Part shown: positions 1-64,000 of the stretch, piece by piece | How positions within the stretch are numbered: position 1 is the first letter of the stretch | Layout of the letters: the number at the start of each line of letters is the position of its first letter | IMG/VR virus record: IMGVR_UViG_3300050821_001858 | Location: 49,067-113,066 of that record | DNA: 64,000 nucleotides | Strand: one strand, 5' to 3' | Origin: a virus | The notes under the pieces: model-generated | Told to the model about the DNA's origin: nothing | The model's database searches: none | The model's input: the letters and a program-made list of their open reading frames with translations, nothing else | Made by a program: the position numbers and the translations under genes

Positions 1-2
1 CG

Positions 3-1415
3 GTATTAAAGACCTTCGGAGGGCGCGCTTCTGGTCCTGAGCCTCTTAAGCGTTGTTTTGATTATATCGTTTCGACGTTTAAAGAGGCAAAGGGTCGTAA
101 GCTTACGTCTCTTGAATGTCATGATATGGTTTGTATGATAGGAGAATGTGTTGTATCTGGTGGTGTTAGGCGTTCTGCTACTATTTCTTTGTCTAATTTG
201 TCTGATGATCGTATGCGTACAGCTAAGTCGGGTCAATGGTGGAATACAACGCCTTGGCGATCACTTGCAAACAATTCGGCAGTATATAATGATCGAAGAC
301 CCTCCATGGACGTGTTCATGTCGGAATGGTTTTCCCTGCATGCCTCCAAGTCAGGAGAAAGAGGCATCTTCTCAAGGTTCGCAGCTAAAAATGTCATCGA
401 ACGATCAAACGCTTTTAGAAAAGAATTCTGTGGTGATATCGAAGGTATCCGATATCGAGATGTTGACTTCGAATGGGGGTGCAATCCGTGTTCGGAAATA
501 ATTCTTAGACCAAACGAAGTCTGTAATCTAACAGAAATCGTTGTACGTGAAAATGATACTTTAGAGACGTTGCTTCGTAAGGCTCGAATTGCATCGATCC
601 TTGGGACGTTTCAGGCAACTCTAACTCATTATCGTTTTCTTTCCAAGAAATGGCAACATAATGCTGAAGAGGAAAGATTGCTTGGTGTATCTTTGACAGG
701 TATTATGGATAATCCAGTATTGGCGGGTGAAAATGTCGATAAACTTAAGGATTGGCTTACTCAGATGCGAAGGGAAGTTATTAAAACTAATGTTGAGATC
801 GCTAGCGACCTTAATATACCTTCTAGTACTGCAAGTACATGTATCAAACCTAGCGGAACCGTGTCTTCGCTTGTCGATTCTGCTGCTGGAATACACGGTC
901 GTCATTCCCCTTATTATCTTAGGACAATTAGGTCTGATAAGAAAGACCCATGTGCACAAGTCATGATCGATGCTGGTGTTCCTTATGAGGATGATATTAT
1001 GCGTCCTGATCATAATATGGTATTCACCTTCCCTATGAAGAGCCCCCTAAGTTCTAAGAAGAGAGAGAATGCAACAGCTATTGATCAATTGAACTTCTGG
1101 CTTCTATATCAGATGTATTGGTGTGATCATAAGCCTTCTGTTACTATTTCAGTAAGGGATGATGAATGGATGGATGTAGGAGCATGGGTATACGCTCACT
1201 TTGAATATATGTCAGGTGTTTCGTTCCTTCCTTATGCTGATCATGTTTATTCCCAGGCTCCTTATCAAGAGATAACGGAGAAGGAATATCATGAGTGGCA
1301 AGCAAAGATGCCTCAAAATATTGACTGGTCCACTCTGACTAAATATGAGAGTAACGATTTAACAATTGGGTCACAAAACTTCGCTTGTGTTTCAAAAGAA
1401 GGATGTGACCTTTAA
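3..1415 (+). CDS. nrdJ: Adenosylcobalamin-dependent ribonucleoside-triphosphate reductase (class II), 5' truncated
   Basis: The frame is open to the window edge, so the N-terminal part lies outside. It reduces ribonucleotides to deoxyribonucleotides using a B12-derived thiyl radical and supplies dNTPs for phage DNA synthesis. Near the visible start it has the GGRASGPEPL segment typical of monomeric RTPR, then a GGVRRSA segment, the active-site stretch NPCSEIIL, and a C-terminal Cys pair (C-x5-C, ending GCDL) that would be re-reduced by thioredoxin. No class I small subunit lies in the window, which agrees with class II. The ATG at 126 is internal, because the conserved GGRASGPEPL lies upstream of it. 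Confidence 0.93.
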   Translation, partial: VLKTFGGRASGPEPLKRCFDYIVSTFKEAKGRKLTSLECHDMVCMIGECVVSGGVRRSATISLSNLSDDRMRTAKSGQWWNTTPWRSLANNSAVYNDRRPSMDVFMSEWFSLHASKSGERGIFSRFAAKNVIERSNAFRKEFCGDIEGIRYRDVDFEWGCNPCSEIILRPNEVCNLTEIVVRENDTLETLLRKARIASILGTFQATLTHYRFLSKKWQHNAEEERLLGVSLTGIMDNPVLAGENVDKLKDWLTQMRREVIKTNVEIASDLNIPSSTASTCIKPSGTVSSLVDSAAGIHGRHSPYYLRTIRSDKKDPCAQVMIDAGVPYEDDIMRPDHNMVFTFPMKSPLSSKKRENATAIDQLNFWLLYQMYWCDHKPSVTISVRDDEWMDVGAWVYAHFEYMSGVSFLPYADHVYSQAPYQEITEKEYHEWQAKMPQNIDWSTLTKYESNDLTIGSQNFACVSKEGCDL

Positions 1416-1431
1416 TTATAGGGGTCACATT

Positions 1432-2094
1432 ATGTCTAAAATAGCTTGGCCACACGATGATAATGAAACGTTGATCAAGTTTTATGGAACGCCAGGAATG
1501 GTCAAACTAAGAGACTTTGTTCCTCCGTTCCAAATGATCGATGCTGACACCAAAAAGCCAGTAAAATCGTTTGAAGTGCACCCCAAGTGTTTTAATGCTT
1601 TTGCCCAAGTGTTCCAAGAAATATGGGATAAGTGTAATCATGATCAGTCAGTTATTGAAAAGTATCATCTTCATCTTTTTGGTGGTTCTTACAATAAACG
1701 TCTTGTTCGTGGTTCCACCTCTCATTGGTCTGTTCATGCTTTTGGTGCTGCCATCGATATTAATCCTGCTGGTGCTCCCATGGCAGTCGATGAGCGACCT
1801 ACGCAAGAAAATATGCCTGACTTTGCGGTTGAAGCCTTCAAACGAGCGGGAGCAACCTGGGGTGGAGACTTTCAACATCGCAAGGACTGGATGCACTTCC
1901 AATTCGTCTATGAAGGGAAACAGACGTTCTTTGAACCTGTAGTAATGCCTGTAAGTAATGTTGTAATTCAATCGAATACTTCAGTATTTTCTAATACTAC
2001 CAAACATCCTGTAGTTATTAATACTACTCCTATTCCTATAGAATCCCCTAGTATCTTTGACAACCTTCTCGATAAACTTAAGCACATATTGTGA
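1432..2094 (+). CDS. M15 family peptidoglycan peptidase (endolysin-like)
   Basis: 220 residues. The zinc-binding pattern of M15 peptidases (D-Ala-D-Ala carboxypeptidase or L-Ala-D-Glu endopeptidase type) is visible: S-V-H102-A-F-G-A-A-I-D109 and W-M-H155. Residues 1-165 form the catalytic domain. The rest is a Val/Ser/Asn/Thr-rich linker (VSNVV, NTSVFSNTT) and an amphipathic end, SIFDNLLDKLKHIL. No signal peptide is visible, so export would need a holin. The ATG at 1432 follows AGGGGTCA; the upstream in-frame ATG at 1366 overlaps the reductase. A second lysis enzyme of a different class (GH25) lies at 3769. Confidence 0.85.
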   Translation: MSKIAWPHDDNETLIKFYGTPGMVKLRDFVPPFQMIDADTKKPVKSFEVHPKCFNAFAQVFQEIWDKCNHDQSVIEKYHLHLFGGSYNKRLVRGSTSHWSVHAFGAAIDINPAGAPMAVDERPTQENMPDFAVEAFKRAGATWGGDFQHRKDWMHFQFVYEGKQTFFEPVVMPVSNVVIQSNTSVFSNTTKHPVVINTTPIPIESPSIFDNLLDKLKHIL

Positions 2095-2101
2095 GGCTTG
2101 T

Positions 2102-2512
2102 ATGACCATAACCTTTACTGGAAAACACATCACTTGGTTCCTTCCGAAGCCTTATAAGTGGGTTGACAGTAAGGGCTATCAATGGTATGATCGGGGGGCG
2201 TTTAATAATGGGGAAGGTCCCAACGCTTCGGGACTGCCTTTCGAGACACCGGGTTTTGCGTTCCATAATGAGAACCATACGCTTGGGGGTTGGTGGCAAA
2301 TTGATATTCCTGATATTAAAAAAAGGATTATAACCCGACAGACTGACATTGGTCCTCGTAAGCCTGTTATTGATTTAAATGCGATGCTTGCATTTGAATT
2401 ATTTGGGACTGAAATGAAGGCTGATGCTAATGATAACCATCAATGGACTATAACCTATCTTGGAAAGCAATTGCCTAATAATGTAAAAGAAGGAATAACT
2501 GATCTTGATTAA
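2102..2512 (+). CDS. Double-psi beta-barrel-like protein
   Basis: 136 residues, ATG 7 nt after the M15 gene. The segment GWWQIDIPDIKKR...QTDIGPRKPVIDLNA resembles the core of RlpA/expansin-type double-psi barrels (a V-x-D-x-GP then IDL pattern). Such folds act on or bind peptidoglycan, so with the preceding peptidase it may belong to a lysis or cell-wall module. This is motif resemblance only; the catalytic Asp pattern is incomplete. Confidence 0.55.
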   Translation: MTITFTGKHITWFLPKPYKWVDSKGYQWYDRGAFNNGEGPNASGLPFETPGFAFHNENHTLGGWWQIDIPDIKKRIITRQTDIGPRKPVIDLNAMLAFELFGTEMKADANDNHQWTITYLGKQLPNNVKEGITDLD

Positions 2513-2735
2513 TTATCTTCGTAATTCAAATGTGAAAATATCTATTGATCTAAATCCGTTCTATTGGAGATTTCATTTTGATAGGATACTTCCTTCTCAA
2601 TATGATCCATATTTACGTGTTTGGTGGTGTCAACTTTTGTTCTTAAACTTGTGGATGGTAATAGATAATGGCAAGATCGTTTTGGACCCCCTTGAACAGA
2701 TTGAAGTCAAAGAGGAAGAGGAAGATCATCCATAA
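2505..2735 (+). CDS. Small conserved-looking phage protein, unknown function
   Basis: 76 residues with a TTG start overlapping the previous stop by 8 nt; AAGGA lies upstream. It is aromatic-rich (NPFYWRFHFD, LFLNLWMVIDNG) with an acidic end. I cannot name a family. Confidence 0.5.
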   Translation: MINYLRNSNVKISIDLNPFYWRFHFDRILPSQYDPYLRVWWCQLLFLNLWMVIDNGKIVLDPLEQIEVKEEEEDHP

Positions 2736-2742
2736 ATACTGG

Positions 2743-3180
2743 ATGTGTGATTGGACATTCGAAGGTAAACCAGTAGATTTTGAATCCACAGCCGAGTATT
2801 TTGGATTTGTCTACTCGATAACAAACAGACTTACCGGTAAGAAATACATCGGTAAGAAAAAGCTTAAATTTACAAGATCAAGAAAAGTCAAAGATTCTAA
2901 GCGTCGGGTTCGTGTTGTAAAGGAATCTGATTGGAAGGAATACTATGGCTCTTCTAAGGAACTTGCCAAAGATATTCATAAGCACGGCAAGGAATGCTTT
3001 GATCGGGAAATTCTTCGTTGGTGCAACAGCGCCGGGGAGTGTTCCTATTGGGAACTTTGGTACCAGATGACGAACCATGTCCTTCTGAATCCAGCAAATT
3101 TTTACAACAATTACGTCGGCGCTCGGATACATCGCAAGCACCTGATGAAAAAATATCTTGACGAGATTGAAGAGACGTGA
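2743..3180 (+). CDS. GIY-YIG-like nuclease domain protein
   Basis: 145 residues from the ATG at 2743, which starts MCDWTFEGKPV. An earlier in-frame ATG at 2668 would overlap the previous gene by 68 nt. The GFVYSITN-x8-YIGKK segment fits the two-strand GIY-YIG signature, followed by YYGSSKEL and a conserved E (SYWELWYQ). T4-like phages carry many such Seg-like or unannotated GIY-YIG proteins. Homing activity is possible but unproven. Confidence 0.6.
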   Translation: MCDWTFEGKPVDFESTAEYFGFVYSITNRLTGKKYIGKKKLKFTRSRKVKDSKRRVRVVKESDWKEYYGSSKELAKDIHKHGKECFDREILRWCNSAGECSYWELWYQMTNHVLLNPANFYNNYVGARIHRKHLMKKYLDEIEET

Positions 3181-3192
3181 TATAAGCTTCCT

Positions 3193-3255
3193 ATGGTTGA
3201 TGAAATTCAAATTTCTACGTGGGTTAAACGTGAAAATGAAAGGAATTCTAGATAA
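3193..3255 (+). CDS. Possible 20-residue peptide
   Basis: ATG to TAA, 20 residues, charged (WVKRENERN). It is joined to the next small gene by a 1-nt stop/start overlap (TAATG). No clear ribosome site; coding status uncertain. Confidence 0.25.
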   Translation: MVDEIQISTWVKRENERNSR

Positions 3256-3353
3256 TGCCACACCCTCATAAAAATCGCCCTCGAACGGGGCGTCGTAAGA
3301 TTGGTTCAAAGAAGCGTCGAAAGAAACAGCAACAGAAGAGTATGAAGAGATGA
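3255..3353 (+). CDS. 32-residue Arg/Lys-rich peptide
   Basis: Very basic (RPRTGRRKIGSKKRRKKQQQ). It begins on the previous stop (TAATG) and overlaps the next gene by ATGA, so it sits inside a coupled cluster. Basic peptides like this commonly bind nucleic acid; no family recognised. Confidence 0.45.
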   Translation: MPHPHKNRPRTGRRKIGSKKRRKKQQQKSMKR

Positions 3354-3532
3354 TCCCCGGATTGTTCTTTTTTGTCGTGATGGCAGTTATCTTCGGATGG
3401 TTTGTTCTTCAAGCCCTCCGAAGTAATATTGTGGTAATTCTAATTGCCTTTGTCGTTGTTTGTTATATGATCAAGGATAATCAGAATTTTGAACCTGTTA
3501 ACTTTTATTTACGTCAGTTATATAGTCAATAA
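3350..3532 (+). CDS. Small membrane protein
   Basis: 60 residues with two hydrophobic segments (about 3-20 and 26-42) and a short polar tail. The ATGA overlap with the basic peptide upstream suggests translational coupling. Its position between two lysis enzyme genes makes a holin or antiholin role possible, by context only. Confidence 0.6.
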   Translation: MIPGLFFFVVMAVIFGWFVLQALRSNIVVILIAFVVVCYMIKDNQNFEPVNFYLRQLYSQ

Positions 3533-3713
3533 TAATCCTTTTGGTTGTCGATTTACCATGTAAAGTATTCAAAATGTTCTTTGCTGCATAGAGGTAAAGG
3601 GTTCCTAATAGATGGAGATCATTTGTATCGTCAGTCATTTGAATCTGAGACTCAATATTGGAGTACAAGTTCTTTAGTTTCTTAAGTTTTTTGGTGTCTT
3701 CCACGGCTCCCAA
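3498..3713 (-). CDS. Small minus-strand protein, unknown function
   Basis: 71 residues from a TTG start preceded on the minus strand by GGGAGAGG at good spacing. Helical, with LKKLKNLYSNIESQ then LHLLGTLYLYAAKNIL. Its 3' end overlaps the plus-strand membrane gene by 35 nt. It is divergent from the lysozyme gene at 3769. Confidence 0.5.
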   Translation of the reverse strand: MGAVEDTKKLKKLKNLYSNIESQIQMTDDTNDLHLLGTLYLYAAKNILNTLHGKSTTKRIIIDYITDVNKS

Positions 3714-3725
3714 TGTATCCTCTCC

Positions 3726-3732
3726 CTAAATA
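3726..3732 (+). promoter_or_regulatory. Possible T4-type late promoter core (CTAAATA)
   Basis: CCTAAATA resembles the T4 late -10-like element TATAAATA and lies upstream of the lysozyme, a typical late gene. A gp33-like late co-activator is encoded at 44946. Inference from motif and context. Confidence 0.35.
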
Positions 3733-3768
3733 TGAGTAACACTTCATTACTTATCTTAGGGAGAGATT

Positions 3769-4536
3769 ATGACTACATTTACCCCCAGAGTGTGCGACAT
3801 TTCCCACTATGAATGGATTGATAATGACAATGGATTTGGGAAGGCGCAAGCTGCTGGTCTATGGGGTATTATATCAAAAGCCACTCAGGGAACATCATCA
3901 AAAGATCAATATTACTTGTCACGTCGAGTAGCTGCTAAGAAAGCCGGATTGCTTTATGGTTCTTATCACTTCAATGACGGGGAAAATGTACAGAAACAGG
4001 TTGATTATTATCTAGCCTATGCTGATCCTCAACCCGATGAATTAGTATGTCTAGACTATGAGGCAAATCCTGCTTCTGATATGTCTATTAATCAAGCAGT
4101 AGAATTTCTTCATCGAATAGAAGAAAAGTTAGGTCGTAAAGCAGTTATCTATTCTGGTAACAAACTTAAGGAAACGATTAGTCGCCTTTCTGCTACTGAT
4201 CAAGCTTATGTTGCTTCGCATCGTCTTTGGCTTGCTCAGTATTCGTATACAGCAACATTGCCTCATGGGTTTAAAAACTGGTGGCTTTGGCAATATACTG
4301 GCGATGGTGCTGGTCCGACCCCTCATTGGGTGAACGGAATTACCGCTCCCGGCAACAAAGGACTTGACTTGAACATATTTTCTGGTACACTGGATGAACT
4401 GAAAGCAACATGGTCGGGACTACCCACTCAGGTAGCAAATGTACAACCAACGGTAGTGGCACCATCAATTGTTCCTTCAGTACCGGTAGCTAACGTTGTA
4501 CCAACACCAACAAAGCATTGGTGGGATGTATTCTAA
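3769..4536 (+). CDS. GH25 lysozyme (1,4-beta-N-acetylmuramidase endolysin)
   Basis: 255 residues; cleaves the MurNAc-GlcNAc bond of peptidoglycan. GH25 hallmarks: D10 in VCDISHY, KATQGT, GSYHF near 64-69, and the D96-x-E98 pair in CLDYEAN, then a WLWQYTGDG strand. The domain fills about residues 5-210. The last ~45 residues are a Val/Pro/Asn linker (VANVQP, PVANVVP) ending in KHWWDVF. No signal peptide. GGGAGAGATT precedes the ATG. A CTAAATA motif lies 37 nt upstream and a terminator follows. Confidence 0.9.
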   Translation: MTTFTPRVCDISHYEWIDNDNGFGKAQAAGLWGIISKATQGTSSKDQYYLSRRVAAKKAGLLYGSYHFNDGENVQKQVDYYLAYADPQPDELVCLDYEANPASDMSINQAVEFLHRIEEKLGRKAVIYSGNKLKETISRLSATDQAYVASHRLWLAQYSYTATLPHGFKNWWLWQYTGDGAGPTPHWVNGITAPGNKGLDLNIFSGTLDELKATWSGLPTQVANVQPTVVAPSIVPSVPVANVVPTPTKHWWDVF

Positions 4537-4592
4537 GAGATCGGGGCTAAGCCCGATTGGTGGAGCGCGCTTAGGCTGAGCCTACGCCCCTA

Positions 4593-4622
4593 GACCCCTC
4601 AGAGAAATCTGGGGGGTTTTGA
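4593..4622 (+). terminator. Rho-independent terminator after the lysozyme gene
   Basis: CCCC-T-CAG, a short loop, CTG-GGGGG, then TTTT. Another small stem (about 4545-4580) precedes it. Confidence 0.6.
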
Positions 4623-4633
4623 CGAACAGAGGG

Positions 4634-4662
4634 TTGACAACATGAATGTAGCAGTGTATGAT
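4634..4662 (+). promoter_or_regulatory. Sigma70-type promoter
   Basis: TTGACA (4634-4639), 17-nt spacer, TATGAT (4657-4662): a near-consensus host promoter just after a terminator. Confidence 0.7.
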
Positions 4663-4812
4663 GAAGCTTACGAATGCAAGATAGCGTGTATCCCCCTTGT
4701 TAAGGTGGTACCTGATCGAATTGAAGAAGCCCAAATGTTCATTAAGGAATTTGGTCGTTTCTGGTTCAAACGTGATGGAAAGAGGATGTACCTTACCTAT
4801 GTGCCAGGGTGA
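4642..4812 (+). CDS. Small protein, start uncertain
   Basis: 56 residues if the ATG at 4642 is used, but that ATG lies inside the promoter spacer and upstream of the expected transcript start (about 4669). The real start may be a GTG near 4702, or another promoter may drive it. The sequence (YECKIACIPLVK, MFIKEFGRFWFKR) looks coding. No family recognised. Confidence 0.45.
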   Translation: MNVAVYDEAYECKIACIPLVKVVPDRIEEAQMFIKEFGRFWFKRDGKRMYLTYVPG

Positions 4813-4872
4813 AAATTTTTTTCACTGAAATACGATTTTTGAAAAAATCGACATAAATAGGCTTAAGAGGGG

Positions 4873-4901
4873 TTGACAACGCCGTGCAGGTCGTATAGTA
4901 T
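4873..4901 (+). promoter_or_regulatory. Sigma70-type promoter
   Basis: TTGACA (4873-4878) with TATAGTAT (-10 at 4894-4901, spacer 15-17). It would drive the hairpin-rich leader and the 25-codon frame. Confidence 0.6.
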
Positions 4902-4934
4902 ATGAACCCTCGAAATTAGGAGTTAACAGTTCAA

Positions 4935-5012
4935 ATGAATTCGGATCGTACATATAGTATTAAATCGTGGTGGCTGAATAGCCCCGTGAATTCATTCGAA
5001 TTAGATATTTAA
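4935..5012 (+). CDS. Possible 25-residue leader peptide
   Basis: ATG to TAA, with AGGAG 12 nt upstream (rather far). Its coding region lies within a long inverted repeat and just before a 12-bp hairpin, the layout of a leader peptide/attenuator. Weak coding evidence. Confidence 0.3.
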   Translation: MNSDRTYSIKSWWLNSPVNSFELDI

Positions 5013-5027
5013 CTCGACAAGGCGCTT

Positions 5028-5061
5028 CGGCATCTTGTCTGGTTAAAGGGACAAGATGCCG
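5028..5061 (+). promoter_or_regulatory. Perfect 12-bp hairpin
   Basis: CGGCATCTTGTC pairs with GACAAGATGCCG around a 10-nt loop; no U-run follows, so it is an RNA structural element rather than a classic terminator. Confidence 0.6.
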
Positions 5062-5131
5062 GGACCAAAAAATCCCCAAATCTTATCCCACCAGTCTCCG
5101 AAAGTTTTTTCGGGTCGGACTAAAAAAAGTC

Positions 5132-5160
5132 TTGACTTTCGTAAAAAAGTTCGATAGGCT
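5132..5160 (+). promoter_or_regulatory. Probable promoter for the first tRNA
   Basis: TTGACT (5132-5137), 17-nt spacer, TAGGCT (5155-5160). It lies about 140 nt upstream of tRNA-Thr(CGT). Confidence 0.45.
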
Positions 5161-5301
5161 GTTGTGATGTTGGGGTGGTCCCGCTCTTTAGGCTTCGTTG
5201 CCGGGGGACGAATTGTCTAGTAGGTCGTCTAAAACGCTCTGGTTTCTAGCAGTTCTTTATTATGTTTTTCCGAGAGCTATACGTAGCTTTTCGAAAAGCA
5301 T

Positions 5302-5377
5302 GCCTTCTAAAGCATTTCTGGTGATGCACTAGTTTCGTAAGCTAGGGAAAAGGGTCCGAATCCCTTTGGAGGCTCCA
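5302..5377 (+). tRNA. tRNA-Thr(CGT)
   Basis: 76 nt with encoded CCA. Acceptor GCCTTCT/TGGAGGC, D stem GCAT/ATGC, anticodon stem CTAGT/GCTAG with loop TTCGTAA, T stem AAGGG/CCCTT. One T-T mismatch in the acceptor. Confidence 0.85.
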
Positions 5378-5379
5378 AT

Positions 5380-5474
5380 TTCCAAGGGTTATCCATTAAA
5401 TCGCTCCTATGAGCCTTAGGGCACTTGACATAGGGTAGCTGTTTGTGGCAAGATAATCTCTTCGTCCCTTGGAA
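5380..5474 (+). ncRNA. 95-nt element closed by a 9-bp acceptor-like helix
   Basis: TTCCAAGGG (5380-5388) pairs with CCCTTGGAA (5466-5474). The span and position directly behind a tRNA suggest a tRNA-like RNA, but no T arm or CCA is visible. Unknown class. Confidence 0.35.
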
Positions 5475-5497
5475 TCTTTTAACGTGAGGTATGTATT

Positions 5498-5620
5498 ATG
5501 ATAGAGTTTAGTTTTGTTTCTTTATACATACTTGCCGTTGGTATATGTCTCATGTCTTTTGTTCTAGGTATTGCAGTTGGTATAAAAATAGGATGGAACA
5601 ATGCCCGTAAGAATGACTGA
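5498..5620 (+). CDS. 40-residue membrane peptide
   Basis: One hydrophobic segment (about residues 4-32) then IGWNNARKND. GAGGTATGT precedes the ATG. It overlaps the next gene by 20 nt. Unknown function. Confidence 0.5.
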   Translation: MIEFSFVSLYILAVGICLMSFVLGIAVGIKIGWNNARKND

Positions 5621-5909
5621 TTTGTTTAATGAAGATGGTAAGCCACGTCGGCTCATTGAAATTGAACGTGAACAGTTAAAATTCTTAGTGAAACGATGTA
5701 ATGGAAACGTTGCTCAGATTGCTAAGATCATGGGTGTTACTCGTAAACAAGCTTATCGACGTTTGTTTAAGACTGGTTTATATACACCTGAGAAACATCG
5801 GGTGCATGATAAAGAAACTGGTCAATGGAAAGCACCTGTTTTATCAGCTAAACAAGTTGGTAAGGTAAATAAGGTTACACCTAAGGTCAAAGAATATCAT
5901 TGGACCTAA
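5601..5909 (+). CDS. Fis-type helix-turn-helix DNA-binding protein
   Basis: 102 residues. Residues about 28-52 (RCNGNVAQIAKIMGVTRKQAYRRL in two parts) match the Fis/NtrC C-terminal HTH pattern, in which a GNVA...A..MGV.R...YR.L string forms the DNA-reading helix. The rest is basic. A phage transcription or replication regulator is likely; the target is unknown. AGGATGG precedes the ATG. It ends just before tRNA-Ala. Confidence 0.65.
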   Translation: MPVRMTDLFNEDGKPRRLIEIEREQLKFLVKRCNGNVAQIAKIMGVTRKQAYRRLFKTGLYTPEKHRVHDKETGQWKAPVLSAKQVGKVNKVTPKVKEYHWT

Positions 5910-5910
5910 T

Positions 5911-5985
5911 GGGGGATTAGTGCTAACGGGAACACGACGCACTTGCAATGCGTAATCAAGGGTTCGACTCCCTTATCCTCCACCA
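5911..5985 (+). tRNA. tRNA-Ala(TGC)
   Basis: 75 nt, CCA encoded. Acceptor GGGGGAT/ATCCTCC, anticodon stem ACGCA/TGCGT with loop CTTGCAA, canonical T arm (GGGTTCGACTCCC). Confidence 0.95.
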
Positions 5986-6006
5986 TGATTTTAACATGAA
6001 GGTTAT

Positions 6007-6429
6007 ATGTTTGGTAAAAATAGTAAAAAACAAGGTGATAAAGGTTTAGGAGCAGCAATAGCGTATTTTACTGAATGTGAATATACAGTTTGTGTTCCTT
6101 TGACTGATAGTCAAGATTATGATTTACTTGTTGATACTGGTGAATTCATAAAACGAGTTCAGGTAAGAACAACTTCATATAAAAAACGATCTTTTTATCG
6201 TGTTAATCTTCGTGTTATGGGTGGTAATTCAAAAAAGAATTATATTCATAAAACTGGTGATCAATTGATGTATGATTGGTTATTTGTTTTAATTGAAGAT
6301 GGTACACAATATCTAATACCTAAAGATGAATTAGTTGCTAAAAGTTATCTTACTTTAGGTGCAGATAAAAGTAAATATAAAATACGGGAAGGTTTGATAA
6401 GGACAGAGGGTTCTGTCGATGCGCTGTAA
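6007..6429 (+). CDS. PD-(D/E)XK endonuclease, group I intron/homing type
   Basis: 140 residues. The core is QDYDLLVDTGEFIKRVQVRTTSY: D, then the x-Q-V-R-T-T strand that replaces ExK in the group-I-intron-associated PD-(D/E)XK family (relatives of archaeal Holliday resolvases). N-terminal KKQGDKGLGAAIAYF is the usual first helix. No intron is evident here. The last 15 codons and the stop lie inside tRNA-Tyr, with the TAA overlapping the anticodon GTA, so the gene looks inserted against, or extended into, the tRNA. A free-standing homing endonuclease using a tRNA as its site is plausible. Confidence 0.65.
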   Translation: MFGKNSKKQGDKGLGAAIAYFTECEYTVCVPLTDSQDYDLLVDTGEFIKRVQVRTTSYKKRSFYRVNLRVMGGNSKKNYIHKTGDQLMYDWLFVLIEDGTQYLIPKDELVAKSYLTLGADKSKYKIREGLIRTEGSVDAL

Positions 6430-6476
6430 ACGCATTCCCTAAGGGCGTGGCGTTCAACTCGACCACCTTCCCACCA
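6386..6476 (+). tRNA. tRNA-Tyr(GTA), atypical D and T arms
   Basis: Perfect acceptor GGGAAGG/CCTTCCC, anticodon stem ATGCG/CGCAT with loop CTGTAAA, variable arm TCCCTAAGGG, CCA encoded. The D region is long (about 24 nt) and the T stem has a bulged A. It overlaps the endonuclease by 44 nt. Confidence 0.75.
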
Positions 6477-6484
6477 TTTTTCGC

Positions 6485-6513
6485 TTGACAAAAGTTTGCC
6501 TCTATCGTATAGT
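6485..6513 (+). promoter_or_regulatory. Sigma70-like promoter overlapping tRNA-Thr
   Basis: TTGACA (6485-6490), 17 nt, TATAGT (6508-6513). The -10 lies inside the D arm of tRNA-Thr(TGT), so it could only serve the downstream gene at 6595, or it may be a chance match. Confidence 0.4.
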
Positions 6514-6572
6514 GACTATTACACCACCTTTGTAACGTGGATACTTCAGTTTGATTCTGAATAGGGGCTCCA
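6498..6572 (+). tRNA. tRNA-Thr(TGT)
   Basis: 75 nt, CCA encoded. Acceptor GCCTCTA/TAGGGGC, loop TTTGTAA on stem CCACC/CGTGG (one mismatch), T stem TTCAG/CTGAA with loop TTTGATT. Confidence 0.75.
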
Positions 6573-6594
6573 CTCTAAATTAGGAGAATATATC

Positions 6595-6912
6595 ATGACA
6601 TTTAGAACGAATATTGTTTTGACGAAAGATACAAAATCTGAAGATATTGAAAATCAAATGAAAAAAGACTATATTGCTCGACCTCTTAGAGAGGTCGGAG
6701 AAGAAGTTCGTCCATTAACAAATTCTAAAACTGATGTAATTTATCAAACATTCAAATGTTCAAATTGTGGTTATATTCAAATAGTTGATGTACCAAACAC
6801 ATTTTTTGGTACTGGTGAATGTGAAAAATGTAATCATGTAACAAATATGAATGTAGAGGGATGTAATTGTGTCCTTATTCGTGGACCTAAACCTCTTGTA
6901 TTAACAGAATAA
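6595..6912 (+). CDS. Zinc-ribbon protein, unknown function
   Basis: 105 residues. CSNCGY and CEKCNH, 25 residues apart, form a two-knuckle zinc ribbon in the C-terminal half; the N-terminal half is charged. TAGGAG precedes the ATG. Zinc ribbons of this size often bind RNA, DNA or protein; context (tRNA array) does not decide. Confidence 0.6.
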   Translation: MTFRTNIVLTKDTKSEDIENQMKKDYIARPLREVGEEVRPLTNSKTDVIYQTFKCSNCGYIQIVDVPNTFFGTGECEKCNHVTNMNVEGCNCVLIRGPKPLVLTE

Positions 6913-6953
6913 TGACTGGACGTGGCGGTCCTAAAAACGCTACGATATATAAT

Positions 6954-7028
6954 GCCCATGTAGCTCAGTGATAGAGCGTCCGCCTGAAGAGCGGAGCGTC
7001 GGTGGTTTGATTCCATCCTAGGGCACCA
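6954..7028 (+). tRNA. tRNA-Phe(GAA)
   Basis: 75 nt, CCA encoded. Anticodon stem TCCGC/GCGGA with loop CTGAAGA, T stem GGTGG/CCATC, D arm GCTCAGTGATAGAGC. Two mismatches inside the acceptor. Confidence 0.9.
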
Positions 7029-7032
7029 ATAT

Positions 7033-7116
7033 GCGGGTATGATGTAATGGTAGCCTTGTCGGTTTCAAAAACCGATGTCGAAAGACGTGGGGGTTCGAGT
7101 CCCTCTACCCGTACCA
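7033..7116 (+). tRNA. tRNA-Leu(CAA)
   Basis: 84 nt class II tRNA, CCA encoded. Acceptor GCGGGTA/TACCCGT, anticodon stem TCGGT/ACCGA with loop TTCAAAA, variable arm TGTCGAAAGACG. Confidence 0.92.
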
Positions 7117-7293
7117 TTTATGCGGTTCTCTAAGTACGAGATTGAATTAGGGTGATCCCTTTGCCGCGCCAGTTTATGGGAAGTACTTTCTTCGTGTGGT
7201 CGATCCATCACGCAATGTATCAACCTATTTCGCATGTCATCATATCCTTGATTGACTTTGTGACACGCTTCCCATACCTTTTAGGAGAGAGTG

Positions 7294-7518
7294 ATGTTAC
7301 CAGATGGTTTAATGAATATAGATACTTCAGAGTATAATGGTAATATTGTCATAGAAATGATGATGAGTTTTTATTGGGGAGAAAATTTTCGAAATACACA
7401 TACTAATTTAAATCGAATTGGTTGGACAGAAATTCCGCTGAATATAATGTTTCCTCAAACATATAATGTTCGGGATTATCGACATTACGTTAATCGGTTT
7501 TTTTATAAGGATGTGTGA
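7294..7518 (+). CDS. 74-residue small protein (mini-protein set)
   Basis: TAGGAGAGAGTG precedes the ATG. Aromatic and Met-rich, ending FFYKDV. It belongs to a set of some 30 tiny proteins of similar size and composition scattered over the window. It joins the next gene by TGATG. The ~175 nt before it has an inverted repeat (GGGAAG.../CTTCCC) but no convincing gene. Confidence 0.5.
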   Translation: MLPDGLMNIDTSEYNGNIVIEMMMSFYWGENFRNTHTNLNRIGWTEIPLNIMFPQTYNVRDYRHYVNRFFYKDV

Positions 7519-7715
7519 TGTTTAGTAATGAAGATAGAGACTATAAAAATCCTCAGATGTTGACTTCTACTCCACATACAGTTGGAGCGAAATGTTTAGA
7601 AATTGATGTGATGAAGTCGTATAATATAAGTTTTCCTCCTATACAAAATATATGGGGAGGATTTTATCAAACTGTGTCTGTGATAAGATATCTTCGTCAG
7701 TTTTTTGATGAATAG
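7518..7715 (+). CDS. 65-residue small protein (mini-protein set)
   Basis: Starts on the preceding stop (TGATG). The C-terminal helix IRYLRQFFDE matches the aromatic-acidic ends of the set. Its stop overlaps the first two nt of tRNA-Trp. Function unknown. Confidence 0.5.
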   Translation: MFSNEDRDYKNPQMLTSTPHTVGAKCLEIDVMKSYNISFPPIQNIWGGFYQTVSVIRYLRQFFDE

Positions 7716-7787
7716 GTGTGAGCCGGTGGCGGTGCAGGAAACTCCAAATCTCCATTGCCGAGGGTTCGACTCCCTACACACCTGCCA
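7714..7787 (+). tRNA. tRNA-Trp(CCA)
   Basis: 74 nt, CCA encoded. Acceptor AGGTGTG/CACACCT, loop CTCCAAA on stem GGAAA/TCTCC (one mismatch), T arm GAGGGTTCGACTCCC. Confidence 0.9.
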
Positions 7788-7793
7788 GTTTAT

Positions 7794-7869
7794 TCCCCCG
7801 TAGCTCAGTTGGTAGAGCGAAATGCTGTTAACATTAGGGTCGGACGTTCGAGTCGTTCCGGGGGAGCCA
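7794..7869 (+). tRNA. tRNA-Asn(GTT)
   Basis: 76 nt, CCA encoded. Acceptor TCCCCCG/CGGGGGA, anticodon loop CTGTTAA, classical D arm and T loop TTCGAGT. Confidence 0.93.
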
Positions 7870-7886
7870 TTTTTATAGGACATTTT

Positions 7887-8087
7887 ATGGAGTATATACC
7901 TTATGTGGTTAGAATTATGATCAAACAATTTTGGCATGATCGATGGAAATTGCTCACTAAAGAATATGATTGGGACTACGAATATCTCTTTGGAGAGGGA
8001 TTAGATTTTCCGGCAATGCCATGGGATCAATTTGGTCAAGTTCATAATGTAATGATGAAAACAATTTCAGATAGTATATTTTCTTAG
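7887..8087 (+). CDS. 66-residue small protein (mini-protein set)
   Basis: Starts at ATG 7887 after TAGGAC. Trp-rich (QFWHDRWKLL, YDWDYEYLF) with the ending MMKTISDSIFS. The central MPWDQF resembles MPLWNPV in the protein at 26703, supporting distant relationship. Function unknown. Confidence 0.55.
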   Translation: MEYIPYVVRIMIKQFWHDRWKLLTKEYDWDYEYLFGEGLDFPAMPWDQFGQVHNVMMKTISDSIFS

Positions 8088-8091
8088 TTAT

Positions 8092-8166
8092 GGGACCTTC
8101 CTCTATCGGCTAGGAGAATCGCCTTTCAAGCGATCAAGACGGGTTCGATTCCCGTAGGTCCTACCA
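8092..8166 (+). tRNA. tRNA-Glu(TTC)
   Basis: 75 nt, CCA encoded. Acceptor GGGACCT/AGGTCCT, anticodon stem ATCGC/GCGAT with loop CTTTCAA, T arm ACGGGTTCGATTCCCGT. Confidence 0.95.
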
Positions 8167-8237
8167 AAACATATGCAGTTCGCGGGAACCTGCATTCATT
8201 GGCGTCGCCGTGAAAAAATAAAATCCCGCTGAGTTAA

Positions 8238-8312
8238 GCCTCTTTAGTACTAGTGATAGAACAATCCCTTGGTACGGGATAAGCCTGAGTTTGATTCTCA
8301 GAAGAGGCACCA
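8238..8312 (+). tRNA. tRNA-Thr(GGT)
   Basis: 75 nt, CCA encoded. Acceptor GCCTCTT/AAGAGGC, anticodon stem ATCCC/GGGAT with loop TTGGTAC, T stem CTGAG/CTCAG. Confidence 0.92.
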
Positions 8313-8319
8313 GATTTAT

Positions 8320-8397
8320 GCAGCATTGACGGGAATTGGTATACCTACTCCGCTTAAAACGGATTGTTTCTCGGTTCGAGTCCGAGATGCTGCACCA
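8320..8397 (+). tRNA. tRNA-Leu(TAA) on a short-variable-loop body
   Basis: 78 nt, CCA encoded. Acceptor GCAGCAT/ATGCTGC, loop CTTAAAA, T arm CTCGGTTCGAGTCCGAG. Only about 5 nt separate anticodon and T stems, unlike the long arm of bacterial Leu tRNAs. Confidence 0.8.
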
Positions 8398-8403
8398 ATT
8401 AAT

Positions 8404-8488
8404 GCGAGAGTGATGGAACTGGTAGACTTGCCGGTCTAAGAAGCCGGTGCCTTCGGGCGTGGGAGTTCGAGTCTCCCTTTTCGCACCA
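8404..8488 (+). tRNA. tRNA-Leu(AAG), copy 1
   Basis: 85 nt class II, CCA encoded. Anticodon stem CCGGT/GCCGG with loop CTAAGAA (U33 present, A34), variable arm TGCCTTCGGGCG. Almost identical to the copy at 8737. Confidence 0.88.
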
Positions 8489-8518
8489 AACTTAACCTCA
8501 AACAGTGGAGTATATATT

Positions 8519-8731
8519 ATGACTACGAAGAACGTTAAAGGAATTAAGTTTCATTTGTTCGGTTGTCATGATTTTGATAGACTCGAAGGCGCGGAATATA
8601 TTGGTGAATTTTCAACTTTAAATGCAGCAAAGAAATATGCTGAAGAGGAAATGATTGGAACTGATTATATCTATTTCTTTGTTGTAGAAGTCAAAGCCCA
8701 AGGTCCATATGGTGGAGTTGCTTGGAAATAA
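8519..8731 (+). CDS. 70-residue protein, unknown function
   Basis: GTGGAGTATATATT precedes the ATG. The pattern (GAEYIGEFSTLNAAKKYAEEEM...IYFFVVEVK) looks like a small alpha/beta fold. It sits between the two tRNA-Leu(AAG) copies. Confidence 0.55.
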   Translation: MTTKNVKGIKFHLFGCHDFDRLEGAEYIGEFSTLNAAKKYAEEEMIGTDYIYFFVVEVKAQGPYGGVAWK

Positions 8732-8736
8732 GTTAA

Positions 8737-8821
8737 GCGAGAGTGATGGAACTGGTAGACTTGCCGGTCTAAGAAGCCGGTGCCTTCGGGCGTGGGAGTT
8801 CGAGTCTCCCCTTTCGCACCA
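8737..8821 (+). tRNA. tRNA-Leu(AAG), copy 2
   Basis: Differs from the copy at 8404 by one T-to-C change near the 3' acceptor strand. A recent tandem duplication flanking one gene. Confidence 0.88.
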
Positions 8822-8833
8822 ATTTAGGATAAT

Positions 8834-8910
8834 GCGCTAATAGCCCAACGGCAGGAGGCAACGGTCTTAGAAGCCGTACAGTGTCAGTTCGAATCTGACT
8901 TGGCGCACCA
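8834..8910 (+). tRNA. tRNA-Leu(TAG) on a short-variable-loop body
   Basis: 77 nt, CCA encoded. Acceptor GCGCTAA/TTGGCGC, anticodon stem ACGGT/GCCGT with loop CTTAGAA, T stem GTCAG/CTGAC; variable loop about 5 nt. Confidence 0.85.
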
Positions 8911-8998
8911 TTTTATGATTGGAAAAAATATTGGAAAGTATTATTTATGGAACAAATATGACTTTCAAACGTTATCTCCTATAGAAGGGAGGTAACTT

Positions 8999-9220
8999 AT
9001 GATAGCAATGGCAATTTCTATCTTATGGTTGCTGATTGGTTTGATTGTTATATTAGGTGTAGTATGGCTTGCACTTTATGTTGTTAAGCTATTTACTCCT
9101 GTGCCAGATGCAGTTGAAAAAGCTGTTTGGGCAATTGTTTTGATATTATGTTTGATTTCAGCCCTAGGCTTACTAGGGGGTGGATCAGTAGGAATACCAC
9201 ATCCACCTTGGATGCATTAA
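8999..9220 (+). CDS. Small two-TM membrane protein
   Basis: 73 residues, hydrophobic segments about 5-28 and 41-62 with an acidic turn (PDAVEK) between. GGGAGG precedes the ATG and a terminator follows, so it is its own unit. Holin-like in size and topology, but function unknown. Confidence 0.65.
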   Translation: MIAMAISILWLLIGLIVILGVVWLALYVVKLFTPVPDAVEKAVWAIVLILCLISALGLLGGGSVGIPHPPWMH

Positions 9221-9222
9221 CT

Positions 9223-9249
9223 AGGGGGCTTCTTTGCCCCCTTCCTTTT
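9223..9249 (+). terminator. Rho-independent terminator
   Basis: GGGGGC, 5-nt loop, GCCCCC, then a T-rich tract. Confidence 0.85.
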
Positions 9250-9397
9250 ATTTAAATAAAACGAAGAAATGGGTTCGATTCCCATACTTTTATAGGTCGC
9301 GGAAAGCCCGTTCGAAAGGGTAGACACAGACACCGAAAGTAGAGAGTAATTAACTCGAAATCACTATTAAAGTGAGCCATATGGATACGGCATTCGT

Positions 9398-9488
9398 TGC
9401 TATAAGAGCGGAAACGGAGATTGTTCGAATCCTCCCTGCGCCGACAGGCGTTGTAGTTTAATGGGCAAAACACCGCTCGCCTATAGCA
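9398..9488 (+). tRNA. Candidate circularly permuted tRNA (3' half before 5' half)
   Basis: The 3' half comes first: AGCGG (9407-9411), AAAC, a T arm GGAG-ATT-GTTCGAATCCTCC, acceptor CTGCGCC (9436-9442). After a 4-nt GACA linker the 5' half follows: acceptor GGCGTTG (9447-9453; 6 of 7 pairs), TA, D arm GTTT/AAAC, then CCGCT (9473-9477), which pairs 5/5 with AGCGG. The flanks TGCTATA (9398) and TATAGCA (9482) are also complementary and would close the precursor. Anticodon unclear. Could instead be two tRNA fragments. An isolated T arm lies at about 9269-9285. Confidence 0.4.
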
Positions 9489-9497
9489 GAATTTTAT

Positions 9498-9573
9498 GGG
9501 TCATTCGCCAAGTGGAAAGGCACGGGTTTTACACGCCCTGATTGCGAAGGTTCGATTCCTTCATGACCTACCA
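9498..9573 (+). tRNA. tRNA-Val(TAC)
   Basis: 76 nt, CCA encoded. Acceptor GGGTCAT/ATGACCT, anticodon loop TTTACAC, T arm GAAGGTTCGATTCCTTC. Confidence 0.88.
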
Positions 9574-9623
9574 GATGTCTCGGGAGTGAGAGGGCGACAG
9601 TCGAAAATTTTTTGAAAAAATTC

Positions 9624-9652
9624 TTGACTGTCCCTTCGACTTGCTGTAGAGT
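9624..9652 (+). promoter_or_regulatory. Promoter for the large structured RNA
   Basis: TTGACT (9624-9629), 17 nt, TAGAGT (9647-9652). It sits in an inverted repeat GACAGTC...GACTGTC (about 9596-9632) around an A/T palindrome, a possible operator. Confidence 0.55.
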
Positions 9653-9784
9653 ACTGAAACTGAGAACAGAGTTGAGAGAAATCGAAACACAACATAGGAG
9701 GCAATCATGTGACCGCAAGGTCATAAACAGCCAACAACTTTAATTGTTTTTGTGTGTAAAAGTGTGTAGAGAGTTTAAAGGTTA

Positions 9785-9863
9785 GGGAGAAATCACGGTT
9801 CGAGTCCGTGCGTTGTGGGGAAACCTGCTTTGTCGTCTAATGGTTAGGACGCTCCCGTTTCTA
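9785..9863 (+). tRNA. Candidate permuted tRNA-Glu(TTC)
   Basis: 3' half first: GGGAG (9785-9789), AAAT, T arm CACGG-TTCGAGT-CCGTG (9794-9810), acceptor-like CGTTGTG. The 5' half follows: TGCTTTG, TC, D arm GTCT-AATGGTTA-GGAC (9835-9850), then CTCCC (9852-9856), pairing 5/5 with GGGAG, and loop GTTTCTA (anticodon TTC, U33 present). The acceptor pairs only 5/7 with wobbles. The D arm is very Glu-tRNA-like. Fragments of a dead tRNA are the alternative. Confidence 0.4.
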
Positions 9864-10871
9864 TTCGTCTTTGGACGGATTAGGGCAAGCCCCCCTGAAT
9901 GTGTGGGTATTAATATCAGAAAGTGTGTTATCACAAGGTAGTGTACACTACCTACCTACCGGGAGATAGGTACGCAAGCCTATCTCCCATTTAAAATTAT
10001 CAGATGTATTACAGATTGGGGGCATAGCCTCGTCAGGATAAGCCAGGGTGACTTGGTAAAAGCGGTAAGTCTTCCTACAGACCCGCACTATTAGCAATAA
10101 TAGCCCATCTATGCAGGTCCGGTCTTCCCCGTGAGGGGCAATCGATGGCATCGGTTGTAAAGCAGGACGGTTAGGTAAGGTCGAAAGATAGGTTCGAGGG
10201 TAACACTGTAGAGCCAAGTCCCGAAAGGACACCTTACGTTCAAACTAACTTACTGTGTATAGATAACGGATAGTGGGATACAGAGCATGAGACTTGCAAT
10301 CTAATGCGACCCGCAAAATGGAGGATAATGGCTGACGTTAACACAGTCGGACAGCATCCAAGAATTTGGTTTAGTAGCTCGCAAGGCGAAGGACAGTTGC
10401 CGTGTTGTATTTGGTACCTCAAAAGGGTATTGAGCAACAGTCGCAGCACGTCAAGTAGGTTTCCGATAATTGAAACTAGGTGTTTCAATCTCACTGTGAA
10501 TGAGATGTCGGTTGGTTCAAATCCAACTTATCATGCAGAAAAAGCAAAGTCTGCGACTGTGTTGAATGAAAGTGGTTTAATCCTATGAGTCCTTTGGACT
10601 AACATAGGGGATTTGTTACTCGCAAGGTGACAGTCTTTGATAGCGTGATTTGTCATAGAGGGTTAGCCCCCTCGAATAGCTCGCAAGGCTAGTGGTGAAA
10701 AGCATGTCGAATAGTTCAACATGAAAGAGGTACCGCCCCCTCTATAATCAAGGCAACCATGTGACGATACTGGATAGTTGTCCAGTGGAAATCGGGGAAC
10801 CTTTCTTAAATGTGCGCTCCGTCGCCGCATCCCTCGCAGGATGGAGGATAATCCCGTAAGTTGTCATGTAG

Positions 10872-10900
10872 AACCCGTATTCTCAGGGTTTTATCTTTTT
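10872..10900 (+). terminator. Terminator ending the large RNA
   Basis: AACCC, 9-nt loop, GGGTT followed by TTATCTTTTT. Confidence 0.6.
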
Positions 10901-11015
10901 ATCGCGTGGGTGTCCAATGTTCCGATGTGCAGGACACATCTGGCTTGACCATTGCGCGGAGTAATCCCAGGTCAAGGAATAACTGATTACCAGTCGGAAC
11001 AACCTTCCACGCGAT
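10901..11015 (+). ncRNA. Compact double-pseudoknot RNA
   Basis: P1 ATCGCGTGG/CCACGCGAT (9 bp, 10901-10909/11007-11015). P2 GTGTCC/GGACAC (10910/10932); its loop TTCCGA (10920) pairs with TCGGAA (10994). P3 CTTGACC/GGTCAAG (10944/10970); its loop GTAATC (10961) pairs with GATTAC (10985). It ends 15 nt before the ATG at 11030, so it is either a cis element (riboswitch-like) or a separate RNA or ribozyme. Not a class I recognise. Confidence 0.6.
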
Positions 11016-11029
11016 AAGAGGATAATGAA

Positions 11030-11206
11030 ATGTATTTTCAAACAACATCAAAAGCTATTAAGCAATGGTTACTTGATAGTAGAATATCTCTTATCTATGA
11101 AAGATATGATAACCCATTTAATGATTTTTTTCTCCGGTTATATCAAACACAGATTAATAATAATGTACATTTTGTAATTCGACAACATTTATTTACGCGC
11201 GATTAA
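11030..11206 (+). CDS. 58-residue small protein (mini-protein set)
   Basis: AGAGGATAATGAA precedes the ATG. Aromatic-rich (FNDFFLRLYQ) with the ending RQHLFTRD, like the other tiny proteins. Its TAA is nucleotides 8-10 of tRNA-Val(GAC). Confidence 0.5.
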   Translation: MYFQTTSKAIKQWLLDSRISLIYERYDNPFNDFFLRLYQTQINNNVHFVIRQHLFTRD

Positions 11207-11271
11207 CTCATTGGTAGAGTGCAACTTTGACATAGTTGAAGTAAAAGGTCCGATTCCTTTATCGCGCACCA
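11197..11271 (+). tRNA. tRNA-Val(GAC)
   Basis: 75 nt, CCA encoded. Acceptor GCGCGAT/ATCGCGC, anticodon stem CAACT/AGTTG with loop TTGACAT, T loop TCCGATT. Confidence 0.9.
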
Positions 11272-11275
11272 TTAT

Positions 11276-11354
11276 GGTCGGGTAGCTTAAAATATAAAGT
11301 AGCTGAAGCCTTGAAACTTCGGCAATGTAGGTGAAATCCCTACCCTGATCGCCA
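11276..11354 (+). tRNA. Atypical tRNA, probably anticodon TGA
   Basis: 79 nt, CCA encoded. Acceptor GGTCGGG/CCTGATC, anticodon stem TGAAG/CTTCG with an 8-nt loop CCTTGAAA, T stem GTAGG/CCTAC with the unusual loop TGAAATC. A/T-rich D loop. Isotype uncertain (Ser by anticodon, but no long variable arm). Confidence 0.55.
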
Positions 11355-11358
11355 ATTA

Positions 11359-11424
11359 AATCCTAGAGTAAGTCCCCTTTGTTTTTCGACAAGGTGAGAT
11401 ATAACCATTGTAGCATCTAGGATT
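11359..11424 (+). ncRNA. 66-nt element closed by a 9-bp acceptor-like helix
   Basis: AATCCTAGA (11359-11367) pairs with TCTAGGATT (11416-11424), with an inner hairpin CCTTTG/CAAGG. It lies between two odd tRNAs; no T arm or CCA. Same style as 5380-5474. Confidence 0.35.
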
Positions 11425-11429
11425 ATTAT

Positions 11430-11528
11430 GCCTCGGTAGCTTAGAAAATAGAGCGCATCCCGTTTAATATTCATATGGTGGATATTGGGAGGGGTGAGAC
11501 GTAGGTGAAATACCTACCAGAGGCACCA
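11430..11528 (+). tRNA. tRNA-like gene with a greatly extended anticodon arm
   Basis: 99 nt, CCA encoded. Acceptor GCCTCGG/CAGAGGC (6/7), D stem GCTT/GAGC, T stem GTAGG/CCTAC with loop TGAAATA, as in the tRNA at 11276. Between D and T arms a stem ATCCC/GGGGT carries a further hairpin AATATTC/GGATATT. This may be a small intron or an enlarged arm. Isotype not assignable. Confidence 0.45.
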
Positions 11529-11543
11529 ACGATAGAGGATATT

Positions 11544-11729
11544 ATGGCACGCAAATCTTTTTTGGATTGTAAACATGAGAATGTTCAAGAGTTTACGGAA
11601 TGTTGTCTTGATTGTGGATATAATATTTGGACAACAAAAAAAGAATATCTGAAAGACCTTCAGCGACAAGCTGGTGGGAAAAACGTTGAAGAAATTCGAA
11701 AGCTTGAAAAACAGCTTGGAATAGGTTAA
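11544..11729 (+). CDS. Small zinc-knuckle-like protein
   Basis: 61 residues. CKH at residues 9-11 and CCLDC at 20-24 could bind one zinc; the C-terminal half is a charged helix. GATAGAGGAT precedes the ATG. The frame could extend upstream into the tRNA-like gene, but no ribosome site supports that. Confidence 0.5.
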   Translation: MARKSFLDCKHENVQEFTECCLDCGYNIWTTKKEYLKDLQRQAGGKNVEEIRKLEKQLGIG

Positions 11730-11730
11730 T

Positions 11731-11803
11731 GCGAGGTTAGTTTAGTGGCAGAATAGGCGCTTGATAGGCGTTTGGCTCGGGTTCGATTCCCGTACTCGCA
11801 CCA
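11731..11803 (+). tRNA. tRNA-Ile(GAT)
   Basis: 73 nt, CCA encoded. Anticodon stem GGCGC/GCGTT with loop TTGATAG, T arm CGGGTTCGATTCCCG; the acceptor has two inner mismatches. Confidence 0.85.
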
Positions 11804-11809
11804 TTTCAT

Positions 11810-11884
11810 GGACCAGTGGCTTGACGGGGAAGCAGTAGACTTTTAATCTTCGATATAGGGGTTCGAATCCCCTCTGGTCTTCCA
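11810..11884 (+). tRNA. tRNA-Lys(TTT)
   Basis: 75 nt, CCA encoded. Acceptor GGACCAG/CTGGTCT, loop CTTTTAA, T arm GGGGTTCGAATCCCC. Confidence 0.92.
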
Positions 11885-12014
11885 ATAGAATGCATTAGTA
11901 TATTCTACAGATATTAATGTGAAAAGTATACGGTTCCGGTTGCATGTTTTGTAGAGAGTATATTGTAAACGTAAAGGGGGACAGTCTTCAAAACGGGAAC
12001 CCAATAAATATCGA

Positions 12015-12254
12015 ATGCTAAGCGGATATGGGTTGACAACGGCTCACATTTTGTATAGAATACCGGACTACCAGAACATCCTTCAAACGTTTGTCTGGCA
12101 AGAATTTGACTTTCATCCTGAGTATCCTCATTTGAGGAAGTTTCTTGTCTTCTGGCATAAGAAGATTGAAGGACCGATCTTTAAGGTCGAAGTTGCTCAT
12201 GCTGGTTATGAAAACAAGATTGAACTTGCAAAGGATATCTGGAAATTACAATGA
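12015..12254 (+). CDS. Hypothetical protein, start uncertain
   Basis: Up to 79 residues. The downstream part (WQEFDFHPEYPHLRKFL, GPIFKVEVAHAGYENK) looks genuinely coding and overlaps the next gene by ATGA. A promoter-like TTGACA...TAGAAT lies across codons 7-16, so a shorter product from a later start is possible. Confidence 0.5.
   Translation: MLSGYGLTTAHILYRIPDYQNILQTFVWQEFDFHPEYPHLRKFLVFWHKKIEGPIFKVEVAHAGYENKIELAKDIWKLQ
12033..12061 (+). promoter_or_regulatory. Sigma70-type promoter inside the frame above
   Basis: TTGACA (12033-12038), 17 nt, TAGAAT (12056-12061). Confidence 0.5.
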
Positions 12255-12469
12255 ATATGATTAAAGATATAATTGAAGAGTTGTATGGAAATATGTTCGA
12301 TGCAACTAATACATCAACAATTTATGATTGGCGTAGTGCTTTTGAATATTATAAAGTAATAGGATATGATGAAATGAGATATCTGGATATACGACGATCA
12401 GAATTTTCCCAGATGCCCTTAGGGTATATGTGGAATAATCACGATAAGATTTTTAGATCAGTGGAATAA
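12251..12469 (+). CDS. 72-residue small protein (mini-protein set)
   Basis: ATGA-coupled to the gene before it. Helical (IKDIIEELYGNMF), Tyr/Trp-rich, ending DKIFRSVE. Function unknown. Confidence 0.55.
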   Translation: MNMIKDIIEELYGNMFDATNTSTIYDWRSAFEYYKVIGYDEMRYLDIRRSEFSQMPLGYMWNNHDKIFRSVE

Positions 12470-12470
12470 T

Positions 12471-12547
12471 GGACCAATGGCTCGATTGGAATGGCACGCC
12501 GCTCTTAACGGTTGTTTATAAGGGTTCGATTCCCTTTTGGTCCTCCA
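12471..12547 (+). tRNA. tRNA-Lys(CTT)
   Basis: 77 nt, CCA encoded. Acceptor GGACCAA/TTGGTCC, loop CTCTTAA, T arm AAGGGTTCGATTCCCTT. Confidence 0.9.
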
Positions 12548-12554
12548 TTTTAAT

Positions 12555-12629
12555 GCGTCTGGACGCTGCTAGTGTGGCGACTCCCCTGTCACGGGAGCGA
12601 GCGGGGAGCGTAACCCCGTAGACGCGCCA
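12555..12629 (+). tRNA. tRNA-Asp(GTC) with non-canonical T loop
   Basis: 75 nt, CCA encoded. Acceptor GCGTCTG/TAGACGC, anticodon stem CTCCC/GGGAG with loop CTGTCAC, T stem CGGGG/CCCCG but T loop AGCGTAA instead of TTCGANN. Confidence 0.85.
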
Positions 12630-12792
12630 ATTCCCCGTATCTCGCTAGTAGGTACAGCATTATATTGATTAGCTGGTACGTGGGATAAAACAGGTCACAA
12701 AGAGAGTTGAGAGCCTTTACATGTGACCCGTTGGATAAAAATGCTGATAGTTTATCGCAATGAATTGTGGCTCATGGTTTTATAGGTGATCA

Positions 12793-12978
12793 ATGATCCG
12801 TGATACGGAAGCTAGAGAAATTGAAAGATTGTATGCTGTCTATGCAAAGACTGTAGGGTATTTTGGAGAAGCTTTGAAGACTATACCTGATCATCCTTTG
12901 ACTTTTTTTCCTATTAAACCGTATCAACGTAGTATTAGAAGATACATACAAGAGACAATAAGTTATTTTTTTAGTTAA
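12793..12978 (+). CDS. 61-residue small protein (mini-protein set)
   Basis: Helical, with REIERLYAVYAK and the ending RRYIQETISYFFS. The ~160 nt upstream hold no gene, but carry AGTTGAGAG...CATGTGACC, also present at the start of the large RNA (9670-9714). Confidence 0.5.
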   Translation: MIRDTEAREIERLYAVYAKTVGYFGEALKTIPDHPLTFFPIKPYQRSIRRYIQETISYFFS

Positions 12979-12979
12979 A

Positions 12980-13056
12980 CAGGGCGTAGCTCAGTCTGGT
13001 AGAGTTCTCGTTTTGGAAACGAGCGGTCGCACGTTCGAGTCGTGCCGTCCTGACCA
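12980..13056 (+). tRNA. tRNA-Pro(TGG)
   Basis: 77 nt, CCA encoded. Acceptor CAGGGCG/CGTCCTG, anticodon stem CTCGT/ACGAG with loop TTTGGAA. Confidence 0.95.
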
Positions 13057-13076
13057 ATTATTCACCATAAAAATCT

Positions 13077-13150
13077 CAGGGAGTAGCTTAGTGGTAAAGT
13101 TCTCGCTTCGGAAGCGAGCGACAAAGGTTCGATTCCTTTTTCCCTGACCA
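13077..13150 (+). tRNA. tRNA-Pro(CGG)
   Basis: 74 nt, CCA encoded. Acceptor CAGGGAG/TTCCCTG, anticodon stem CTCGC/GCGAG with loop TTCGGAA, T arm AAAGGTTCGATTCCTTT. Confidence 0.95.
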
Positions 13151-13220
13151 TTTCATAAAAAGTTCCTCTAAATAAAAATCTTTTTTACTCGATTATTGCG
13201 ATTGCTAAGAGTTTTCTCCC

Positions 13221-13227
13221 CTAAATA
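13221..13227 (+). promoter_or_regulatory. Possible late promoter core (CTAAATA)
   Basis: CCTAAATA lies 31 nt before the ATG at 13258; same motif as at 3726 and 46846. Confidence 0.3.
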
Positions 13228-13257
13228 CTACGTCGAACACAAAGACGCGGAGGGAAA

Positions 13258-13617
13258 ATGAATTTAGATCAATATCAGCGCCTCTTTGTGATGTTAGAAC
13301 TAGTCTTACACGAACAAAGGGAGTTAAAGAAGATGGTAGTAGATTTTACAGCACTTATAAGCCAAGTTGCTAACACTGTTGGTGCAGAACAGTCAGCAAT
13401 TGTTGCAATTCAGGGTATCGCAGCAGAAATTCAGGCAGCAGTAGCTTCCGAAGATTCAGCAGCAGCAACCGAGATTGCATCTCTTGCATCTCAGCTTTCG
13501 GCTTCAGCTAATGCTCTAGCAGCAGCAGTTGCAACCACGGTTCCGGCTAACACTGTAAGTAACACTGTTGTTGCGAACACTGTTCCGGTTACCAATACCG
13601 CTCCGGTATCTAACTAA
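13258..13617 (+). CDS. Ala-rich coiled-coil protein with VANT/VSNT tail
   Basis: 119 residues: a helical N-terminal part (FVMLELVLHEQRELKKMV), a long Ala-rich stretch with heptad character (about 45-90), and a low-complexity tail of V-A-N-T, V-S-N-T and V-T-N-T units. The tail resembles the ends of both lysis enzymes and of the next gene. CGGAGGG precedes the ATG; a terminator follows. Possibly structural; no family recognised. Confidence 0.6.
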   Translation: MNLDQYQRLFVMLELVLHEQRELKKMVVDFTALISQVANTVGAEQSAIVAIQGIAAEIQAAVASEDSAAATEIASLASQLSASANALAAAVATTVPANTVSNTVVANTVPVTNTAPVSN

Positions 13618-13642
13618 TACGCCTTTCCAGGGCGTCGTGTTA

Positions 13643-13670
13643 GGGGGGCAGCAATGTCCCCCTTTCTTTT
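13643..13670 (+). terminator. Rho-independent terminator
   Basis: GGGGGGCA, short loop, TGTCCCCC followed by TTTCTTTT. Confidence 0.8.
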
Positions 13671-13685
13671 ATAAGGGAGATCAAG

Positions 13686-13877
13686 ATGCGAGATTTTCGT
13701 AGAGGAAGAGAATATGGGCGTGTTGAGATTGTGCAGGTTTCTGTTGCTAACACAGCCAATACTGCTAATACGACAAGTAACACTAGTACAACCACCAATC
13801 CTTTAGCTAACGTTGTAAATCAAGTAGCTAATGTGGGTAGTATCTTTTCAAGTTTAGGTAATCTATTCAAACGTTAA
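13686..13877 (+). CDS. 63-residue VANT-repeat protein
   Basis: Basic N-terminus (RDFRRGREYGR), then VANTANTANT and VNQVANVG units, and an amphipathic end SIFSSLGNLFKR that resembles the end of the M15 peptidase. GGGAGAT precedes the ATG. Confidence 0.5.
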   Translation: MRDFRRGREYGRVEIVQVSVANTANTANTTSNTSTTTNPLANVVNQVANVGSIFSSLGNLFKR

Positions 13878-13878
13878 T

Positions 13879-13969
13879 GCGCTTCGGTGTTGGACATGAG
13901 ATGGACTTATAAACCATTTTGCAGCGGACGGCTGTATCTAACTAGGTTCGAATCCTAGGAGGCGCACCA
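13879..13969 (+). tRNA. Atypical long tRNA, anticodon region TAT/ATA
   Basis: 91 nt, CCA encoded. Acceptor GCGCTTC/GAGGCGC, T arm CTAGGTTCGAATCCTAG, variable hairpin CAGC/GCTG. The anticodon stem ATGG/CCAT holds ACTTATAAA, so the anticodon is TAT (Ile) or ATA (Tyr). The D arm is reduced to TGT-TGG-ACA. Confidence 0.55.
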
Positions 13970-13976
13970 TTTTTCC

Positions 13977-14005
13977 TTGACTGGTAGGACTTAATCTGCT
14001 AGGAT
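13977..14005 (+). promoter_or_regulatory. Promoter of a leaderless gene
   Basis: TTGACT (13977-13982), 17 nt, TAGGAT (14000-14005). Only 6 nt separate the -10 from the ATG at 14012. Confidence 0.6.
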
Positions 14006-14011
14006 GGTATC

Positions 14012-14413
14012 ATGAAAGCTATGATGTCAATTGACCAATATGCTGATCCATTGCCCTTGTTGACAATGTTCGTGCATGGTTGCCCCCACAAGAGGGTTTA
14101 TCGTCCGTATCTTCAAAGGATGCGAGATGATTTCACACATTCGGCTCAGAGGCAACTTAAGTTGCCGTTCATCAAGAACGAGTATAATTCAGGTTATATG
14201 ATTGATTATCCTATCGATATTAACGTGGTCTATACTAATCCCATGAGTGAGGATATGGATCACTTGATGGAAGCATTGTATATGATCATGGATGGTCCTT
14301 CAGGTTCTTTGAAGGGTCCTTCAGTTCTAAAGGATGATCGATTGATCAAAGGTTTTTCTTGTCGGATATATTATCCCGAAGATAAAACCAAACGTGAAAC
14401 GGAGAGATGGTAA
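14012..14413 (+). CDS. RusA-like Holliday junction resolvase
   Basis: 133 residues. The C-terminal half fits the RusA pattern: a strand INVVYTNP, D-x-D-H-L-x-E-A-L (acidic residues for Mg), MDG, KDDRLIKGF and a final strand CRIYYPED. RusA dimers resolve branched DNA before packaging. The promoter's -10 lies 6 nt before the ATG with no ribosome site, suggesting a leaderless mRNA. The next gene overlaps by TAATG. Confidence 0.6.
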   Translation: MKAMMSIDQYADPLPLLTMFVHGCPHKRVYRPYLQRMRDDFTHSAQRQLKLPFIKNEYNSGYMIDYPIDINVVYTNPMSEDMDHLMEALYMIMDGPSGSLKGPSVLKDDRLIKGFSCRIYYPEDKTKRETERW

Positions 14414-14583
14414 TGGTAACATATGTTTATATTTTAGTATTCTGTGTTGCCACCAACTTTGCATCTTGTCAACCGATTAAAGTTTTTGCACATAGTTCGG
14501 GTTGTGTTGCAGAGATAAAATCTAATCCTATTTCAAGACACGGATACTATGATTGTTTTGAATTACAAGTACATGAGGATTAA
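14413..14583 (+). CDS. Small exported Cys-containing protein
   Basis: 56 residues with an N-terminal signal-like hydrophobic stretch (VYILVFCVATNFA) then four further Cys-spaced polar segments (SCQP, SSGCVAEI, YYDCFELQ). Similar in layout to the proteins at 21894 and 22218. Function unknown. Confidence 0.5.
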   Translation: MVTYVYILVFCVATNFASCQPIKVFAHSSGCVAEIKSNPISRHGYYDCFELQVHED

Positions 14584-14585
14584 TT

Positions 14586-14777
14586 ATGGGTTCAACATCA
14601 GCAGCAAAAAAGCGTTCCGACGCTTATCAATTTGGAGAACAAGCACGACATTTTTTCAAGACGTTTAATGGTAACAGGTTAGCCCAAGATGGTAAGCCTG
14701 TTCCTCACCCTAATGATCTTGAACAACGTAAACGTTTTCCAGAACGTAAACCTAAGAAAGCAAAACAGGAAGGTTAA
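14586..14777 (+). CDS. 63-residue basic protein
   Basis: Very basic C-terminus (RKRFPERKPKKAKQEG). Its TAA is nucleotides 8-10 of tRNA-Ser(CGA). Unknown function. Confidence 0.5.
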   Translation: MGSTSAAKKRSDAYQFGEQARHFFKTFNGNRLAQDGKPVPHPNDLEQRKRFPERKPKKAKQEG

Positions 14778-14854
14778 GTCGCCAGGGAGCGACCACGGCT
14801 TCGAACACCGTAGGTACCTAACGGTATAGGATTCGAGTTCCTCGCCTTCCACCA
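14768..14854 (+). tRNA. tRNA-Ser(CGA)
   Basis: 87 nt class II, CCA encoded. Acceptor GGAAGGT/GCCTTCC, D stem GTCG/CGAC, anticodon stem ACGG/CCGT with inner loop TTCGAAC and one C-A mismatch, variable hairpin TACC/GGTA. Confidence 0.82.
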
Positions 14855-14862
14855 TTTTTTCC

Positions 14863-14891
14863 TTGACAATTCAAGGAAACTCTGATACATT
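14863..14891 (+). promoter_or_regulatory. Sigma70-type promoter before tRNA-His
   Basis: TTGACA (14863-14868), 17 nt, TACATT (14886-14891), ending 8 nt before the tRNA. Confidence 0.55.
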
Positions 14892-14898
14892 CCATTAT

Positions 14899-14973
14899 GC
14901 TAGCGACCAAGGATTTGGGACCTCGGCTGTGAACCGGGCGTAAGTTGTGGCTTGACTCCACCCGCTAGTACCA
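14899..14973 (+). tRNA. tRNA-His(GTG)
   Basis: 75 nt, CCA encoded. Acceptor GCTAGCG/CGCTAGT, anticodon stem CTCGG/CCGGG with loop CTGTGAA; T loop CTTGACT departs from TTCGANN. Confidence 0.88.
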
Positions 14974-15000
14974 TTTTTCTCAAACCATGGAGTATATATT

Positions 15001-15258
15001 ATGACTATTACTGTTGCTGATTTGGTTCCGGGAGCGTTTTTGGTTAACGTCAATAATGATATTTTGGTTATTCTTGGACCGTCATCCAAAAAAGAAAATC
15101 ATCTGAAGGCTCTTCTTGTTGATAATTTGGGTGTTGAAGTTTCTCGATTTGAGATTAGTCATCTCGTTGAGGCTCTTAATACGAGTGAGATGCGTTTAGT
15201 TGATCTTGAGGAAGGGGAAAACGATATGCAGGAAGTATCAGAAACGGAAAAGGTTTAA
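15001..15258 (+). CDS. 85-residue protein, unknown function
   Basis: GGAGTATATATT precedes the ATG. N-terminal part reads like a small beta-barrel (VADLVPGAFLVNVNNDILVILG), with an acidic C-terminus. Confidence 0.55.
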   Translation: MTITVADLVPGAFLVNVNNDILVILGPSSKKENHLKALLVDNLGVEVSRFEISHLVEALNTSEMRLVDLEEGENDMQEVSETEKV

Positions 15259-15267
15259 TATAATAAA

Positions 15268-15355
15268 GGAAGGATGTGTGAGTGGTTTAAACAGCTACCC
15301 TGGAAAGGTAGTATACCGAGAGGTATCGTCGGTTCGAATCCGACTTCTTCCGCCA
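15268..15355 (+). tRNA. tRNA-Ser(GGA)
   Basis: 88 nt class II, CCA encoded. Anticodon stem CTACC/GGTAG with loop CTGGAAA; variable arm ATACCGAGAGGTAT; T stem GTCGG/CCGAC. Confidence 0.95.
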
Positions 15356-15366
15356 TTTAATAGAAT

Positions 15367-15454
15367 GGATAGTTGGCAGAGTGGATGATCGCACTTGTCT
15401 TGAAAACAAGCGTACCGAGAGGTACCGTGGGTTCGAATCCTACACTATCCGCCA
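15367..15454 (+). tRNA. tRNA-Ser(TGA)
   Basis: 88 nt class II, CCA encoded. Acceptor GGATAGT/ACTATCC, anticodon stem CTTGT/ACAAG with loop CTTGAAA; variable arm GTACCGAGAGGTAC. Confidence 0.95.
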
Positions 15455-15471
15455 TTTAAAAGAGACGTGAG

Positions 15472-16074
15472 ATGTTATTATATCATGGAACAAGTAAGAA
15501 ATTGGTTGATGATATTTTGAAAGAAGGTTTGAAACCTCGGGGAGAAGATAAAGGTAACTGGTACGTAAATAACATACCAAGCCATCCCGATTTAATATAC
15601 CTAACTGATCAGAAATGGCTAACGTATTTTTACGCTCTTAATTGTGCGGTTAATACAATGTCAAATGGAGGGTGTCTTCTTACAATTGATACTGAATTTC
15701 TTGACGAAGATAAGTTTCGGATTGACGAAAATTACTACACCGAAATTGAATTGGATCGAACAAATGCTACTAATAAGGCTGTTCCTTTTGAAATACGATA
15801 TGATCAATTAGATAGAATAGCATCAGATAAACGTTGGAAAGAATCGTTATCTGTATGTAATGCTTGTTCTTTTAAAGGGGTCATTCCTCCGACAGCTATT
15901 ATAAGTACTGATTATGTCGATAATGAATGGAATCCTCTTTTTAGAAAAGAGTTTGTGGCTTCTTCAGATGTAGAAGCTAATTTAGCAACAATTAAAGTTG
16001 TTTTGGACACTACAGGAGTTTTCATAAATACCAACACAGGTGAATGCTGTTGGGAAGATAGAATTTCAACTTGA
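15472..16074 (+). CDS. ADP-ribosyltransferase-fold-like protein
   Basis: 200 residues. LLYHGTSKKLVDDILKEGL at the N-terminus matches the H-G-T motif that opens ART-like folds (KptA/Tpt1, PARP, DarT relatives), and DLIYLTDQ a little later resembles their second NAD-site strand. The catalytic third residue is not clear. KptA-type enzymes remove RNA 2'-phosphates and DarT/ART types modify nucleic acid or protein; which applies is unknown. It lies within the tRNA array, between tRNA-Ser and tRNA-Met. Fold assignment is from motif only. Confidence 0.5.
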   Translation: MLLYHGTSKKLVDDILKEGLKPRGEDKGNWYVNNIPSHPDLIYLTDQKWLTYFYALNCAVNTMSNGGCLLTIDTEFLDEDKFRIDENYYTEIELDRTNATNKAVPFEIRYDQLDRIASDKRWKESLSVCNACSFKGVIPPTAIISTDYVDNEWNPLFRKEFVASSDVEANLATIKVVLDTTGVFINTNTGECCWEDRIST

Positions 16075-16131
16075 CCACGGATGTACTGGCAAGTTAGTTG
16101 GGGAGTTGGAAGCCCTTACAAACCGTTTATA

Positions 16132-16207
16132 GCGCGGACAAGCTTCGGTAGGCTGGCATGTCTCATAAGCATGTGTAAAGTGGGTTCGACCCCCACCTGC
16201 GCAACCA
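16132..16207 (+). tRNA. tRNA-Met(CAT), copy 1
   Basis: 76 nt ending CCA. Anticodon stem CATGT/GCATG with loop CTCATAA, T arm GTGGGTTCGACCCCCAC, acceptor about GCGCGG/CTGCGC. Initiator, elongator or Ile2 type not decided. Confidence 0.85.
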
Positions 16208-16223
16208 AAATAAAGGATATATC

Positions 16224-16454
16224 ATGTATGATGTAGGTTTCAATTGGAAATCTGAGTTTAAGAATGAGATGATATATATTCCTCCAAAAATAAAGAGACA
16301 CATAACAATAAAATATCGATTACCGTTTGAAACAGGTTGTGCTTCTTGGAGATGGTATCATAAGTTTCTTCATACACACGAAGATAAAATGATATTTCCT
16401 GTTATGTGTGATACAAATGAAATCCTTATGGAAAAAGGATTGGTAATGTGTTAA
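16224..16454 (+). CDS. 76-residue protein, unknown function
   Basis: AAGGATATATC precedes the ATG. Aromatic/basic, with CASWRWYHKF; otherwise featureless. Possibly of the mini-protein set. Confidence 0.5.
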   Translation: MYDVGFNWKSEFKNEMIYIPPKIKRHITIKYRLPFETGCASWRWYHKFLHTHEDKMIFPVMCDTNEILMEKGLVMC

Positions 16455-16463
16455 AAGGAGAGT

Positions 16464-16721
16464 ATGATGAAGTGGTTTATGCTTGAAGGAAAGTATTGCG
16501 TTTTGTTTTATATCATGATGGCAATCTGCTTCCAGATGGGTTATTTGTCTGGCATTGGTTTCCTCACAGTTTTATCATCGATCCTTTGGACTGTGGTTAT
16601 CCTTTTTGGATGTGTATTGTTATCGTCCTATCTTATGGTTTTAGATTATAAGAAATATCGAGCAGCGCAAATTCTTGCGGCTCAAGAGGAACGGGATTTA
16701 AAAGAGCAGGCGGGAGAATAA
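16464..16721 (+). CDS. Two-TM membrane protein
   Basis: 85 residues, membrane segments about 10-30 and 34-56, then a cytoplasmic basic/acidic tail (DYKKYRAAQILAAQEERD). AAGGAGAGT precedes the ATG. Unknown function; holin-like topology. Confidence 0.6.
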   Translation: MMKWFMLEGKYCVLFYIMMAICFQMGYLSGIGFLTVLSSILWTVVILFGCVLLSSYLMVLDYKKYRAAQILAAQEERDLKEQAGE

Positions 16722-16723
16722 TA

Positions 16724-17380
16724 ATGCGTAAGATTTTGGAGATATCGCAGGCAGAGGGCGGGGAAGACTCCCGTTTATTTGCGCACGACCTTTTTAATGC
16801 CTATCGTAAGCTATGCGAGCGCATGGGTTGAAGAGGTACCCCCGTAGGGGAACTTATTTTACAGATTGACAACTGTGATGATCGCATATACAATGAGATC
16901 GGTGGTCATCGAATTCAACGTGTCCCCCCGACAGAAAGACGGGGACGTGTTCATACGTCTACTGTTACAGTGTCGGTGACTGATGAATTGAAAAATGACT
17001 TTAAGATCAATGAGAAGGATTTGAAAGTTGACTGGTTTTCGGGGTCCGGTAAAGGCGGCCAACATCGTAATAAACATCAAAACTCCTGTAGACTTACTCA
17101 CATACCTACAGGAATTACTCAAAAAGCCGAAGCTAGAGATCGACAAACGTCTTATCGCGAAGCATTTCAGGCATTATCTTCACTTCTACAATCTAGCCGG
17201 GCGTATCAGGCGACCGTTAGCCAAAGCAACATTCGACGGGACCAGATGGGCAGTGGAATGCGCGGTGACAAAAGAAGAACCTATCGCTTCCAAGATAACA
17301 TTGTAACGGATCATGAATTAGGTACAAAGAGTACTTGTATTGATCTAATGAATGGAAAGTTTGAAAAGATATGGTCATAA
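16724..17380 (+). CDS. RF1-like peptide chain release factor with in-frame UGA at codon 36
   Basis: Reading through TGA at 16829-16831 gives 218 codons homologous to RF1 domains 2-4 without domain 1. Before the TGA: the LEISQAEGGEDSRLFAHDL segment; after it: GGHRIQRVPPTERRGRVHTS (P-P-T at the RF1 PxT codon-recognition site) and SGSGKGGQHRNKHQNSC with the catalytic GGQ. The TGA falls where RFs have Trp (ERMG-W), and both sides are in the same frame, so UGA readthrough or a disabling mutation, not an RF2-style +1 shift, is indicated. RF1 does not read UGA, so expression would depend on host RF2. It could alternatively be expressed only from a later start. GGGAGAATA precedes the ATG; the next gene overlaps by 10 nt. 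Confidence 0.75.
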
Positions 17381-17550
17381 CACATGAATATTATGAGACA
17401 GAGAATGTCAAAGAACGTGCACTTGATGTATTATTGAATGTATTAGGAGCGAATATCTATAGGTCTATAGGACGTATCTTTCCTATTGTTCCTGACATGT
17501 ATTCTTATAATCATTATGTTACTATAATAGAAGAAATAATGCGGGTATAG
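17371..17550 (+). CDS. 59-residue small protein (mini-protein set)
   Basis: ATG lies inside the end of the release factor gene. Helical and Tyr-rich, ending VTIIEEIMRV. Its TAG is nucleotides 8-10 of tRNA-Gly(GCC). Confidence 0.5.
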   Translation: MVITHEYYETENVKERALDVLLNVLGANIYRSIGRIFPIVPDMYSYNHYVTIIEEIMRV

Positions 17551-17615
17551 CATAACGGTTTATGTGCCTGATTGCCAATCAAGCGTAGTGGGTCCGACTC
17601 CCTCTGCCCGCACCA
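17541..17615 (+). tRNA. tRNA-Gly(GCC)
   Basis: 75 nt, CCA encoded. Acceptor GCGGGTA/TGCCCGC, loop TTGCCAA on stem CCTGA/TCAAG, T loop TCCGACT. Confidence 0.9.
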
Positions 17616-17625
17616 ATTTTACCCC

Positions 17626-17654
17626 TTGACAACATGAAAGTAATGAGGTAGATT
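17626..17654 (+). promoter_or_regulatory. Promoter of a leaderless gene
   Basis: TTGACA (17626-17631), 17 nt, TAGATT (17649-17654), then 6 nt to the ATG at 17661. Confidence 0.6.
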
Positions 17655-17660
17655 GCAAAA

Positions 17661-17831
17661 ATGTCTGAAGAAGCGAGAGATATGAATAACTACAAGCCTT
17701 ACAGGACGAAGGCTCAGAAAGCTGAAGCCCGTCGTCTAGCCGTCAAGATTGACGGTCGTTGGGTGTCGTCTGCCCCTGTTTCGCGTCATGCGAGCAAGGA
17801 ATTAACCATTGATGTACCGGAGGAAAAGTAA
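17661..17831 (+). CDS. 56-residue basic protein, leaderless start
   Basis: MSEEARDMNNYKPYR then RTKAQKAEARRL, basic and soluble. No ribosome site; the promoter ends 6 nt before the ATG. Linked to the next gene by TAATG. Confidence 0.5.
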   Translation: MSEEARDMNNYKPYRTKAQKAEARRLAVKIDGRWVSSAPVSRHASKELTIDVPEEK

Positions 17832-18049
17832 TGTCGGAAATGGCATGCCCCGCTGAAAAACTCAAGTGGGGCGACGAGGTTCGGCTTAAGACCGATGAAA
17901 AGTCCAAGGGTTTGATCGTTGATGTGCAGAAAGATGCCACAACGGGTAAGCCGGATTATTTTGAGGTTGACTGGAAAACCGGTCAAAAGACGATGATTTA
18001 TCACAAGGATCAACTGCTTCTTTTGAAGCCTTCGTTTGATAGGAGCTAA
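17831..18049 (+). CDS. 72-residue small beta-barrel-like protein
   Basis: The sequence (LKWGDEVRLKTDEKSKGLIVDVQ...YFEVDWKTGQ) has the spacing of an SH3/KOW-like barrel. Function unknown; begins on the previous stop. Confidence 0.5.
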   Translation: MSEMACPAEKLKWGDEVRLKTDEKSKGLIVDVQKDATTGKPDYFEVDWKTGQKTMIYHKDQLLLLKPSFDRS

Positions 18050-18050
18050 C

Positions 18051-18290
18051 ATGTTCCGCATGTTAATACGATACTTCAAAGAGTACATTGGTTATTATCG
18101 TCCTAGTCGTGTCGATATGATCATCAATAGATCGATCCAGGCAAAGATTGATCCGAATTTGTTTAAAGACTTTGTTGAGGAAATGCAAAAGCTTCAAGTG
18201 CCGCCTGTGCATATGGCAGCTACACATAAACCGCGTTTCACATCGAGTGATGGTGTGATGACCGATTTGGTCACTGGTGAAGTTTTGTAA
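18051..18290 (+). CDS. 79-residue protein, unknown function
   Basis: ATG after TAGGAGCTAAC. N-terminal amphipathic basic helix (MFRMLIRYFKEYIG), C-terminus SSDGVMTDLVTGEVL. No family recognised. Confidence 0.5.
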   Translation: MFRMLIRYFKEYIGYYRPSRVDMIINRSIQAKIDPNLFKDFVEEMQKLQVPPVHMAATHKPRFTSSDGVMTDLVTGEVL

Positions 18291-18294
18291 TTCT

Positions 18295-18369
18295 GGGGGT
18301 TTCTTCTATCGGCTAGGAACCTCGCTTCTCAAGCGAGTAAGACGGGTCCGACTCCCGTAACCCCTACCA
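18295..18369 (+). tRNA. tRNA-Glu(CTC)
   Basis: 75 nt, CCA encoded. Acceptor GGGGGTT/AACCCCT, anticodon stem CTCGC/GCGAG with loop TTCTCAA. D and T arms resemble tRNA-Glu(TTC) at 8092. Confidence 0.93.
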
Positions 18370-18382
18370 AGGTTAAGGAAAG

Positions 18383-18649
18383 ATGAACGACGTGTTTGTG
18401 AAAACTTTCATTATGGGACGTATGTTGGACAAGATAGTGGAATTTGTTCCATTGTCTGAAAGACAACTGCTATTGATTACTAATCAACCGCCCCCTAATT
18501 TTATTCAATCTAGGGCTCCTAATAAGGTTATATTTCTTTCTCAAGGAGGAAAGATAAACATCATACCGACTGGCATGATCCAACATTGGACCTGGGCTGG
18601 TTCGAGGGCTCTAAAAGCTTATACAACAAAATGGTTTGCGTATGAATGA
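18383..18649 (+). CDS. 88-residue protein, unknown function
   Basis: AAGGAAAG precedes the ATG. Middle part ITNQPPPNFIQSRAPNKVIFLSQ; no family recognised. Overlaps the phosphatase gene by 8 nt. Confidence 0.5.
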   Translation: MNDVFVKTFIMGRMLDKIVEFVPLSERQLLLITNQPPPNFIQSRAPNKVIFLSQGGKINIIPTGMIQHWTWAGSRALKAYTTKWFAYE

Positions 18650-19337
18650 TCTAACTGTAAAGAATTTTACGTATGTGGTCGGAGATATCCATGGGATGTA
18701 TGGCCAGATGCATCAATTGGTCGAGGCTTGTCTGGGACATGCCAAACATTATTCAATGCATCCGAAATTTGTATTTCTTGGAGATTATATTGACCGCGGA
18801 CCAAAGTCAAAAGAAGTTATCCAATACTTAATCGATTTCCCCCATGATAAAGTTTGTCTCATGGGAAACCATGAAGATATGTGTCTTGATTGGGGTAATC
18901 AGAGTATGTGGAGAAATAACGGTGGTATGAAGACCGAAGAATCATACCTACCGCAAGGTAGGGTATTGGATGAACATAGAGAATGGATGCGTCGCCTACC
19001 CCTTATTCATGAGGATGCACACCGCATTTATGTTCATGCTGGTTTAAATGATCAATGGTCATTAAAAGAACAGGTAAGAAAGGATATGCTTTGGATTAGA
19101 AATGCTTTCCTTTTGTCTGATCATGATTGGGGTAAACTTGTGGTTCATGGGCACATGCCCTACGATCCTAAAGATTTCCCTCAGTGGGGAATTGATAAGG
19201 TTCGTCTTAATCTTGATACTGCTTGTGTGTATGGTGGTTCTTTGACCGCTGCCTTCTTTAATGATGAACAGCGTAATCCCATCGGATACATTCAAGTTGA
19301 AGCTGATAACGTCAACAAGTATACTCAAGGAGTATAG
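18642..19337 (+). CDS. Serine/threonine (PPP-type) protein phosphatase
   Basis: 231 residues, lambda-phosphatase type. The metal-binding PPP signatures are all present: GDIHG (14-18), GDYIDRG (47-53), GNHE, and VHGH near residue 165. Two metal ions hydrolyse phosphoserine/threonine, and in this subgroup sometimes phosphotyrosine or cyclic nucleotides. The substrate is unknown; phages use such enzymes to alter host phosphorylation. A second, distinct metallophosphoesterase is at 26911. Confidence 0.92.
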   Translation: MNDLTVKNFTYVVGDIHGMYGQMHQLVEACLGHAKHYSMHPKFVFLGDYIDRGPKSKEVIQYLIDFPHDKVCLMGNHEDMCLDWGNQSMWRNNGGMKTEESYLPQGRVLDEHREWMRRLPLIHEDAHRIYVHAGLNDQWSLKEQVRKDMLWIRNAFLLSDHDWGKLVVHGHMPYDPKDFPQWGIDKVRLNLDTACVYGGSLTAAFFNDEQRNPIGYIQVEADNVNKYTQGV

Positions 19338-19338
19338 A

Positions 19339-19479
19339 ATGGACACCGCAGTTCTTAATAAAGTTGATCAAGAATTTGAATATCGTAAGAAGCGTATCAT
19401 TGATGATTTGCGTCGTCGGGGTCGTTCCGAAGAAGATATTCAAGCCCATTTGAAATGGATGGAAGAAAACCGAGATTAA
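19339..19479 (+). CDS. 46-residue charged helical peptide
   Basis: AAGGAGTATAG precedes the ATG. Highly charged (FEYRKKRIIDDLRRRGRSEEDI), probably one long helix. Lies directly upstream of the RNase P RNA. Confidence 0.5.
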   Translation: MDTAVLNKVDQEFEYRKKRIIDDLRRRGRSEEDIQAHLKWMEENRD

Positions 19480-19506
19480 TACGTATACTACCTCTGCGTA
19501 TTAAAG

Positions 19507-19865
19507 TTATAGACGGACTATCGCTGTACACCTATATGGGCTACCTTCGGGTACTGTACAGAGGAAAGTCGGGGCTGCACACGAAACCGTACAAGGTAAC
19601 ACCTTGGTATTCATAACTGCCACGCTTTTATGAATGACGATTAGAGCAACAGAAAATATGTATGCTTTATATACATGCCTAGATAGAGTGGGATAAACTT
19701 GTATATAAAGGCGTAGTGAAATTGGCAATCTCTACGGGCAGCAATCCCTAATAGGTCACTAGCCTTCGTGGGCGTTACGGTGACGGGTCGGGAGCTAGAG
19801 GGTAATCGCGAGGTTACTCCCAGATAAATGATAGTACTTGACAGAACCCCGCTTATAGTCTATAA
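19507..19865 (+). ncRNA. rnpB: RNase P RNA (catalytic M1-like RNA)
   Basis: About 359 nt. P1 closes the ends perfectly: TTATAGAC (19507-19514) with GTCTATAA (19858-19865). The universally conserved blocks are in order: GAGGAAAGTCGGGGCT (19561), AGAGCAACAGAAAATA (19643), and AGATAAATGATAG...GACAGAACCCCGCTTATAG (19823-19857), the classic 3' block. P3-like hairpin TACC-TTCG-GGTA sits at about 19542. The L15-like segment reads GGGATAAAC rather than the usual GGTAAAC, which could change pairing with the tRNA 3' CCA. No promoter is obvious just upstream. RNase P removes 5' leaders of tRNAs; a protein subunit gene is not seen in the window, so the host RnpA may be used. Confidence 0.95.
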
Positions 19866-19908
19866 TGCTACTACCTTAGAATGACCATGATATTGAACGT
19901 AACAATTT

Positions 19909-19931
19909 GGGGCAGTTGGTCGAGCCCCCCT
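19909..19931 (+). terminator. Hairpin downstream of the RNase P RNA
   Basis: GGGGC, 10-nt loop, GCCCC, but only a weak T run after it. Possible 3' boundary. Confidence 0.35.
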
Positions 19932-19948
19932 TGAATTAAAGGTGATAT

Positions 19949-20140
19949 ATGAAGATTAATCTATTTGCTGCTGCTTTTCTTGTTACCATGGCTTTATTGA
20001 TTTTTAAAGCATTAGGTTATATTACCATTGGATGGTTTTGGGTATTCTTGCCCCTTATCATTGGATTTGGATTTTGGATTTTGGTTTTGTTCTTTTGGAT
20101 TGGAATATTTATTTTGGCTGCTATCTTTAGTAAAGATTAA
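19949..20140 (+). CDS. Two-TM membrane protein
   Basis: 63 residues, almost entirely hydrophobic (segments about 4-24 and 28-58) with a short SKD tail. Unknown function. Confidence 0.55.
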   Translation: MKINLFAAAFLVTMALLIFKALGYITIGWFWVFLPLIIGFGFWILVLFFWIGIFILAAIFSKD

Positions 20141-20141
20141 T

Positions 20142-20222
20142 GCACGCATAACCCCCTCGTCTTCGAAACGAGAGAAAGGTAACTGGATGTAAATGGGGGT
20201 TCGAATCCCTCTGCGTGCTCCA
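20142..20222 (+). tRNA. tRNA-Arg(TCG) lacking a D arm
   Basis: 81 nt, CCA encoded. Acceptor GCACGCA/TGCGTGC, anticodon stem CTCGT/ACGAG with loop CTTCGAA, T arm GGGGGTTCGAATCCCTC. Only about 6 nt (TAACCC) lie between acceptor and anticodon stem, and about 22 nt (with GTAACTGGATGTAAAT) lie between anticodon and T arms. Confidence 0.75.
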
Positions 20223-20223
20223 T

Positions 20224-20301
20224 GGTTTCTTAGCTCAGTTGGAATAGAGCATCGCCCTGCGAAGGCGAAGGTCATCGGTTCGAGTCCGATAGAAACCTCC
20301 A
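20224..20301 (+). tRNA. tRNA-Arg(GCG)
   Basis: 78 nt, CCA encoded. Acceptor GGTTTCT/AGAAACC, anticodon stem TCGCC/GGCGA with loop CTGCGAA, canonical D and T arms. Confidence 0.93.
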
Positions 20302-20320
20302 TTTTATAAAGGGAGATGAT

Positions 20321-20848
20321 ATGACAGGTGAATATAATTATAAAGGTGATTACGGTGCTATTGCGGATCGACCAATCGATTCAGCTACTTGGACTGGTGA
20401 AGACACTAGTAAGTATCCGGTAGCGAATGCTGTTTATATCAATACCAATCCTGTTGGTACTAGTAATGTAATGCTTGAAACTACTCAAGATACAAAGTAT
20501 CAACAGTTTGAAGATGAAATACGGGCACTAATCAACAAACTATCACTTGAAGGTAATTCAAATACGCCTGATTTTATTCTCGCTGAGTTTCTGACAAACT
20601 GTCTTAAGGATTGGGATAGTGTTTCCTCTTATGAACAGTTTATGGATAGCGATGAAGTCCTTTGGGACTATCTGTGGCTTGCTCGCAGAACATTTCGAAA
20701 CACAAAGACTGTTCGTGCCAAGTGGTATATGCCGGTTATCGCTGAAAAGATAGCTTCGTCTTGGTGGAAAAAGTTGTATGTTTTCTGGGGAAGGCTTTGG
20801 GTTGCTTACCTAAATAATGGTAACTATAGTGATGCCTGGAAAAAGTAA
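20321..20848 (+). CDS. 175-residue protein, unknown function
   Basis: AAGGGAGATGAT precedes the ATG. Polar N-terminus with KYPVANAVYINTNPVGTSN (VAN-type motif seen elsewhere), a helical middle (YQQFEDEIRALINKLS), and a Trp-rich C-terminus (SSWWKKLYVFWGRLW). No family recognised. Confidence 0.55.
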   Translation: MTGEYNYKGDYGAIADRPIDSATWTGEDTSKYPVANAVYINTNPVGTSNVMLETTQDTKYQQFEDEIRALINKLSLEGNSNTPDFILAEFLTNCLKDWDSVSSYEQFMDSDEVLWDYLWLARRTFRNTKTVRAKWYMPVIAEKIASSWWKKLYVFWGRLWVAYLNNGNYSDAWKK

Positions 20849-20852
20849 TTAT

Positions 20853-20929
20853 TGGGGAGTAGGCTACGTTGGCTAAACCGCTTGGCTCTGAACCATGAGT
20901 AGAAGGTTCGACACCTTCCTCCCCATCCA
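20853..20929 (+). tRNA. tRNA-Gln(CTG)
   Basis: 77 nt, CCA encoded. Acceptor TGGGGAG/CTCCCCA, loop CTCTGAA, T arm GAAGGTTCGACACCTTC. Confidence 0.9.
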
Positions 20930-20937
20930 TTTTTCTC

Positions 20938-20966
20938 TTGACATTCGAGGGAGATAAGTATACAGT
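20938..20966 (+). promoter_or_regulatory. Sigma70-type promoter before tRNA-Cys
   Basis: TTGACA (20938-20943) with TATACAGT (-10 between 20959 and 20966), 8 nt before the tRNA. Confidence 0.5.
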
Positions 20967-20973
20967 AGATAAT

Positions 20974-21047
20974 GTCCTGTTGGCAGACCGACGATGCAAC
21001 GGATTGCAACCCCGTTAAAGCTGGTTTAATTCCGGCACAGGACTCCA
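20974..21047 (+). tRNA. tRNA-Cys(GCA)
   Basis: 74 nt, CCA encoded. Acceptor GTCCTGT/ACAGGAC, anticodon loop TTGCAAC (one mismatch closes the stem), T stem GCTGG/CCGGC with loop TTTAATT. Confidence 0.88.
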
Positions 21048-21054
21048 CTTTAAT

Positions 21055-21137
21055 GGTCTAGTAACCGGTTCGGGTTTCTACCCCGCTATCCGTAATTGGA
21101 GTTGTAAATGCGGGTTCGAGCCCTGCCTAGATCGCCA
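21055..21137 (+). tRNA. tRNA-Arg(TCT) lacking a D arm
   Basis: 83 nt, CCA encoded. Acceptor GGTCTAG/CTAGATC, anticodon stem CGGG/CCCG with loop TTTCTAC, T arm GCGGGTTCGAGCCCTGC. As in tRNA-Arg(TCG), no D arm precedes the anticodon, and GTAATTGGAGTTGTAAAT lies between anticodon and T arms. Confidence 0.7.
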
Positions 21138-21153
21138 TTTTAGGAGGTATATT

Positions 21154-21315
21154 ATGAAAGATGTTGATGCTGATCTTACCGAAGCATTATCGATTATCGC
21201 TGGTTTAATGTATTATGTTTCTGGTCATGATCTACGAGAAAGAGAAGCAAAGATTTTGAAAGAGTATTGCAATCGTGCTAATTCTCTTAGACAAAAGTAT
21301 CAAACGCTTTCTTAG
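21154..21315 (+). CDS. 53-residue protein
   Basis: TTAGGAGGT precedes the ATG, one of the best ribosome sites in the region. Helical and charged (LREREAKILKEYCNRANSL). Its TAG is nucleotides 8-10 of the next tRNA-Gly. Confidence 0.6.
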   Translation: MKDVDADLTEALSIIAGLMYYVSGHDLREREAKILKEYCNRANSLRQKYQTLS

Positions 21316-21381
21316 TTCAACCGGAGAGAATAGTTGTTTCCTAAACTTCAGATTTGGGTTCGAGTCCCAAGGAAAGCACCA
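21306..21381 (+). tRNA. tRNA-Gly, probable anticodon TCC, 8-nt loop
   Basis: 76 nt, CCA encoded. Acceptor GCTTTCT/GGAAAGC, T arm TTGGGTTCGAGTCCCAA, stem AGTT/AACT with loop GTTTCCTA. The final A of CCA is the first base of the next ATG, and the acceptor supplies AAGGA as its ribosome site. Confidence 0.7.
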
Positions 21382-21710
21382 TGACTAGATTAGAGAAGAT
21401 TGATGCGTTTTATGCGGTTGCTTTTATTGGTATTATGATCTATGTTTTTTGGTTTTATGTTCCTATGCAGTCTCATAGTTATTACATTCAAGGAACATTT
21501 GACGGTAAAGTTGGTTTAATAATGAATAGTCCTTTCATAGTTAAAGAACTTTGTGAGGATGTTGCTAAAGAGGCTCAAGCCGAAGTTGATTTGAATAAAC
21601 TGAGCATCTATATGATCCCTATAGAAGATCGTACTGATGTAATGAAAGAAGCTTTGAAAACTGATATCAAGATATCTTGTGTTTCAAAGAAACCGATTAT
21701 GGAAAGTTAA
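21381..21710 (+). CDS. Membrane-anchored protein, unknown function
   Basis: 109 residues: one membrane segment (about 11-32), then a soluble exterior domain with two Cys (LCEDVAKEA, ISCVSKK). The ATG overlaps the CCA of the upstream tRNA; its TAA is nucleotides 8-10 of tRNA-Ser(GCT). The gene is therefore clamped between two tRNAs. Confidence 0.6.
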   Translation: MTRLEKIDAFYAVAFIGIMIYVFWFYVPMQSHSYYIQGTFDGKVGLIMNSPFIVKELCEDVAKEAQAEVDLNKLSIYMIPIEDRTDVMKEALKTDIKISCVSKKPIMES

Positions 21711-21787
21711 ATCGCCAGGGCGCGATACCCGATTGCTAATCGGAGGGAACCGAAAGGTTTGAGTTTCGAGTACTCAGCTTTCCGCCA
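21701..21787 (+). tRNA. tRNA-Ser(GCT)
   Basis: 87 nt class II, CCA encoded. Acceptor GGAAAGT/GCTTTCC, D stem ATCG/CGAT, anticodon loop TTGCTAA, variable arm AACCGAAAGGTT. Confidence 0.9.
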
Positions 21788-21791
21788 ATAC

Positions 21792-21866
21792 GCGATGCTT
21801 GTATAGAAGGATATGCCCTAGGTTTCCACCCTAGAGAGACTGGATCGTTACCAGTGCATCGCTCCA
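21792..21866 (+). tRNA. tRNA-Gly(TCC)
   Basis: 75 nt, CCA encoded. Acceptor GCGATGC/GCATCGC, anticodon stem CTAGG/CCTAG with loop TTTCCAC, T stem ACTGG/CCAGT with loop ATCGTTA. Confidence 0.88.
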
Positions 21867-21893
21867 TATTAACCCTAACAGAGGATTATTATT

Positions 21894-22202
21894 ATGAGTT
21901 TAACAGGTATGATTTTAGGTTGTGTGCTTGCCGCTGGTGGCAATGCTCCGGTGGATTGTGGTTCTGATACTGATTTGGTATTGGCTCGCTCTAAGCCAGA
22001 TGTTTTTGCAACATTAAATGATTGTAATGAGGAATCTGGTCAGTATGTAGCTGAGATGGTAAGCCCCGTTGCTCGCCTTATGTATGGGGTACCTCCTGAA
22101 GTAAACGTAATCTATTATCGTTGCCTGGACGGTGATAAGGTAGTTTATGACTCTCTTACTCAGGGGAAGAATATTCTCGACCAAGATAATGATTCGAAAT
22201 AA
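21894..22202 (+). CDS. Exported small protein, paralogue 1
   Basis: 102 residues with a short signal-like N-terminus (GMILGCVLAAGG). Shared with the next gene: T-G-x-I-L-x-C at the start, a Cys-acidic middle, and D-K-V-V-Y-D/N-S-L near the end. AGAGGATTATT precedes the ATG. Function unknown. Confidence 0.6.
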   Translation: MSLTGMILGCVLAAGGNAPVDCGSDTDLVLARSKPDVFATLNDCNEESGQYVAEMVSPVARLMYGVPPEVNVIYYRCLDGDKVVYDSLTQGKNILDQDNDSK

Positions 22203-22217
22203 GAAAGGAAACATATC

Positions 22218-22544
22218 ATGCTTACAGGTGTTATTCTTGCGTGTGCCGTTAGTTTAGCTAACCCTTCAATCAACGCTGTTGATCCTGAGAATTGTATGCC
22301 GATTTGGTCATATTCTTCTGATCCTTTGGCTTTTGAAGATGTGGATGAATGTCAATCAGAATCAAGGGATTTTCTTGAACAACTTGCACAGAGCGACGAT
22401 ATTCGAAAGCATTTGAATGCTCCTACTGTCCGTACATTGAATAATGGTAGCATTCCAGTTTATTTCTTTGTTTGTAAAGACAAGGATGAGAAAGTAGTTT
22501 ATAACTCCTTGAAGAATGCTCAAGATAATAACAAGGATCAATAA
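22218..22544 (+). CDS. Exported small protein, paralogue 2
   Basis: 108 residues, tandem relative of the preceding gene (TGVILACAVSLA start, YFFVCKDKDEKVVYNSL end). AAAGGAAAC precedes the ATG. The pair probably arose by duplication. Confidence 0.6.
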   Translation: MLTGVILACAVSLANPSINAVDPENCMPIWSYSSDPLAFEDVDECQSESRDFLEQLAQSDDIRKHLNAPTVRTLNNGSIPVYFFVCKDKDEKVVYNSLKNAQDNNKDQ

Positions 22545-22558
22545 ATAGAGAGAGTTAT

Positions 22559-22629
22559 TGGGGTGACCAGAAGTTGGAACGGTGCCTTTGAAGCATCGGA
22601 GTAGGGGGCAGTACCTTACACCCCATCCA
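22559..22629 (+). tRNA. tRNA-Gln(TTG)
   Basis: 71 nt, CCA encoded. Acceptor TGGGGTG/CACCCCA, anticodon stem GGTGC/GCATC with loop CTTTGAA; T loop GGCAGTA, the same unusual loop as in the tmRNA T arm. Confidence 0.85.
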
Positions 22630-22634
22630 GTTAT

Positions 22635-22710
22635 GGCGGTATAGCTTAATCGGCTAGAGCGGGCGTCTCATAAGCGTCAGATTCGGGTTCGATCCCCGGT
22701 TCCGCTACCA
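22635..22710 (+). tRNA. tRNA-Met(CAT), copy 2
   Basis: 76 nt, CCA encoded. Acceptor GGCGGTA/TTCCGCT, anticodon stem GGCGT/GCGTC with loop CTCATAA, T loop TTCGATC. Confidence 0.9.
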
Positions 22711-22729
22711 ATTTAAGAAAGGTAACCAG

Positions 22730-22915
22730 ATGACAAAGATGTTTGCGGTTTTTGCACTTATTATCATGACGATCCCGGCATTGGGTGCTACACCTTCTAT
22801 TGTTGCACGCCACCCTTCCCAGCCTCGTGTACAACCACATTTTCAGAACCATGTGCCGAGTAAACCTATGCAACAGCAGCGTTTAAATCCGCGTGGGAGT
22901 GTTGTAGTTCAGTAA
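22730..22915 (+). CDS. Secreted 61-residue protein
   Basis: Clear Sec signal (KMFAVFALIIMTIPALGA) with cleavage after ALGA; the mature part is short, Pro/Gln/His-rich and basic. AGGTAACCAG precedes the ATG. Function unknown. Confidence 0.6.
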   Translation: MTKMFAVFALIIMTIPALGATPSIVARHPSQPRVQPHFQNHVPSKPMQQQRLNPRGSVVVQ

Positions 22916-22927
22916 AGGATATAATCC

Positions 22928-23017
22928 ATGCTTTTGTTCTTACAAATTATAACAGCTATTGGTATCATTGCCGGTGCTTATTTTATGTATAGAACTTGGC
23001 CAAATAAAGATTTGTAA
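22928..23017 (+). CDS. 29-residue single-TM peptide
   Basis: Hydrophobic segment over residues 2-22, tail MYRTWPNKDL. AAGGATATAATCC precedes the ATG and a strong terminator follows. Confidence 0.45.
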   Translation: MLLFLQIITAIGIIAGAYFMYRTWPNKDL

Positions 23018-23047
23018 TAGGGCAGCACACACACAATTGCTACCCCA

Positions 23048-23095
23048 AGCCCCCATAGATATACGAAAATTATGTCTATGGGGGCTTTTTTTATG
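23048..23095 (+). terminator. Strong Rho-independent terminator
   Basis: AGCCCCCATAGA and TCTATGGGGGCT form a 12-bp stem followed by a run of T. Confidence 0.9.
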
Positions 23096-23105
23096 CTTTT
23101 TTAAC

Positions 23106-23134
23106 TTGATCTACCTTTCGATTTGTGGTATAAA
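23106..23134 (+). promoter_or_regulatory. Sigma70-type promoter
   Basis: TTGATC (23106-23111), 17 nt, TATAAA (23129-23134), driving the secreted protein at 23188. Confidence 0.65.
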
Positions 23135-23187
23135 TATCTTGCTGCAATGCAGCATTTCATTTAAACTCTAGACGAAAGGAAATGATT

Positions 23188-23382
23188 ATGAAGAAGATGT
23201 TTGTAATGGCGGCTCTTGCCGTTGCTTTAGTCAATCCGGTTTTTGCTGCGGAGACTGTTTCGAAGGTTCATTATAAGAGCCCGAAGACCCCGATGAAGGT
23301 ATACTCGCCTAAGTATTACTTTCCGACAACGACTGCCCCGTATGATCATGATTTCCAGCTTGGTGCTCAGATTTACGGGTAA
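23188..23382 (+). CDS. Secreted 64-residue protein
   Basis: Signal peptide KKMFVMAALAVALVNPVFA with cleavage before AET; the mature part is Lys/Tyr/Pro-rich (KSPKTPMKVYSPKYYF). Has its own promoter and terminator. The ATG at 23182 is too close to AAAGGAA, so 23188 is preferred. Confidence 0.65.
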   Translation: MKKMFVMAALAVALVNPVFAAETVSKVHYKSPKTPMKVYSPKYYFPTTTAPYDHDFQLGAQIYG

Positions 23383-23388
23383 GGTTTA

Positions 23389-23409
23389 AGGGGCATAAGT
23401 GCCCCTTTT
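23389..23409 (+). terminator. Rho-independent terminator
   Basis: GGGGC, ATAAGT loop, GCCCC, TTTT. Confidence 0.8.
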
Positions 23410-23424
23410 CATTTGGAGATACTA

Positions 23425-23616
23425 ATGAATCCTTTAGTTTATTGGTATAAGAAAAACCTTGATAATAAAATCGTAAGTTTCCGTGATAGTTGGAGCGGGA
23501 TTTTTGTTCTTTCAATTCCCGATAATAGTTGGTCCCGGTGGCATCATTTTCTTCCTGTTTCAACTACTAGAATGTATACGTTTGCCTATCGACCCAATTC
23601 ATTGTTCGATGAATAA
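23425..23616 (+). CDS. 63-residue small protein (mini-protein set)
   Basis: TTTGGAGATACTA precedes the ATG. Trp-rich, ending PNSLFDE. Between it and 23707 there is only a GGAAGC/GCTTCC hairpin (about 23667-23685) and a possible 13-codon frame. Confidence 0.55.
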   Translation: MNPLVYWYKKNLDNKIVSFRDSWSGIFVLSIPDNSWSRWHHFLPVSTTRMYTFAYRPNSLFDE

Positions 23617-23706
23617 ATAAGGATATGAATATGATTAACAAAGGAGATTACCTCATGACGATATAAGGAAGCAATTGGGCTTCCTATATTCTCATAGGAG
23701 GTAAGT

Positions 23707-23922
23707 ATGACTGGTGCCACTCAACAGGCAAAGAAGTCTAAGAAGCAGCGTAAGGTTGGTCGTAATGCGACCTACTGTAACTTTTATCGTTTGACTAATC
23801 GTCGCGAGAAGAACAAGGTGAAGAAGATTAATCGTCACCTTAAGAAGCACAGCGGAGATAAGGTTGCCAAAGACGCTGTTGTGCGTCTTAAGAACGTTAT
23901 CGCTGGAATCAAGGGGGAGTGA
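23707..23922 (+). CDS. 71-residue highly basic protein
   Basis: Lys/Arg-rich with KKSKKQRKVGRN and YRLTNRREKNKVKKINRHLKKH; the NRREKNKxKKxxRHL pattern recalls small phage nucleic-acid-binding proteins. TAGGAGGTAAGT precedes the ATG and a terminator overlaps the end, implying high, independent expression. Confidence 0.65.
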   Translation: MTGATQQAKKSKKQRKVGRNATYCNFYRLTNRREKNKVKKINRHLKKHSGDKVAKDAVVRLKNVIAGIKGE

Positions 23923-23934
23923 AATCCCCCTTTT
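23913..23934 (+). terminator. Rho-independent terminator
   Basis: GGGGGA, GTGAAA loop region, TCCCCC, TTTT; begins inside the last codons of the basic protein. Confidence 0.8.
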
Positions 23935-23950
23935 ACATCATGAGGATCAT

Positions 23951-24163
23951 ATGAACATATTCTTCAATATACGTCCATATACATCTAGACCTTATATGTT
24001 GGATTCTGATACACATTCGCCTAATCTAGAAAGATATATAAGTAGGTCAGCCATTAATTTTGTGAGGGAAGTTTTTCCTCATGCCATAAACACGTGTGGA
24101 ACATTACAACATTTCTATACGATTATGAATGACTATTTCACGTGTATATTAGCTGAAGGATGA
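23951..24163 (+). CDS. 70-residue small protein (mini-protein set)
   Basis: TGAGGATCAT precedes the ATG. Aromatic-rich (FYTIMNDYFTCILAEG end). Overlaps the next gene's first possible start. Confidence 0.5.
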   Translation: MNIFFNIRPYTSRPYMLDSDTHSPNLERYISRSAINFVREVFPHAINTCGTLQHFYTIMNDYFTCILAEG

Positions 24164-24165
24164 TC

Positions 24166-24360
24166 ATGATACAATTAATGTATGTTGAATTGTATAAGTC
24201 TAAATTAATTCAATCAGGATCGATGTCTGGTCGTTTAGAACGTGAATTAGACATTGATACAACATCAATAAGACGTGTTTTTGACAATCATTATCGGGCT
24301 GAGATGCATTTTGTTGCTGATGTACTAGGTTTGTTTACCGATATATTCGCCCCCGACTAA
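24166..24360 (+). CDS. 64-residue small protein (mini-protein set)
   Basis: The ATG at 24166 has GAAGGA 6 nt upstream (24160 is too close to it). Ends VLGLFTDIFAPD, with the I-F-acidic finish common to the set. Terminator overlaps the stop. Confidence 0.5.
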   Translation: MIQLMYVELYKSKLIQSGSMSGRLERELDIDTTSIRRVFDNHYRAEMHFVADVLGLFTDIFAPD

Positions 24361-24374
24361 GGGGGCTTTTTTTT
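24349..24374 (+). terminator. Rho-independent terminator
   Basis: GCCCCC, GACTAA loop, GGGGGC and eight T. Confidence 0.9.
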
Positions 24375-24377
24375 GCC

Positions 24378-24406
24378 TTGACGAACCCCTAACTATCTGA
24401 TATACT
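24378..24406 (+). promoter_or_regulatory. Promoter of methionine aminopeptidase
   Basis: TTGACG (24378-24383), 17 nt, TATACT (24401-24406); 8 nt to the ATG at 24415. Confidence 0.7.
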
Positions 24407-24414
24407 GGTGCAAA

Positions 24415-25167
24415 ATGGAATATGAAGAAAAATTCCGGGGTATGGCTCATGCAGGTCAACACGCATCCCGGTGCCTCTCGTTATTAAAAGATTTGATTGT
24501 ACCGGGCTGGTCAACGGCTCGGATTGATGCGTTCGTCCATGATTATGCTAAGGCTAATGATTTAATATGTGCGACGAAGGGATATAAGGGTTTCCCTGCC
24601 TATTGTTGTACTTCCGTCAACCACATTGTCTGTCATGGTATACCATCCTTAAGTAAAATACTCAAAGATGGTGACTTATTAAAGGTTGATATCACATTCA
24701 TTAATAAGGATGGCTGGCATGGTGATACATGTCGGACATATTTCGTCGGTGACGCTTCAGTTAAAGCCACTCGGGTTGCTCAGGTCGCTAAGGAAGCCAT
24801 GGATAGAGCGATTGCTATTATTCGCCCCGGTGTGACGTTTGGTCATCTGGGGAAGGTATGTGAAGACTATGTTAACAGTCAAAGGATGGGTGTGGTCAAG
24901 GGATATTGTGGTCATGGAATAGGGCAAGAGTTTCATACTTTACCTCCTATTCTACATTATTATGATCCGAAGAGTTCCTATGCGCATCAACCTATTCTAG
25001 AAGGAATGACCTTTACAGTTGAACCAATGGTAACATTTGGTAAGTCGGATGTAAAGGAACTGTCTGATGGGTGGTCGGTAGTTACTAAAGACCGATCCCT
25101 GTCAGCACAATGGGAACACACAATAGGAGTAGTTGCAAATGGGCACCACATATTCACCGCCTACTAA
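24415..25167 (+). CDS. map: Type I methionine aminopeptidase
   Basis: 250 residues, the usual length of bacterial MetAP I. It removes N-terminal Met from nascent proteins with a dinuclear metal site: D92 (VDITF), D104 (HGDTCRT), H167 (GHGIG), E203 (VEPM) and E234 (WEHT); H74 is the conserved substrate-site His. The promoter -10 lies 8 nt from the ATG and no ribosome site is visible, so the mRNA is probably leaderless. With the tRNAs, release factor, tmRNA and RNase P RNA it extends the phage's protein-synthesis gene set. Confidence 0.95.
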   Translation: MEYEEKFRGMAHAGQHASRCLSLLKDLIVPGWSTARIDAFVHDYAKANDLICATKGYKGFPAYCCTSVNHIVCHGIPSLSKILKDGDLLKVDITFINKDGWHGDTCRTYFVGDASVKATRVAQVAKEAMDRAIAIIRPGVTFGHLGKVCEDYVNSQRMGVVKGYCGHGIGQEFHTLPPILHYYDPKSSYAHQPILEGMTFTVEPMVTFGKSDVKELSDGWSVVTKDRSLSAQWEHTIGVVANGHHIFTAY

Positions 25168-25369
25168 AATACCCCAAAAATTGTACAAATTGGTAAGAAA
25201 AATGTCTGGTATAGTCAATCATTGTTACGATCCAAGAGATCATCTGGCAGTCCATTACTTTCATGAAGAGAGTTATATAGCAAGAAATGCTCGGATCATG
25301 GACCCGGTGGAAGTAACTTTGAGATGGGATGGAATATTCGATAAAAAGAGGAAAGTATATGACGAATAA
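25139..25369 (+). CDS. 76-residue small protein (mini-protein set)
   Basis: The ATG at 25139 follows AGGAGTAGTTGCAA and overlaps the aminopeptidase by 29 nt; ATG 25202 is an alternative. His/Tyr-rich, ending WDGIFDKKRKVYDE. Confidence 0.5.
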   Translation: MGTTYSPPTKIPQKLYKLVRKMSGIVNHCYDPRDHLAVHYFHEESYIARNARIMDPVEVTLRWDGIFDKKRKVYDE

Positions 25370-25553
25370 AGAAGTAAAACAACTTGTCAACTTGATACTA
25401 TCAATTGAGCGACGTTGCAAGACTGAAAATGTATTTCTTCAAGCTACTGTTGATCCCTACAAGGAATTTGATCCTGAGGCACAACAGGGACCGCTGGTCA
25501 CTAAGCTGTTTCAAATGGCGAAGGATATGAAAAAGCAACTCGCCCGTAAATAG
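25359..25553 (+). CDS. 64-residue helical protein
   Basis: GAGGAAAGTAT precedes the ATG. Helices KEVKQLVNLILSIERR and KLFQMAKDMKKQLARK around a polar middle. Unknown function. Confidence 0.55.
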   Translation: MTNKEVKQLVNLILSIERRCKTENVFLQATVDPYKEFDPEAQQGPLVTKLFQMAKDMKKQLARK

Positions 25554-25556
25554 TTC

Positions 25557-25585
25557 TTGACAAAAGCCGAGAAATCCAGTAGTAT
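25557..25585 (+). promoter_or_regulatory. Promoter of the glutaredoxin gene
   Basis: TTGACA (25557-25562), 17 nt, TAGTAT (25580-25585). Confidence 0.65.
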
Positions 25586-25606
25586 CAATACTTTAAGGGA
25601 GATCAT

Positions 25607-25852
25607 ATGAAAGTCGAATTGATTACTCGCACGGGTTGTATTCACTGCAACTCGACCAAACAGATTCTAAACAATCATAATATCGAATATACTGAAAAGG
25701 TTATTGGGGAGGATATTTCAAGAGAGGAAGTTAAGGCTCTCTATCCTGATGTAACCAAGGTTCCGATCATTTTGGTGAATTCTACTCGTGTCGAAGGACC
25801 ATCAGAGTTGAAGTTGCTTTTGGAGAAGGGTCAATTGGAGCAATTGCAATGA
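25607..25852 (+). CDS. Glutaredoxin
   Basis: 81 residues, thioredoxin fold with C11-I-H-C14 redox site and the cis-Pro loop KVPIILV. It can serve as electron donor for ribonucleotide reductase (nrdJ at the window start) or as a general thiol reductase. AAGGGAGATCAT precedes the ATG; it has its own promoter. The next gene is ATGA-coupled. Confidence 0.9.
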   Translation: MKVELITRTGCIHCNSTKQILNNHNIEYTEKVIGEDISREEVKALYPDVTKVPIILVNSTRVEGPSELKLLLEKGQLEQLQ

Positions 25853-26124
25853 GCTATCTATCAGTTAATAAGAATGAACTTCAACGAGATTTGAAACTAG
25901 CTATTGCCGAGATTGCTTATCATAACGATGAAGGTGTGCCCCGTAAAGCTATTATTACGTTGCAGCGTGAATATATTCCAGAACATGATAGATATCGTAT
26001 TGATGAAATTGTTAATCAAGAAAGCAGGGGCGATGTTATTAAAGTTTGGGATGTTAATCATTCGGCTTGGCGTCTTATTCCTCTTGCGCATGTAGTATAT
26101 GTACAAATGAAAGATGGCTGGTGA
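25849..26124 (+). CDS. 91-residue protein, unknown function
   Basis: ATGA overlap with glutaredoxin. Alpha/beta mix: helix ELQRDLKLAIAEIAYH, strands AIITLQREYI and HVVYVQMKDG. No family recognised. Confidence 0.55.
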   Translation: MSYLSVNKNELQRDLKLAIAEIAYHNDEGVPRKAIITLQREYIPEHDRYRIDEIVNQESRGDVIKVWDVNHSAWRLIPLAHVVYVQMKDGW

Positions 26125-26302
26125 AAAAATTTATATGCATACATTTCCTCATTCGATCCAGGGACCCACACAACGTGTTTATGCTAAGTTGCGTGATCGA
26201 ATAATATGTTATAGTTGGATGTATACAGAACGATGGGATAACAACGTACTTAATTCTATTGTTGAAACTTTAGAACATCATGGGATTTTCGATGAAGAAT
26301 GA
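26114..26302 (+). CDS. 62-residue small protein (mini-protein set)
   Basis: Start uncertain (26114 or 26135). Ends VETLEHHGIFDEE, the I-F-acidic finish of the set. Confidence 0.5.
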   Translation: MAGEKIYMHTFPHSIQGPTQRVYAKLRDRIICYSWMYTERWDNNVLNSIVETLEHHGIFDEE

Positions 26303-26501
26303 CCTTAGTTGTATACGAGATTATGGCAACAATTTACGTATGGATTGTGAGAATAAAACATATAATAGAATAGACTTGGTTTTATCTCATTTACTTGATG
26401 ATGTTGGTCTATTTGCTCTATTTAATATGTTTTGGGATTTTAATCTGAGGGGAAATCTTGATCAGTACTTACAAAACGAAAAGATTTGGGCAAAAAGATG
26501 A
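26292..26501 (+). CDS. 69-residue small protein (mini-protein set)
   Basis: ATG 26292 after TGGGATTTTCG. Asn/Phe-rich (VGLFALFNMFWDFNLRGN). ATGA-linked to the next gene. Confidence 0.5.
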   Translation: MKNDLSCIRDYGNNLRMDCENKTYNRIDLVLSHLLDDVGLFALFNMFWDFNLRGNLDQYLQNEKIWAKR

Positions 26502-26728
26502 AATATTATCTTATTCAAACACTTTCACAACACTCTATAAGCTATTTGATATCGACGGAGGAAGTGGTATCGAATGCGGCGATACAGGAAGCGATTGAGC
26601 AGGGTGTTATTCGAGAATATCAGCAAGAATTTTTGGGGGAAAGGATCGTCGGTCTTCAAGAGATTACCGAAGATGAGATGAAGAAACGTATACCTATTAA
26701 AGATGAAGAAAAATTTGATCAAGGCTAG
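26498..26728 (+). CDS. 76-residue protein, unknown function
   Basis: ATGA-coupled. Acidic, with LISTEEVVSNAAIQEAIEQGVI and EITEDEMKKRIPIKDEE. Differs in composition from the mini-protein set. No family recognised. Confidence 0.55.
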   Translation: MKYYLIQTLSQHSISYLISTEEVVSNAAIQEAIEQGVIREYQQEFLGERIVGLQEITEDEMKKRIPIKDEEKFDQG

Positions 26729-26921
26729 AGACATTCGAGATACAGTTTGGGATATCTATTATTCCTATGTTCATTTGATTGCCCATAAAATTCAATTTGA
26801 ACATATATTTGATTTTATTCCGAATATTGCTGATTATAATTTAGTTGAAATTCAGTGGGATATGCCTTTATGGAATCCCGTTTTGAGTGCATTGAGAGAT
26901 AGTAAGTTTTATGACAAATAG
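26703..26921 (+). CDS. 72-residue small protein (mini-protein set)
   Basis: Overlaps its neighbours by 26 and 11 nt. Helix RDTVWDIYYSYVHLIAHKI, then QWDMPLWNPVLSALRDSKFYDK split by a turn; the MPLWNPV piece resembles MPWDQF at 7887 and MPSWAI at 34618. Confidence 0.55.
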   Translation: MKKNLIKARDIRDTVWDIYYSYVHLIAHKIQFEHIFDFIPNIADYNLVEIQWDMPLWNPVLSALRDSKFYDK

Positions 26922-27468
26922 ATTTGTGATATCAGATACACATTTTTTTCATACCAAGTGTTGGGACACATTCAAGAGGGACGATGGTAGTCCCCTTCGA
27001 CATTTTACCTCGACTGAGGAAATGAATGAAACAATGATCAACAACTGGAACGCAGTTGTGAACCACGATGATACTGTTTATCATTTGGGGGATGTTACTT
27101 GGGAGTATAAGAAACCATTTAATGAACTAATGCATCATTTAAAGGGACGGAAAATCCTTATCCTTGGAAATCACGACAAACTTTCTAAGAAGGTACCAGT
27201 TCTTCTAGATCATTTTGAGCGTATTGAACTTTGGAAGGGTTTTCATGAATTAGGATGTACTTTTATCCATATTCCAATTAATATTAATGACTTACGTGAT
27301 GGTGATATATGTGTTCACGGACATATTCATTATCGGCATTATATGAATAAGGCTGGCTTGCTTGATCCTCGTTATATCAATGTTTCGGTTGAACAAACAA
27401 ACTATGCTCCTGTCCCGTTTGATATTTTGAGAGATATGATTGAAACAAGAAGGAGAGTTATAAAATGA
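26911..27468 (+). CDS. Calcineurin-like metallophosphoesterase
   Basis: 185 residues. Two-metal site motifs: D9-T-H11, GDV, GNHD and HGHIH. The family hydrolyses phosphomonoesters or diesters of nucleotides or proteins; this short form is widespread in phages. It heads the sugar-phosphate cluster, but its substrate is unknown. Next gene overlaps by ATGA. Confidence 0.88.
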   Translation: MTNRFVISDTHFFHTKCWDTFKRDDGSPLRHFTSTEEMNETMINNWNAVVNHDDTVYHLGDVTWEYKKPFNELMHHLKGRKILILGNHDKLSKKVPVLLDHFERIELWKGFHELGCTFIHIPININDLRDGDICVHGHIHYRHYMNKAGLLDPRYINVSVEQTNYAPVPFDILRDMIETRRRVIK

Positions 27469-27908
27469 AAGACTTTGAAATAGGTATTACATTTGGATCG
27501 TGGGATTTACTTCATCCCGGTCATATCACTTTTCTACAAACGTGTTCGTTGGATTGTGAAACCTTGATTGTTGGTTTGCATGTTGATCCACGTCGGGAAA
27601 ATAAGAACAAAGCCCCGATGGTTGAAACTGTATTTGAACGTTGGGTGCGTCTAAACGCACTTCGTCTTGAATCTGAACTTGAGATCGTTCCTTATTCACT
27701 TGAGGAAGATATTGTCAATATGTTAGCTATGATGTCTCCTGATGTCTATTTTATTGGGGGAGATTATAAAGATAAGTTGGAAACTATTACGGGTTATGAT
27801 ATGTGTGTAAAGAAAGATATCACAATTTCTGTGATTGAACGTTCTCATAACTTAAGTACTACTCGTTTGAAACAGGCAGTTGTTGATTGGATGGATTGGG
27901 CAAAATGA
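27465..27908 (+). CDS. Cytidylyltransferase-fold nucleotidyltransferase (HldE-C/TagD-like), NDP-heptose step
   Basis: 147 residues. F-G-S-W-D-L-L-H17-P-G-H20 is the HxGH nucleotide-binding motif, and IERSHNLSTTRLK matches the second (STT) motif. Family members join CTP or ATP to a sugar or polyol phosphate. With GmhA immediately downstream (ATGA overlap) and GmhB and a heptose kinase nearby, it most likely makes an NDP-heptose like the C-terminal domain of HldE. Nucleotide not determined. Confidence 0.8.
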   Translation: MKDFEIGITFGSWDLLHPGHITFLQTCSLDCETLIVGLHVDPRRENKNKAPMVETVFERWVRLNALRLESELEIVPYSLEEDIVNMLAMMSPDVYFIGGDYKDKLETITGYDMCVKKDITISVIERSHNLSTTRLKQAVVDWMDWAK

Positions 27909-28480
27909 ATCATTTACAGCACTATTTTGAATTGGTTGGGCAGCTTGCTGAAGATATGCCGCTTTTTCACATCGATGAAATGATCGATGTATTGGCGGCT
28001 TGTGACGGGCGAGTGTTTGTGATCGGGCTTGGTGGCTCGGCTGGAAACGCTTCACATATGGTCAACGATCTTCGTAAGCTTTGTCATATCGAGGCTTATT
28101 CCCCCCTGGATAATGTATCGGAATTTTCAGCCGTTGTTAATGACGATGGTATTGATGGTTTCTTTGTTGATTGGTTGATCAATTCAAACTTCAACGAGCA
28201 TGATATTCTGTTTGTCCTTTCCGTTGGAGGGGGAAACCGAGAGAAAAATGTATCGGTCTGTATTTCCCAGGCTGTTCTTCATGCTTACTCTATTCATGCC
28301 AAGATACTTGGTATTGTAGGAAGAGATGATGGTACTACGGCTCAATATGGTGATCACGTGCTTGCTATACCACAAGCCGATGAAAAGTTAGTAACTCCGT
28401 TGTCCGAAGCTTTTCAAGCTGTGGTATGGCATTCTATGGTATCTGATCCTCGATTACAGGCTCGTCCAACAAAATGGTAA
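27905..28480 (+). CDS. gmhA: Phosphoheptose (sedoheptulose-7-phosphate) isomerase
   Basis: 191 residues, SIS fold. FVIGLGGSAGNASHMVNDLRK is the GmhA sugar-phosphate-binding site (GGSAGNA-x-H-x-x-x-D), VLSVGGGN the second phosphate loop, and PLSEAFQAVVWH the conserved C-terminal helix. It converts sedoheptulose 7-phosphate to D-glycero-D-manno-heptose 7-phosphate, the first step of NDP-heptose synthesis. Confidence 0.9.
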   Translation: MNHLQHYFELVGQLAEDMPLFHIDEMIDVLAACDGRVFVIGLGGSAGNASHMVNDLRKLCHIEAYSPLDNVSEFSAVVNDDGIDGFFVDWLINSNFNEHDILFVLSVGGGNREKNVSVCISQAVLHAYSIHAKILGIVGRDDGTTAQYGDHVLAIPQADEKLVTPLSEAFQAVVWHSMVSDPRLQARPTKW

Positions 28481-28689
28481 GTGCGATATTCAGGATTGAT
28501 ATTCTTCAAGAGACATTAAATAAACTTGGTGAACGCATTTGGCGTTTGGATCAAGATTTGCGTAAGTTTGAGTATTTTAGGGATCGATATACCAAGAACG
28601 TATATGGTCCTATAAAATTTTATGATGAGTGGATTCTTTTCAATACCATAAGAAGTTATGAATATAGGATTTTTGCCCGTGATGAATAA
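28474..28689 (+). CDS. 71-residue helical small protein (mini-protein set)
   Basis: Charged coiled-coil-like helix (LQETLNKLGERIWRLDQDL) and the ending YRIFARDE. Overlaps both neighbours by 7-8 nt; lies within the heptose cluster without obvious link to it. Confidence 0.55.
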   Translation: MVSAIFRIDILQETLNKLGERIWRLDQDLRKFEYFRDRYTKNVYGPIKFYDEWILFNTIRSYEYRIFARDE

Positions 28690-29203
28690 AGCAGTGTATC
28701 TTGATAGAGATGGTGTTATTAATCCTTTAATTCATCGGGGACCCCGAGGTTGGACACCCCCTTGGAATGTTCATGAGTTTTCTATATACCCATGGGTAAA
28801 GGAAGCAATCAAATCTTTAAAGAATGATGGCTTTATGGTATTTGTGGTATCTAATCAACCGGACGTGTATTCACACGAAATGCCCTGGACGATGACCGGA
28901 ACGATCAATCAGATTTTGCTTGACAATCTGGCGATTGATGATATAATGACCTGTCATCAGCGTGGGAATTATAACTACAAGCCTAACCCAGGCATGTTAA
29001 TTTCACTCCGGGACACCTATATTATCGACATGAGCGAATCATGGATGGTAGGTGATACTTGGAAAGACGCTGTTGCTGCACATATAGCTCATGTTCGTTA
29101 TATACATCTCGGGGACGAAGACCCTGTTTCGTCTAGTGTGTTTGCTAAGGTACCAACTCTTAAAGAAGCTGTTCCTATTATATTAGACCCTGAGGCATTA
29201 TGA
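28682..29203 (+). CDS. gmhB: D,D-heptose 1,7-bisphosphate phosphatase, HAD family
   Basis: 173 residues. HAD motif I LDRDGVIN (D8, D10), motif II VVSNQPDV, Lys of motif III in YNYKPNPGML, motif IV VGDTWKDA. The N-terminal layout and KPxPGM segment are GmhB-like, though the usual Cys zinc loop is reduced to a single visible C-H-Q. It would dephosphorylate heptose bisphosphate between kinase and nucleotidyltransferase. Confidence 0.85.
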   Translation: MNKAVYLDRDGVINPLIHRGPRGWTPPWNVHEFSIYPWVKEAIKSLKNDGFMVFVVSNQPDVYSHEMPWTMTGTINQILLDNLAIDDIMTCHQRGNYNYKPNPGMLISLRDTYIIDMSESWMVGDTWKDAVAAHIAHVRYIHLGDEDPVSSSVFAKVPTLKEAVPIILDPEAL

Positions 29204-29424
29204 TGGCACCTAGACCATGGGAACCTGTTGGAAGATATTACCTACTTGAATGGTGGGAAGATAATGTTACAGATTTAATGGGTGCGTTAGCACAATTATA
29301 TAGTGTGGATATCTATGGTACTAATGCTCGTTTAATACGTTTTGCTACTCAAAGATGGAATTTCATGCAATCAATAAAAGAACGAATCTCACGTTTACAA
29401 GATCAAATATATCGAAGAGGATAA
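29200..29424 (+). CDS. 74-residue small protein (mini-protein set)
   Basis: Starts at ATGATG over the GmhB stop. Trp-rich (RPWEP, LLEWWEDN) with a basic helical end SIKERISRLQDQIYRRG. Confidence 0.5.
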   Translation: MMAPRPWEPVGRYYLLEWWEDNVTDLMGALAQLYSVDIYGTNARLIRFATQRWNFMQSIKERISRLQDQIYRRG

Positions 29425-29426
29425 AA

Positions 29427-30167
29427 ATGAAAAACATTCGTTTGTTCGCCGATACAGCGTCGATGACTGATATTAAGGAAATGGTAGCTAATGACTTGGT
29501 GGAAGGATATACTACTAATCCTACGCTCATGCGTCGAGCGGGAATTAAGGATTATAAGGGATTTGTCACCGAAGTCTTGGATTACCTAGCGGAACATCAT
29601 CCCGATGGATGTATCTCTTTTGAGGTATTTTCGTCGGATGAAATGGAGATGGTTTATGAGGCTCGGGAGTTGAAAAAACTCAACTATCATAACTATAATA
29701 TGTATGTCAAGGTGCCTTATCTCAATATCGATGGACGCCCTAATGAGCAAGTTATTCGTAATCTGCTCAAAGAGGATATTTCAGTCAACGTAACAGCAGT
29801 TTTTAATCAGATACAGGCTATCCATTCTATTCAGATGTTAGCCGACGATAATAATGATCATATTATATCGATCTTTGCTGGTAGAATTAATGATACTGGA
29901 TATCCGGCTGAAAAAATTGTAGCCTATATTATAGCTATTCCAACTCAGAATGTAGAAATCCTTTGGGCATCCCCTCGTCAGGTTTTTGATTATGTTTTGG
30001 CAGATAGTGTAGGGTGTCATATTATCACCATGACCCCCGATTTAATAAGGAAGATACCGGGAATTGGTACGCCTCTGAAACTGGCAGCATTGAATACATC
30101 GCGTCAGTTTTATGATGACGCAAAAGCTTGTGGTTATAAACTTTGGGAGAATGAAGATGGGGTTTGA
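29427..30167 (+). CDS. Transaldolase (TalC-like)
   Basis: 246 residues, TIM barrel. LFADTA (D9), TTNPTL (N31) and the Schiff-base Lys K95 in MYVKVPYL are transaldolase signatures; SVNVTAVF and SIFAGRINDTG follow in order. Transaldolase exchanges C3 units and can set the sedoheptulose-7-phosphate level, the substrate of GmhA, so it fits this cluster. Cyanophages also carry TalC, but in a photosynthesis context. GAGGATAAAA precedes the ATG. Confidence 0.92.
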   Translation: MKNIRLFADTASMTDIKEMVANDLVEGYTTNPTLMRRAGIKDYKGFVTEVLDYLAEHHPDGCISFEVFSSDEMEMVYEARELKKLNYHNYNMYVKVPYLNIDGRPNEQVIRNLLKEDISVNVTAVFNQIQAIHSIQMLADDNNDHIISIFAGRINDTGYPAEKIVAYIIAIPTQNVEILWASPRQVFDYVLADSVGCHIITMTPDLIRKIPGIGTPLKLAALNTSRQFYDDAKACGYKLWENEDGV

Positions 30168-31167
30168 TGAAAATGAGATCAGTGCCAAGGCATATGGTGG
30201 AACTGAGATAGCGAAGAGACTGCTGGCAAATACTCTTGATAAAGAATTGCTATCTCATTTCCAAATTATTCCATCGCGCATTCGGGAATTGAAAGAGGAT
30301 AAGATTCGTATCCTGTTTCTAAATGACCTTGCGGGCGATCCTGAAGTTGCTCAGTTGAAGGACCATAACTATCGAAACAAGTTTCATAAATTTGTGTTTA
30401 TTTCAAATTGGCAATATCAACAGTTTCAGACAATTCTGAATTTACCATATGATCACAAGTCTATTGTGATTGAAAGTGGTATTGCTCCTTCTAGTGCTAA
30501 GTTCGAAAATAAACCAACCGATAAGATTAATCTGGTTTATACTTCTACCCCTCAACGAGGGTTGAATATCCTGGCGGCTGTGTTCAATGAATTGTGTAAG
30601 AGGTATGATAACCTACATCTAGACGTGTTTTCGTCATTCAAGATTTATGGATGGGAAGAACAGGATAAGGCATTTGAGCCTTTATACCAGCAAATCCGTG
30701 ATAATCCTAATGCGACTTATCATGGCTTTGTCCCCCATGATGAACTTTTGAAGCATGTTGCAGAACAGTCGCATATCTTTGCTTATCCGAGTGTTTGGCA
30801 GGAAACTTCTTGTCGGGCTATGTTAGAAGCCATGGCTTCGCAGTGTGTTTGTGTACATCCAAATTTCGCTGGTTTGCCTGATACGTCGGGAAGTTTGAAC
30901 CTTATGTATGCAGGTGATCAAGATATGCAAGTTCATGCTAACTTGTTTATGAGCAGCGTTGAACAGGCTATCAAGATGATCAATGATCGAGAAAATGTTG
31001 ACAAGCTTCAACAGCGTTTGCAATATGTTCAAAACTATATCAATGGACGTTTTAATATAGCCAACGTATCTCGGACCTGGGATAATCTTTTGAGAGGATT
31101 GCTTCAGACTATGCCTGATCCAAATTCTCGACGCTTCCCCGGTGATATGTTTTCGTATAAATTCTGA
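30157..31167 (+). CDS. GT4-like glycosyltransferase
   Basis: 336 residues, GT-B fold. N-terminal AYGGTEIAKRLLA is a phosphate-binding GGTE motif; the C-terminal domain has LVYTSTPQRGLNIL, HGFVPHDELLKHVAEQSHIFAYPS and the E-x7-E-like QETSCRAMLEAMA nucleotide-sugar site. Position directly after the heptose genes suggests it transfers the heptose; acceptor (phage DNA, tail protein or host surface) unknown. GGGAGAATGAAG precedes the ATG at 30157. Confidence 0.85.
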   Translation: MGFDENEISAKAYGGTEIAKRLLANTLDKELLSHFQIIPSRIRELKEDKIRILFLNDLAGDPEVAQLKDHNYRNKFHKFVFISNWQYQQFQTILNLPYDHKSIVIESGIAPSSAKFENKPTDKINLVYTSTPQRGLNILAAVFNELCKRYDNLHLDVFSSFKIYGWEEQDKAFEPLYQQIRDNPNATYHGFVPHDELLKHVAEQSHIFAYPSVWQETSCRAMLEAMASQCVCVHPNFAGLPDTSGSLNLMYAGDQDMQVHANLFMSSVEQAIKMINDRENVDKLQQRLQYVQNYINGRFNIANVSRTWDNLLRGLLQTMPDPNSRRFPGDMFSYKF

Positions 31168-31358
31168 TGAAACATTTGGTTAAAGAAGATATTGAGTATA
31201 TTGCATATAATACACGAAGGGCAACGTATGATTGTCTTCCGTGGTTGAAACCTGCGATTGGTACTTTGAGTAAATTGGGATTTTTAGAAAACATTCAGGC
31301 TGTTCGTCTGAAAGGAATGATGTGGATATTTAATGATGGCTCATGGATGGATAAGTAA
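31167..31358 (+). CDS. 63-residue small protein (mini-protein set)
   Basis: Starts on the previous stop (TGATG). Ends MMWIFNDGSWMDK. Function unknown. Confidence 0.5.
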   Translation: MKHLVKEDIEYIAYNTRRATYDCLPWLKPAIGTLSKLGFLENIQAVRLKGMMWIFNDGSWMDK

Positions 31359-31572
31359 TTTGATATTAAATGCTTGTGTGTACACACTTGAAGCAGAACT
31401 ATGGAGCCGTCAACATAAGTATAGTTTTTATGAGATGTATGACATATTCAATAATAATCAACATATGGAAAATCACTTTGAGTTGGAAGATCAAATAGAG
31501 GCTTTATCAAATAAGATTTGGAGAAAAGATGGGAAACCGATACGGAAGAAATCAGAAAAGAAAGCATCGTGA
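31333..31572 (+). CDS. 79-residue small protein
   Basis: Overlaps neighbours on both sides (26 and 44 nt). Acidic helix FELEDQIEALSNKIWRK and a Lys-rich end. Start uncertain. Confidence 0.45.
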   Translation: MMAHGWISNLILNACVYTLEAELWSRQHKYSFYEMYDIFNNNQHMENHFELEDQIEALSNKIWRKDGKPIRKKSEKKAS

Positions 31573-32110
31573 GATTATCCAAAGATTGCTTGAGCAAACG
31601 ATTAAGCTGAGTAATGAAAATGTTCAGCTTAAGAATGAGGTTGAATATTTTCTAAGGATGGATCGTGAAATTGCTCAGACATTAGGTACCGCAACGGCAT
31701 TTCGTTTGGTGACTGATAAAATTCGAACGTCAAATACAGAACCGGAGCAAATGCATCTGAATATGTTTAATCGTCCGATGTATGCTTATACTGATGGTAC
31801 TGGACAACTGTTACAAGAGATTCAAACGACTAAGCATCATTTGAAGAAACTGTTTACTCATATTCAAGCTGATCCACAAAAGTATGGATCGTACATTAAG
31901 GTACTTGTAGGTAACGAAACCAAGGCAGCTATTTTTGTTGATAATGATTATCTGTTTCGTAGTGGTTTGACGCCTCGGGATATCGAGTATCTTTCAAAAC
32001 ATTTGGCTGAAGAGCTAGGTACTTTTATTAATCAACACTACCAGACAGAACGGGATATTAATCATGTTAATCGTCAAAACTCCCCTGAGGGTGCCCTTCT
32101 TCTCCGGTAG
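31529..32110 (+). CDS. 193-residue protein with N-terminal coiled coil
   Basis: Coiled coil at about 12-50 (REIIQRLLEQTIKLSNENVQ), then a mixed domain. Overlaps the kinase gene by 47 nt. No family recognised. Confidence 0.55.
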   Translation: MGNRYGRNQKRKHREIIQRLLEQTIKLSNENVQLKNEVEYFLRMDREIAQTLGTATAFRLVTDKIRTSNTEPEQMHLNMFNRPMYAYTDGTGQLLQEIQTTKHHLKKLFTHIQADPQKYGSYIKVLVGNETKAAIFVDNDYLFRSGLTPRDIEYLSKHLAEELGTFINQHYQTERDINHVNRQNSPEGALLLR

Positions 32111-33161
32111 TTCCGACCATCCTGCCTTTGTTCAAACAGAGGGGGGAATGGCATTTTCAGCGACTATTGATAAGTATGTCTATGTGATTATTCATAGTAA
32201 TGTTGAAAATCAATTTAGATTTACTCATGATACTATACAAGTAGGTCATGATGTAACTCAGATTAAACATACAATTACCGAGAAATCATTTGAAGCAATT
32301 AATTCTCGAATTCATGATTATAATCGTATAAACAGAACTGAGTTCCAGGCATTACCAAAGAATAGTCTTACGATTGCTTCGTTGAATGATATCAATCAGG
32401 TTGGAACGGGTTTAGGGGCATCTTCGGCTTATACCGTTGGTTTGGTAAACGCTCTATATACCTTCTGTAGTTTCCCCCCTAATGAAACTACACTCGATAA
32501 GATGGCTGAGATGGCTTGTAAGATTGAGATTGATTATTGTAAATATCCTATTGGTGTACAGGATCAATGGGCAGCGTCGATAGGAGGAACAAACCTGTTC
32601 ACATTTAATAAGGATGAAACTGTTGGTGTTGAACAGTTCCATAATATGGAACGTATGCGTCGGTTTGCTAACTCTCTTGTTTTGATCAATAGTGGGGTTC
32701 AACGTCATTATAAGGATATTGTTGAAACAGGAAAAGAAACAAAAGGTTATCTGACGCATCCTAAGTATGATAAGCTTAAGGAAGCCCAGAAAGCAAATAT
32801 GCGCGAAGGTAAGATTCTAGCGAAAACAGCCTGGGATATTTTGAATTCCCGAGAAGGAAACGGCAACCTAGATTACATAGGGGAAATGCTAAATAATTCT
32901 TGGAGAAAGAAGAAGCTTACTGATAGAAAAGTTACTGACGAACAAATTGATGGTCTTTATGATCTTTGTATAGATAATGGCGCTATTGGTGGTAAACTGC
33001 TTGGGTCAGGTGGGGGAGGATATATGTTGTTTTATGTCCCTCATGACAAGCGTGATGAATTCTTAACCAAACTTCCTTTTGAATATAAGTCTCGGGTGGT
33101 CAACTTCTCTTTTACGCACGAAGGCTCAAAAATTATATATAATGATAGGAGCACTAAATAG
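32064..33161 (+). CDS. GHMP kinase, HddA-like (D-glycero-D-manno-heptose 7-phosphate kinase)
   Basis: 365 residues. The N-terminal VKTPLRVPFFSGSSDHPAF and GGMAFSATIDKYVYV match the HddA branch of GHMP kinases; GTGLGASSAYTVG is the ATP loop and KLLGSGGGGYMLFY the C-terminal GHMP motif. It would phosphorylate heptose 7-phosphate at C1, between GmhA and GmhB. HddA usually pairs with a GDP-transferase (HddC); here the nearby transferase is HldE/TagD-like, an unusual mix. Confidence 0.82.
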   Translation: MLIVKTPLRVPFFSGSSDHPAFVQTEGGMAFSATIDKYVYVIIHSNVENQFRFTHDTIQVGHDVTQIKHTITEKSFEAINSRIHDYNRINRTEFQALPKNSLTIASLNDINQVGTGLGASSAYTVGLVNALYTFCSFPPNETTLDKMAEMACKIEIDYCKYPIGVQDQWAASIGGTNLFTFNKDETVGVEQFHNMERMRRFANSLVLINSGVQRHYKDIVETGKETKGYLTHPKYDKLKEAQKANMREGKILAKTAWDILNSREGNGNLDYIGEMLNNSWRKKKLTDRKVTDEQIDGLYDLCIDNGAIGGKLLGSGGGGYMLFYVPHDKRDEFLTKLPFEYKSRVVNFSFTHEGSKIIYNDRSTK

Positions 33162-33171
33162 AGAGGGTAAA

Positions 33172-33519
33172 GTGGAAGCGAATAATGTAATTCAATTTCC
33201 AAAAATCAACCATCGCTTGCAAGAAGTTAAAACCACTGAAGAAAACGTTAAATCTACAGTGGATGTACTGAGAAATCAGTTGATCCAAGAGGTAACAAGT
33301 TTGGTTTGCCATCCTTTGTTTGCTTCACTCGATACAGCCGGTTTTACTTTGGACACAAGTACAATGAAAGAAGGGGCTTTGATTACAGAAGCAATTAAAG
33401 CTTTCATAATGAAGTATTATGGAGTTGAACACAGCTTTCATAAGATTGCAAAAAGTATGTTTGAAGTTGATAAACATAACAATGTAAATATAGTAGGTAA
33501 CTTGAAACTAAAGGAATGA
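33172..33519 (+). CDS. 115-residue protein, unknown function
   Basis: GTG start after GAGAGGGTAAA; an ATG at 33142 is an alternative with no ribosome site. Helical middle (VKSTVDVLRNQLIQEV), C-terminus VDKHNNVNIVGNLKLKE. No family recognised. Confidence 0.5.
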   Translation: MEANNVIQFPKINHRLQEVKTTEENVKSTVDVLRNQLIQEVTSLVCHPLFASLDTAGFTLDTSTMKEGALITEAIKAFIMKYYGVEHSFHKIAKSMFEVDKHNNVNIVGNLKLKE

Positions 33520-33521
33520 CT

Positions 33522-33950
33522 ATGAAACTTGGTATATATGAAATTTTGAATGCGGTGAATACAAAAAAGACCAAAAAAGAAAGACTAGAAGAGCTACAAA
33601 AGCACACAAACAACGAGGTTCTTCAGACGCTTTTGAAGATGGCGTTTGATCCTGAGTTGAAATGGCGTTTACCTTTTGGTTCGCCTCCTTATACTCCGTC
33701 CCCTAATTTCGATCAACAGGGGATGTTGTATGGCGAAATGCGTCGTTTTTATATCTGGGCACGTATTGACGACCGGGGAGATCGTATTGCTCCTATTAAA
33801 CGTGAACAGCTATGGATTGATCTTCTTGAACACCTTCACCCCGAAGATGCCAAGATTATCTGTGCTGTGAAGGATAAGAATTTACCTGATGTTTATCCTC
33901 ATGTGACAAAGAAATTGGTAGCTGAAGCATGGCCAAATCTTTTACAATAA
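33522..33950 (+). CDS. T4-superfamily conserved protein (DUF6433-like)
   Basis: 142 residues. The order IYEILN...TKKERLEELQKH...LLKMAFDPELKWRLPFGSPPYTP...EMRRFYIW...IKREQLWIDLLEHLHPEDAKIICAVKDKNLP...LVAEAWPNLLQ matches a family common in T4-like phages and cyanophages. Function not established. AAGGAATGACT precedes the ATG. Confidence 0.7.
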   Translation: MKLGIYEILNAVNTKKTKKERLEELQKHTNNEVLQTLLKMAFDPELKWRLPFGSPPYTPSPNFDQQGMLYGEMRRFYIWARIDDRGDRIAPIKREQLWIDLLEHLHPEDAKIICAVKDKNLPDVYPHVTKKLVAEAWPNLLQ

Positions 33951-34168
33951 AGAGTGTCAATTATCGAACTGATAATGATATACGAGATGGAATGGTCAAT
34001 AGAATAGATAATGTCTATTCTGCTGATGAACATACATATTGGGTTAAGATTATTGAGAAGTCTTATGAGGAATTTGTACGAGTGTGGAATTTAAGCACTG
34101 TTCTTCGCCCCCCTCGAATGTTAAATGAATTCATTACTATATCTCATGCTATTTTTAAGGAGAAATAA
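33929..34168 (+). CDS. 79-residue small protein (mini-protein set)
   Basis: Overlaps the previous gene by 22 nt. Ends MLNEFITISHAIFKEK, like other members. Confidence 0.5.
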   Translation: MAKSFTIKSVNYRTDNDIRDGMVNRIDNVYSADEHTYWVKIIEKSYEEFVRVWNLSTVLRPPRMLNEFITISHAIFKEK

Positions 34169-34404
34169 TGCCAAACTATTGGGTTCGTAATAAGAAAACT
34201 GGTAAGTATGTTGCGGTGCTTTCAATGACCATCTCTGAGATGGAGACGTTCGAAAAGAAGGAATTGAAGGGTACTGATCTAGAGATAGCTGCTGGGGCTC
34301 CGGGAATCGGTTATTCGTTTCATCGTATGAAGCCTTCGGATGGTTTCAAGGATCGACTAAGAGATATCAAGAGATCACACCCAGGAAGTACAATAGACAT
34401 TTAA
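34168..34404 (+). CDS. 78-residue protein of a phage-wide type
   Basis: YWVRNKKTGKYVAVLSMTISEMETFEKK...APGIGYSFHRMKPSDGFKDRLRDIKRSHPGSTI has the spacing of a small protein common in T4-like phages (TGK..., ISEM..FE, KP-GF-D-L). Function unknown. Coupled at both ends. Confidence 0.6.
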   Translation: MPNYWVRNKKTGKYVAVLSMTISEMETFEKKELKGTDLEIAAGAPGIGYSFHRMKPSDGFKDRLRDIKRSHPGSTIDI

Positions 34405-34628
34405 TGTATAAATGGGTTTTTCTCTATTACATCGTATTTGGGTTTATTGTTTTACATAACATATATGGTAAAGAGGTTTATGTAAATTCGGGAGAGATTA
34501 TGATAATAGCCCCTCCCGATGCTATTTCCCCACGTGGTACCGGTTCTAAAGTGCTTGTACATGATACTTGGTTATACATAAGAGAAATTCCAAAAGATGT
34601 CATTAGAGCGATTAAAGATGAAACGTAA
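34404..34628 (+). CDS. 74-residue membrane-anchored protein
   Basis: N-terminal segment WVFLYYIVFGFIVLHNIYG, then a short beta-rich exterior part. Starts on the previous stop (TAATG). Confidence 0.5.
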   Translation: MYKWVFLYYIVFGFIVLHNIYGKEVYVNSGEIMIIAPPDAISPRGTGSKVLVHDTWLYIREIPKDVIRAIKDET

Positions 34629-34824
34629 AAAGAAGAAGCGTGATATATCACGTATCAGACGTAAGATTGATAATTATATCTATGGAAAGTATTTTGATAC
34701 TCTTAGTAAATATCAAGATCAAGATGATATTAGATTTCCTATGCCCTCTTGGGCTATTATGAGTTATCAAACTGAAGAATATATGAGATATATGAATGGC
34801 GAAATTTATTCATCAAAACTATGA
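34618..34824 (+). CDS. 68-residue small protein (mini-protein set)
   Basis: Very basic start (MKRKKKKRDISRIRRK), then FPMPSWAIMSYQ and YMRYMNGEIYSSKL, resembling the MP-W motif of other members. Confidence 0.5.
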   Translation: MKRKKKKRDISRIRRKIDNYIYGKYFDTLSKYQDQDDIRFPMPSWAIMSYQTEEYMRYMNGEIYSSKL

Positions 34825-35476
34825 ATCGGCTGACCTCAAGAAAGAAGATACTGATCAAGGTAGGTTCTATATTACCCCTGAGGGAGATCGCTACCCTTCT
34901 GTGACTACAGTCCTATCCAAGTCTCGGGATCAAACTGGTCTTAAAAAGTGGCGAGAGGCTATTGGTAAAGAACAAGCCAATCAGATACTCAAACAGGCTC
35001 AGAATAGAGGAAACGCTGTACATTTATTAGCCGAAGAGTACATTAAGAACAATCCTAATTGGGCACGAGGGCACATGCCGTCCAATCTGGATTCCTTCAA
35101 GCAGTTCAAACTTTTGCTTGACACCAATCTCAACCTAGTGTATGGTCAGGAACTTAGACTCTACTCCACCTTACTTCAGGCGGCTGGAACTGCTGACTTG
35201 GTGTGTAGGTGGAATGGTGAAAATGCCATTGTTGACTTTAAGACAGCACGTAAAGAGAAGACCGAAGAATTTGCATTAGGATATCTGTTACAAGCTACAG
35301 CTTATTCAATAATGGTAGAAGAACGTTTTGGACTAGTCTGCCCTCGTATAGTGGTATTGCTAGCCAGAGATCACGAAAATATACCGCAGGTTTTCATCAA
35401 GGAAACCGCTGATTATCGTCAGCGAGTGACCGATATCTTCAAGAATTACACCTTGAAGACAATAAATAAAGGATGA
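34796..35476 (+). CDS. RecB-like PD-(D/E)XK exonuclease
   Basis: 226 residues. Pattern of phage RecB/Cas4-type nucleases: RYPSVTTVLS, RGNAVHLLAEEYI (H and E of motif I), QELRLYSTLLQAAGTADLVCRW (D of motif II), AIVDFKTARK (D-F-K, the ExK equivalent) and YLLQATAYSIM (Q/Y motif). Likely acts in DNA degradation or recombination. Overlaps its neighbours slightly. Confidence 0.85.
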   Translation: MAKFIHQNYESADLKKEDTDQGRFYITPEGDRYPSVTTVLSKSRDQTGLKKWREAIGKEQANQILKQAQNRGNAVHLLAEEYIKNNPNWARGHMPSNLDSFKQFKLLLDTNLNLVYGQELRLYSTLLQAAGTADLVCRWNGENAIVDFKTARKEKTEEFALGYLLQATAYSIMVEERFGLVCPRIVVLLARDHENIPQVFIKETADYRQRVTDIFKNYTLKTINKG

Positions 35477-36057
35477 AAACATTTAAGCAACATTCGAACG
35501 TACTTTTAGAAATGGGTCTTAGTCGAATGCGAACGCATTTCCAGAACGGTCCTGTTGGGATTGTATCTGCTTTTCAGGGCAAAGATCGAAACGAAGATGA
35601 AGATAACCATAAGAAGCTTATTGGTATGGCTCGGGAACATGGTTATGGTCCTATTCAAACTACTGGTCGTTCCCAATGGGGACCTGAAAAGTCTGTAGTT
35701 ATTCCGGGTGTTTCTAAAGAACATCTAGAAAAGTTTGGAAACCATTTCAACCAACAGGCAGCTATTCATGTTACTGATGGGGGAACTAAAGCGAACCTTC
35801 ATTGGTTAAAGTCATCGGATAAGCCGGGTGTTACTGAGCATCTTGGGGGTGTCCATTATAATAAGCCCAATGACCTGGGGGTTACTATTCTAAAAGGTCA
35901 CGGTTTTAATACAAAGGATAAAACTTCTATTGGTGCTGAAAAGACTGATGGGGAACGTCCCACAAGATCATTTACCTTTGGGGAAGGGTATATTTTGGAA
36001 AAGATTGAAATTCCACCTTCGGGAATGCTTAGACAGGAAGCAATCCCTCTAGTATAA
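35473..36057 (+). CDS. 194-residue phage protein, unknown function
   Basis: ATGA-coupled to the nuclease. N-terminus GLSRMRTHFQNGPVGIVSAFQG, then GYGPIQTTGRSQWGPEKSVVIPG, a pattern I associate with conserved phage hypotheticals (DUF3293-like) but cannot name securely. Confidence 0.55.
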   Translation: MKTFKQHSNVLLEMGLSRMRTHFQNGPVGIVSAFQGKDRNEDEDNHKKLIGMAREHGYGPIQTTGRSQWGPEKSVVIPGVSKEHLEKFGNHFNQQAAIHVTDGGTKANLHWLKSSDKPGVTEHLGGVHYNKPNDLGVTILKGHGFNTKDKTSIGAEKTDGERPTRSFTFGEGYILEKIEIPPSGMLRQEAIPLV

Positions 36058-36068
36058 GGATTGTTTTT

Positions 36069-36353
36069 ATGAATAATACCACTCCAAATACAGTACACGC
36101 TAATACCACCTCGGTATCAACTCGACATTATTCGTTTGCTCTCCCGGTAACTCTATCGGCATTTTATACGTCGATGGCTCCCGGTTATCTTCAGCAAAAG
36201 GGTATTTGGGCTGATCTACCGGTTTCGTTTCAGTGGTTGATTTATAATGCTTCTCAAAAGGGAGAGAGTGTTACAATCACTAAGGCAGAATTAGATCAAA
36301 TTTCGGATGCTCATTGGCAGCATATTCAGCCATTGCTTTCGGGTATGGTGTGA
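36069..36353 (+). CDS. 94-residue protein with NT/VxN N-terminus
   Basis: Begins with NNTTPNTVHANTTSVST, the same low-complexity style as the lysis enzyme tails; the rest is globular (VSFQWLIYNASQKGESVTI). TGATG to the next gene. Confidence 0.5.
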   Translation: MNNTTPNTVHANTTSVSTRHYSFALPVTLSAFYTSMAPGYLQQKGIWADLPVSFQWLIYNASQKGESVTITKAELDQISDAHWQHIQPLLSGMV

Positions 36354-36514
36354 TGCACGATAGTAGAATTTTTAATGATTATGATCATCGAACATTTAAG
36401 ATGATTGATAAAGATGTTGATCTTGCTCCATTTTCTACAGAACTATCATTAGCAGGATCGCGTCTTCGTTGGATACTTTTAGAAGTTATTGAAAAAACAT
36501 CATGGTTTAGATAA
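36353..36514 (+). CDS. 53-residue small protein (mini-protein set)
   Basis: Starts on the previous stop. Ends WILLEVIEKTSWFR. Function unknown. Confidence 0.5.
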   Translation: MHDSRIFNDYDHRTFKMIDKDVDLAPFSTELSLAGSRLRWILLEVIEKTSWFR

Positions 36515-37066
36515 ATGATTATACGAGTGATATTCTTTGGGGGCTATCTAGCTTCCATCAATGATATGGCAGCATGGCAGAATTCAGCTAAACTTCAAAA
36601 GCCAGATGTTGAATTTGAAACCCACCATTGGGTATCAGGTGCATCCGCTGGTGATCCGGTCCCCCATTATCAACAGACACTTGCTGCCGCTGAATTACAA
36701 ATCAAGAATACGCCTGAGAAGACATTCTATATTGTTGGTCATTCATCAGGATGCGCAGTTGCCAATGAATTGGCAAAGCGTGTTATAAAGTTGAAACATT
36801 GGTGTGTCGTTGCTTTGGATGGTTTTCGTCCGACGAATGATCTAAATCCCGATTGTTGGTCGGCGATGTGTGAAGGACACAAATCACTCAATTATGATGC
36901 TTTGAAGAGTGCTGTTCATTTCTCGGTTTATCAGGCGAAAGATGCTACCACTAAGTGGGCACTTCATTTCTCGCTTGTTAATACGAATTCAACTGATAAA
37001 CTTGTCCATGATATTGTTCATGGTTATGCTAATTGTGAGGCAAATCTATGTTGGCTTCGGGAATGA
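36515..37066 (+). CDS. Alpha/beta hydrolase-fold protein
   Basis: 183 residues. TFYIVGHSSGCAVANELAKR contains the nucleophile elbow G-H-S-S-G, FFGGYLAS resembles the oxyanion loop, and WALHFSLV a candidate His region. Esterase, lipase or peptidase activity possible; substrate unknown. A similar GFSQGAS elbow occurs in the large tail protein at 57938. Confidence 0.7.
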   Translation: MIIRVIFFGGYLASINDMAAWQNSAKLQKPDVEFETHHWVSGASAGDPVPHYQQTLAAAELQIKNTPEKTFYIVGHSSGCAVANELAKRVIKLKHWCVVALDGFRPTNDLNPDCWSAMCEGHKSLNYDALKSAVHFSVYQAKDATTKWALHFSLVNTNSTDKLVHDIVHGYANCEANLCWLRE

Positions 37067-37236
37067 GTGCTTTTGATTATGGGTTTATTGCTGATAGAAT
37101 ATTCAATATGGTTATGTCCCCTATTTTTACCGAATGTCTTAAACACGCACCAATGACTAATCATCGATTGTTTACTGAACAACTTGCTATGTTTACTCGA
37201 ATGGAACGAACGATACAAAATGGATTTGCCAAATAA
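37048..37236 (+). CDS. 62-residue small protein (mini-protein set)
   Basis: Met/Phe-rich helices (FDYGFIADRIFNMVMSPIF), end RTIQNGFAK. Overlaps both neighbours. Confidence 0.5.
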   Translation: MLASGMSAFDYGFIADRIFNMVMSPIFTECLKHAPMTNHRLFTEQLAMFTRMERTIQNGFAK

Positions 37237-37804
37237 AAAGTTTCCTGTGATTTACTCAGACCCGGCGTGGTCTTTTATGACCTTTTCTAACAAAGGAAAG
37301 GGTCGATCCCCGGAGCAGCATTATCCTTGTTTGAATTTACCAGATTTGAAAGCAATTCCAGTAGGGGATATTGCTGAGAAGAATAGCGTTCTTTTGATGT
37401 GGACAATCGATACTCATATTCCTCAGGCTCTTGATTTAATGAAATGTTGGGGATTTGAATATAAGACGGTTTGTTTTTATTGGGCTAAGTTGAATAAGTC
37501 CGCCCCGGAACATGAATGGAAAGAAAAGGATTTCTTTAAAGGACTTGGTTATTATACGCGAGCTAATCCCGAGCAATGTCTTATTGGAACGCGAGGAAAA
37601 GGATTGACACGTAAAGGTAAAGATGTCCCCCGCCTGATTATATCAAAGCGTCGAGAACATTCCCGTAAACCAGATGAAGCTTATAAGCGTATCATGCGTT
37701 TGTATGATGGTCCTTATATTGAACTATTCGCTCGCCAATCTTGGCCAGAATGGGAAGTTTGGGGAAACGAAATTAATAAGTTTGAGGTAGCTGATGGCAA
37801 ATGA
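37220..37804 (+). CDS. MT-A70-like N6-adenine methyltransferase
   Basis: 194 residues from ATG 37220. Catalytic DPAW (14-17) in VIYSDPAWSF is the DPPW variant; SVLLMWTIDTHIPQALDLM, GFEYKTVCFYW and RREHSRKPDEAYKRIMRLYDGPYIELFARQ (in parts) follow the MT-A70 order. Phage members methylate adenine in DNA, often against restriction. Adjacent coiled-coil gene overlaps by 11 nt. Confidence 0.85.
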   Translation: MDLPNKKFPVIYSDPAWSFMTFSNKGKGRSPEQHYPCLNLPDLKAIPVGDIAEKNSVLLMWTIDTHIPQALDLMKCWGFEYKTVCFYWAKLNKSAPEHEWKEKDFFKGLGYYTRANPEQCLIGTRGKGLTRKGKDVPRLIISKRREHSRKPDEAYKRIMRLYDGPYIELFARQSWPEWEVWGNEINKFEVADGK

Positions 37805-37994
37805 TCTTGATGGAGTTAAGATGCATTTTGATGCTAGGACTAGAAACCTAGAAAATCGATGCAAGGAACTTGAACGTCGGGTTGCTCTTCTGGAAAGAGA
37901 CAACAAGACGTTGAAAGCAGAGAACAAAAAGCTAGCAAGGAAAGGACTTAAGTCCTATGTTGATGCGGTGACAAAAACCTCAATGAAGGGTTGA
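37794..37994 (+). CDS. 66-residue coiled-coil protein
   Basis: Heptad-rich over residues 15-48 (RNLENRCKELERRVALLERD). Could be a partner of the methylase upstream; unproven. Confidence 0.55.
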   Translation: MANDLDGVKMHFDARTRNLENRCKELERRVALLERDNKTLKAENKKLARKGLKSYVDAVTKTSMKG

Positions 37995-38019
37995 CAGTGT
38001 TATTTTCTTCTGCTAGAGT
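37991..38019 (+). promoter_or_regulatory. Sigma70-type promoter
   Basis: TTGACA (37991-37996), 17 nt, TAGAGT (38014-38019), followed by AGGGGAATGTAA before the ATG at 38052. Confidence 0.6.
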
Positions 38020-38051
38020 GTCCAAAGTGAGAAAATATCAGGGGAATGTAA

Positions 38052-38321
38052 ATGTTGAATTTAGGCAGTCCACCAAACAAGGGTTTTAATCCAAATAGTC
38101 AATGCAAGGGTTTGTTTGCGAGCGTTGTAGTCATGGAAGAACGTATCACGGCGCTTATGCGAAATGCCCTGAAGGGGGTAAAAGTTAATCCGGTATTTGA
38201 ACCTCGACTGATAGCTGTTGCACGCAGAGCAATTAAGATATATGGTGCTGATGATAATGCTGTCATCAACGCTATCATCATGGCAAGGGAAGCACTTATC
38301 TCAACCGAATGTAAGGAGTGA
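38052..38321 (+). CDS. 89-residue helical protein, unknown function
   Basis: VVVMEERITALMRNALKG and RLIAVARRAIKIYGADDNAVI look like a small helical bundle. Own promoter. Confidence 0.55.
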   Translation: MLNLGSPPNKGFNPNSQCKGLFASVVVMEERITALMRNALKGVKVNPVFEPRLIAVARRAIKIYGADDNAVINAIIMAREALISTECKE

Positions 38322-38324
38322 GCT

Positions 38325-38531
38325 ATGTCTGTGAATTACAATCCTAATTGGAAAAATGGTCTGCCCCCGGCGCCGAGTAATAAGACGCTTGTGTATCGTG
38401 ATCTTTATCCTACGTCTGTGTCCCTTCCTGTAACATCCAACGATCCGCTTACGTGGTGGCTTTGTGGTGTTGGTGTCGCTTTGGCTGTGTTGGCTTTTGT
38501 TATGTGGGGCGCTCATGTGGTTGTTGGATAA
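38325..38531 (+). CDS. 68-residue membrane protein
   Basis: Polar first half, one TM segment at about 45-66. AAGGAGTGAGCT precedes the ATG. Overlaps the next membrane gene. Confidence 0.55.
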   Translation: MSVNYNPNWKNGLPPAPSNKTLVYRDLYPTSVSLPVTSNDPLTWWLCGVGVALAVLAFVMWGAHVVVG

Positions 38532-38745
38532 GAGACTGTTTCAGTTGATTGGAATTAGACTATACAAAGGCATCAAATGGATTTTGATAGCTTTTGTTAT
38601 TGCCTTTGCCGTAGTTTTCTTTTCTTCTGTATTTTATGGTTTACTATCATTGATTTTACCTGTACCAATTGCTATGATCGGTACGTGTTTTATTCTTGGT
38701 TGTATATTATTGGGATTTGCTGATAGAAGTGATGAAAGGGAGTAA
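38515..38745 (+). CDS. 76-residue two-TM membrane protein
   Basis: ATG 38515 within the end of the previous gene. TM segments about 20-42 and 47-66, charged end RSDERE. Possibly a pair with the preceding protein. Confidence 0.55.
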   Translation: MWLLDKRLFQLIGIRLYKGIKWILIAFVIAFAVVFFSSVFYGLLSLILPVPIAMIGTCFILGCILLGFADRSDERE

Positions 38746-38748
38746 ATT

Positions 38749-39228
38749 ATGCCGTATATTGAGAACAAAGATAATATTCGGGAACGTATTATGATTGGTA
38801 AACAAAAGCCTACTAATCCAGGGGAGTTGAATTATTATATGACGACCCAGATACTTAGATATCTGGCTGATCAACGAGCAATGTTCGGAAGACTTTCCTA
38901 TCAGACATTGAATTATGTCTATGGAAAGCTTGATGAAATCTACGATAATGCCGACAAGATAAGTTTAGCTCTTGACAAAGAACGTTTTGTTCAAAACGTT
39001 CAATTGGTTATTCGTCGGTATATTTTAGATACTGATAATGTTTTCTCTGAAAATGGAGAACATATCATGACTGATGTACGGGGGGCAATCCGTGCTTGTC
39101 AAGCTGAATTCTATCGTCGCTTGATTGCCCCTTATGAGGATCAAAAAATAAAAGAGAACGGGGACGTTTATCCTGTTGACAACGGGGCTGTGTTGTGGTC
39201 TTCTTATGAGACAAAGACCGGGAGATAA
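38749..39228 (+). CDS. Phage protein, DUF6899-like
   Basis: 159 residues. MPYI...R, GELNYYMTTQILRYL, AEFYRRLIAPYEDQKIKENGDVY and related spacing match a small family frequent in large phages. Function unknown. AAAGGGAGTAAATT precedes the ATG. Confidence 0.6.
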   Translation: MPYIENKDNIRERIMIGKQKPTNPGELNYYMTTQILRYLADQRAMFGRLSYQTLNYVYGKLDEIYDNADKISLALDKERFVQNVQLVIRRYILDTDNVFSENGEHIMTDVRGAIRACQAEFYRRLIAPYEDQKIKENGDVYPVDNGAVLWSSYETKTGR

Positions 39229-39231
39229 ATT

Positions 39232-39636
39232 ATGACTGTTGGTGATATTCTACATCGTGACCAAGCATTGAAAGGCTATTCGCTTGCAGCCGTTGAGCAA
39301 ATGGCAATTCATTGGTTGATGATGTCGCAGATTTTTGCGGGACGTAAGATCGATGCTATCAAGCTTCGTCGCGCTGCAACTGGTGATGGGCTGAAGGAAG
39401 CCAAGGATTACGTTGAAGAGATTGAGGCTAAACTTAAGCCTTCCACTTACGCACCGGTTAATCCTCCGTTTGCTCTTACGGAGGTTCAATATAAGGAAGT
39501 GTTGCGTCGGCTTGATAAGCTTGAGCAAGATGCTTATGATCTTTTCCAGATTGTCGGTGATCATGATAAGAAAATCCGACGTGTTAATAAGAGAGCGTTT
39601 AGAGAGTTACCGGAGCATGCACGCAATGGGGATTAA
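39232..39636 (+). CDS. Protein with ribosomal L7/L12 C-terminal-like domain
   Basis: 134 residues. IFAGRKIDAIKLRRAATGDGLKEAKDYVEEIE reproduces the K-I-x-x-I-K-x-x-R-x-x-T-G-x-x-L-K-E-A-K-x-x-V-E signature of the L7/L12 C-terminal domain that contacts elongation factors; a charged coiled-coil-like part follows. It could bind a translation factor or host protein. Resemblance by motif only. Confidence 0.6.
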   Translation: MTVGDILHRDQALKGYSLAAVEQMAIHWLMMSQIFAGRKIDAIKLRRAATGDGLKEAKDYVEEIEAKLKPSTYAPVNPPFALTEVQYKEVLRRLDKLEQDAYDLFQIVGDHDKKIRRVNKRAFRELPEHARNGD

Positions 39637-39934
39637 TACCGTAGCTGTTCTTTTTAATGATGTGGCACATCAGATGCCTGATCGTATGTATCGGGCAGTT
39701 GTGGATTATCGTTATGAAAAGAATGAGCATTTTGGTTTGGGGACGGTGATTTCTGCTGCCCATGCCGATCACTATCAGGTTGTAGTTGTGCAAGGTAACA
39801 CGGGATGGACGCTTGACAAAGCCCCTGATCTTCCGTTATACTGCCAGGATCAATTGGCGGAATGCCTTCGTCGGCACGGTTGGAGGGTTACGAAAAATGT
39901 TCGCTCGGCATCCAAAAGAATTTCTGGTCTATAA
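39626..39934 (+). CDS. 102-residue protein, unknown function
   Basis: ATG 39626 (39617 possible). NEHFGLGTVISAAHADHYQVVVVQ and a basic end. No family recognised. Overlaps neighbours. Confidence 0.5.
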   Translation: MGINTVAVLFNDVAHQMPDRMYRAVVDYRYEKNEHFGLGTVISAAHADHYQVVVVQGNTGWTLDKAPDLPLYCQDQLAECLRRHGWRVTKNVRSASKRISGL

Positions 39935-40181
39935 TAATAAGCCCGCTTGGGGCGTCATTATAGATAATACCGATCAAGCTGTGCTCCATCTTGTGCGCTA
40001 TGAAAAGGCACGCAAGGCGGATTTTCATCATGTGTATTACATCGCTCCGCAGTACCTCGAAAAAATGAGTGTTGGCGAGGCGACTTTTCTTTGGGGTGAT
40101 GAACGCGGCATTTCTTCGTTTGATGTTGTTCCCCTTGCCGTGGTAAATAAGGTAAAGGAACTGTATAATAAGGAAAACTAA
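39897..40181 (+). CDS. 94-residue protein, unknown function
   Basis: GGAGGGTTACGAAAA precedes the ATG. VIIDNTDQAVLHLVRYEKARK and GEATFLWGDERG; no family recognised. Overlaps the preceding gene by 38 nt. Confidence 0.5.
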   Translation: MFARHPKEFLVYNNKPAWGVIIDNTDQAVLHLVRYEKARKADFHHVYYIAPQYLEKMSVGEATFLWGDERGISSFDVVPLAVVNKVKELYNKEN

Positions 40182-40182
40182 A

Positions 40183-41040
40183 ATGGCTAAAAAAAAGAAT
40201 AAGGGAACAGAATATGAAATCAATTTTGTTGAAATTTTAACGAAAGCAGGTTTAGCCTCGCCGGGGCATACTACGGGAGGAAATGGTACCGACGCTTATA
40301 TTTGTGATTTCTTGGTTGAACTTAAGAAGAGTAAGAAAGCTCATTATCTTCAAAAGACTTTACATTGGATTAATGGTAAAGGTTGGCAATTTGCTGAACC
40401 TGAAGAGAAAACCTCTCAAGTAGAGTTTATGAAATGCTTAGAAACGTTGCCGAGTATTCTTGAATATATCAATGAAAATTGGCCAAAGCCAACAGGGAAT
40501 TATGAAATTGATGTTGAACGTATTGTGAATTTAGAGGATATTCAAAAGCACGCAAAGATTACTAATGATCAAATGATGGATATGATTAGGACATTCTATT
40601 ATGATAAGAGAAATACTTATCTTCATGTGGGGAGCGGTTTTGGTCTGTACCATTTTAACGATGATCATGGACATTTTCTTACACCTAGATTTGGTGGTGG
40701 CGCTGCTAAAATGAGAGCGCGTCTTAAGAAAACAAAGACACCGAAAGAGGAAGGAAAAAAAATACAGTACCACTTTCAGTTGCAGTTGGAGTTAACTTCG
40801 CTTCCAAAATCACCTATTGACTTGAACGATCCGGTTATGCTACAATCCTTCATCGATAGACACCGGGACGGCTTTATCTCGGGAAAATGGAAGATAGAAC
40901 ATTGGGATCGTCTTAAGCCTCTTCTTAGACTTGGCTTTATTACATCGTTACCTCCTAAACCGATAAGGAAAGACAATGAACAAGTTTCAGGCGGCTTTCG
41001 AAGCGAAGCGGGCTCGTTTAGTCACAGCCTTGCGCTCTAA
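40183..41040 (+). CDS. Putative PD-(D/E)XK nuclease-like protein
   Basis: 285 residues. The N-terminal GTEYEINFVEIL helix, then TDAYICDFLVELKKSKK, gives an E...D...E-L-K arrangement like restriction-type nucleases. The C-terminal ~180 residues have no recognised motif. Activity uncertain. The next gene starts 65 nt before its stop. Confidence 0.5.
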   Translation: MAKKKNKGTEYEINFVEILTKAGLASPGHTTGGNGTDAYICDFLVELKKSKKAHYLQKTLHWINGKGWQFAEPEEKTSQVEFMKCLETLPSILEYINENWPKPTGNYEIDVERIVNLEDIQKHAKITNDQMMDMIRTFYYDKRNTYLHVGSGFGLYHFNDDHGHFLTPRFGGGAAKMRARLKKTKTPKEEGKKIQYHFQLQLELTSLPKSPIDLNDPVMLQSFIDRHRDGFISGKWKIEHWDRLKPLLRLGFITSLPPKPIRKDNEQVSGGFRSEAGSFSHSLAL

Positions 41041-41233
41041 GGAAACTGGCGTCATTTTGACGCTGCCGCGCCCAAAGCGTCATTATGATGTGTTTGTGTC
41101 AAACAACATCCCCCTTGAGGAAAGAACCAAGTATGATTGTGGGTTTTTCGATCCGCAGGAAAATGATTTCCTCAAGCAGGGTCGGGGTGATGGGGAGTAT
41201 CCTCTTGATTCCGTTAGGGTGTTTGTGGTATGA
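40976..41233 (+). CDS. 85-residue protein, unknown function
   Basis: AAGGAAAGACA precedes the ATG, inside the end of the previous gene. Somewhat higher GC than its neighbours. No family recognised. Confidence 0.5.
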   Translation: MNKFQAAFEAKRARLVTALRSKETGVILTLPRPKRHYDVFVSNNIPLEERTKYDCGFFDPQENDFLKQGRGDGEYPLDSVRVFVV

Positions 41234-41436
41234 TTGAACAAAATTTTTTCGTCAAAAGACTTGGACGTATTCATGAGAAAACGACTAAAAAGCTTAAAAT
41301 TTTTGTAGATTTTAAGCTTTATCCTTTTCATCCTTTTGATATGGCTAGAAATATTGATAATGTTAACCTTATGTATAATATTCAACTTCACGATCATGAA
41401 TGGCAAATATTGTACGAACAGTGGTTTCAGAGGTAA
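41230..41436 (+). CDS. 68-residue small protein (mini-protein set)
   Basis: ATGA-coupled. Ends HEWQILYEQWFQR. Function unknown. Confidence 0.5.
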   Translation: MIEQNFFVKRLGRIHEKTTKKLKIFVDFKLYPFHPFDMARNIDNVNLMYNIQLHDHEWQILYEQWFQR

Positions 41437-41437
41437 A

Positions 41438-41617
41438 ATGTTTAATTATGATCGATTCGATGAAGTGAAAAGGGTGTTGTATATTGCAACAAATATGCAT
41501 TTAGGTAATCCTTATGTATATTATAAAGGTATTGATCTATCGATACCTTTATATCGAGGATGGGGAACTATCCTTAGAACAGGATTGACAAGTGTTTTGG
41601 GAGCGTTTGACGCATAA
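41438..41617 (+). CDS. 59-residue small protein (mini-protein set)
   Basis: AGAGGTAAA precedes the ATG. Segment PLYRGWGTILRTGLTSVL parallels PLRRWGIVLKQDMLLAII of the protein at 44764, direct evidence of relationship within the set. Confidence 0.55.
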   Translation: MFNYDRFDEVKRVLYIATNMHLGNPYVYYKGIDLSIPLYRGWGTILRTGLTSVLGAFDA

Positions 41618-41942
41618 CGAACAAGATCGATACTGGTCCCTCTCGCAAAGGCTTAAGAGGTATGTGACGGCTTGTCTTCAATTTCCTGGTGTTGAAAAGG
41701 CTATGATAGAGTGGTTGAAGGCTGCTCATGAAGAGCGCGAAGCAATCTGCCGACGTGAAGAGCGTAAGAGTAACCATTTTACTCATAATGTCGCCAATCA
41801 CGTTCATTATGACCAAGAAACCATCCGAATGCACTTGGAGTTGGAATTGAATTTTTGCCGAGATCATATGGTTAATTCAGTGTGTACCGATGCTGAGTTA
41901 ATTGAGATTGAATTACTGGCATGCAAGGGATGGGGAATATGA
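41592..41942 (+). CDS. 116-residue protein, unknown function
   Basis: GTG start overlapping the previous gene by 26 nt (AGG upstream). Helical, Glu/Arg-rich middle (AAHEEREAICRREERKSNHF). No family recognised. Confidence 0.5.
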   Translation: MFWERLTHNEQDRYWSLSQRLKRYVTACLQFPGVEKAMIEWLKAAHEEREAICRREERKSNHFTHNVANHVHYDQETIRMHLELELNFCRDHMVNSVCTDAELIEIELLACKGWGI

Positions 41943-42154
41943 ACCATACTGAAGTTGGGGAGATCAAAGGTAAGATCAACACTAAGGTTTTTAACCGTTA
42001 TCTTAATATAGCTAAAAATGATGTTGTTGATAATTGGTGGGTTATAGCAAACGAACTTTCAAGATTTAACGGTTGTTTTACTATTAGAAATCCTCTTCAA
42101 AGAGCTATAGCTGATATGCGATATCTAGATAAACTAAATAAACCCCAGAGGTAA
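41939..42154 (+). CDS. 71-residue small protein (mini-protein set)
   Basis: GGGGAAT precedes the ATG (ATGA overlap). WWVIANELSRFNGCFTI and a basic end. Function unknown. Confidence 0.5.
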   Translation: MNHTEVGEIKGKINTKVFNRYLNIAKNDVVDNWWVIANELSRFNGCFTIRNPLQRAIADMRYLDKLNKPQR

Positions 42155-42162
42155 AAAACAAA

Positions 42163-42450
42163 ATGATACTTCCTGAATCTTTAGTAGGTTATATTGCATC
42201 GGTCTATATTTGTCTAGCATCAGCGACCGTTTGTGATAATTCAAATGCTCTTTGGACAAATTGGGCTTATATGCGCCCTGATAATGGTATGGTCGAACTT
42301 TCGTCCCCTGAGAAATTGAAGCAGATTTGTATCGATACAATGAAAAAAAATATTCCGAAGATCAATGCTCCTTATTTTACCATGGACGGGTCGAAAGAGG
42401 GCGAGCGATTAAAAATTCGGATTGAATGCGAAAAAGGTGTTGACATCTGA
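42163..42450 (+). CDS. 95-residue exported or anchored protein
   Basis: Hydrophobic start (LVGYIASVYICLASATVC) then polar Cys-containing part, similar in layout to the exported pair at 21894/22218. CAGAGGTAAAAAACAAA precedes the ATG. Its end carries the promoter of the tmRNA. Confidence 0.55.
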   Translation: MILPESLVGYIASVYICLASATVCDNSNALWTNWAYMRPDNGMVELSSPEKLKQICIDTMKKNIPKINAPYFTMDGSKEGERLKIRIECEKGVDI

Positions 42451-42468
42451 CCCAAGATGCAGTATAAA
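42440..42468 (+). promoter_or_regulatory. Promoter of the tmRNA
   Basis: TTGACA (42440-42445), 17 nt, TATAAA (42463-42468): near consensus, predicted start about 42475. Confidence 0.8.
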
Positions 42469-42475
42469 TAAGACA

Positions 42476-42769
42476 CTGGACGATTAGTTGATGGTTCAAC
42501 TAAACACGAAACACTCGGGGGCAGTACCCGATACCTCCACCAAAAGCACATACCCTACCCAAAGGGTTGTTGACAGGGTTGGAAGGATCAACGCACAGGA
42601 TGTGCTTTTGATGGGGGTAAAATAGGTTCGACTTCGTGTGGAATGGAATCGGATAGTCGGTCGGTATATAACTGTCGCATCAAACGACAACTTTGCTCGG
42701 GAACTCGCCCTCGCGGCGTAATTCCCTACGGAGTTCGGTAGCTTCCTTGGCAACAGAAAAGCTACCATT
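42476..42769 (+). ncRNA. ssrA: Circularly permuted (two-piece) tmRNA
   Basis: The acceptor piece comes first: T arm TCGGG/CCCGA with loop GGCAGTA, acceptor TACCTCC (42532-42538), A, CCA (42540-42542). A spacer closed by AAAGCACAT/ATGTGCTTT follows. The coding piece starts with GGGGGTA (42613-42619), pairing 7/7 with TACCTCC, then AGGTTCGACTTCG. The tag frame GCA...TAA (42677-42721) encodes ASNDNFARELALAA, ending in the ALAA-type degron. A final hairpin GGTAGCTT/AAGCTACC (42737-42766) closes the gene. tmRNA frees ribosomes stalled on nonstop mRNA and tags the peptide for proteolysis; it needs SmpB, not seen here. Permuted tmRNA is characteristic of alphaproteobacteria (also some others). Confidence 0.95.
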
Positions 42770-42804
42770 TCACCATGTGTTTAACGAAAATAGGAGTGTA
42801 TACA

Positions 42805-43311
42805 ATGAGTTTGAATTCGAATGTTCGTAAGTTTGACCCTGTAAAGGGTATGGCGTTTCAGGGCGACCTCGCCATCGTTCCGGTTCCGGCTTCCGTGAAG
42901 CTTAACACCGCCAACGAAATCCAGCCCAAGAACGGCTACCTTGTTCTTCTTGAGGGTGAGTTGACTGGTCATCACCATGCAATTCCGGTCCTTGAGCGTC
43001 CGACCACTCAGGTTGAGCCGAAGACCACCCCGAAGAAGACCAGCAAGACTGTTGAAAACCTTTTCGACCTTGCTACTCAGGCTCCGTCCACCGCCAAGAT
43101 GTATCGTGATGCAAACGTCGCATCAGAGATGCAGCGCCTCGGCATCCTTACCCGTACCGACCTGATTGTCGGTGTGCTTGAGGTTTCCGAAGGTAACGGT
43201 GTTATCCTTCGCCATCACGAGCATGATGGTATCCACCTTCCGAAGGGCACTTACTACATCGGTCGTCAGGTCGAAAGTGCTTTCAATGAAGAGCGCCGGG
43301 TCGCCGACTAA
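42805..43311 (+). CDS. 168-residue protein with GHHHA motif
   Basis: TAGGAGTGTATACA precedes the ATG. ELTGHHHAIPV and a later RHHEHDGI could bind metal; a Thr/Lys-rich linker lies between (about 72-92). Codon use is visibly GC-richer than in neighbours. Forms a unit with the next gene, each with a terminator. Function unknown. Confidence 0.6.
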   Translation: MSLNSNVRKFDPVKGMAFQGDLAIVPVPASVKLNTANEIQPKNGYLVLLEGELTGHHHAIPVLERPTTQVEPKTTPKKTSKTVENLFDLATQAPSTAKMYRDANVASEMQRLGILTRTDLIVGVLEVSEGNGVILRHHEHDGIHLPKGTYYIGRQVESAFNEERRVAD

Positions 43312-43330
43312 TAATCGGTAACCAGTATCA

Positions 43331-43354
43331 GGGGGCTTGATTGCCCCCTTTTTA
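43331..43354 (+). terminator. Rho-independent terminator
   Basis: GGGGGC, TTGATT loop, GCCCCC, TTTTT. Confidence 0.9.
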
Positions 43355-43386
43355 TCTCCATGTCCTTCTAACATGAGGTTTATATT

Positions 43387-44511
43387 ATGAGCAATAAGAA
43401 ATTGATTTCCCTCACCGACGAACACAAGGCACAAATCCACCCTTGGCATGAACGGTGGGTAAAGATCGCGATGCGAACCAAGCCTCAGACTGAGGATGAG
43501 CGGGAGATCATGCGTGGGGCAGTAAAGGGTTTGTATAAGGCTGCAAACTTGGAAATGCCTCGGTATATCATTTTTGGTGATTCTCCGGTTTCGTGCCAGA
43601 TTACCGCTGGTGGTTCATACTATGCGATGAACACCAAAACCTCCCTCAATCTCAATATCCAAACTGATAATCCGATTATCAAGTCGGCGATCAAAACTCT
43701 GGAACAAATCATTGGACCGGAGAAGTTGGTCAAGAATGAAAAGAAGCCTGTCAAGGTTGATGATACCAAGTTGAATTGGGGTCGTCAGATGGTCATCGCT
43801 ATGCTGCCGCATGGCAAGACCAAGGACGTTGATGGTCTGTGCGATGAAATCAAGGTCGCACTCAATGCTTACTCCGGTGGTAACATGTGGAGCGCAGGCG
43901 TTGACTTCATTTCCTTCTTCAGACACGTCGTTGGATTGGATATTGACTATACGGAATGGGATCATTACGAAAAGGCATCAATGTATGGCGGTTTCCGTTA
44001 TATGTATGCTGACTTCTGTGTTATCTCAGACTTCCCGAAGCATATCTCCCTGGACAACGGTAACGTTGCTCATAACGATGAAGGTCCCTCGCATGCTTGG
44101 CGAGATGGCTTTGAAATCTTTAACTGGCACGGAATTTTGATTGCTCCCGAATACCAGTGGGTTATCAAGGAGCCTCAAAAGCTTACTCCGGTTATTATTG
44201 CCAACGAGCGCAACGCCGAAATGCGTCGTATCATGCTCGAAAAGTTCGGCTTTGAGAAGTATCTTGAAGCTGGTAAGGCAGAAACCATGGCGAAGGATAT
44301 GGACGGCAATGGCTTTGAGCGATTGCTTTTGTCCCTCACTGTTGGGGCAGATCGTATCCGGGTGCTTCAGGTGCTCAACGGTTCCCTTGAAGCCGATGGT
44401 TCCCGTCGAAAGTTCCATATCGGAGCAATGCCGGGCACTAACCCCCACGAGTGTGTGGCGGCATCTTACGGTATTAGCCCTTCGAAGTACAAGGAAGAGG
44501 TTCGTACTTAA
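43387..44511 (+). CDS. DUF6745-like protein
   Basis: 374 residues. YADFCVISDFPKHISLDNGNVAHNDEGPSHAWRDGFEIFNWHGI (read in parts) matches the H-N-x-x-G-P-S/A-x-x-x-x-D-G-x-x-x-x-x-H-G pattern of the DUF6745 group, which is often found beside a GHHHA protein. Biochemical role unknown. GC-richer codons than most of the window, so possibly acquired separately. Confidence 0.6.
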   Translation: MSNKKLISLTDEHKAQIHPWHERWVKIAMRTKPQTEDEREIMRGAVKGLYKAANLEMPRYIIFGDSPVSCQITAGGSYYAMNTKTSLNLNIQTDNPIIKSAIKTLEQIIGPEKLVKNEKKPVKVDDTKLNWGRQMVIAMLPHGKTKDVDGLCDEIKVALNAYSGGNMWSAGVDFISFFRHVVGLDIDYTEWDHYEKASMYGGFRYMYADFCVISDFPKHISLDNGNVAHNDEGPSHAWRDGFEIFNWHGILIAPEYQWVIKEPQKLTPVIIANERNAEMRRIMLEKFGFEKYLEAGKAETMAKDMDGNGFERLLLSLTVGADRIRVLQVLNGSLEADGSRRKFHIGAMPGTNPHECVAASYGISPSKYKEEVRT

Positions 44512-44539
44512 TAAAAGCCTCGGGCTTACGAATTAAAAA

Positions 44540-44563
44540 GGGGGGCTTAATTGCCCCCCTTTG
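44540..44563 (+). terminator. Rho-independent terminator
   Basis: GGGGGGC, TTAATT loop, GCCCCCC, TTT. Confidence 0.9.
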
Positions 44564-44578
44564 GTTAGGAGCAGGGAT

Positions 44579-44767
44579 ATGAACGCTATTATAACCAAAA
44601 TGAACAATCTTTATCATCGTGCCTACCATATGGTATTTCTTAGAACTAACATTGAAGAAAGAAAATATGTAACAGGCGAATTTATGCCCTTACGTGCTCC
44701 TTATGTAACTTTGTGTAATATGTGTCAAATTGAGGCTGACCGTTGTATAGCAAAGGCATTCAAATGA
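44579..44767 (+). CDS. 62-residue small protein (mini-protein set)
   Basis: TAGGAGCAGGGAT precedes the ATG. CNMCQIEADRC contains three Cys. ATGA to the next gene. Confidence 0.5.
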   Translation: MNAIITKMNNLYHRAYHMVFLRTNIEERKYVTGEFMPLRAPYVTLCNMCQIEADRCIAKAFK

Positions 44768-44949
44768 AGCTAATGAATAGATATTATGATTTAGATGAAA
44801 CGCTACGTCATAAAACTCTTACGGCACAATGTGAATTAAAGGATGTATCGGTTCAATCAGGTATAGTTCCATTACGGAGATGGGGAATTGTCTTAAAACA
44901 GGATATGCTTTTGGCAATTATAAAGGAAAGTGACCGGGCATTCATATGA
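44764..44949 (+). CDS. 61-residue small protein (mini-protein set)
   Basis: ATGA-coupled at both ends. PLRRWGIVLKQDMLLAIIKESDRAFI resembles the end of the protein at 41438. Confidence 0.55.
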   Translation: MKLMNRYYDLDETLRHKTLTAQCELKDVSVQSGIVPLRRWGIVLKQDMLLAIIKESDRAFI

Positions 44950-45173
44950 TTGATATCAAAATAAAGTCTGAAACTTTTACCACCGACGTTGAAAAAATTG
45001 TCGCAGGCGGTAGTAAATATTTGGATGCTATTTTACGTTGGGCTGATGAAAAGGGGGTGGAAATGGAGTATATCTCATCCCTTATTGATGAGAATCCAGC
45101 TATTAGGCTTAAGCTTCAGAGGGAAGCTGAAGACCTACACTTCCTAAAGAAGGCTCGAAGGGTCCGAATCTAA
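44946..45173 (+). CDS. gp33-like late transcription co-activator
   Basis: 75 residues. YLDAILRWADEKGVEMEYISSLIDENPAIRLKLQREAEDLHFL fits the gp33 pattern of T4-like phages and cyanophages (NYLEAI..., I-E-x-E, L-x-x-EA-x-x-L). gp33 bridges host RNA polymerase and the sliding clamp at late promoters. CTAAATA late-promoter-like sites in the window agree. Short and diverged, so moderate certainty. Confidence 0.6.
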   Translation: MIDIKIKSETFTTDVEKIVAGGSKYLDAILRWADEKGVEMEYISSLIDENPAIRLKLQREAEDLHFLKKARRVRI

Positions 45174-45207
45174 ATATCCTCAGGTAAATCCAAACTTGAG
45201 GTAACCA

Positions 45208-45666
45208 GTGAGGATTGTATTTGAGGGAAAGCCAAAGAAAATCAGTTTAAAGAAATGTCGGCAAGCCCTGCACTTCTTTGCTTCGATATTATTTCCTCGT
45301 CGGATCAATACTCGGCTACCTCTGGTTGTAAAGTTTATACCCGGCTACCTTAAGAAAGAAGATTGTAAAGGAGCTACCGATTGGGTGGAAGCAGATGCCC
45401 CCTTGTTTTCTTTCGAATTAGATGATAATCTATCGTCTCGGGAAACCCTGAAGGTTATCGCTCACGAGTTAGTTCATGTTAAACAGATGCGCCTAGGGGA
45501 ATTGGTCGAGACTAATCATGCATCGAAGTTCCTTTATAAGAACAAATCGTTTGATATCGCCAAGATTGATTATTGGGACTTGCCTCATGAGATAGAGGCA
45601 TATGGTAGAGAAGTAGGTTTATATACTCGTTATCATGATATCGTTGTGAAAAAGAGAAAGAAATGA
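45208..45666 (+). CDS. Zinc metallopeptidase-like (HELVH) protein
   Basis: 152 residues, GTG start after GAGGTAACCA. KVIAHELVHVKQMRLGE contains the HExxH zinc site, and DYWDLPHEIEAYGRE offers a downstream Glu ligand, as in SprT/WLM-like or phage peptidases. Substrate unknown. Coupled to the next gene (ATGA). Confidence 0.75.
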   Translation: MRIVFEGKPKKISLKKCRQALHFFASILFPRRINTRLPLVVKFIPGYLKKEDCKGATDWVEADAPLFSFELDDNLSSRETLKVIAHELVHVKQMRLGELVETNHASKFLYKNKSFDIAKIDYWDLPHEIEAYGREVGLYTRYHDIVVKKRKK

Positions 45667-45887
45667 ACCCTCTTAGATTTTATAGACGTGATACTGGTAG
45701 ATGGTACCAGATACAATTATACTTTCAAACTCATTTCATGACAGATGGGTGGCTATCCGATGTGGTTTATAATTATGCTGCCAGGGTGTTGACTAAAAGA
45801 CTTGTTGGACTTGACCCCCCTCGTCATTATACTATAGGTATGTTAAAACTAATGAGTGAGAGTATCTACAATGAAACATCCTCTTAA
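45663..45887 (+). CDS. 74-residue small protein (mini-protein set)
   Basis: Aromatic-rich (RWYQIQLYFQTHFMTDGW), end SESIYNETSS. Unknown function. Confidence 0.5.
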   Translation: MNPLRFYRRDTGRWYQIQLYFQTHFMTDGWLSDVVYNYAARVLTKRLVGLDPPRHYTIGMLKLMSESIYNETSS

Positions 45888-46068
45888 CCTTAGAATTTTT
45901 ACTGAACGTCCTAGTATCGGTCTTGTATATAGAAGTGCTTATCTTTATCATGAATGGATGACGCAAAGTGTTTATTATGAAGTAAATAATATTCTCCGTA
46001 GAAGAGAATGGTTATTCGATATATATGACCAACTTAGAACGATAAACAGGCATCTTTATGCACGCTGA
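45871..46068 (+). CDS. 65-residue small protein (mini-protein set)
   Basis: ATG 45871 after GAGAGTATCTACA. YRSAYLYHEWMTQSVYYEVNNIL parallels the previous protein's middle (YFQTHFMTDGWLSDVVYNYAARVL), supporting duplication. Confidence 0.55.
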   Translation: MKHPLNLRIFTERPSIGLVYRSAYLYHEWMTQSVYYEVNNILRRREWLFDIYDQLRTINRHLYAR

Positions 46069-46627
46069 TGAAGCGTTGAATCTTTACATTGCCCTGAAAC
46101 TTCATTTCTCATCAATGTCATATGACTATGATAGATTTGGGGGTGAGATTAAAAATCCAGTGTCGGTTGAATGTCGTCCCGACAAGCTGAATTTTATGAA
46201 GCTGGCGAAAAAGAAAGACGTGTTCGGGCGGCTGGTATCCAACCTGATCGTAAATCCGCGTGCACATATTTCCTCGATAATCGGCAAAGAAGGAGAGGAT
46301 ATCTATTTCGCTTGGAAGCGCCGGCATGAAAGTTTGAAGTATCATATCAAAGAAGAAATGGAGAAACTGAAGGAAATCTTCCCCGAAGGTTTTAAGGTTG
46401 TGCAGCATCAACACCCCGAAGCCTTTAAGATGTATATTCGAAAGGATGTGTCTATTGAAGCTTTAGCGATCCTGAACAATTTTACTAATATGTTTCGAGC
46501 ATGGGATAGAGATTTGAGAGATGATCCAGTGTGGGTAAACATGCGTATTCCACTTCTGAAATATGGGAAATGGTTACATTATGATCGACAGGAAATGAGT
46601 AAGATTGTGAAGGAAGCTTTGTTATGA
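46058..46627 (+). CDS. gp59-like helicase loader
   Basis: 189 residues. The N-terminus ALNLYIALKLHFSSMSYDYDRFGGE and CRPDKLNFMKLAKK correspond to T4 gp59, which loads helicase gp41 onto gp32-coated forks. Two-domain helical layout and length near 200 fit. The gp32 gene lies 290 nt downstream, as expected functionally. Confidence 0.7.
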   Translation: MHADEALNLYIALKLHFSSMSYDYDRFGGEIKNPVSVECRPDKLNFMKLAKKKDVFGRLVSNLIVNPRAHISSIIGKEGEDIYFAWKRRHESLKYHIKEEMEKLKEIFPEGFKVVQHQHPEAFKMYIRKDVSIEALAILNNFTNMFRAWDRDLRDDPVWVNMRIPLLKYGKWLHYDRQEMSKIVKEALL

Positions 46628-46818
46628 GGGGGATAGACAAGAGAGAGTATGAATTTATGCAGGGATGGATGGCTCGTACTCAACGATACTATCCATATAT
46701 GACCAGTTATGCTTTGTGGGAGGGACCACGGAACGGTGATCCTCTGATCGTTTTCCACCCCCACCCGCCGTTGCGCATCCAAACCTACATGGACCAGATT
46801 TTCGAAAAAAACCCTTGA
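46624..46818 (+). CDS. 64-residue small protein (mini-protein set)
   Basis: ATGA-coupled to gp59. Ends TYMDQIFEKNP. Its 3' end overlaps the gp32 promoter. Confidence 0.5.
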   Translation: MRGIDKREYEFMQGWMARTQRYYPYMTSYALWEGPRNGDPLIVFHPHPPLRIQTYMDQIFEKNP

Positions 46819-46843
46819 CAGGACAAGGGGTTAGCTGTATACT
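46815..46843 (+). promoter_or_regulatory. Promoter of the gp32-like gene
   Basis: TTGACA (46815-46820), 17 nt, TATACT (46838-46843). Confidence 0.8.
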
Positions 46844-46845
46844 CC

Positions 46846-46914
46846 CTAAATAGTGAGGGTTCGGACAAACCGATCCCACTGTATACAACGTAAAAAACGA
46901 AAAGGGAGAATACA
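46846..46914 (+). promoter_or_regulatory. Structured leader of the gp32-like mRNA
   Basis: Contains CTAAATA (46846-46852) and an inverted repeat AGTG-GG...CC-CACT (about 46852-46881), then GGGAGAATACA before the ATG. T4 gene 32 is autoregulated through a leader structure; a similar role here is inference. Confidence 0.4.
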
Positions 46915-47838
46915 ATGACTTTTGCTAATCTAAAGAAGAATGCTAAAACATCTATTGAGACGATCAATAAAAAAGTTCAAGAGATGAACAAGTTCCAGAG
47001 CGATGATCGCTTTTGGCAACTGACAACCGACAAGGCTGGTACAGGCGAAGCCACAATTCGCTTCCTTCCCACAAAAGACGCTGCGGCAAATGATGATGAC
47101 ATTCCATTCGTTCGTGTTTGGGACCATGGTTTTAAGGGTCCAGGCGGATGGTATATTGAAAAGTCGCTAACTACACTAGGTCCCGACACTCCTGATCCGG
47201 TGGCAGAATATAACAGCGCACTTTGGGCAACGGACGAAAAGGCTAAGAAAGATATCGTTTCTGGTACACCGAATAATCCCGGTACAAAGCGACGACTTCA
47301 TTACGTTTCCAACATTCTTGTTGTGAACGATCCTGAAAATCCTTCGAACAACGGTAAGGTTATGTTGTTCAAGTATGGAAAGAAGATTTTTGAGAAGTTG
47401 AATTCGGCAATGAACCCGAAGTTTGCTACTCAGAAGGCAATCAATCCATTTGATATGTGGAGCGGTGTTAATCTAATCCTTCGTGCTCATAAGGAAGATG
47501 GTCAGCGCGTTTATTCACAGTCAGAATTTGAAGCTGCATCACCGATTGCATCTACTGATAAGGAAATTGAAAAGATTTGGGGTAACACTTATTCCCTTAA
47601 GGAATTTGTTGACGCCAAGAATTTCAAGTCTTATGATGAACTTAAGGCACGTCTTGAACGTGTTTTGAAAAAGCCGGTAGCAGGTGCTACCTCTTCAGTT
47701 GAAGAACAGTCTCCGGTGAGACAGTCAACTGAGGGTCGCTCAAAGCCGGAACCGACCCAACAGGCAGAAACGCCACCTTGGGATGGTGAAGGTGACGAAG
47801 ATGATGAACTAGCTGAATTTCGTAAGCTAGCTCAGTAA
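46915..47838 (+). CDS. gp32-like single-stranded DNA-binding protein
   Basis: 307 residues. Basic cooperative N-terminus (FANLKKNAKTSIETINKK), OB core with FWQLTTDKAGTGEATIRFLP, KRRLHYVSNILVV and FKYGKKIFEKL as in T4 gp32, then a linker and a very acidic C-terminus (DGEGDEDDELAEF) that in gp32 recruits replication partners. The Cys/His zinc ligands of T4 gp32 are not evident, as in many cyanophage versions. Own promoter and terminator. Confidence 0.9.
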   Translation: MTFANLKKNAKTSIETINKKVQEMNKFQSDDRFWQLTTDKAGTGEATIRFLPTKDAAANDDDIPFVRVWDHGFKGPGGWYIEKSLTTLGPDTPDPVAEYNSALWATDEKAKKDIVSGTPNNPGTKRRLHYVSNILVVNDPENPSNNGKVMLFKYGKKIFEKLNSAMNPKFATQKAINPFDMWSGVNLILRAHKEDGQRVYSQSEFEAASPIASTDKEIEKIWGNTYSLKEFVDAKNFKSYDELKARLERVLKKPVAGATSSVEEQSPVRQSTEGRSKPEPTQQAETPPWDGEGDEDDELAEFRKLAQ

Positions 47839-47858
47839 CTTAGTGCCCTCGTGGTACG

Positions 47859-47896
47859 ACCCTCCGACAAGCAGCGTCTTTCGGAGGGTTTTTTCT
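47859..47896 (+). terminator. Rho-independent terminator after gp32
   Basis: ACCCTCCGA and TCGGAGGGT form a 9-bp stem followed by six T. Confidence 0.9.
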
Positions 47897-47898
47897 TG

Positions 47899-47927
47899 TT
47901 GACAATCCCTCCGAGATCGCTTATATT
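47899..47927 (+). promoter_or_regulatory. Sigma70-type promoter
   Basis: TTGACA (47899-47904), 17 nt, TATATT (47922-47927), driving the secreted repeat protein. Confidence 0.75.
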
Positions 47928-47956
47928 GGCTCTACGTGGTAGATACAAAGGACAAG

Positions 47957-48976
47957 ATGATGAAAAAGGTGATTGTTATCATGGCTTTGCTGGCGTCTAC
48001 GTCAGCCTATGCTCATGGTCCCGGTGGTTTCGGCGGCTTCCATGGTGGAGGCGGCGGAGGTTTTGGAGGTTTTCATGGTGGAGGCTTTGGTGGTTTTCAT
48101 CTCGGTGGTGGTTTTGGAGGTTTCCATCCTGGCGGCGGTTTTCACCCTGGCGCGTGGAGTGGATGGAATCGCCCAGGTTGGGGAGGATGGCGCGGACCTG
48201 TAATCGGTGGTAGTTGGGGGCGTCCGTGGGGCGTTCCGTGGTCGGCTATTCCTTCCGCACCGGTTTATTCGTCCCCGCCTCCGGTTTATTATGATCCCCC
48301 GCCTCCCCCGCCTCCGGTTTATTATAATCCGCCGCCGCAGTACTATGCGCCGCCCCCGCCCCCTCCTTACTATAACGAGGGTCCGGGATTGTCTGATATT
48401 GGACCGGTGGTCGTTGATATTGTGAACGGGATTCTTGGTCCGATCCTGCAACAGTTTTTTGCACAGCCTCAATATGCGCCGCCTCCACCCCCTCCGGTGT
48501 ATGAGCCGCCCCCGCCCCCTGTTTATGCGCCCCCGCGTATAAATCCGTCTTATACGCGACCGCGTGTAGAAGCACCACCCCCGGCACGTCCCTCGGCGCC
48601 GCGCCCCCCTCGTGCACCTGCCCCGATTGAACCGTTGGTACAGAACGGTGTGATGAACGGGACAGTGACTTGTAAAACAAGTGATGGAGCAACCGTTGCA
48701 ATTGAACTTGCAATGACTGCTAAGACGCATCAACTTACCAAGTTTCACGTGACGTTTACACTTGCAAACGGGGACTTTAAAGATCGGACTGATCAGTACA
48801 ATAATATCAAGCTGCATAATGATAAGAACACGTTGTATTGGGAAGGTGATCGTGCTCATATGCATATGATCGGCACGTTTGCCCAGGATGGCACTTACAA
48901 CGAAGTTCTTATTGATGATGGTAAGCGTAAGATCATCACGAATAATGCCCGTTGTTCGGAACCAACAATGCAATGA
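47957..48976 (+). CDS. Secreted Gly/His-rich and Pro-rich repeat protein
   Basis: 339 residues. Signal peptide (VIVIMALLASTSAYA) cut before HGP. Then GGFGGFH-type repeats (to about 65), Trp/Gly (75-95), long PPPPPVYY repeats interrupted by an amphipathic segment (about 143-170), and a C-terminal folded domain with a Cys pair (TVTCKTSDG, NARCSEP). AAAGGACAAG precedes the ATG. Very GC-rich compared with neighbours. Possibly a periplasmic or outer-surface protein altering the host envelope; no family recognised for the C-terminal domain. Confidence 0.75.
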   Translation: MMKKVIVIMALLASTSAYAHGPGGFGGFHGGGGGGFGGFHGGGFGGFHLGGGFGGFHPGGGFHPGAWSGWNRPGWGGWRGPVIGGSWGRPWGVPWSAIPSAPVYSSPPPVYYDPPPPPPPVYYNPPPQYYAPPPPPPYYNEGPGLSDIGPVVVDIVNGILGPILQQFFAQPQYAPPPPPPVYEPPPPPVYAPPRINPSYTRPRVEAPPPARPSAPRPPRAPAPIEPLVQNGVMNGTVTCKTSDGATVAIELAMTAKTHQLTKFHVTFTLANGDFKDRTDQYNNIKLHNDKNTLYWEGDRAHMHMIGTFAQDGTYNEVLIDDGKRKIITNNARCSEPTMQ

Positions 48977-49176
48977 CACATGGAGATGTACATAAAGCGA
49001 TAATGAATGCCACTATTGACAAAATATGGCGTTTCCAAAATCAATTACCGGCTAATACAAAACTTAGTGAACTTCTTCGACGAGAAGTACAACGTACACC
49101 AACGTTTATGAATATTATTTTGCGAGATGCTAATATGGTTTCTAATATCGCAAGGGATATATTTAATGAAGACTGA
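48973..49176 (+). CDS. 67-residue small protein (mini-protein set)
   Basis: ATGA-coupled. Ends MVSNIARDIFNED, the I-F-acidic finish again. Function unknown. Confidence 0.55.
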   Translation: MTHGDVHKAIMNATIDKIWRFQNQLPANTKLSELLRREVQRTPTFMNIILRDANMVSNIARDIFNED

Positions 49177-49585
49177 CCATGAAAAACCACATCAAGCAAT
49201 TCAAAATCATTTTAATACAAGTGAACGAGAATTGAAACGTTTAATACATTATTATTGTATGCCTAGTAAGTCAGATTTTTCTGAGTATGATGATACTCGA
49301 CTTACTGACCAGAGAAATTGGGTTCACAACGGTTTGTTTATTTCTAATTATTCTGCGTTTAAAGAAACTCGCTGGTGGATACTTTTTCCTTGGCAGGACA
49401 CGTTTGTGAATTTAGCTTTGGCTGTTCTCACCGGAGCTATTCTTTGTATTGTAATAGTGATTATGAGTGTAGGGGTGGTAGGGTTTGTGGGTTGGGTACT
49501 CAGTCTTCATGGATGGGTATTTGCTTTAGTAGTTATTCCTATTATTTTACTTTTTACCTTTATAGGTGGAATAGTATCACAATGA
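49166..49585 (+). CDS. Membrane protein, two TM segments
   Basis: 139 residues: a soluble charged N-terminal half (ERELKRLIHYYCMPSKSDF), then TM helices at about 75-102 and 108-135. Unknown function; it lies opposite the minus-strand holin, so a lysis-related role is conceivable. Confidence 0.6.
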   Translation: MKTDHEKPHQAIQNHFNTSERELKRLIHYYCMPSKSDFSEYDDTRLTDQRNWVHNGLFISNYSAFKETRWWILFPWQDTFVNLALAVLTGAILCIVIVIMSVGVVGFVGWVLSLHGWVFALVVIPIILLFTFIGGIVSQ

Positions 49586-49594
49586 AGGATATAA

Positions 49595-49942
49595 TTATTG
49601 GTGTATTTGTTCTGGTTGTGGTGGCGGGGATTCTGACGCATCGGAAGAAAGTTGCATGTACAACCTCTTTTCCATGGTGCGTCCATATGCATAAATCCCC
49701 AGAATTGCCCCGAATGCAAGGTGAAATAATCCCCCTCCCTGAAGGGTTAAAGGTACCCATTGAACAAGGGGAGTTATATGTTCGTAAGCATGGAATAGAG
49801 CATTTAAGATAGGGAATACAACAAAGTCAAAGGTACAGATAATAGCATAGAGCCAAGCCATTGTTGGTCGCCATGCATACATGTACCAATGTTCGTAATC
49901 TTCATCGCTTTGTATTTTGGGACCAATTCGGAAGAGGCTCAT
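49595..49942 (-). CDS. Holin, 3-TM family (GTA_holin_3TM-like)
   Basis: 115 residues on the minus strand. YAWRPTMAWLYAIICTFDFVVFP, LVQWVPLTLQGGGLFHLAFGAILGIYAYGRTMEK (in parts) match the 3-TM holins of T4-like and gene-transfer-agent lineages: R-P at the first helix, then T-L-Q-G-G-G-x-x-H-x-x-x-G-A-x-x-G and GR-T-x-E-K. It would permeabilise the membrane to release the M15 and GH25 enzymes. Codon pattern favours this strand over the antisense frame. Confidence 0.8.
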   Translation of the reverse strand: MSLFRIGPKIQSDEDYEHWYMYAWRPTMAWLYAIICTFDFVVFPILNALFHAYEHITPLVQWVPLTLQGGGLFHLAFGAILGIYAYGRTMEKRLYMQLSSDASESPPPQPEQIHQ

Positions 49943-49964
49943 AAATATATTTATGGCTAGATAA

Positions 49965-50423
49965 ATGAGTTTAATTGATCTTACAGGAAGGACTTTTGGG
50001 AATTGGATTGTTTTACGTAAAGGTAAAACGAAAAATCATGCTCATTGGATATGTAAATGTTCGTGTGGTGATGAGTATGAAGTAAGGAGTGATCATTTAA
50101 GAACGGGGAAATCAACTCAATGCACAAATTGTGCAATTCCCAAACATGGTATGTATGGAACTAGAACATATAAATCATGGTCTTCTATGATTGGTCGGTG
50201 TTTTAATGAAAATCATATTCGATATGAAGATTGGGGTGGGAGGGGAATTACTGTTTGTGATGAATGGTTAGACTTCAAGAATTTTTTTAAAGATATGGGG
50301 GTTCGTCCTGAAGGAATGTCATTGGATCGTAAAGATAATGATTTAGGTTATTATAAAGACAATTGTAAATGGTCAACCCCCAAAGAACAAGCAAAAAATA
50401 GAAGAAACAGATATGGCTCTTAA
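49965..50423 (+). CDS. HNH homing endonuclease-like protein
   Basis: 152 residues. N-terminal zinc knuckles (WICKCSCG, CTNCAIPKHG), then TYKSWSSMIGRCFNENHIRYEDWGGRGI, GMSLDRKDNDLGYYKDNCKWSTPKEQANRR-type end: the layout of phage HNH proteins related to AP2-HNH homing enzymes. Lies between structural genes, a usual invasion site. Confidence 0.75.
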   Translation: MSLIDLTGRTFGNWIVLRKGKTKNHAHWICKCSCGDEYEVRSDHLRTGKSTQCTNCAIPKHGMYGTRTYKSWSSMIGRCFNENHIRYEDWGGRGITVCDEWLDFKNFFKDMGVRPEGMSLDRKDNDLGYYKDNCKWSTPKEQAKNRRNRYGS

Positions 50424-51096
50424 ATTTACTGATTTACTAGATACCATCAAGGCAGTTGCCTCATCGAGATTAGGAGCCATTTCAAACCAAGGCATGAATT
50501 GGATGCTCGAAAAGGTCGGGGAGTTAAGGCGAGCAGCCCTAGAAGCAACCTCTGACACTCGTTACACGCCATCACCTGAGAAGATCATAGACGAATTATC
50601 GACGGCAGTAAAAGACGATGATCTACTTAAAGGGGTCAAACAGGATCATCCCCTTAAGAAGGCATCGATGTTTAAGATCGGGGACCTGATTTTATTTCAA
50701 TACGATGCCAAGTTGAAAGACAAGCTGCCCTATTGGGATCGTTTCCCGGTTGTGTTTCCGATCAACTTCTATAAGGATGGGTTCCTAGGGATTAACCTTC
50801 ACTACCTGCCCCCTTTGTATCGGGCGCAATTGATGGATGCTCTCTATAACATACGTAACAATCAGAATATGGATGAAACAACGGTATTGAATGTCTCATA
50901 TGAAATCCTTAAAGGTGCTTCTCAATTCAAATCCTTTAAGCCATGTGTCAAAAGATATCTGTATCATCATATTACTTCGCATTGGCTTATTATTGCTCCT
51001 GAAGCTTGGGAGCCTGTTTTGTTTTTACCGATAGCTAGATTTCAAAAAGCAAATCAGCAACGTGTTTGGGATGATTCTTTGAAGAGGATACAGTGA
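50413..51096 (+). CDS. T4-superfamily structural-cluster protein
   Basis: 227 residues. FKIGDLILFQYDAKLKDKLPYWDRFPVVFPI and DGFLGINLHYLPPLYRAQLMDALY are segments conserved in T4-like cyanophages next to tail genes. I do not recognise its exact role. It starts 10 nt inside the HNH gene. Confidence 0.65.
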   Translation: MALKFTDLLDTIKAVASSRLGAISNQGMNWMLEKVGELRRAALEATSDTRYTPSPEKIIDELSTAVKDDDLLKGVKQDHPLKKASMFKIGDLILFQYDAKLKDKLPYWDRFPVVFPINFYKDGFLGINLHYLPPLYRAQLMDALYNIRNNQNMDETTVLNVSYEILKGASQFKSFKPCVKRYLYHHITSHWLIIAPEAWEPVLFLPIARFQKANQQRVWDDSLKRIQ

Positions 51097-51443
51097 TGAT
51101 TGGTGGATATATGATTGGTCCTAGACGTGTTCGTTATAATCCTGACGAAGAAGAGAGATTTGATGAGTGTATACTTGAGTATTACAAAGTACGAACTGAT
51201 CATACGTATGTAAGTACTGATTCTTATATAACCGGGACGCTTTTAGAATTGTATGAAGATCAAGTTCCAAAAGTCCAAATACAAAACCTTAAATTATGGA
51301 ATCGTTGGCCAATATGGAACTCATTCCGAATTCTAAGTTATTGGATGCTTAAAAATAATATCGATCCGTTATTTGTAACGAATAAGAATACGTATTTTGA
51401 AAGACTTAAATCGTGGATTTTGACCCTAAATAAGGAACAATGA
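51093..51443 (+). CDS. 116-residue protein (mini-protein-like)
   Basis: ATGATG start on the previous stop. VQIQNLKLWNRWPIWNSFRILSYWMLKN repeats the W-P-W motif of the mini-protein set. Unknown function. Confidence 0.5.
   Translation: MMIGGYMIGPRRVRYNPDEEERFDECILEYYKVRTDHTYVSTDSYITGTLLELYEDQVPKVQIQNLKLWNRWPIWNSFRILSYWMLKNNIDPLFVTNKNTYFERLKSWILTLNKEQ
51426..51432 (+). promoter_or_regulatory. Possible late promoter core (CTAAATA)
   Basis: CCTAAATA ends 7 nt before the ATG of the tail tube gene; a start there would give an almost leaderless mRNA. Confidence 0.35.
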
Positions 51444-52105
51444 GTGGCATTACTGGTTCCGATAGTCTTGTAGGGTTTAACATTGAGACGTTTAGAGGGT
51501 ATCTCAATAACGTTCAAGGTGTTCTAAAGCCTTCGAAGTTTATGATATATCTTACTCCCCCAGCGGCAATTGATCAAGGACCATTAACATCCTTTGGTCG
51601 GCAAGGGGCACAAGGTGTTCAATTTGCTTGTTCGGCTGCAATGCTTCCAGGCATGGAAGCTATTACATTCGACGCTCGACGTTATGGTTATGGAGCTATC
51701 CAAAAGCTTCCGTGGGCACCGGGATTTGGTCCCTGTCCTATGCAGATTATTACGGATGCTGCCGGTTTGGAGTGGTCATTCTTTAGACTATGGCTTTCGA
51801 AACTTGTTTCGTTTGATATGTCGCGAGGGATCAATAATCCTAATCCAGCCGGATATTACCCTTACGAGGTAGGATACCTACCTGATTTTGCCGTGAATGT
51901 TTCAGTCATTCAGTTTAACGACACCGGTCAAGAAGTTTTGGAAGTGACTTTACGTAATGCCTACCCTATTGGTTTGGGAGAAGTGAAGCTTGATTGGGGT
52001 GAAAACAATGCCGGTCGGTTTAACGTATTCTTTCATTTCCAAGATTGGAAGCAAGAGGACTTGACTATACAACAGCAATTTGGATTGGACCCTGAACAGG
52101 ACTGA
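51440..52105 (+). CDS. Tail tube protein (T4 gp19/gp54 family)
   Basis: 221 residues. SKFMIYLTPP, FACSAAMLPGMEAITFDARRYGYGAIQKLPW, DAAGLEWSFFRLWLS and VLEVTLRNAYPIGLGEVKLDW follow the gp19-like order (tube-fold beta strands, YG..KLP). It could be the tube subunit or the baseplate initiator gp54; proximity to gp26/gp48/gp53 leaves both open. Confidence 0.75.
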   Translation: MSGITGSDSLVGFNIETFRGYLNNVQGVLKPSKFMIYLTPPAAIDQGPLTSFGRQGAQGVQFACSAAMLPGMEAITFDARRYGYGAIQKLPWAPGFGPCPMQIITDAAGLEWSFFRLWLSKLVSFDMSRGINNPNPAGYYPYEVGYLPDFAVNVSVIQFNDTGQEVLEVTLRNAYPIGLGEVKLDWGENNAGRFNVFFHFQDWKQEDLTIQQQFGLDPEQD

Positions 52106-52129
52106 CGCACTATATTTGATAAATACTTT

Positions 52130-52759
52130 ATGGAAAAATATGGATTTGTGTACCTTTGGTACGATAGGAAACATAAGAGATACTACGTTGGATCACATTG
52201 GGGGTCTGAAGATGATGGATACATTTGTTCATCAAATTGGATGCGTGATGCATATCGAAGACGCCGGGAGGATTTTAAACGACGAATTCTTTCTCGTGTT
52301 AATACAACACGACAAGAACTTTTAGATGAAGAACATAAATGGTTAAACCTTATAAAAATTGAGGAATTAGGAAAACGATATTATAATCTTCGTACATGGC
52401 ATCAAGGACATTGGACAACAATTGAAAATACATTATCAATAAGGGAAAAAATTTCAAAAGCTAACAAAGGACGAAAGTTACTTCCGCGTTCAGATGAGTA
52501 TAAGAAGAAAATTTCAAAAGCTAACAAAGGACGAAAACAAACTCCTGAAGCAATTGAAATTAATCGTCAAGCACAACTTAAATCGTATGAGAATGGACGC
52601 GTTGCTTTTATGAAAGGAAAAACATACGAAGAATTAGGTTATATTCATCCAATGCTTGGAAGAAAACATACCGAAGAAAGTAAACAGAAAATTAAAGAAG
52701 CCCGTGCTAAACAACCCCCTCCCCGATTAGGAAAAAAGAAAAATTATGCGTTATTTTGA
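52130..52759 (+). CDS. GIY-YIG homing endonuclease with NUMOD3 repeats
   Basis: 209 residues. GFVYLWYD-x6-YYVGSH is the GIY-YIG core; REKISKANKGRK, KKKISKANKGRK and MLGRKHTEESKQKI are NUMOD3 DNA-binding repeats. The two KISKANKGRK units are almost identical at DNA level too. Free-standing, inserted between tail genes. Confidence 0.85.
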   Translation: MEKYGFVYLWYDRKHKRYYVGSHWGSEDDGYICSSNWMRDAYRRRREDFKRRILSRVNTTRQELLDEEHKWLNLIKIEELGKRYYNLRTWHQGHWTTIENTLSIREKISKANKGRKLLPRSDEYKKKISKANKGRKQTPEAIEINRQAQLKSYENGRVAFMKGKTYEELGYIHPMLGRKHTEESKQKIKEARAKQPPPRLGKKKNYALF

Positions 52760-52985
52760 GATATATAATCAAAAAATAGAGAACATCAAGAAATCTTTGT
52801 ATAGGGAGACTTGGCGGTTAACCGCTACCAATCCCTTTTTTGTTTTCCACAACCCCCAAAATCTTCCAAATTTAGATTCATATTTAAGGAGATATCATGA
52901 CACTACCTACAATCGCAGTTTCGACATTCGAAGTGACGTTGCCTTCAAACCAAAAGAAACTCAAGCTTCGTTCCATGCTTACTAA
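52746..52985 (+). CDS. Small protein, mini-protein-like, 3' end overlapping gp26
   Basis: 79 residues; MRYFEIYNQKIENIKKSLYRETWRL looks coding, but the last 29 codons run inside the gp26-like gene, so the end may be a chance extension. Confidence 0.4.
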   Translation: MRYFEIYNQKIENIKKSLYRETWRLTATNPFFVFHNPQNLPNLDSYLRRYHDTTYNRSFDIRSDVAFKPKETQASFHAY

Positions 52986-53619
52986 GGAGGAAAAGGTTCT
53001 CCTTATTGCAAAGGAATCCCGTGACCTCAATGACGTTATGGTCGCTGTGACTGATGTTATTCAAGCTTGTATTCAAGAGCCAAAGGATACTAAGGTAACA
53101 GACTGGCCAATCTTTGACGTGGAATATGCATTTGTTCGTTTGCGATCAATGTCCGTTTCACCGACGATTGATTGGGGATTGGTCGATCAAACCAATCAAA
53201 AGGAACATAAGTTCAAGATCGATTTGAACGATGTCAAGGTCGTTGGACTTGAAGGACGAGAAGCCCCGTTTGTTATTAATGTCGGTAACGGTATTAAGTT
53301 TACCCTGGATTATCCTAAGGTAGCATTGCATGGTGATAAGAAGTTTCTTGATTTACGAGGGGAACGATCTTTCAACGCGATGCTCGCCAAGTCGCTGGTA
53401 TCGATTTCACAAAACGAGATAACGACCAAGGCAAAGGATATTAAGCCCGACGAGCTAGAGGCTTGGGTTGACACCCTTCCTATTCAAGCATATAATGATG
53501 CCCGTGAATTCTTTCGTGACCTTCCCCATATCGAGTGGACAACTGAGTATACCGATGGGAATGGTGAAAAGGTTCCGGTGAGGTTGAGTACGCTCAATGA
53601 TTTTTTTATGTTTGTCTGA
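52897..53619 (+). CDS. gp26-like baseplate hub protein (T4_baseplate family)
   Basis: 240 residues. LRSMLTKEEKVLLIAKES, then VTDVIQACI, DVEYAFVRLRSMSVSPTI match the T4 gp26/gp51 baseplate family (KEEK...LL, C, D-x-E-x-x-x-x-R-x-x-S). Needed for hub assembly. Its end runs into seven T (53601-53607), where a -1 shift would fuse it to the frame at 53607-53807. AAGGAGATATC precedes the ATG. Confidence 0.82.
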   Translation: MTLPTIAVSTFEVTLPSNQKKLKLRSMLTKEEKVLLIAKESRDLNDVMVAVTDVIQACIQEPKDTKVTDWPIFDVEYAFVRLRSMSVSPTIDWGLVDQTNQKEHKFKIDLNDVKVVGLEGREAPFVINVGNGIKFTLDYPKVALHGDKKFLDLRGERSFNAMLAKSLVSISQNEITTKAKDIKPDELEAWVDTLPIQAYNDAREFFRDLPHIEWTTEYTDGNGEKVPVRLSTLNDFFMFV

Positions 53620-53807
53620 GCCACAATAACCTTATAAACTACCTGCGTCTCAATCTTAATTTGATGCATCATCATAAATGGAGTTTGTCTGATATAGAAA
53701 ACATGACGCCATGGGAGCGTGATTTCTATGTTGACTTGATCCATGAACAGATGAAAGAATCTGAAGAAAAGAGCATTCAAGATGAGTTCAACAGTTTCTT
53801 ATCGTAA
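53607..53807 (+). CDS. -1 frame extension of the gp26-like protein
   Basis: After gaT-TTT-TTT a -1 slip continues as YVCLSHNNLINYLRLNLNLMHHHKWSLSDIENMTPWERDFYV (in parts), ending at TAA 53805-53807. LMxHHK-SL-x-x-x-ENM-x-PWER is a well-conserved segment in T4-like phages, and it has no own start before codon 22. Hence a programmed -1 shift, or re-start at ATG 53670-53672. Confidence 0.65.
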   Translation, partial: YVCLSHNNLINYLRLNLNLMHHHKWSLSDIENMTPWERDFYVDLIHEQMKESEEKSIQDEFNSFLS

Positions 53808-53976
53808 GGCAAAGTCTTTCATTTACAATTGGTTATATTTGCAGTTCTTCGCACCGTTGAAAGATTTGAAAGATGATTATAATGAAGTTTTGACTATGCC
53901 GACTGGATTGCCCAATCATCATCTTGGTTTACATCGTTATATGCAATTTACTATGATTAGTGTAATGGGGAAATAA
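53782..53976 (+). CDS. 64-residue small protein, tandem copy 1
   Basis: Starts inside the gp26 extension. KSFIYNWLYLQFFAPLKDL and the ending MQFTMISVMGK; similar in shape to the next two genes (ends SSVMRK and NSVFKH). Confidence 0.55.
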   Translation: MSSTVSYRKAKSFIYNWLYLQFFAPLKDLKDDYNEVLTMPTGLPNHHLGLHRYMQFTMISVMGK

Positions 53977-54164
53977 TGACATATAAGTATACCAAATATC
54001 CTAATCCGAATAAAAATACCAAAATTTGGGATTATACCTATTTAAAGATGTTGGGTGAAATGAGCCATCAATATATGCATGCATATCCTGATTGGGACCC
54101 CCTTGTTAATCCTTTAAGTATTATCACTTTACAGGGTGCTGTTAGTAGTGTGATGAGGAAATAA
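53976..54164 (+). CDS. 62-residue small protein, tandem copy 2
   Basis: Starts on the previous stop (TAATG). PNKNTKIWDYTYLKMLGEM parallels NKNIQIWGVTYRAFYLKV of the next gene; ends GAVSSVMRK. Confidence 0.6.
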   Translation: MTYKYTKYPNPNKNTKIWDYTYLKMLGEMSHQYMHAYPDWDPLVNPLSIITLQGAVSSVMRK

Positions 54165-54166
54165 CA

Positions 54167-54349
54167 ATGGAATGTTATGGTCTTAATAAAAATATCCAAA
54201 TTTGGGGTGTTACCTATCGAGCATTCTACCTAAAAGTCAGTGGAGCTATATATAATAGGTATGAGAAACTCTTTCCTTGGGTTTATCCTTCTGTTTCATT
54301 AGATTATGATACTTTATCAGAAGCTATTAATAGTGTATTCAAACATTAA
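54167..54349 (+). CDS. 60-residue small protein, tandem copy 3
   Basis: LNKNIQIWGVTYRAF and end LSEAINSVFKH. Third member of a clear tandem duplication. Converges on the minus-strand baseplate genes. Confidence 0.6.
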   Translation: MECYGLNKNIQIWGVTYRAFYLKVSGAIYNRYEKLFPWVYPSVSLDYDTLSEAINSVFKH

Positions 54350-54362
54350 CAAATGTTAAGAA

Positions 54363-55610
54363 TCAGTTCCACCCGCCCCTCATACATCGGCACGTTGTTG
54401 ATGATAAGTTGTTATCATTGTGGATTTCATGAGTTAAGTCCGCGACTAGATAAGGACCGGTCAATTCAGAATCCTCATAGTTTCCGCCGCTTTCGTCTAA
54501 ACCAGCCGGGCTAAGGATATTTAAATTGATACCAGCCCCCACAGTTACACTTAACCCCCCTTGAATTGGAAACTTAGCATAGACTGACGGAGTACACGAA
54601 ACGATTGCTCTAAACAACGCCTCGATATCAGTACGTCTAACAAATTGAGCAGGTATCTTATCAGTATCAACGACTAGGAATTGTTGTTGCCCACCATTTC
54701 CTCCATAAGCAATCTGTTGTGCTTGTTGATTATATTGACCATCTGTGGTCGGAATAGGAACAGGGGATGGAGGGATATCATAAATCAATTTGTTACTCTT
54801 CTTATCAAGCACTCGATATTCCTGTTTTAGTGCCATAAGAGTTTCAGATATAGATAGACGGTTACCTTGTTGTTCTTCGCCTGGAATGGATGTGGTATAA
54901 TCAATAATTTGGTTGGTATTGAGTATCATATTTTCCCAAGCAAAACCGGGAGTTACACTTTGATAGAAGGATGGTCCCCCACCCGACGCCTGTTGAAACA
55001 TATATTCAGCGGGGGCTAATACACATCCTGAATTATTTCTGTAATAACATGTAACTCCACTCTGATATTGAGCAAATGTTAGTATTTTTCGAAATTCGTC
55101 AATAGCTTTGAAAGGCTTTAGTTTATCAACCACATAAGGATTGACCGGAAACAGTAAGCCATTGGATGCTACAGGAATGGATAATCCCCCTCCTACACCT
55201 TCGGAATGAATTTGTGATATAGCATCGGTGGCAGTGATTTGTTGAAACGATTTGGATATAATATTGGAGCGTTCGGTATAATATTCAGGACCGATCACTT
55301 GTAGTTCATACGCGAGTGTACGTGCGTTTTCAGAAAGATTTTCTTTCGTAAGGGAGTGTAACGCGCCAGAGCCCGAATAACCTCCACCCCCGGAAGCAGA
55401 AATAGAAAAAGAGACAGGTTCGCCGCCTCGCAAACCAAGTCGATCAACCAATTTACTGTTGTCAAGAATAAGTGCTCTTGCTGTAATATACGGTTTACAG
55501 ACCGATTCGAAGATTTCCAGTTTGTTGACATAGGCTGCTATATCCACTCCGTTGATTACAAACGAGTTAACACCAGCGTATCCTACTTGGGTTGCATTTG
55601 TCTGAATCAT
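54363..55610 (-). CDS. Baseplate hub protein (gp27/gpD-like)
   Basis: 415 residues. N-terminal VNSFVINGVDIAAYVNKLEIFESVCKPYITARALILDNSKLVDRLGLRGGEPVSF (in parts) is the hub beta-barrel entry typical of myophage gp27/late-control-D relatives; Gly-rich loops and a C-terminal LVADLTHEIHNDN domain follow. Forms the central hub below the tube. Two nt from gp53. Confidence 0.7.
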   Translation of the reverse strand: MIQTNATQVGYAGVNSFVINGVDIAAYVNKLEIFESVCKPYITARALILDNSKLVDRLGLRGGEPVSFSISASGGGGYSGSGALHSLTKENLSENARTLAYELQVIGPEYYTERSNIISKSFQQITATDAISQIHSEGVGGGLSIPVASNGLLFPVNPYVVDKLKPFKAIDEFRKILTFAQYQSGVTCYYRNNSGCVLAPAEYMFQQASGGGPSFYQSVTPGFAWENMILNTNQIIDYTTSIPGEEQQGNRLSISETLMALKQEYRVLDKKSNKLIYDIPPSPVPIPTTDGQYNQQAQQIAYGGNGGQQQFLVVDTDKIPAQFVRRTDIEALFRAIVSCTPSVYAKFPIQGGLSVTVGAGINLNILSPAGLDESGGNYEDSELTGPYLVADLTHEIHNDNNLSSTTCRCMRGGWN

Positions 55611-55611
55611 A

Positions 55612-56493
55612 TTAGTTATCGTTCAGTAGTTTCTCCAAAGCATTGGCTGTCGGGGTTTTATATGGATCGTTAAGAACTAGAAGGCTCTTACGACTTTCAT
55701 TAATACCACGTTCCATTTCATAGTACGTAATGTTTTGCCAGTAAACCAATTCATCGATTGGAATGGATTGTTGAAGTAACAATAAATCAGTAATAAGAAC
55801 TCCATTGGGATCGATAAAACCAGCATTGGCAGTCCAGAGTTGAACAGTATCACCAACGTCAAACTCATTAAGAATTTGAGCAACAGTCATTGTAGTTGAA
55901 TTAATGATTGATGTAACTATACCAGTTCCCACAACAGATAAATCACTATTAGCTGCTTGCACAAGAGTATTTGAAACAAACTGAGCGGTATTGGTTACTT
56001 GCACTTCGTATAGTACATTCAAGTTCGTGAACCAATCGGTAGGGTTTCTCTTATAACCAATGATAGAAGTAGGACCCCAGATAGGAATGAAGTATTTCTT
56101 TTGGTTTATAGGCAATCGATTATAATAGTTGGGGGCGTAAGTTAAGTCGTCGTCTGACCAATTGGTTTGCCAGTAGGCTGTCATCGATTGAGCTAATTCA
56201 AATGATCCATACTTATCGACAATGAACTCGTTAAACTCTTCTTGTCTCAAAAACCACCCATAGTATGGGTCAACAATCCCATTGGCGAGATACAATAACC
56301 AATCCCAATGAGAATCCCCATAATAGTTATATGATAACACATCTGACCGTTGATAATCAGGTACGTCATAACCATAGAAAGCATTAGGGCTTTGACGAAT
56401 ATGATCAGCAATAACCACTCGCCTAGAGATATCTCGGATGTTTGTATTCCCATATAGAATAACAGGGAAGTTTTCAAAGTAATTTGTTGCCAT
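55612..56493 (-). CDS. gp53-like baseplate wedge protein
   Basis: 293 residues. NYFENFPVILYGNTNIRDISRR and YQRSDVLSYNYYGDSHWDWLLYLANGIVDPYYGW are the gp53 signature (YGDS..W..L.AN). The middle has a beta-domain insert (VQVTNTAQFV...TVQLW) before WQNITYYEMERGINESRK. Start codon shares a nucleotide with the gp48 stop. Confidence 0.88.
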   Translation of the reverse strand: MATNYFENFPVILYGNTNIRDISRRVVIADHIRQSPNAFYGYDVPDYQRSDVLSYNYYGDSHWDWLLYLANGIVDPYYGWFLRQEEFNEFIVDKYGSFELAQSMTAYWQTNWSDDDLTYAPNYYNRLPINQKKYFIPIWGPTSIIGYKRNPTDWFTNLNVLYEVQVTNTAQFVSNTLVQAANSDLSVVGTGIVTSIINSTTMTVAQILNEFDVGDTVQLWTANAGFIDPNGVLITDLLLLQQSIPIDELVYWQNITYYEMERGINESRKSLLVLNDPYKTPTANALEKLLNDN

Positions 56494-57464
56494 TAGGCAC
56501 CTTTCGCAATAGCTACTGCATTATCCAAATCAGTATTAGTAACAAAGTCACCTTTACGCCAGTATTCGATTTCAACAAACTGAGCATGAATAATAACTGA
56601 AACAGGGGCATTTTGAGGGGTCGAGGCTCCCGCAGTTGTATCAGGATCGGCACGATGAAACGATGGAGCATGACCACCTGCATAATCAACAAGGAAATTG
56701 GTTAAAACAGCAGGCTTGAACTTGAAGATATAGTCATCATTAGGATTGAATTTGATCAACCAAACTGAAGGGAATTCCCAATATAAACCACCCGGAATAT
56801 TAATACCAGTGTTAAGAACATTTTGTACACCAGCACCAGCAGCCGGTGCCATATTATTGTTAATATACTGAATAATTTTTCGGATTTGTTCAGCCTCTTT
56901 AGGAGTATTACAAGCAAGAGTCCAAGTTAGTTGGTGTTGTTTATATTCGGGTGATTCAAATAGAATAGTAATGAATTGGTTTGGAGCCACACCTCCAAAT
57001 GCACGTAATGCTGTTAAACCAGCTTGTGCTAATCCTCCCGCAGCAACACCGGTACCAACAGCACCAAAAGTATGAGAGATGGCATTAACAGATTGAGCAA
57101 GGCTGCGACCTAACGCAGAACCAGCTAGACCGGCAAGAATTTTACCACCGGAATCAAAAAATTCAGCAAGTAAGTTAGCTTGGTTCCAACGAACACCATG
57201 GGCATCGATTAATTGATCAGGTAATGGTAAAAATATCTGTCCGTCAGTATTTTGAAGAACAACAGAATTAGCTTGCTGACCCCAATCAATAGCTGCAAGG
57301 GAAGTATAATACTTTGGTAAATCCTCAGGAAACTGCATTTGTTGAATTGTCGTAGTAGCAGCCTGGGATGCTTGGACTACCGGAGCAACGGGCACCGTGC
57401 CTGCAAAAACAGAAGGAATAAAAACTTGGGGATTAGTGGTAACACTAGAAGCGAGATCAGCCAT
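56493..57464 (-). CDS. gp48-like baseplate tail tube cap
   Basis: 323 residues. N-terminal half hydrophobic and Gly/Ala-rich (SALGRSLAQSVNAISH); the C-terminal half has FITILFESPEYKQHQLTWTLACNTPKEAEQIRKII (in parts), YWEFPSVWLIKF and FKPAVLTNFLVDYAGG, the gp48/gp54 cap pattern. Links baseplate and tube. Confidence 0.85.
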   Translation of the reverse strand: MADLASSVTTNPQVFIPSVFAGTVPVAPVVQASQAATTTIQQMQFPEDLPKYYTSLAAIDWGQQANSVVLQNTDGQIFLPLPDQLIDAHGVRWNQANLLAEFFDSGGKILAGLAGSALGRSLAQSVNAISHTFGAVGTGVAAGGLAQAGLTALRAFGGVAPNQFITILFESPEYKQHQLTWTLACNTPKEAEQIRKIIQYINNNMAPAAGAGVQNVLNTGINIPGGLYWEFPSVWLIKFNPNDDYIFKFKPAVLTNFLVDYAGGHAPSFHRADPDTTAGASTPQNAPVSVIIHAQFVEIEYWRKGDFVTNTDLDNAVAIAKGA

Positions 57465-57467
57465 CGA

Positions 57468-57911
57468 TTATTTAGTCCTATATCCTAGAGCAGTTTCCCC
57501 CCATATTTCGAATTTAATACCCCGTTTTTTACACCAATCCTTGGCAGCTTCCCATTTTTTCATGTTTTTGGCATATTCAAAGGTTTCTTTCAGACTTCTT
57601 TTGGTCATCTGACCTTTCTTGGTTAACTGTGTGGTAGGAGGAACTTGCTGGTATTCAGGCTTAATCTCTATGAGATACTGTGAACCATCCTTCTTTTTGT
57701 ACCAGAGGTCTGGAAAGTAACGGTGGACTTTGTTATCTAGGGGGGAGACATAGGGTATAATGATTTCCTCTGATGACCATTGCACCACGTCGGGATCATG
57801 ATCGAGTTTCATCATAACGTTAAACTCCCAACCTGATCGATATACGATATTCGTAGGGTTACCTTTATATTTGCTCTTATTTTTGGGCTTAAAGATACCT
57901 TTTCTGGTCAT
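57468..57911 (-). CDS. gp4-like head completion nuclease
   Basis: 147 residues. YRSGWEFNVMMKLD (catalytic E), HRYFPDLWYK (D) and YLIEIKPEYQ (E-x-K) form a TnsA-like PD-(D/E)XK core, as in T4 gp4/gp50. It acts in head completion, probably trimming DNA at the portal. First gene of the minus-strand operon, divergent from the tail protein. Confidence 0.85.
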   Translation of the reverse strand: MTRKGIFKPKNKSKYKGNPTNIVYRSGWEFNVMMKLDHDPDVVQWSSEEIIIPYVSPLDNKVHRYFPDLWYKKKDGSQYLIEIKPEYQQVPPTTQLTKKGQMTKRSLKETFEYAKNMKKWEAAKDWCKKRGIKFEIWGETALGYRTK

Positions 57912-57926
57912 ATATATTATTTAGAA

Positions 57927-57933
57927 CTAAATA
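57927..57933 (+). promoter_or_regulatory. Possible late promoter core (CTAAATA)
   Basis: ACTAAATA lies 4 nt before the ATG at 57938, in the short divergent gap. Confidence 0.3.
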
Positions 57934-57937
57934 TTTG

Positions 57938-60900
57938 ATGGCTAATACAACTTCTTCAGCAACAACCACTGGCGCAGCCAAAGGATCGACGTTTAAAGCT
58001 TATGCTGGCAATTTGATTGGCGGTATTGTTGAAGGTGCAGCACGTGGTTTAGGTGTGTCTGATGGGGGAATAGGACAAGCTATTAAGACAGCAACGACGC
58101 CTCGTGTTTCCTATGTGTCTAGTCCAAGTGGCACCCAAACTCCAATGCCATCTTCAATGAGGATGATGGTGCAAGAACAACTTAAATTACCACCGCCCGA
58201 AGAAATTGAACAAGCCACACGTGATTTAGAAAATGATCCAAAACTTCCTGAAGACGGTTCGATTAACACTGCATACAATCGCTTGCATGACCATGTGCAG
58301 GAAGGCTTTGTTGCAATCACCGATGTTATTCAACATAACTTTCATCTTGTTGAACAACGCCTAACTGAGCAGTCACGTGCAATCAACATCATCAATACTG
58401 AGCAACAGAAAACGAAACGTTCTCTTGAAGACCTCGAACAACGTTTTGGTCGATTTGAGCGTGGGGGGTTACAAAGCAGAGGTAATGACCCTTTTAAGTT
58501 TGGGAATGGTATAAGTGAGAAATCGTGGAAATCATCTCCTAATAACGGGGGTGGTATTATTGAGGCACTTGAAAATCTTGGAGAAGGTGCTTTAGCTGGA
58601 TGGATAGCTAGAAAGCTTTGGCCAACAATGCTTCGCTCTGTTCCATGGTTAGCAGCGGGAGCGGCATTAGGAGCAGCAGCTTGGTTTGGAGAAAAGGGAC
58701 GTTCTGAATTAAATGCCCTACCCAAAGCAACATGGGGAGATAAACTTGATTCATTGGGATGGGGAACGTCACCGTCTGTTCAAGAATATAATCGTCGTCG
58801 TTCCTCTCTTCAGTCTCATAATAGACGAAGAGATGCCCTTGGATTAAGTAGCGGACCACTCTCAGGTAATATCGATGATCGGCGCGGACAAGCACCTTAT
58901 ACTGGCTCGGGAGAAGGATCAGGTAAACCATTATTTTTTCAAGGGGGAGCCCCTAATGAAAAGGGTCCTATTCAATTGAATGCGGACCAAGCTATTATTT
59001 CAGGTAAGACAACTGAAATCAAATCAGATAGAACCGAAATCAAAGGTTCTACTCTTACCATTAGTGCTGATAAAGTTAAACTATCTGATAGTGCCAAGAG
59101 AAGTCTACTTGAACAATTAGGATTAGGCAATCTTCATATGCCTTCTCTTGCGTCAGTACTGAGTGGAATGTCAGGTGGGGCAACGTCGGCTGTTAGTGGT
59201 TTATCAACGATGGGTAATCAAGCATCGGGTGGGGCAACTGGTGACGTACTATCAAACCAAGTAAATCCTCAATCCGATAGTTTTTTTGGTAAATTCGGAC
59301 AAGCTTTTGCTGATATAGGTAAAACAATTGGGGGTGGTATTACTAATGGTTTTACTGATCATCCTAATCATGCTATAGGTGGTTTTAATTCTGGTATGGC
59401 TCGTCGCCCTGATGGTATGGGTGGTTATGCTAATGCTCCGGGATCGACATATGTATGGCGACCGGGCGGTGGTGGAGGCGGTGGGGGACGCACTACTTGG
59501 TCCGGTGGTTCACGTCCTAGTGGGGGTGGATATGGCGGTGGTGGAATAGGTATTAATCCTAACACTCCTATTAATGTTCCGGCTGGAACGCCGGGTACGA
59601 CTGCTACTCTAATGTCACAACGTGCTCAGTTTAGAGATATGTTGAATAATCCTCAAACCCGTGAACTTGCCATGGGTTTGATGGTAGCAGAAAACAACGG
59701 TAGCGCCCAAGGTAGAATGTCAGTTTTGGAAACTGCATTAAATCGTGGTGTTTCGCATGGATTTAATAATTCTAATCAAATCTTTTCGTCAGCTTATTAT
59801 GCTCCCTTTCATGATGGGGGATTACAACGGGCGTTGGGTCAACTTCGAAGCAATCCTCAATTACGTGCCCAAGTAAACGCTGAAGTTGATCAAGTTTTAG
59901 GGGGATCAAACTGGTCTAATTTTGGTACTCAAAATGGATCGGCTGGTGTTGCAGCATCAGCAGCACGTGACCAAACAGTAACCGCGCGCTGGACTGGTGA
60001 AACTTATTCACGAAAAGATAATCCTATCGGTACAGCACATCATGGTGCTGGTACGATCCGAATGGAAGGTGGATGGTATCAAAACACTCAGAGACAAATT
60101 CAAGATTGGGATCGTCAACATCCCCAGAATAATACAACTCCACAAGGACAACCATCAGTTCCCCAGAATAATACAACTCCACAAGGACAACCATCAGTTC
60201 CTCAGAATACAACACCAGCATCGCCAACTTCTCAAAACAATGGACCAACTGTTGCAATTCCTTCAGGACGTTTAACATCGAAACAGCTTGAAAACTTTGT
60301 AGCACACCATGAAGCTTTTGAACCTAAGCCGTTTTCTGATTTTGGACAAACTAATATTGGTTATGGTACTAGTGCTCGACCGGGTGAAACATCTATTTCA
60401 GAACCCGAAGCACGTCAGCGAATGGTTTCTGAATTAGATAAACACATGGCAAAAGTCCATGAAATGAATCCAAAACTGGATCAAGGTACTAAAAATGCTT
60501 TGGCATCCTTATCATATAATATTGGTGATAACTGGATGACTTTGAAAAATCAGGATGGTTCGAAGACTTTAGGTGATTATGTTCGTGATGGAAATATACA
60601 AGGAATTAAAGAAAAAATTGTTCAATACAATAAGGCTGGTGGAAAAGTACTTTCGGGATTAACAAAACGACGTAATGATGAATCCCAAATGATTGGCAAT
60701 CCTCGATGGGGAGATGTTACAGGTTCGGATGTTGGTAAGGATTGGGGACGTGCTGAAAACCAAGGTGTACCGGGACAACCGACCCATACACAACAAGACC
60801 CTTCTAAGCCTTATCCCGCTGGTCAGACAAGCCAAGTACCTATTGGACAACCACCTAGAGCAGGGACGCCCCCAACACCAGGGCGTTCCTCTCCCGATGG

Positions 60901-62812
60901 TGGAGGTAATCAATCACATATTGGCAATCTAGCAAAGGCTGATGAATTTCTTTATCAAGCATATAATCGAAGTTCTCACACTGATTCTGGTGGTCCTTAT
61001 GGATGGAAAGATGTTCAAGCTTCTCAGCGTTATGGGATGTCACTTAAAGAATATGCTATTCAAGGTATGGACCCTAGAATGCGAATGGCATTGTATGAAC
61101 AAGGTCAAACATACGAGAAAGCAACAGGACAACCATTTACCCTTAATACTGGTTTCCGTGATGACTATCGTCAATCTATTGCTACTGGTAAAGTTGTGGC
61201 TGCTCCGGGGGGTTCTACACATGGTGGTTCTAGAGTGGTGGGTGATCCTAATAGTCCTTATGCTCAAAAATTTGGACAACAAATGTCGGGATATGGTCAT
61301 GGTCAAGCAGCAGACTTTGATGAAGGATTTCCACAATGGGTAGCAAGACAAGGACCTGATACAGGAATAGGTTATACAGGACGACATTTTGGAGATGCCC
61401 CTCACGTTTCGTTTAGTGGTTCATATGAAGCACGAAAGGTAGGAGAAGGATTTTCACCACAAGGTGGTGCAAGATTTGGTCAACGCTTTAATCAATTCAT
61501 GGGAGATCAAGGAGGCGCACAATCTGCACAAGCCGCTGGTGGAAAGAAAACTATGATTTTCTTTTCGGGTATTGATGGGCGTATTGATAAAGAAGCTGCT
61601 CAAGCATTTGCAAAACAGCAGGGTGCAGAAGCAAAAATATTTGCTTTCAATGATACGGCTAGTGCAGCACAATATCTAAAACAAAATCCTGGACCTTATT
61701 CTGTTATGGGATTTTCGCAGGGTGCTAGTGCAACTACACTTGAGAGATTCGAAAAGGATGCTATACGTGCTGGTGTTCCTATGCCAGAAAGAGTTGATAC
61801 TACTGGATTGAGTGATAAATCCCCTCAATATAAAAGACCGGCTGGTGTTGTGGGTGTTGATTTTATTGATCATTCGGGTGGTGCTCATGCAGGTCAAACG
61901 AATGTAGTTGATATGCGCCCTCGTCTTCCGGCTACTGGTTTTCATGATACACCGGGTACTGGTATTCTAGCTCAGTTAACAAGAGAAGGTGCCTCTTCTA
62001 ATCCTTCCAGTCCTTCAGGGGGTGCTCCTTCTAGTGGGAATGTTCCTTCTAGTGGTGATACACAAACTCATTATAATGAAGGATGGGAAAAGAATTCGAT
62101 TGGTAAGAAAGGATGGGAACCATCACCATCTCCGATGCCTGATTGGTATAAAAACCAAGGGGGAGATACGGCTAAAGATTATAACAATCGTAGGGATGCG
62201 TGGCGTAATGCTAGAACTCCACCCCCCGGTGATGTTGGTCCTCCCGCTATGCCTGGAAAATATTCAGGACCAAACGCTGAAGGACAACAAGGCGCACCTA
62301 TTTTAAATCAAGACAGTAAGTATGGTGGTGCTAATAAATTTGGAGGTAAACCACCAGCGCGTGATATACCTGCACCTTCAAAGGAAACATTATCAGGACC
62401 GGTTACTAATCCAGAAGGATCGGCACCAGAAGGATGGCATAAGACTGACACTACACAACAACCAAATGTAAAACAAAAATGGGCTGATGTTGATAAAGGT
62501 GCGGCTGAAGGTAAGTCAGGTGCTAATAGAGTTAAACCTCATGGGGGGGCATCGGTGCGTGATCGTGCGACCCATAAGTCTGGTAAACCAAAGGAAACAC
62601 CACAAGGTGGGGGACGTAAAGAAACGTCAGGTGGGGGTAAGCAACATGGCTCCGGTCATCCAAGCACGGGGGGACGTGGTAGCGCGCCTGGAAATATTGG
62701 TGGGGCACCGGTTAACCATCCTGAGTCAGGTGGTGGTTTCCCTGGTTCGGATGGCATTGGAATGGAAAAAATCAACGGGGATTATGATAAAGGCGGATTG
62801 TGCATGGTGTGA
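57938..62812 (+). CDS. Giant multi-enzyme tail protein (virion-associated lysin)
   Basis: 1624 residues. Order: polar N-terminus; coiled coil at about 125-165 (LVEQRLTEQSRAINIINTEQ); membrane-like AWLAAGAALGAAAW (about 230-250); gp5-like beta-prism (TEIKSDRTEIKGSTLTISAD); Gly-rich linker; a muramidase-like helical domain (about 565-690); a tandem PQNNTTPQGQPSV repeat; a phage-lysozyme domain (about 780-900) with E-8-D-5-T geometry in HHEAFEPKPFSDFGQTNIGYGT; an M15-like domain (about 1060-1160; THGGS, GHGQAADF, PHVSF); an alpha/beta-hydrolase-like domain with GFSQGAS (about 1190-1320); Gly/Pro-rich tail. Likely digests peptidoglycan during injection. Confidence 0.8.
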   Translation: MANTTSSATTTGAAKGSTFKAYAGNLIGGIVEGAARGLGVSDGGIGQAIKTATTPRVSYVSSPSGTQTPMPSSMRMMVQEQLKLPPPEEIEQATRDLENDPKLPEDGSINTAYNRLHDHVQEGFVAITDVIQHNFHLVEQRLTEQSRAINIINTEQQKTKRSLEDLEQRFGRFERGGLQSRGNDPFKFGNGISEKSWKSSPNNGGGIIEALENLGEGALAGWIARKLWPTMLRSVPWLAAGAALGAAAWFGEKGRSELNALPKATWGDKLDSLGWGTSPSVQEYNRRRSSLQSHNRRRDALGLSSGPLSGNIDDRRGQAPYTGSGEGSGKPLFFQGGAPNEKGPIQLNADQAIISGKTTEIKSDRTEIKGSTLTISADKVKLSDSAKRSLLEQLGLGNLHMPSLASVLSGMSGGATSAVSGLSTMGNQASGGATGDVLSNQVNPQSDSFFGKFGQAFADIGKTIGGGITNGFTDHPNHAIGGFNSGMARRPDGMGGYANAPGSTYVWRPGGGGGGGGRTTWSGGSRPSGGGYGGGGIGINPNTPINVPAGTPGTTATLMSQRAQFRDMLNNPQTRELAMGLMVAENNGSAQGRMSVLETALNRGVSHGFNNSNQIFSSAYYAPFHDGGLQRALGQLRSNPQLRAQVNAEVDQVLGGSNWSNFGTQNGSAGVAASAARDQTVTARWTGETYSRKDNPIGTAHHGAGTIRMEGGWYQNTQRQIQDWDRQHPQNNTTPQGQPSVPQNNTTPQGQPSVPQNTTPASPTSQNNGPTVAIPSGRLTSKQLENFVAHHEAFEPKPFSDFGQTNIGYGTSARPGETSISEPEARQRMVSELDKHMAKVHEMNPKLDQGTKNALASLSYNIGDNWMTLKNQDGSKTLGDYVRDGNIQGIKEKIVQYNKAGGKVLSGLTKRRNDESQMIGNPRWGDVTGSDVGKDWGRAENQGVPGQPTHTQQDPSKPYPAGQTSQVPIGQPPRAGTPPTPGRSSPDGGGNQSHIGNLAKADEFLYQAYNRSSHTDSGGPYGWKDVQASQRYGMSLKEYAIQGMDPRMRMALYEQGQTYEKATGQPFTLNTGFRDDYRQSIATGKVVAAPGGSTHGGSRVVGDPNSPYAQKFGQQMSGYGHGQAADFDEGFPQWVARQGPDTGIGYTGRHFGDAPHVSFSGSYEARKVGEGFSPQGGARFGQRFNQFMGDQGGAQSAQAAGGKKTMIFFSGIDGRIDKEAAQAFAKQQGAEAKIFAFNDTASAAQYLKQNPGPYSVMGFSQGASATTLERFEKDAIRAGVPMPERVDTTGLSDKSPQYKRPAGVVGVDFIDHSGGAHAGQTNVVDMRPRLPATGFHDTPGTGILAQLTREGASSNPSSPSGGAPSSGNVPSSGDTQTHYNEGWEKNSIGKKGWEPSPSPMPDWYKNQGGDTAKDYNNRRDAWRNARTPPPGDVGPPAMPGKYSGPNAEGQQGAPILNQDSKYGGANKFGGKPPARDIPAPSKETLSGPVTNPEGSAPEGWHKTDTTQQPNVKQKWADVDKGAAEGKSGANRVKPHGGASVRDRATHKSGKPKETPQGGGRKETSGGGKQHGSGHPSTGGRGSAPGNIGGAPVNHPESGGGFPGSDGIGMEKINGDYDKGGLCMV
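60124..60201 (+). repeat. Tandem 39-bp coding repeat
   Basis: Two exact copies plus a partial third of a unit encoding PQNNTTPQGQPSV, in the linker between two lytic domains. Confidence 0.85.
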
Positions 62813-62882
62813 CAACTTGTCGCATAGCTTGTGCTGTCCTATTGTGTTATGTTGGCGACCGTGATCCTAAGGGAGATTTGTT

Positions 62883-63317
62883 ATGAAGAAATTCCTACTT
62901 GTTGCTGCCGCGTGTGTAGCATTCGTGTCACCTCTTCACGCTGAAGCTGGTGTGGTCAATTTTGTGTGTTCCAACATTTTGATCAACCCCCAGGATCGTG
63001 ATCCTGATCCCACCTATAAGATTACGGTTGATCTTCGATTGAGTGATGATGGTGTCTACATTGTTGGCACTCGGGTTATTCATCATTCAATTCATGGTGC
63101 TCAATATGTTCGGCATCGTCAGTATCCCAATTTTCATGGTACAGATAAGTCCAATGGAAATATTGATGTGTTGTGGGATGGTGACAATCAATATGGTCAT
63201 ATGACTGGTCATGTGTTTTGGTATAATCAGAATTGGCATTATACCGAAAGATTAGTCAAGAATGGTCGAGTGATGTTTGACTTGGATAGCATTTGTTCAA
63301 TTGTGAATGGAGAATAA
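62883..63317 (+). CDS. Secreted protein, tandem member 1
   Basis: 144 residues. Signal peptide KKFLLVAAACVAFVSPLHA; the mature domain is beta-rich with two Cys (FVCSN, SICSI), rather like the C-terminal domain of the protein at 47957. TAAGGGAGATTTGTT precedes the ATG. Confidence 0.65.
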   Translation: MKKFLLVAAACVAFVSPLHAEAGVVNFVCSNILINPQDRDPDPTYKITVDLRLSDDGVYIVGTRVIHHSIHGAQYVRHRQYPNFHGTDKSNGNIDVLWDGDNQYGHMTGHVFWYNQNWHYTERLVKNGRVMFDLDSICSIVNGE

Positions 63318-63318
63318 A

Positions 63319-63630
63319 GTGAAGAAATTCCTACTTATTGCTGCCGCGTGTGCAGCCCTCGTGTCGCCTGTTCATGCAGGTATCTTTCATAGAGAGTACA
63401 CATGCATTGTTATCGATAAGGACCCCCCTCTTAATGTACGAGCGACCCCTGGTGGTCGTATCATTGGAGGTTTTGATCGTGGTGATAAGGTGATTGTCGT
63501 TAGCGCCGACCGCCATCCAAACGCGAGTTGGGTATACGTCGAGTCCCCCACTGAGGGTGCTGTTGCAGGGTGGGTTTATCGTTCCCTTCTTGGAAGTTGC
63601 ATCTGGGAAAATATTGAGGGAGAACCATAA
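63319..63630 (+). CDS. Secreted SH3b-domain protein, tandem member 2
   Basis: 103 residues. GTG start after GGAGAATAAA. Signal peptide KKFLLIAAACAALVSPVHA, nearly the same as in member 1. PLNVRATPGGRIIGGFDRGDKVIVV and AGWVYRSLL are a bacterial SH3 domain; such domains bind cell wall. Confidence 0.75.
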   Translation: MKKFLLIAAACAALVSPVHAGIFHREYTCIVIDKDPPLNVRATPGGRIIGGFDRGDKVIVVSADRHPNASWVYVESPTEGAVAGWVYRSLLGSCIWENIEGEP

Positions 63631-64000
63631 TGAAGAAATTCCTAATGGCTTTGGTAGCAGTACAAGTCTTTGTTGTTGCATCATCACAAGTCTCACATGC
63701 CCAAGCGTTCTCTTCCTATTGGAACCACAACGGTTCCATTATGGGATTAGCTGCACAAGGCAATCAACGTGCATTTGTTTATGTTCAGCCACGTCCTGGC
63801 ATGGCTGAGTTGGGTGTGCAGGGGGAAAGCTTTTTCGAGGGAGTGAGTGATGGTCATGCCTATTACGGAACAGCATTTGCTTTTTCCCCTCGTTGTGGAA
63901 AGCTTCCGTTTCCGGTATCGGGACCGATTTCACCTGATCAATTGCATGTGGTTCTGTTTGGTAACATGCCACGGACTGATCCGGTGACGTGTCAGATTGT
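63630..64000 (+). CDS. Secreted protein, tandem member 3 (3' truncated by window)
   Basis: Starts on the previous stop (TAATG) with MKKFLMALVAVQVFVVASSQVSHA, a signal peptide; the mature part (from about residue 25) has two Cys and no recognised domain. Runs off the window. Confidence 0.65.
   Translation, partial: MKKFLMALVAVQVFVVASSQVSHAQAFSSYWNHNGSIMGLAAQGNQRAFVYVQPRPGMAELGVQGESFFEGVSDGHAYYGTAFAFSPRCGKLPFPVSGPISPDQLHVVLFGNMPRTDPVTCQI

What the first reader, a model, noticed from the sequence alone, without database searches (positions are those of the whole stretch)
19507..19865. Phage-encoded RNase P RNA
All conserved RNase P RNA blocks are present in order and P1 closes with 8 perfect pairs. 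A catalytic tRNA-processing RNA on a phage genome is very unusual and fits its large, odd tRNA set. The L15-like segment differs from the usual GGTAAAC, hinting at altered CCA recognition.
Basis: partly seen in the sequence, partly recalled or inferred. Interest (0 to 1): 0.92.

Follow-up and report, generated by a model that had tools for sequence, protein, structure and literature searches.

The report
Phage-encoded RNase P RNA ribozyme
A bacterial virus related to T4 carries its own copy of the catalytic RNA that trims transfer RNAs, inside an array of about 30 of its own tRNA genes, and similar virus-borne copies turn up in dozens of other viral contigs, so some phages seem to bring the trimming tool for the tRNAs they bring.

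Summary
Window 19505-19871 (+) matches Rfam RF00010 (class A RNase P RNA) end to end: 167.8 bits, cut-off 100, E=2e-52. All conserved blocks, P1-P5, P7-P12, P15-P18, the P4 helix with its bulged U and a perfect 6-bp P6 pseudoknot are present; P13/P14 are absent. The carrier is a 113-kb T4-superfamily phage contig (gp20, gp23, gp32, gp41, gp43, UvsX) with ~30 tRNAs encoding CCA, a permuted tmRNA and GOLLD RNA; a second contig is identical over 6.8 kb.

It is not alone. 33 further IMG/VR virus records of 54-463 kb hold RNase P RNA-like sequences (29 above the cut-off), mostly in tRNA arrays (22 of 30 non-redundant within 200 nt of a tRNA; bacterial rnpB 1 of 120). Twelve form a viral clade. None of 25 records tested encodes RnpA. 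Most likely it is an active ribozyme that borrows host RnpA to mature phage tRNAs. Activity is inferred. I found no published report in the open library and no cultured phage with it.

The parts
19505..19871 (+). RNase P RNA gene (class A core, no P13/P14)
   Evidence: RF00010 167.8 bits, E 2.3e-52, full-length
19506..19514 (+). P1, 5' strand (pairs with 19858-19866)
   Evidence: 9 pairs, 8 Watson-Crick
19858..19866 (+). P1, 3' strand
19561..19570 (+). CR-I GAGGAAAGUC (start of catalytic core)
   Evidence: sequence, model alignment
19566..19574 (+). P4, 5' strand with bulged U19569; second pair after the bulge is G-C instead of the usual bacterial C-G
   Evidence: 8/8 pairs; all P4 pairs kept in 25/25 viral RNAs, pair 19571-19850 as GC 14, CG 9, UG 1, AU 1
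19847..19854 (+). P4, 3' strand
19580..19585 (+). P6 pseudoknot, 5' strand CACGAA
   Evidence: perfect complement of the P17 loop; not part of the covariance model
19765..19770 (+). P6 pseudoknot, 3' strand UUCGUG in the loop of P17 (19762-19764/19771-19773)
19785..19788 (+). L15 GGGU, pairing site for tRNA 3' CCA, intact
   Evidence: aligned to consensus CGGGU
19800..19819 (+). P18 with GCGA (GNRA) tetraloop
   Evidence: 8 pairs
19838..19866 (+). 12/12 sigma-70 promoter match TTGACA-17-TATAAT overlapping the 3' end of the RNA gene; may drive the genes downstream
   Evidence: one of 3 perfect matches in the window and 4 in the contig
5302..22710 (+). tRNA array in which the RNase P RNA lies (30 ARAGORN tRNAs, 29 with encoded CCA, all + strand)
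10395..10889 (+). GOLLD RNA in the same array
   Evidence: RF02032 174.5 bits
42436..42812 (+). permuted, alphaproteobacterial-type tmRNA, tag VASNDNFARELALAA
   Evidence: RF01849 92.2 bits, ARAGORN

Best explanation
The locus makes a catalytically competent RNase P RNA of bacterial class A. In the infected cell it binds the host's RnpA protein and cuts the 5' leaders off the phage's own tRNA precursors (and probably its tmRNA), keeping tRNA maturation going when the tRNA load is high and host transcription is shut down. Shown: the family membership, the intact core, the phage context, the tRNA array, the wider viral set. Inferred: transcription, binding of host RnpA, activity, and the benefit.
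For: Full-length RF00010 match; P4, P6, P1, L15 and P18 intact. Across 25 distinct viral RNAs the pairs of P2, P4, P5, P7 and P8 are kept in nearly all sequences through changes on both sides, so selection keeps the fold. The carrier is a T4-superfamily phage with ~30 tRNAs encoding CCA, 22 of 30 with T at -1. RNase P-bearing virus records hold 11-68 tRNAs (median 29.5), control virus records a median of 3 (p=3e-7). Viral RNase P RNAs lie within 200 nt of a tRNA in 22 of 30 cases against 1 of 120 bacterial rnpB. RnpA is absent from this contig and from 24 other records, while the same search finds it in 10 of 14 control genomes.
Against: No expression or activity data. The RNA is on a long branch (0.66), so some function could be lost. 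In this window the nearest tRNA is about 270 nt away, not abutting. The contig is incomplete, so an RnpA elsewhere cannot be excluded. Hosts already have RNase P, so the need is not shown.
Confidence: 0.75

Rival explanations
1. The phage RNA is active but serves mainly phage-specific substrates (atypical tRNAs, tmRNA, GOLLD or polycistronic tRNA transcripts) that the host enzyme cuts poorly.
For: Odd tRNA-like gene at 20142-20219 with no normal D-arm, permuted tmRNA and GOLLD with an internal tRNA-like segment in the same genome; its shape differs from the canonical alphaproteobacterial RNA, which scores 226-338 bits in almost all of 107 genomes.
Against: L15 GGU and core are canonical; the tRNAs look ordinary with CCA and mostly U at -1.
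Confidence: 0.13
2. It is a decoy: it ties up host RnpA (or host pre-tRNAs) and so inhibits host RNase P.
For: No phage RnpA; the RNA could compete for host RnpA.
Against: A decoy need not keep P4, P6 and L15, yet these are kept with compensating changes; the location in the phage's own tRNA array argues for helping tRNA maturation.
Confidence: 0.05
3. Recently captured host gene without function (decaying cargo).
For: Long branch; lower score than most alphaproteobacterial RNAs.
Against: All helices are kept, P4 and P6 carry compensated changes, there is no close bacterial relative (aligned identity about 70-76%), and related viral RNAs form an old clade.
Confidence: 0.05
4. Assembly chimera: host rnpB joined to a phage contig.
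For: Metagenome-derived record.
Against: A second contig (L010, 81,843 bp, a record of its own) is 100% identical over 6,767 bp including the RNA and flanking tRNA array; the gene lies inside an array of same-strand tRNAs with phage genes on both sides.
Confidence: 0.02

Closest known systems
Bacterial class A RNase P RNA (rnpB; Rfam RF00010), especially the shortened form of Burkholderiales, Omnitrophota and some Alphaproteobacteria (Enterousia)
   Same: All conserved blocks, P1-P5, P7-P12, P15-P18, P6 pseudoknot, L15 GGU; the same GATTAGAGC...GCAATCTCTACG variant around P10-P12
   Different: On a phage genome in a tRNA array, no RnpA gene; P4 second pair flipped C-G to G-C (8 of 42 viral RNAs with this exact motif and others with variants; not among the listed bacterial P4 motifs); own P6 sequence; long AU-rich P12; about 70-76% aligned identity to the nearest bacterial RNAs
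Other viral RNase P RNAs found here in IMG/VR (e.g. L038 463 kb, L065 456 kb, L024 317 kb, L315/L376 332 kb, L005 181 kb)
   Same: Class A core, phage-size contigs, many tRNAs, no RnpA in those tested
   Different: Most of those with the GATTAGAGC variant form a separate viral clade (support 0.94), many with tRNA-Gly directly downstream; the window RNA lies outside it
Phage tRNA arrays, phage tmRNA and GOLLD (huge phages, PMC7162821; mycobacterial phage-derived arrays, PMC6582537)
   Same: tRNAs with tmRNA or GOLLD in mobile or phage DNA
   Different: No phage RNase P RNA found in the passages read; PMC7162821 does not mention RNase P
Minimal archaeal (Pyrobaculum) RNase P RNA
   Same: Some of the other viral RNAs (L129, 192 nt; L538; L539) seem to have lost most of the specificity domain, as Pyrobaculum has (PMC4919922)
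   Different: The window RNA keeps its specificity domain; the short viral ones keep bacterial sequence blocks

Membership tests
Bacterial class A RNase P RNA (RF00010) | Covariance score above the curated cut-off | tested here: met
   167.8 vs 100 bits, full length
Bacterial class A RNase P RNA (RF00010) | P4 helix with bulged U in the catalytic core | tested here: met
   8/8 pairs, U19569 bulged
Bacterial class A RNase P RNA (RF00010) | P7-P11 specificity domain | tested here: met
   P7 5/5, P8 5/5, P9-P11 paired in the model alignment
Bacterial class A RNase P RNA (RF00010) | P6 pseudoknot (class A mark) | tested here: met
   CACGAA/UUCGUG 6/6 in the P17 loop; shuffle chance of any 6-bp match in the two segments is 0.11, so the evidence rests on its place and on covariation among viral RNAs
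Bacterial class A RNase P RNA (RF00010) | L15 GGU for CCA pairing | tested here: met
   GGGU 19785-19788
Bacterial class A RNase P RNA (RF00010) | P13/P14 (common, not required) | tested here: not met
   43 model positions skipped with no residues; PMC8172020 notes that P13/P14 are often missing, so this does not exclude membership
Bacterial class A RNase P RNA (RF00010) | Cleavage of pre-tRNA 5' leaders | not testable with these tools
   needs a biochemical assay
Complete bacterial RNase P holoenzyme encoded by the phage | RnpA protein gene | tested here: not met
   no PF00825 match in the 113-kb contig or in 24 other virus records; contigs may be incomplete
T4-superfamily phage | T4-type capsid, portal and replication genes | tested here: met
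   portal 552 bits, major head 537 bits, DNA polymerase 919 bits, UvsX, gp41, gp46/47, gp32, gp59; gp23 about 60% identical to cyanophages and others

The most novel reading that the evidence does not exclude
RNase P RNA is a long-standing viral gene family: many tRNA-rich large phages carry it inside their tRNA arrays, where the flanking tRNAs are its substrates, so its own cleavage at the next tRNA frees its 3' end. Within this viral branch the RNA has changed the catalytic helix P4 and in some lines lost the specificity domain, which would make phages a second place where minimal RNase P RNAs arose.
Probability: 0.5. Interest if true: 0.93.

Novelty: new variant of a known kind. Interest (0 to 1): 0.82.

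Why it matters
RNase P RNA is a nearly universal cellular ribozyme, and a virus carrying it extends phage translation kits from tRNAs and tmRNA to the processing enzyme itself. It makes testable whether phages replace host tRNA processing during infection, whether they do so with host RnpA alone, and how far the RNA can change when the cell's own copy keeps the host alive.

Tried and rejected
Assembly chimera: rejected (identical second contig). Altered CCA recognition from L15: rejected. Cultured phages with RNase P RNA: seven probes against INPHARED gave only contaminants or prophage flanks: 'Microcystis phage MaAM05' carries fliM, fabI, glyS and looks bacterial; 'Acinetobacter phage MD-2021a' is a prophage integrated beside what looks like a host rnpB; a Salmonella genome; two unannotated 'Bacteriophage sp.' faecal contigs (MT835553, MT836823) were not examined. 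Terminase searches as a virus test were uneven (PF03237 2 of 25, phrog_2 11 of 34), in part because contigs are fragments. The pattern AGATNAATG...ACAGAACC gave many chance matches. Short IMG/VR contigs with very high scores (L002-L004, L067, L078) are likely bacterial or prophage flanks and were not counted as phage. A covariance model of my own was not built, because a model over 300 positions would exceed the calibration limit. The single-sequence minimum-energy fold does not reproduce the family structure; I relied on the model alignment and covariation.

Full report
Observation. The window is part (49067-113066) of a 113,066-bp virus record. At 19505-19871 on the + strand Rfam's class A RNase P RNA model matches over its full length with 167.8 bits (cut-off 100, E 2.3e-52). 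Mapping the model structure on the sequence gives 78 standard pairs and 6 non-standard ones. Two features that the model does not score as pairs are also there: P4 with 8 of 8 pairs and the bulged U, and the P6 pseudoknot, CACGAA with UUCGUG in the loop of P17. Other viral RNAs have other P6 pairs at the same place (GAGCAG/CTGCTC, GAACAG/CTGTTC, AAGCA/TGCTT, GGAC/GTCC), so P6 covaries; by shuffling, any one of these matches alone is weak evidence.

The L15 remark. In the model it lies 3' of P12; here it reads GGCAATC (19724-19730). The same variant occurs in many Burkholderiales, Omnitrophota and a few Alphaproteobacteria. The L15 GGGU at 19785-19788 is canonical, and 29 of 30 phage tRNAs encode CCA. 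Nothing points to altered CCA recognition.

The carrier. The contig holds T4-type portal, scaffold and major head protein, a phage DNA helicase, gp46/47, gp43, UvsX, gp41, gp32, gp59, ribonucleotide reductase and baseplate genes. The head protein is about 60% identical to cyanophage and other T4-like proteins. An 81,843-bp record (L010/G006) is 100% identical over the 6,767 bp compared and has the same GOLLD score and tRNA number. The RNA lies inside a same-strand tRNA array (5302-22710). A permuted alphaproteobacterial-type tmRNA is at 42436-42812. An alphaproteobacterial host is a guess from the tmRNA and the weak tree placement.

Relatives. Pattern scans of IMG/VR and RF00010 searches of whole records find RNase P RNAs in 33 further virus records of 54-463 kb, 29 of them above the cut-off; one of them (G006) is the same phage as the window. 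The 34 records hold 11-68 tRNAs each, median 29.5, against a median of 3 in 19 control virus records that came from chance pattern matches. The control set is not matched for phage type. Of 30 non-redundant viral RNAs, 22 have a tRNA within 200 nt and 17 within 15 nt, often on both sides, with the order tRNA-Cys, RNase P RNA, tRNA-Gly recurring. Of 120 bacterial rnpB loci, 1 does (Fisher p about 1e-18). I counted the 30 by hand, leaving out identical or near-identical copies and short contigs that look bacterial; relatedness among the viral loci makes the p-values too small. In a FastTree tree twelve viral RNAs form a clade (0.94), and the window RNA is on a long branch by itself, weakly beside the Enterousia-like Alphaproteobacteria (0.88). 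With 294 columns the deep branches are uncertain.

Conservation. In 25 viral RNAs every P4 pair is standard in all 25, with four pair types at 19571-19850. The CGGGG/CCCCG form of P4 is found in 8 of 42 viral RNAs with this exact motif, and not among the bacterial motifs listed. This points to selection for pairing over a long time in viruses.

Mechanism. The RNA very likely folds as a normal class A RNase P RNA and needs the host's RnpA in the cell, since no RnpA gene is found in 25 virus records. Its substrates would be the phage pre-tRNAs, most of which have U before the cleavage site (22 of 30), a feature that RNase P favours (established knowledge). In phages where the RNA abuts a downstream tRNA, RNase P cleavage of that tRNA would form the ribozyme's 3' end; this is inference. 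In this window the nearest downstream tRNA-like gene starts about 270 nt away, so that step is not claimed here. A perfect sigma-70 promoter match overlaps the 3' end of the gene (19838-19866). Its -35 element is partly fixed by the conserved GACAGAA, and three other perfect matches exist in the contig, so its use is open.

Literature. The open library gave no report of phage-encoded RNase P RNA. The huge-phage paper PMC7162821 mentions tmRNA, not RNase P. The rnpB annotation papers PMC7191817 and PMC2996960 do not mention viruses. The library lacks most subscription papers and preprints, so priority is not established.

Verdict. Identity as an RNase P RNA on a phage genome: about 0.98. Active ribozyme serving phage tRNAs with host RnpA: about 0.75. 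It is a member of a known RNA family in a new setting, with a wider viral branch that seems undescribed.

Noticed in passing
L129:1954-2107 (-), L538:1104-1261 (-), L539:2264-2438 (-); also L100, L040: Very short viral RNase P-like RNAs (192 nt for L129) that keep CR-I, CR-V and most or all of P4 but have only small hairpins in place of the specificity domain, and lie in tRNA arrays (L129 flush between tRNA-Phe and tRNA-Lys). L129, L100 and L040 are below the RF00010 cut-off (58-85 bits); L538 and L539 were not scored.
   Followed up: partly
L376, L378, L379, L380, L381, L383 (viral RNase P RNAs): A viral subgroup reads GAGGAAGTTC/CCCGGCTA instead of GAGGAAAGTC/CCCGGCTTA in P4: a change in the near-universal catalytic core that can still pair.
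   Followed up: partly
window 20142-20219: tRNA-like gene with CCA, apparent anticodon TCG, no normal D-arm and a long variable region; found by Rfam (34.7 bits), missed by ARAGORN.
   Followed up: no
window 10395-10889: GOLLD RNA with an internal tRNA-His-like segment (no CCA) inside the tRNA array; among RNase P-bearing records only G004 and the identical phage G006 also have GOLLD.
   Followed up: partly
window 42436-42812: Permuted alphaproteobacterial-type tmRNA with tag VASNDNFARELALAA on a T4-like phage.
   Followed up: no
window 19838-19866: Perfect TTGACA-17-TATAAT promoter match made from the conserved 3' end of the RNase P RNA gene.
   Followed up: partly
MW495066.1 (L255): 'Microcystis phage MaAM05' appears to be bacterial chromosome DNA (fliM, fabI, glyS), probably misfiled as a phage.
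   Followed up: no
window 27465-33161: Cytidylyltransferase-like, SIS-domain, transaldolase, glycosyltransferase and GHMP-kinase genes close together: a possible sugar-nucleotide pathway on the phage.
   Followed up: no
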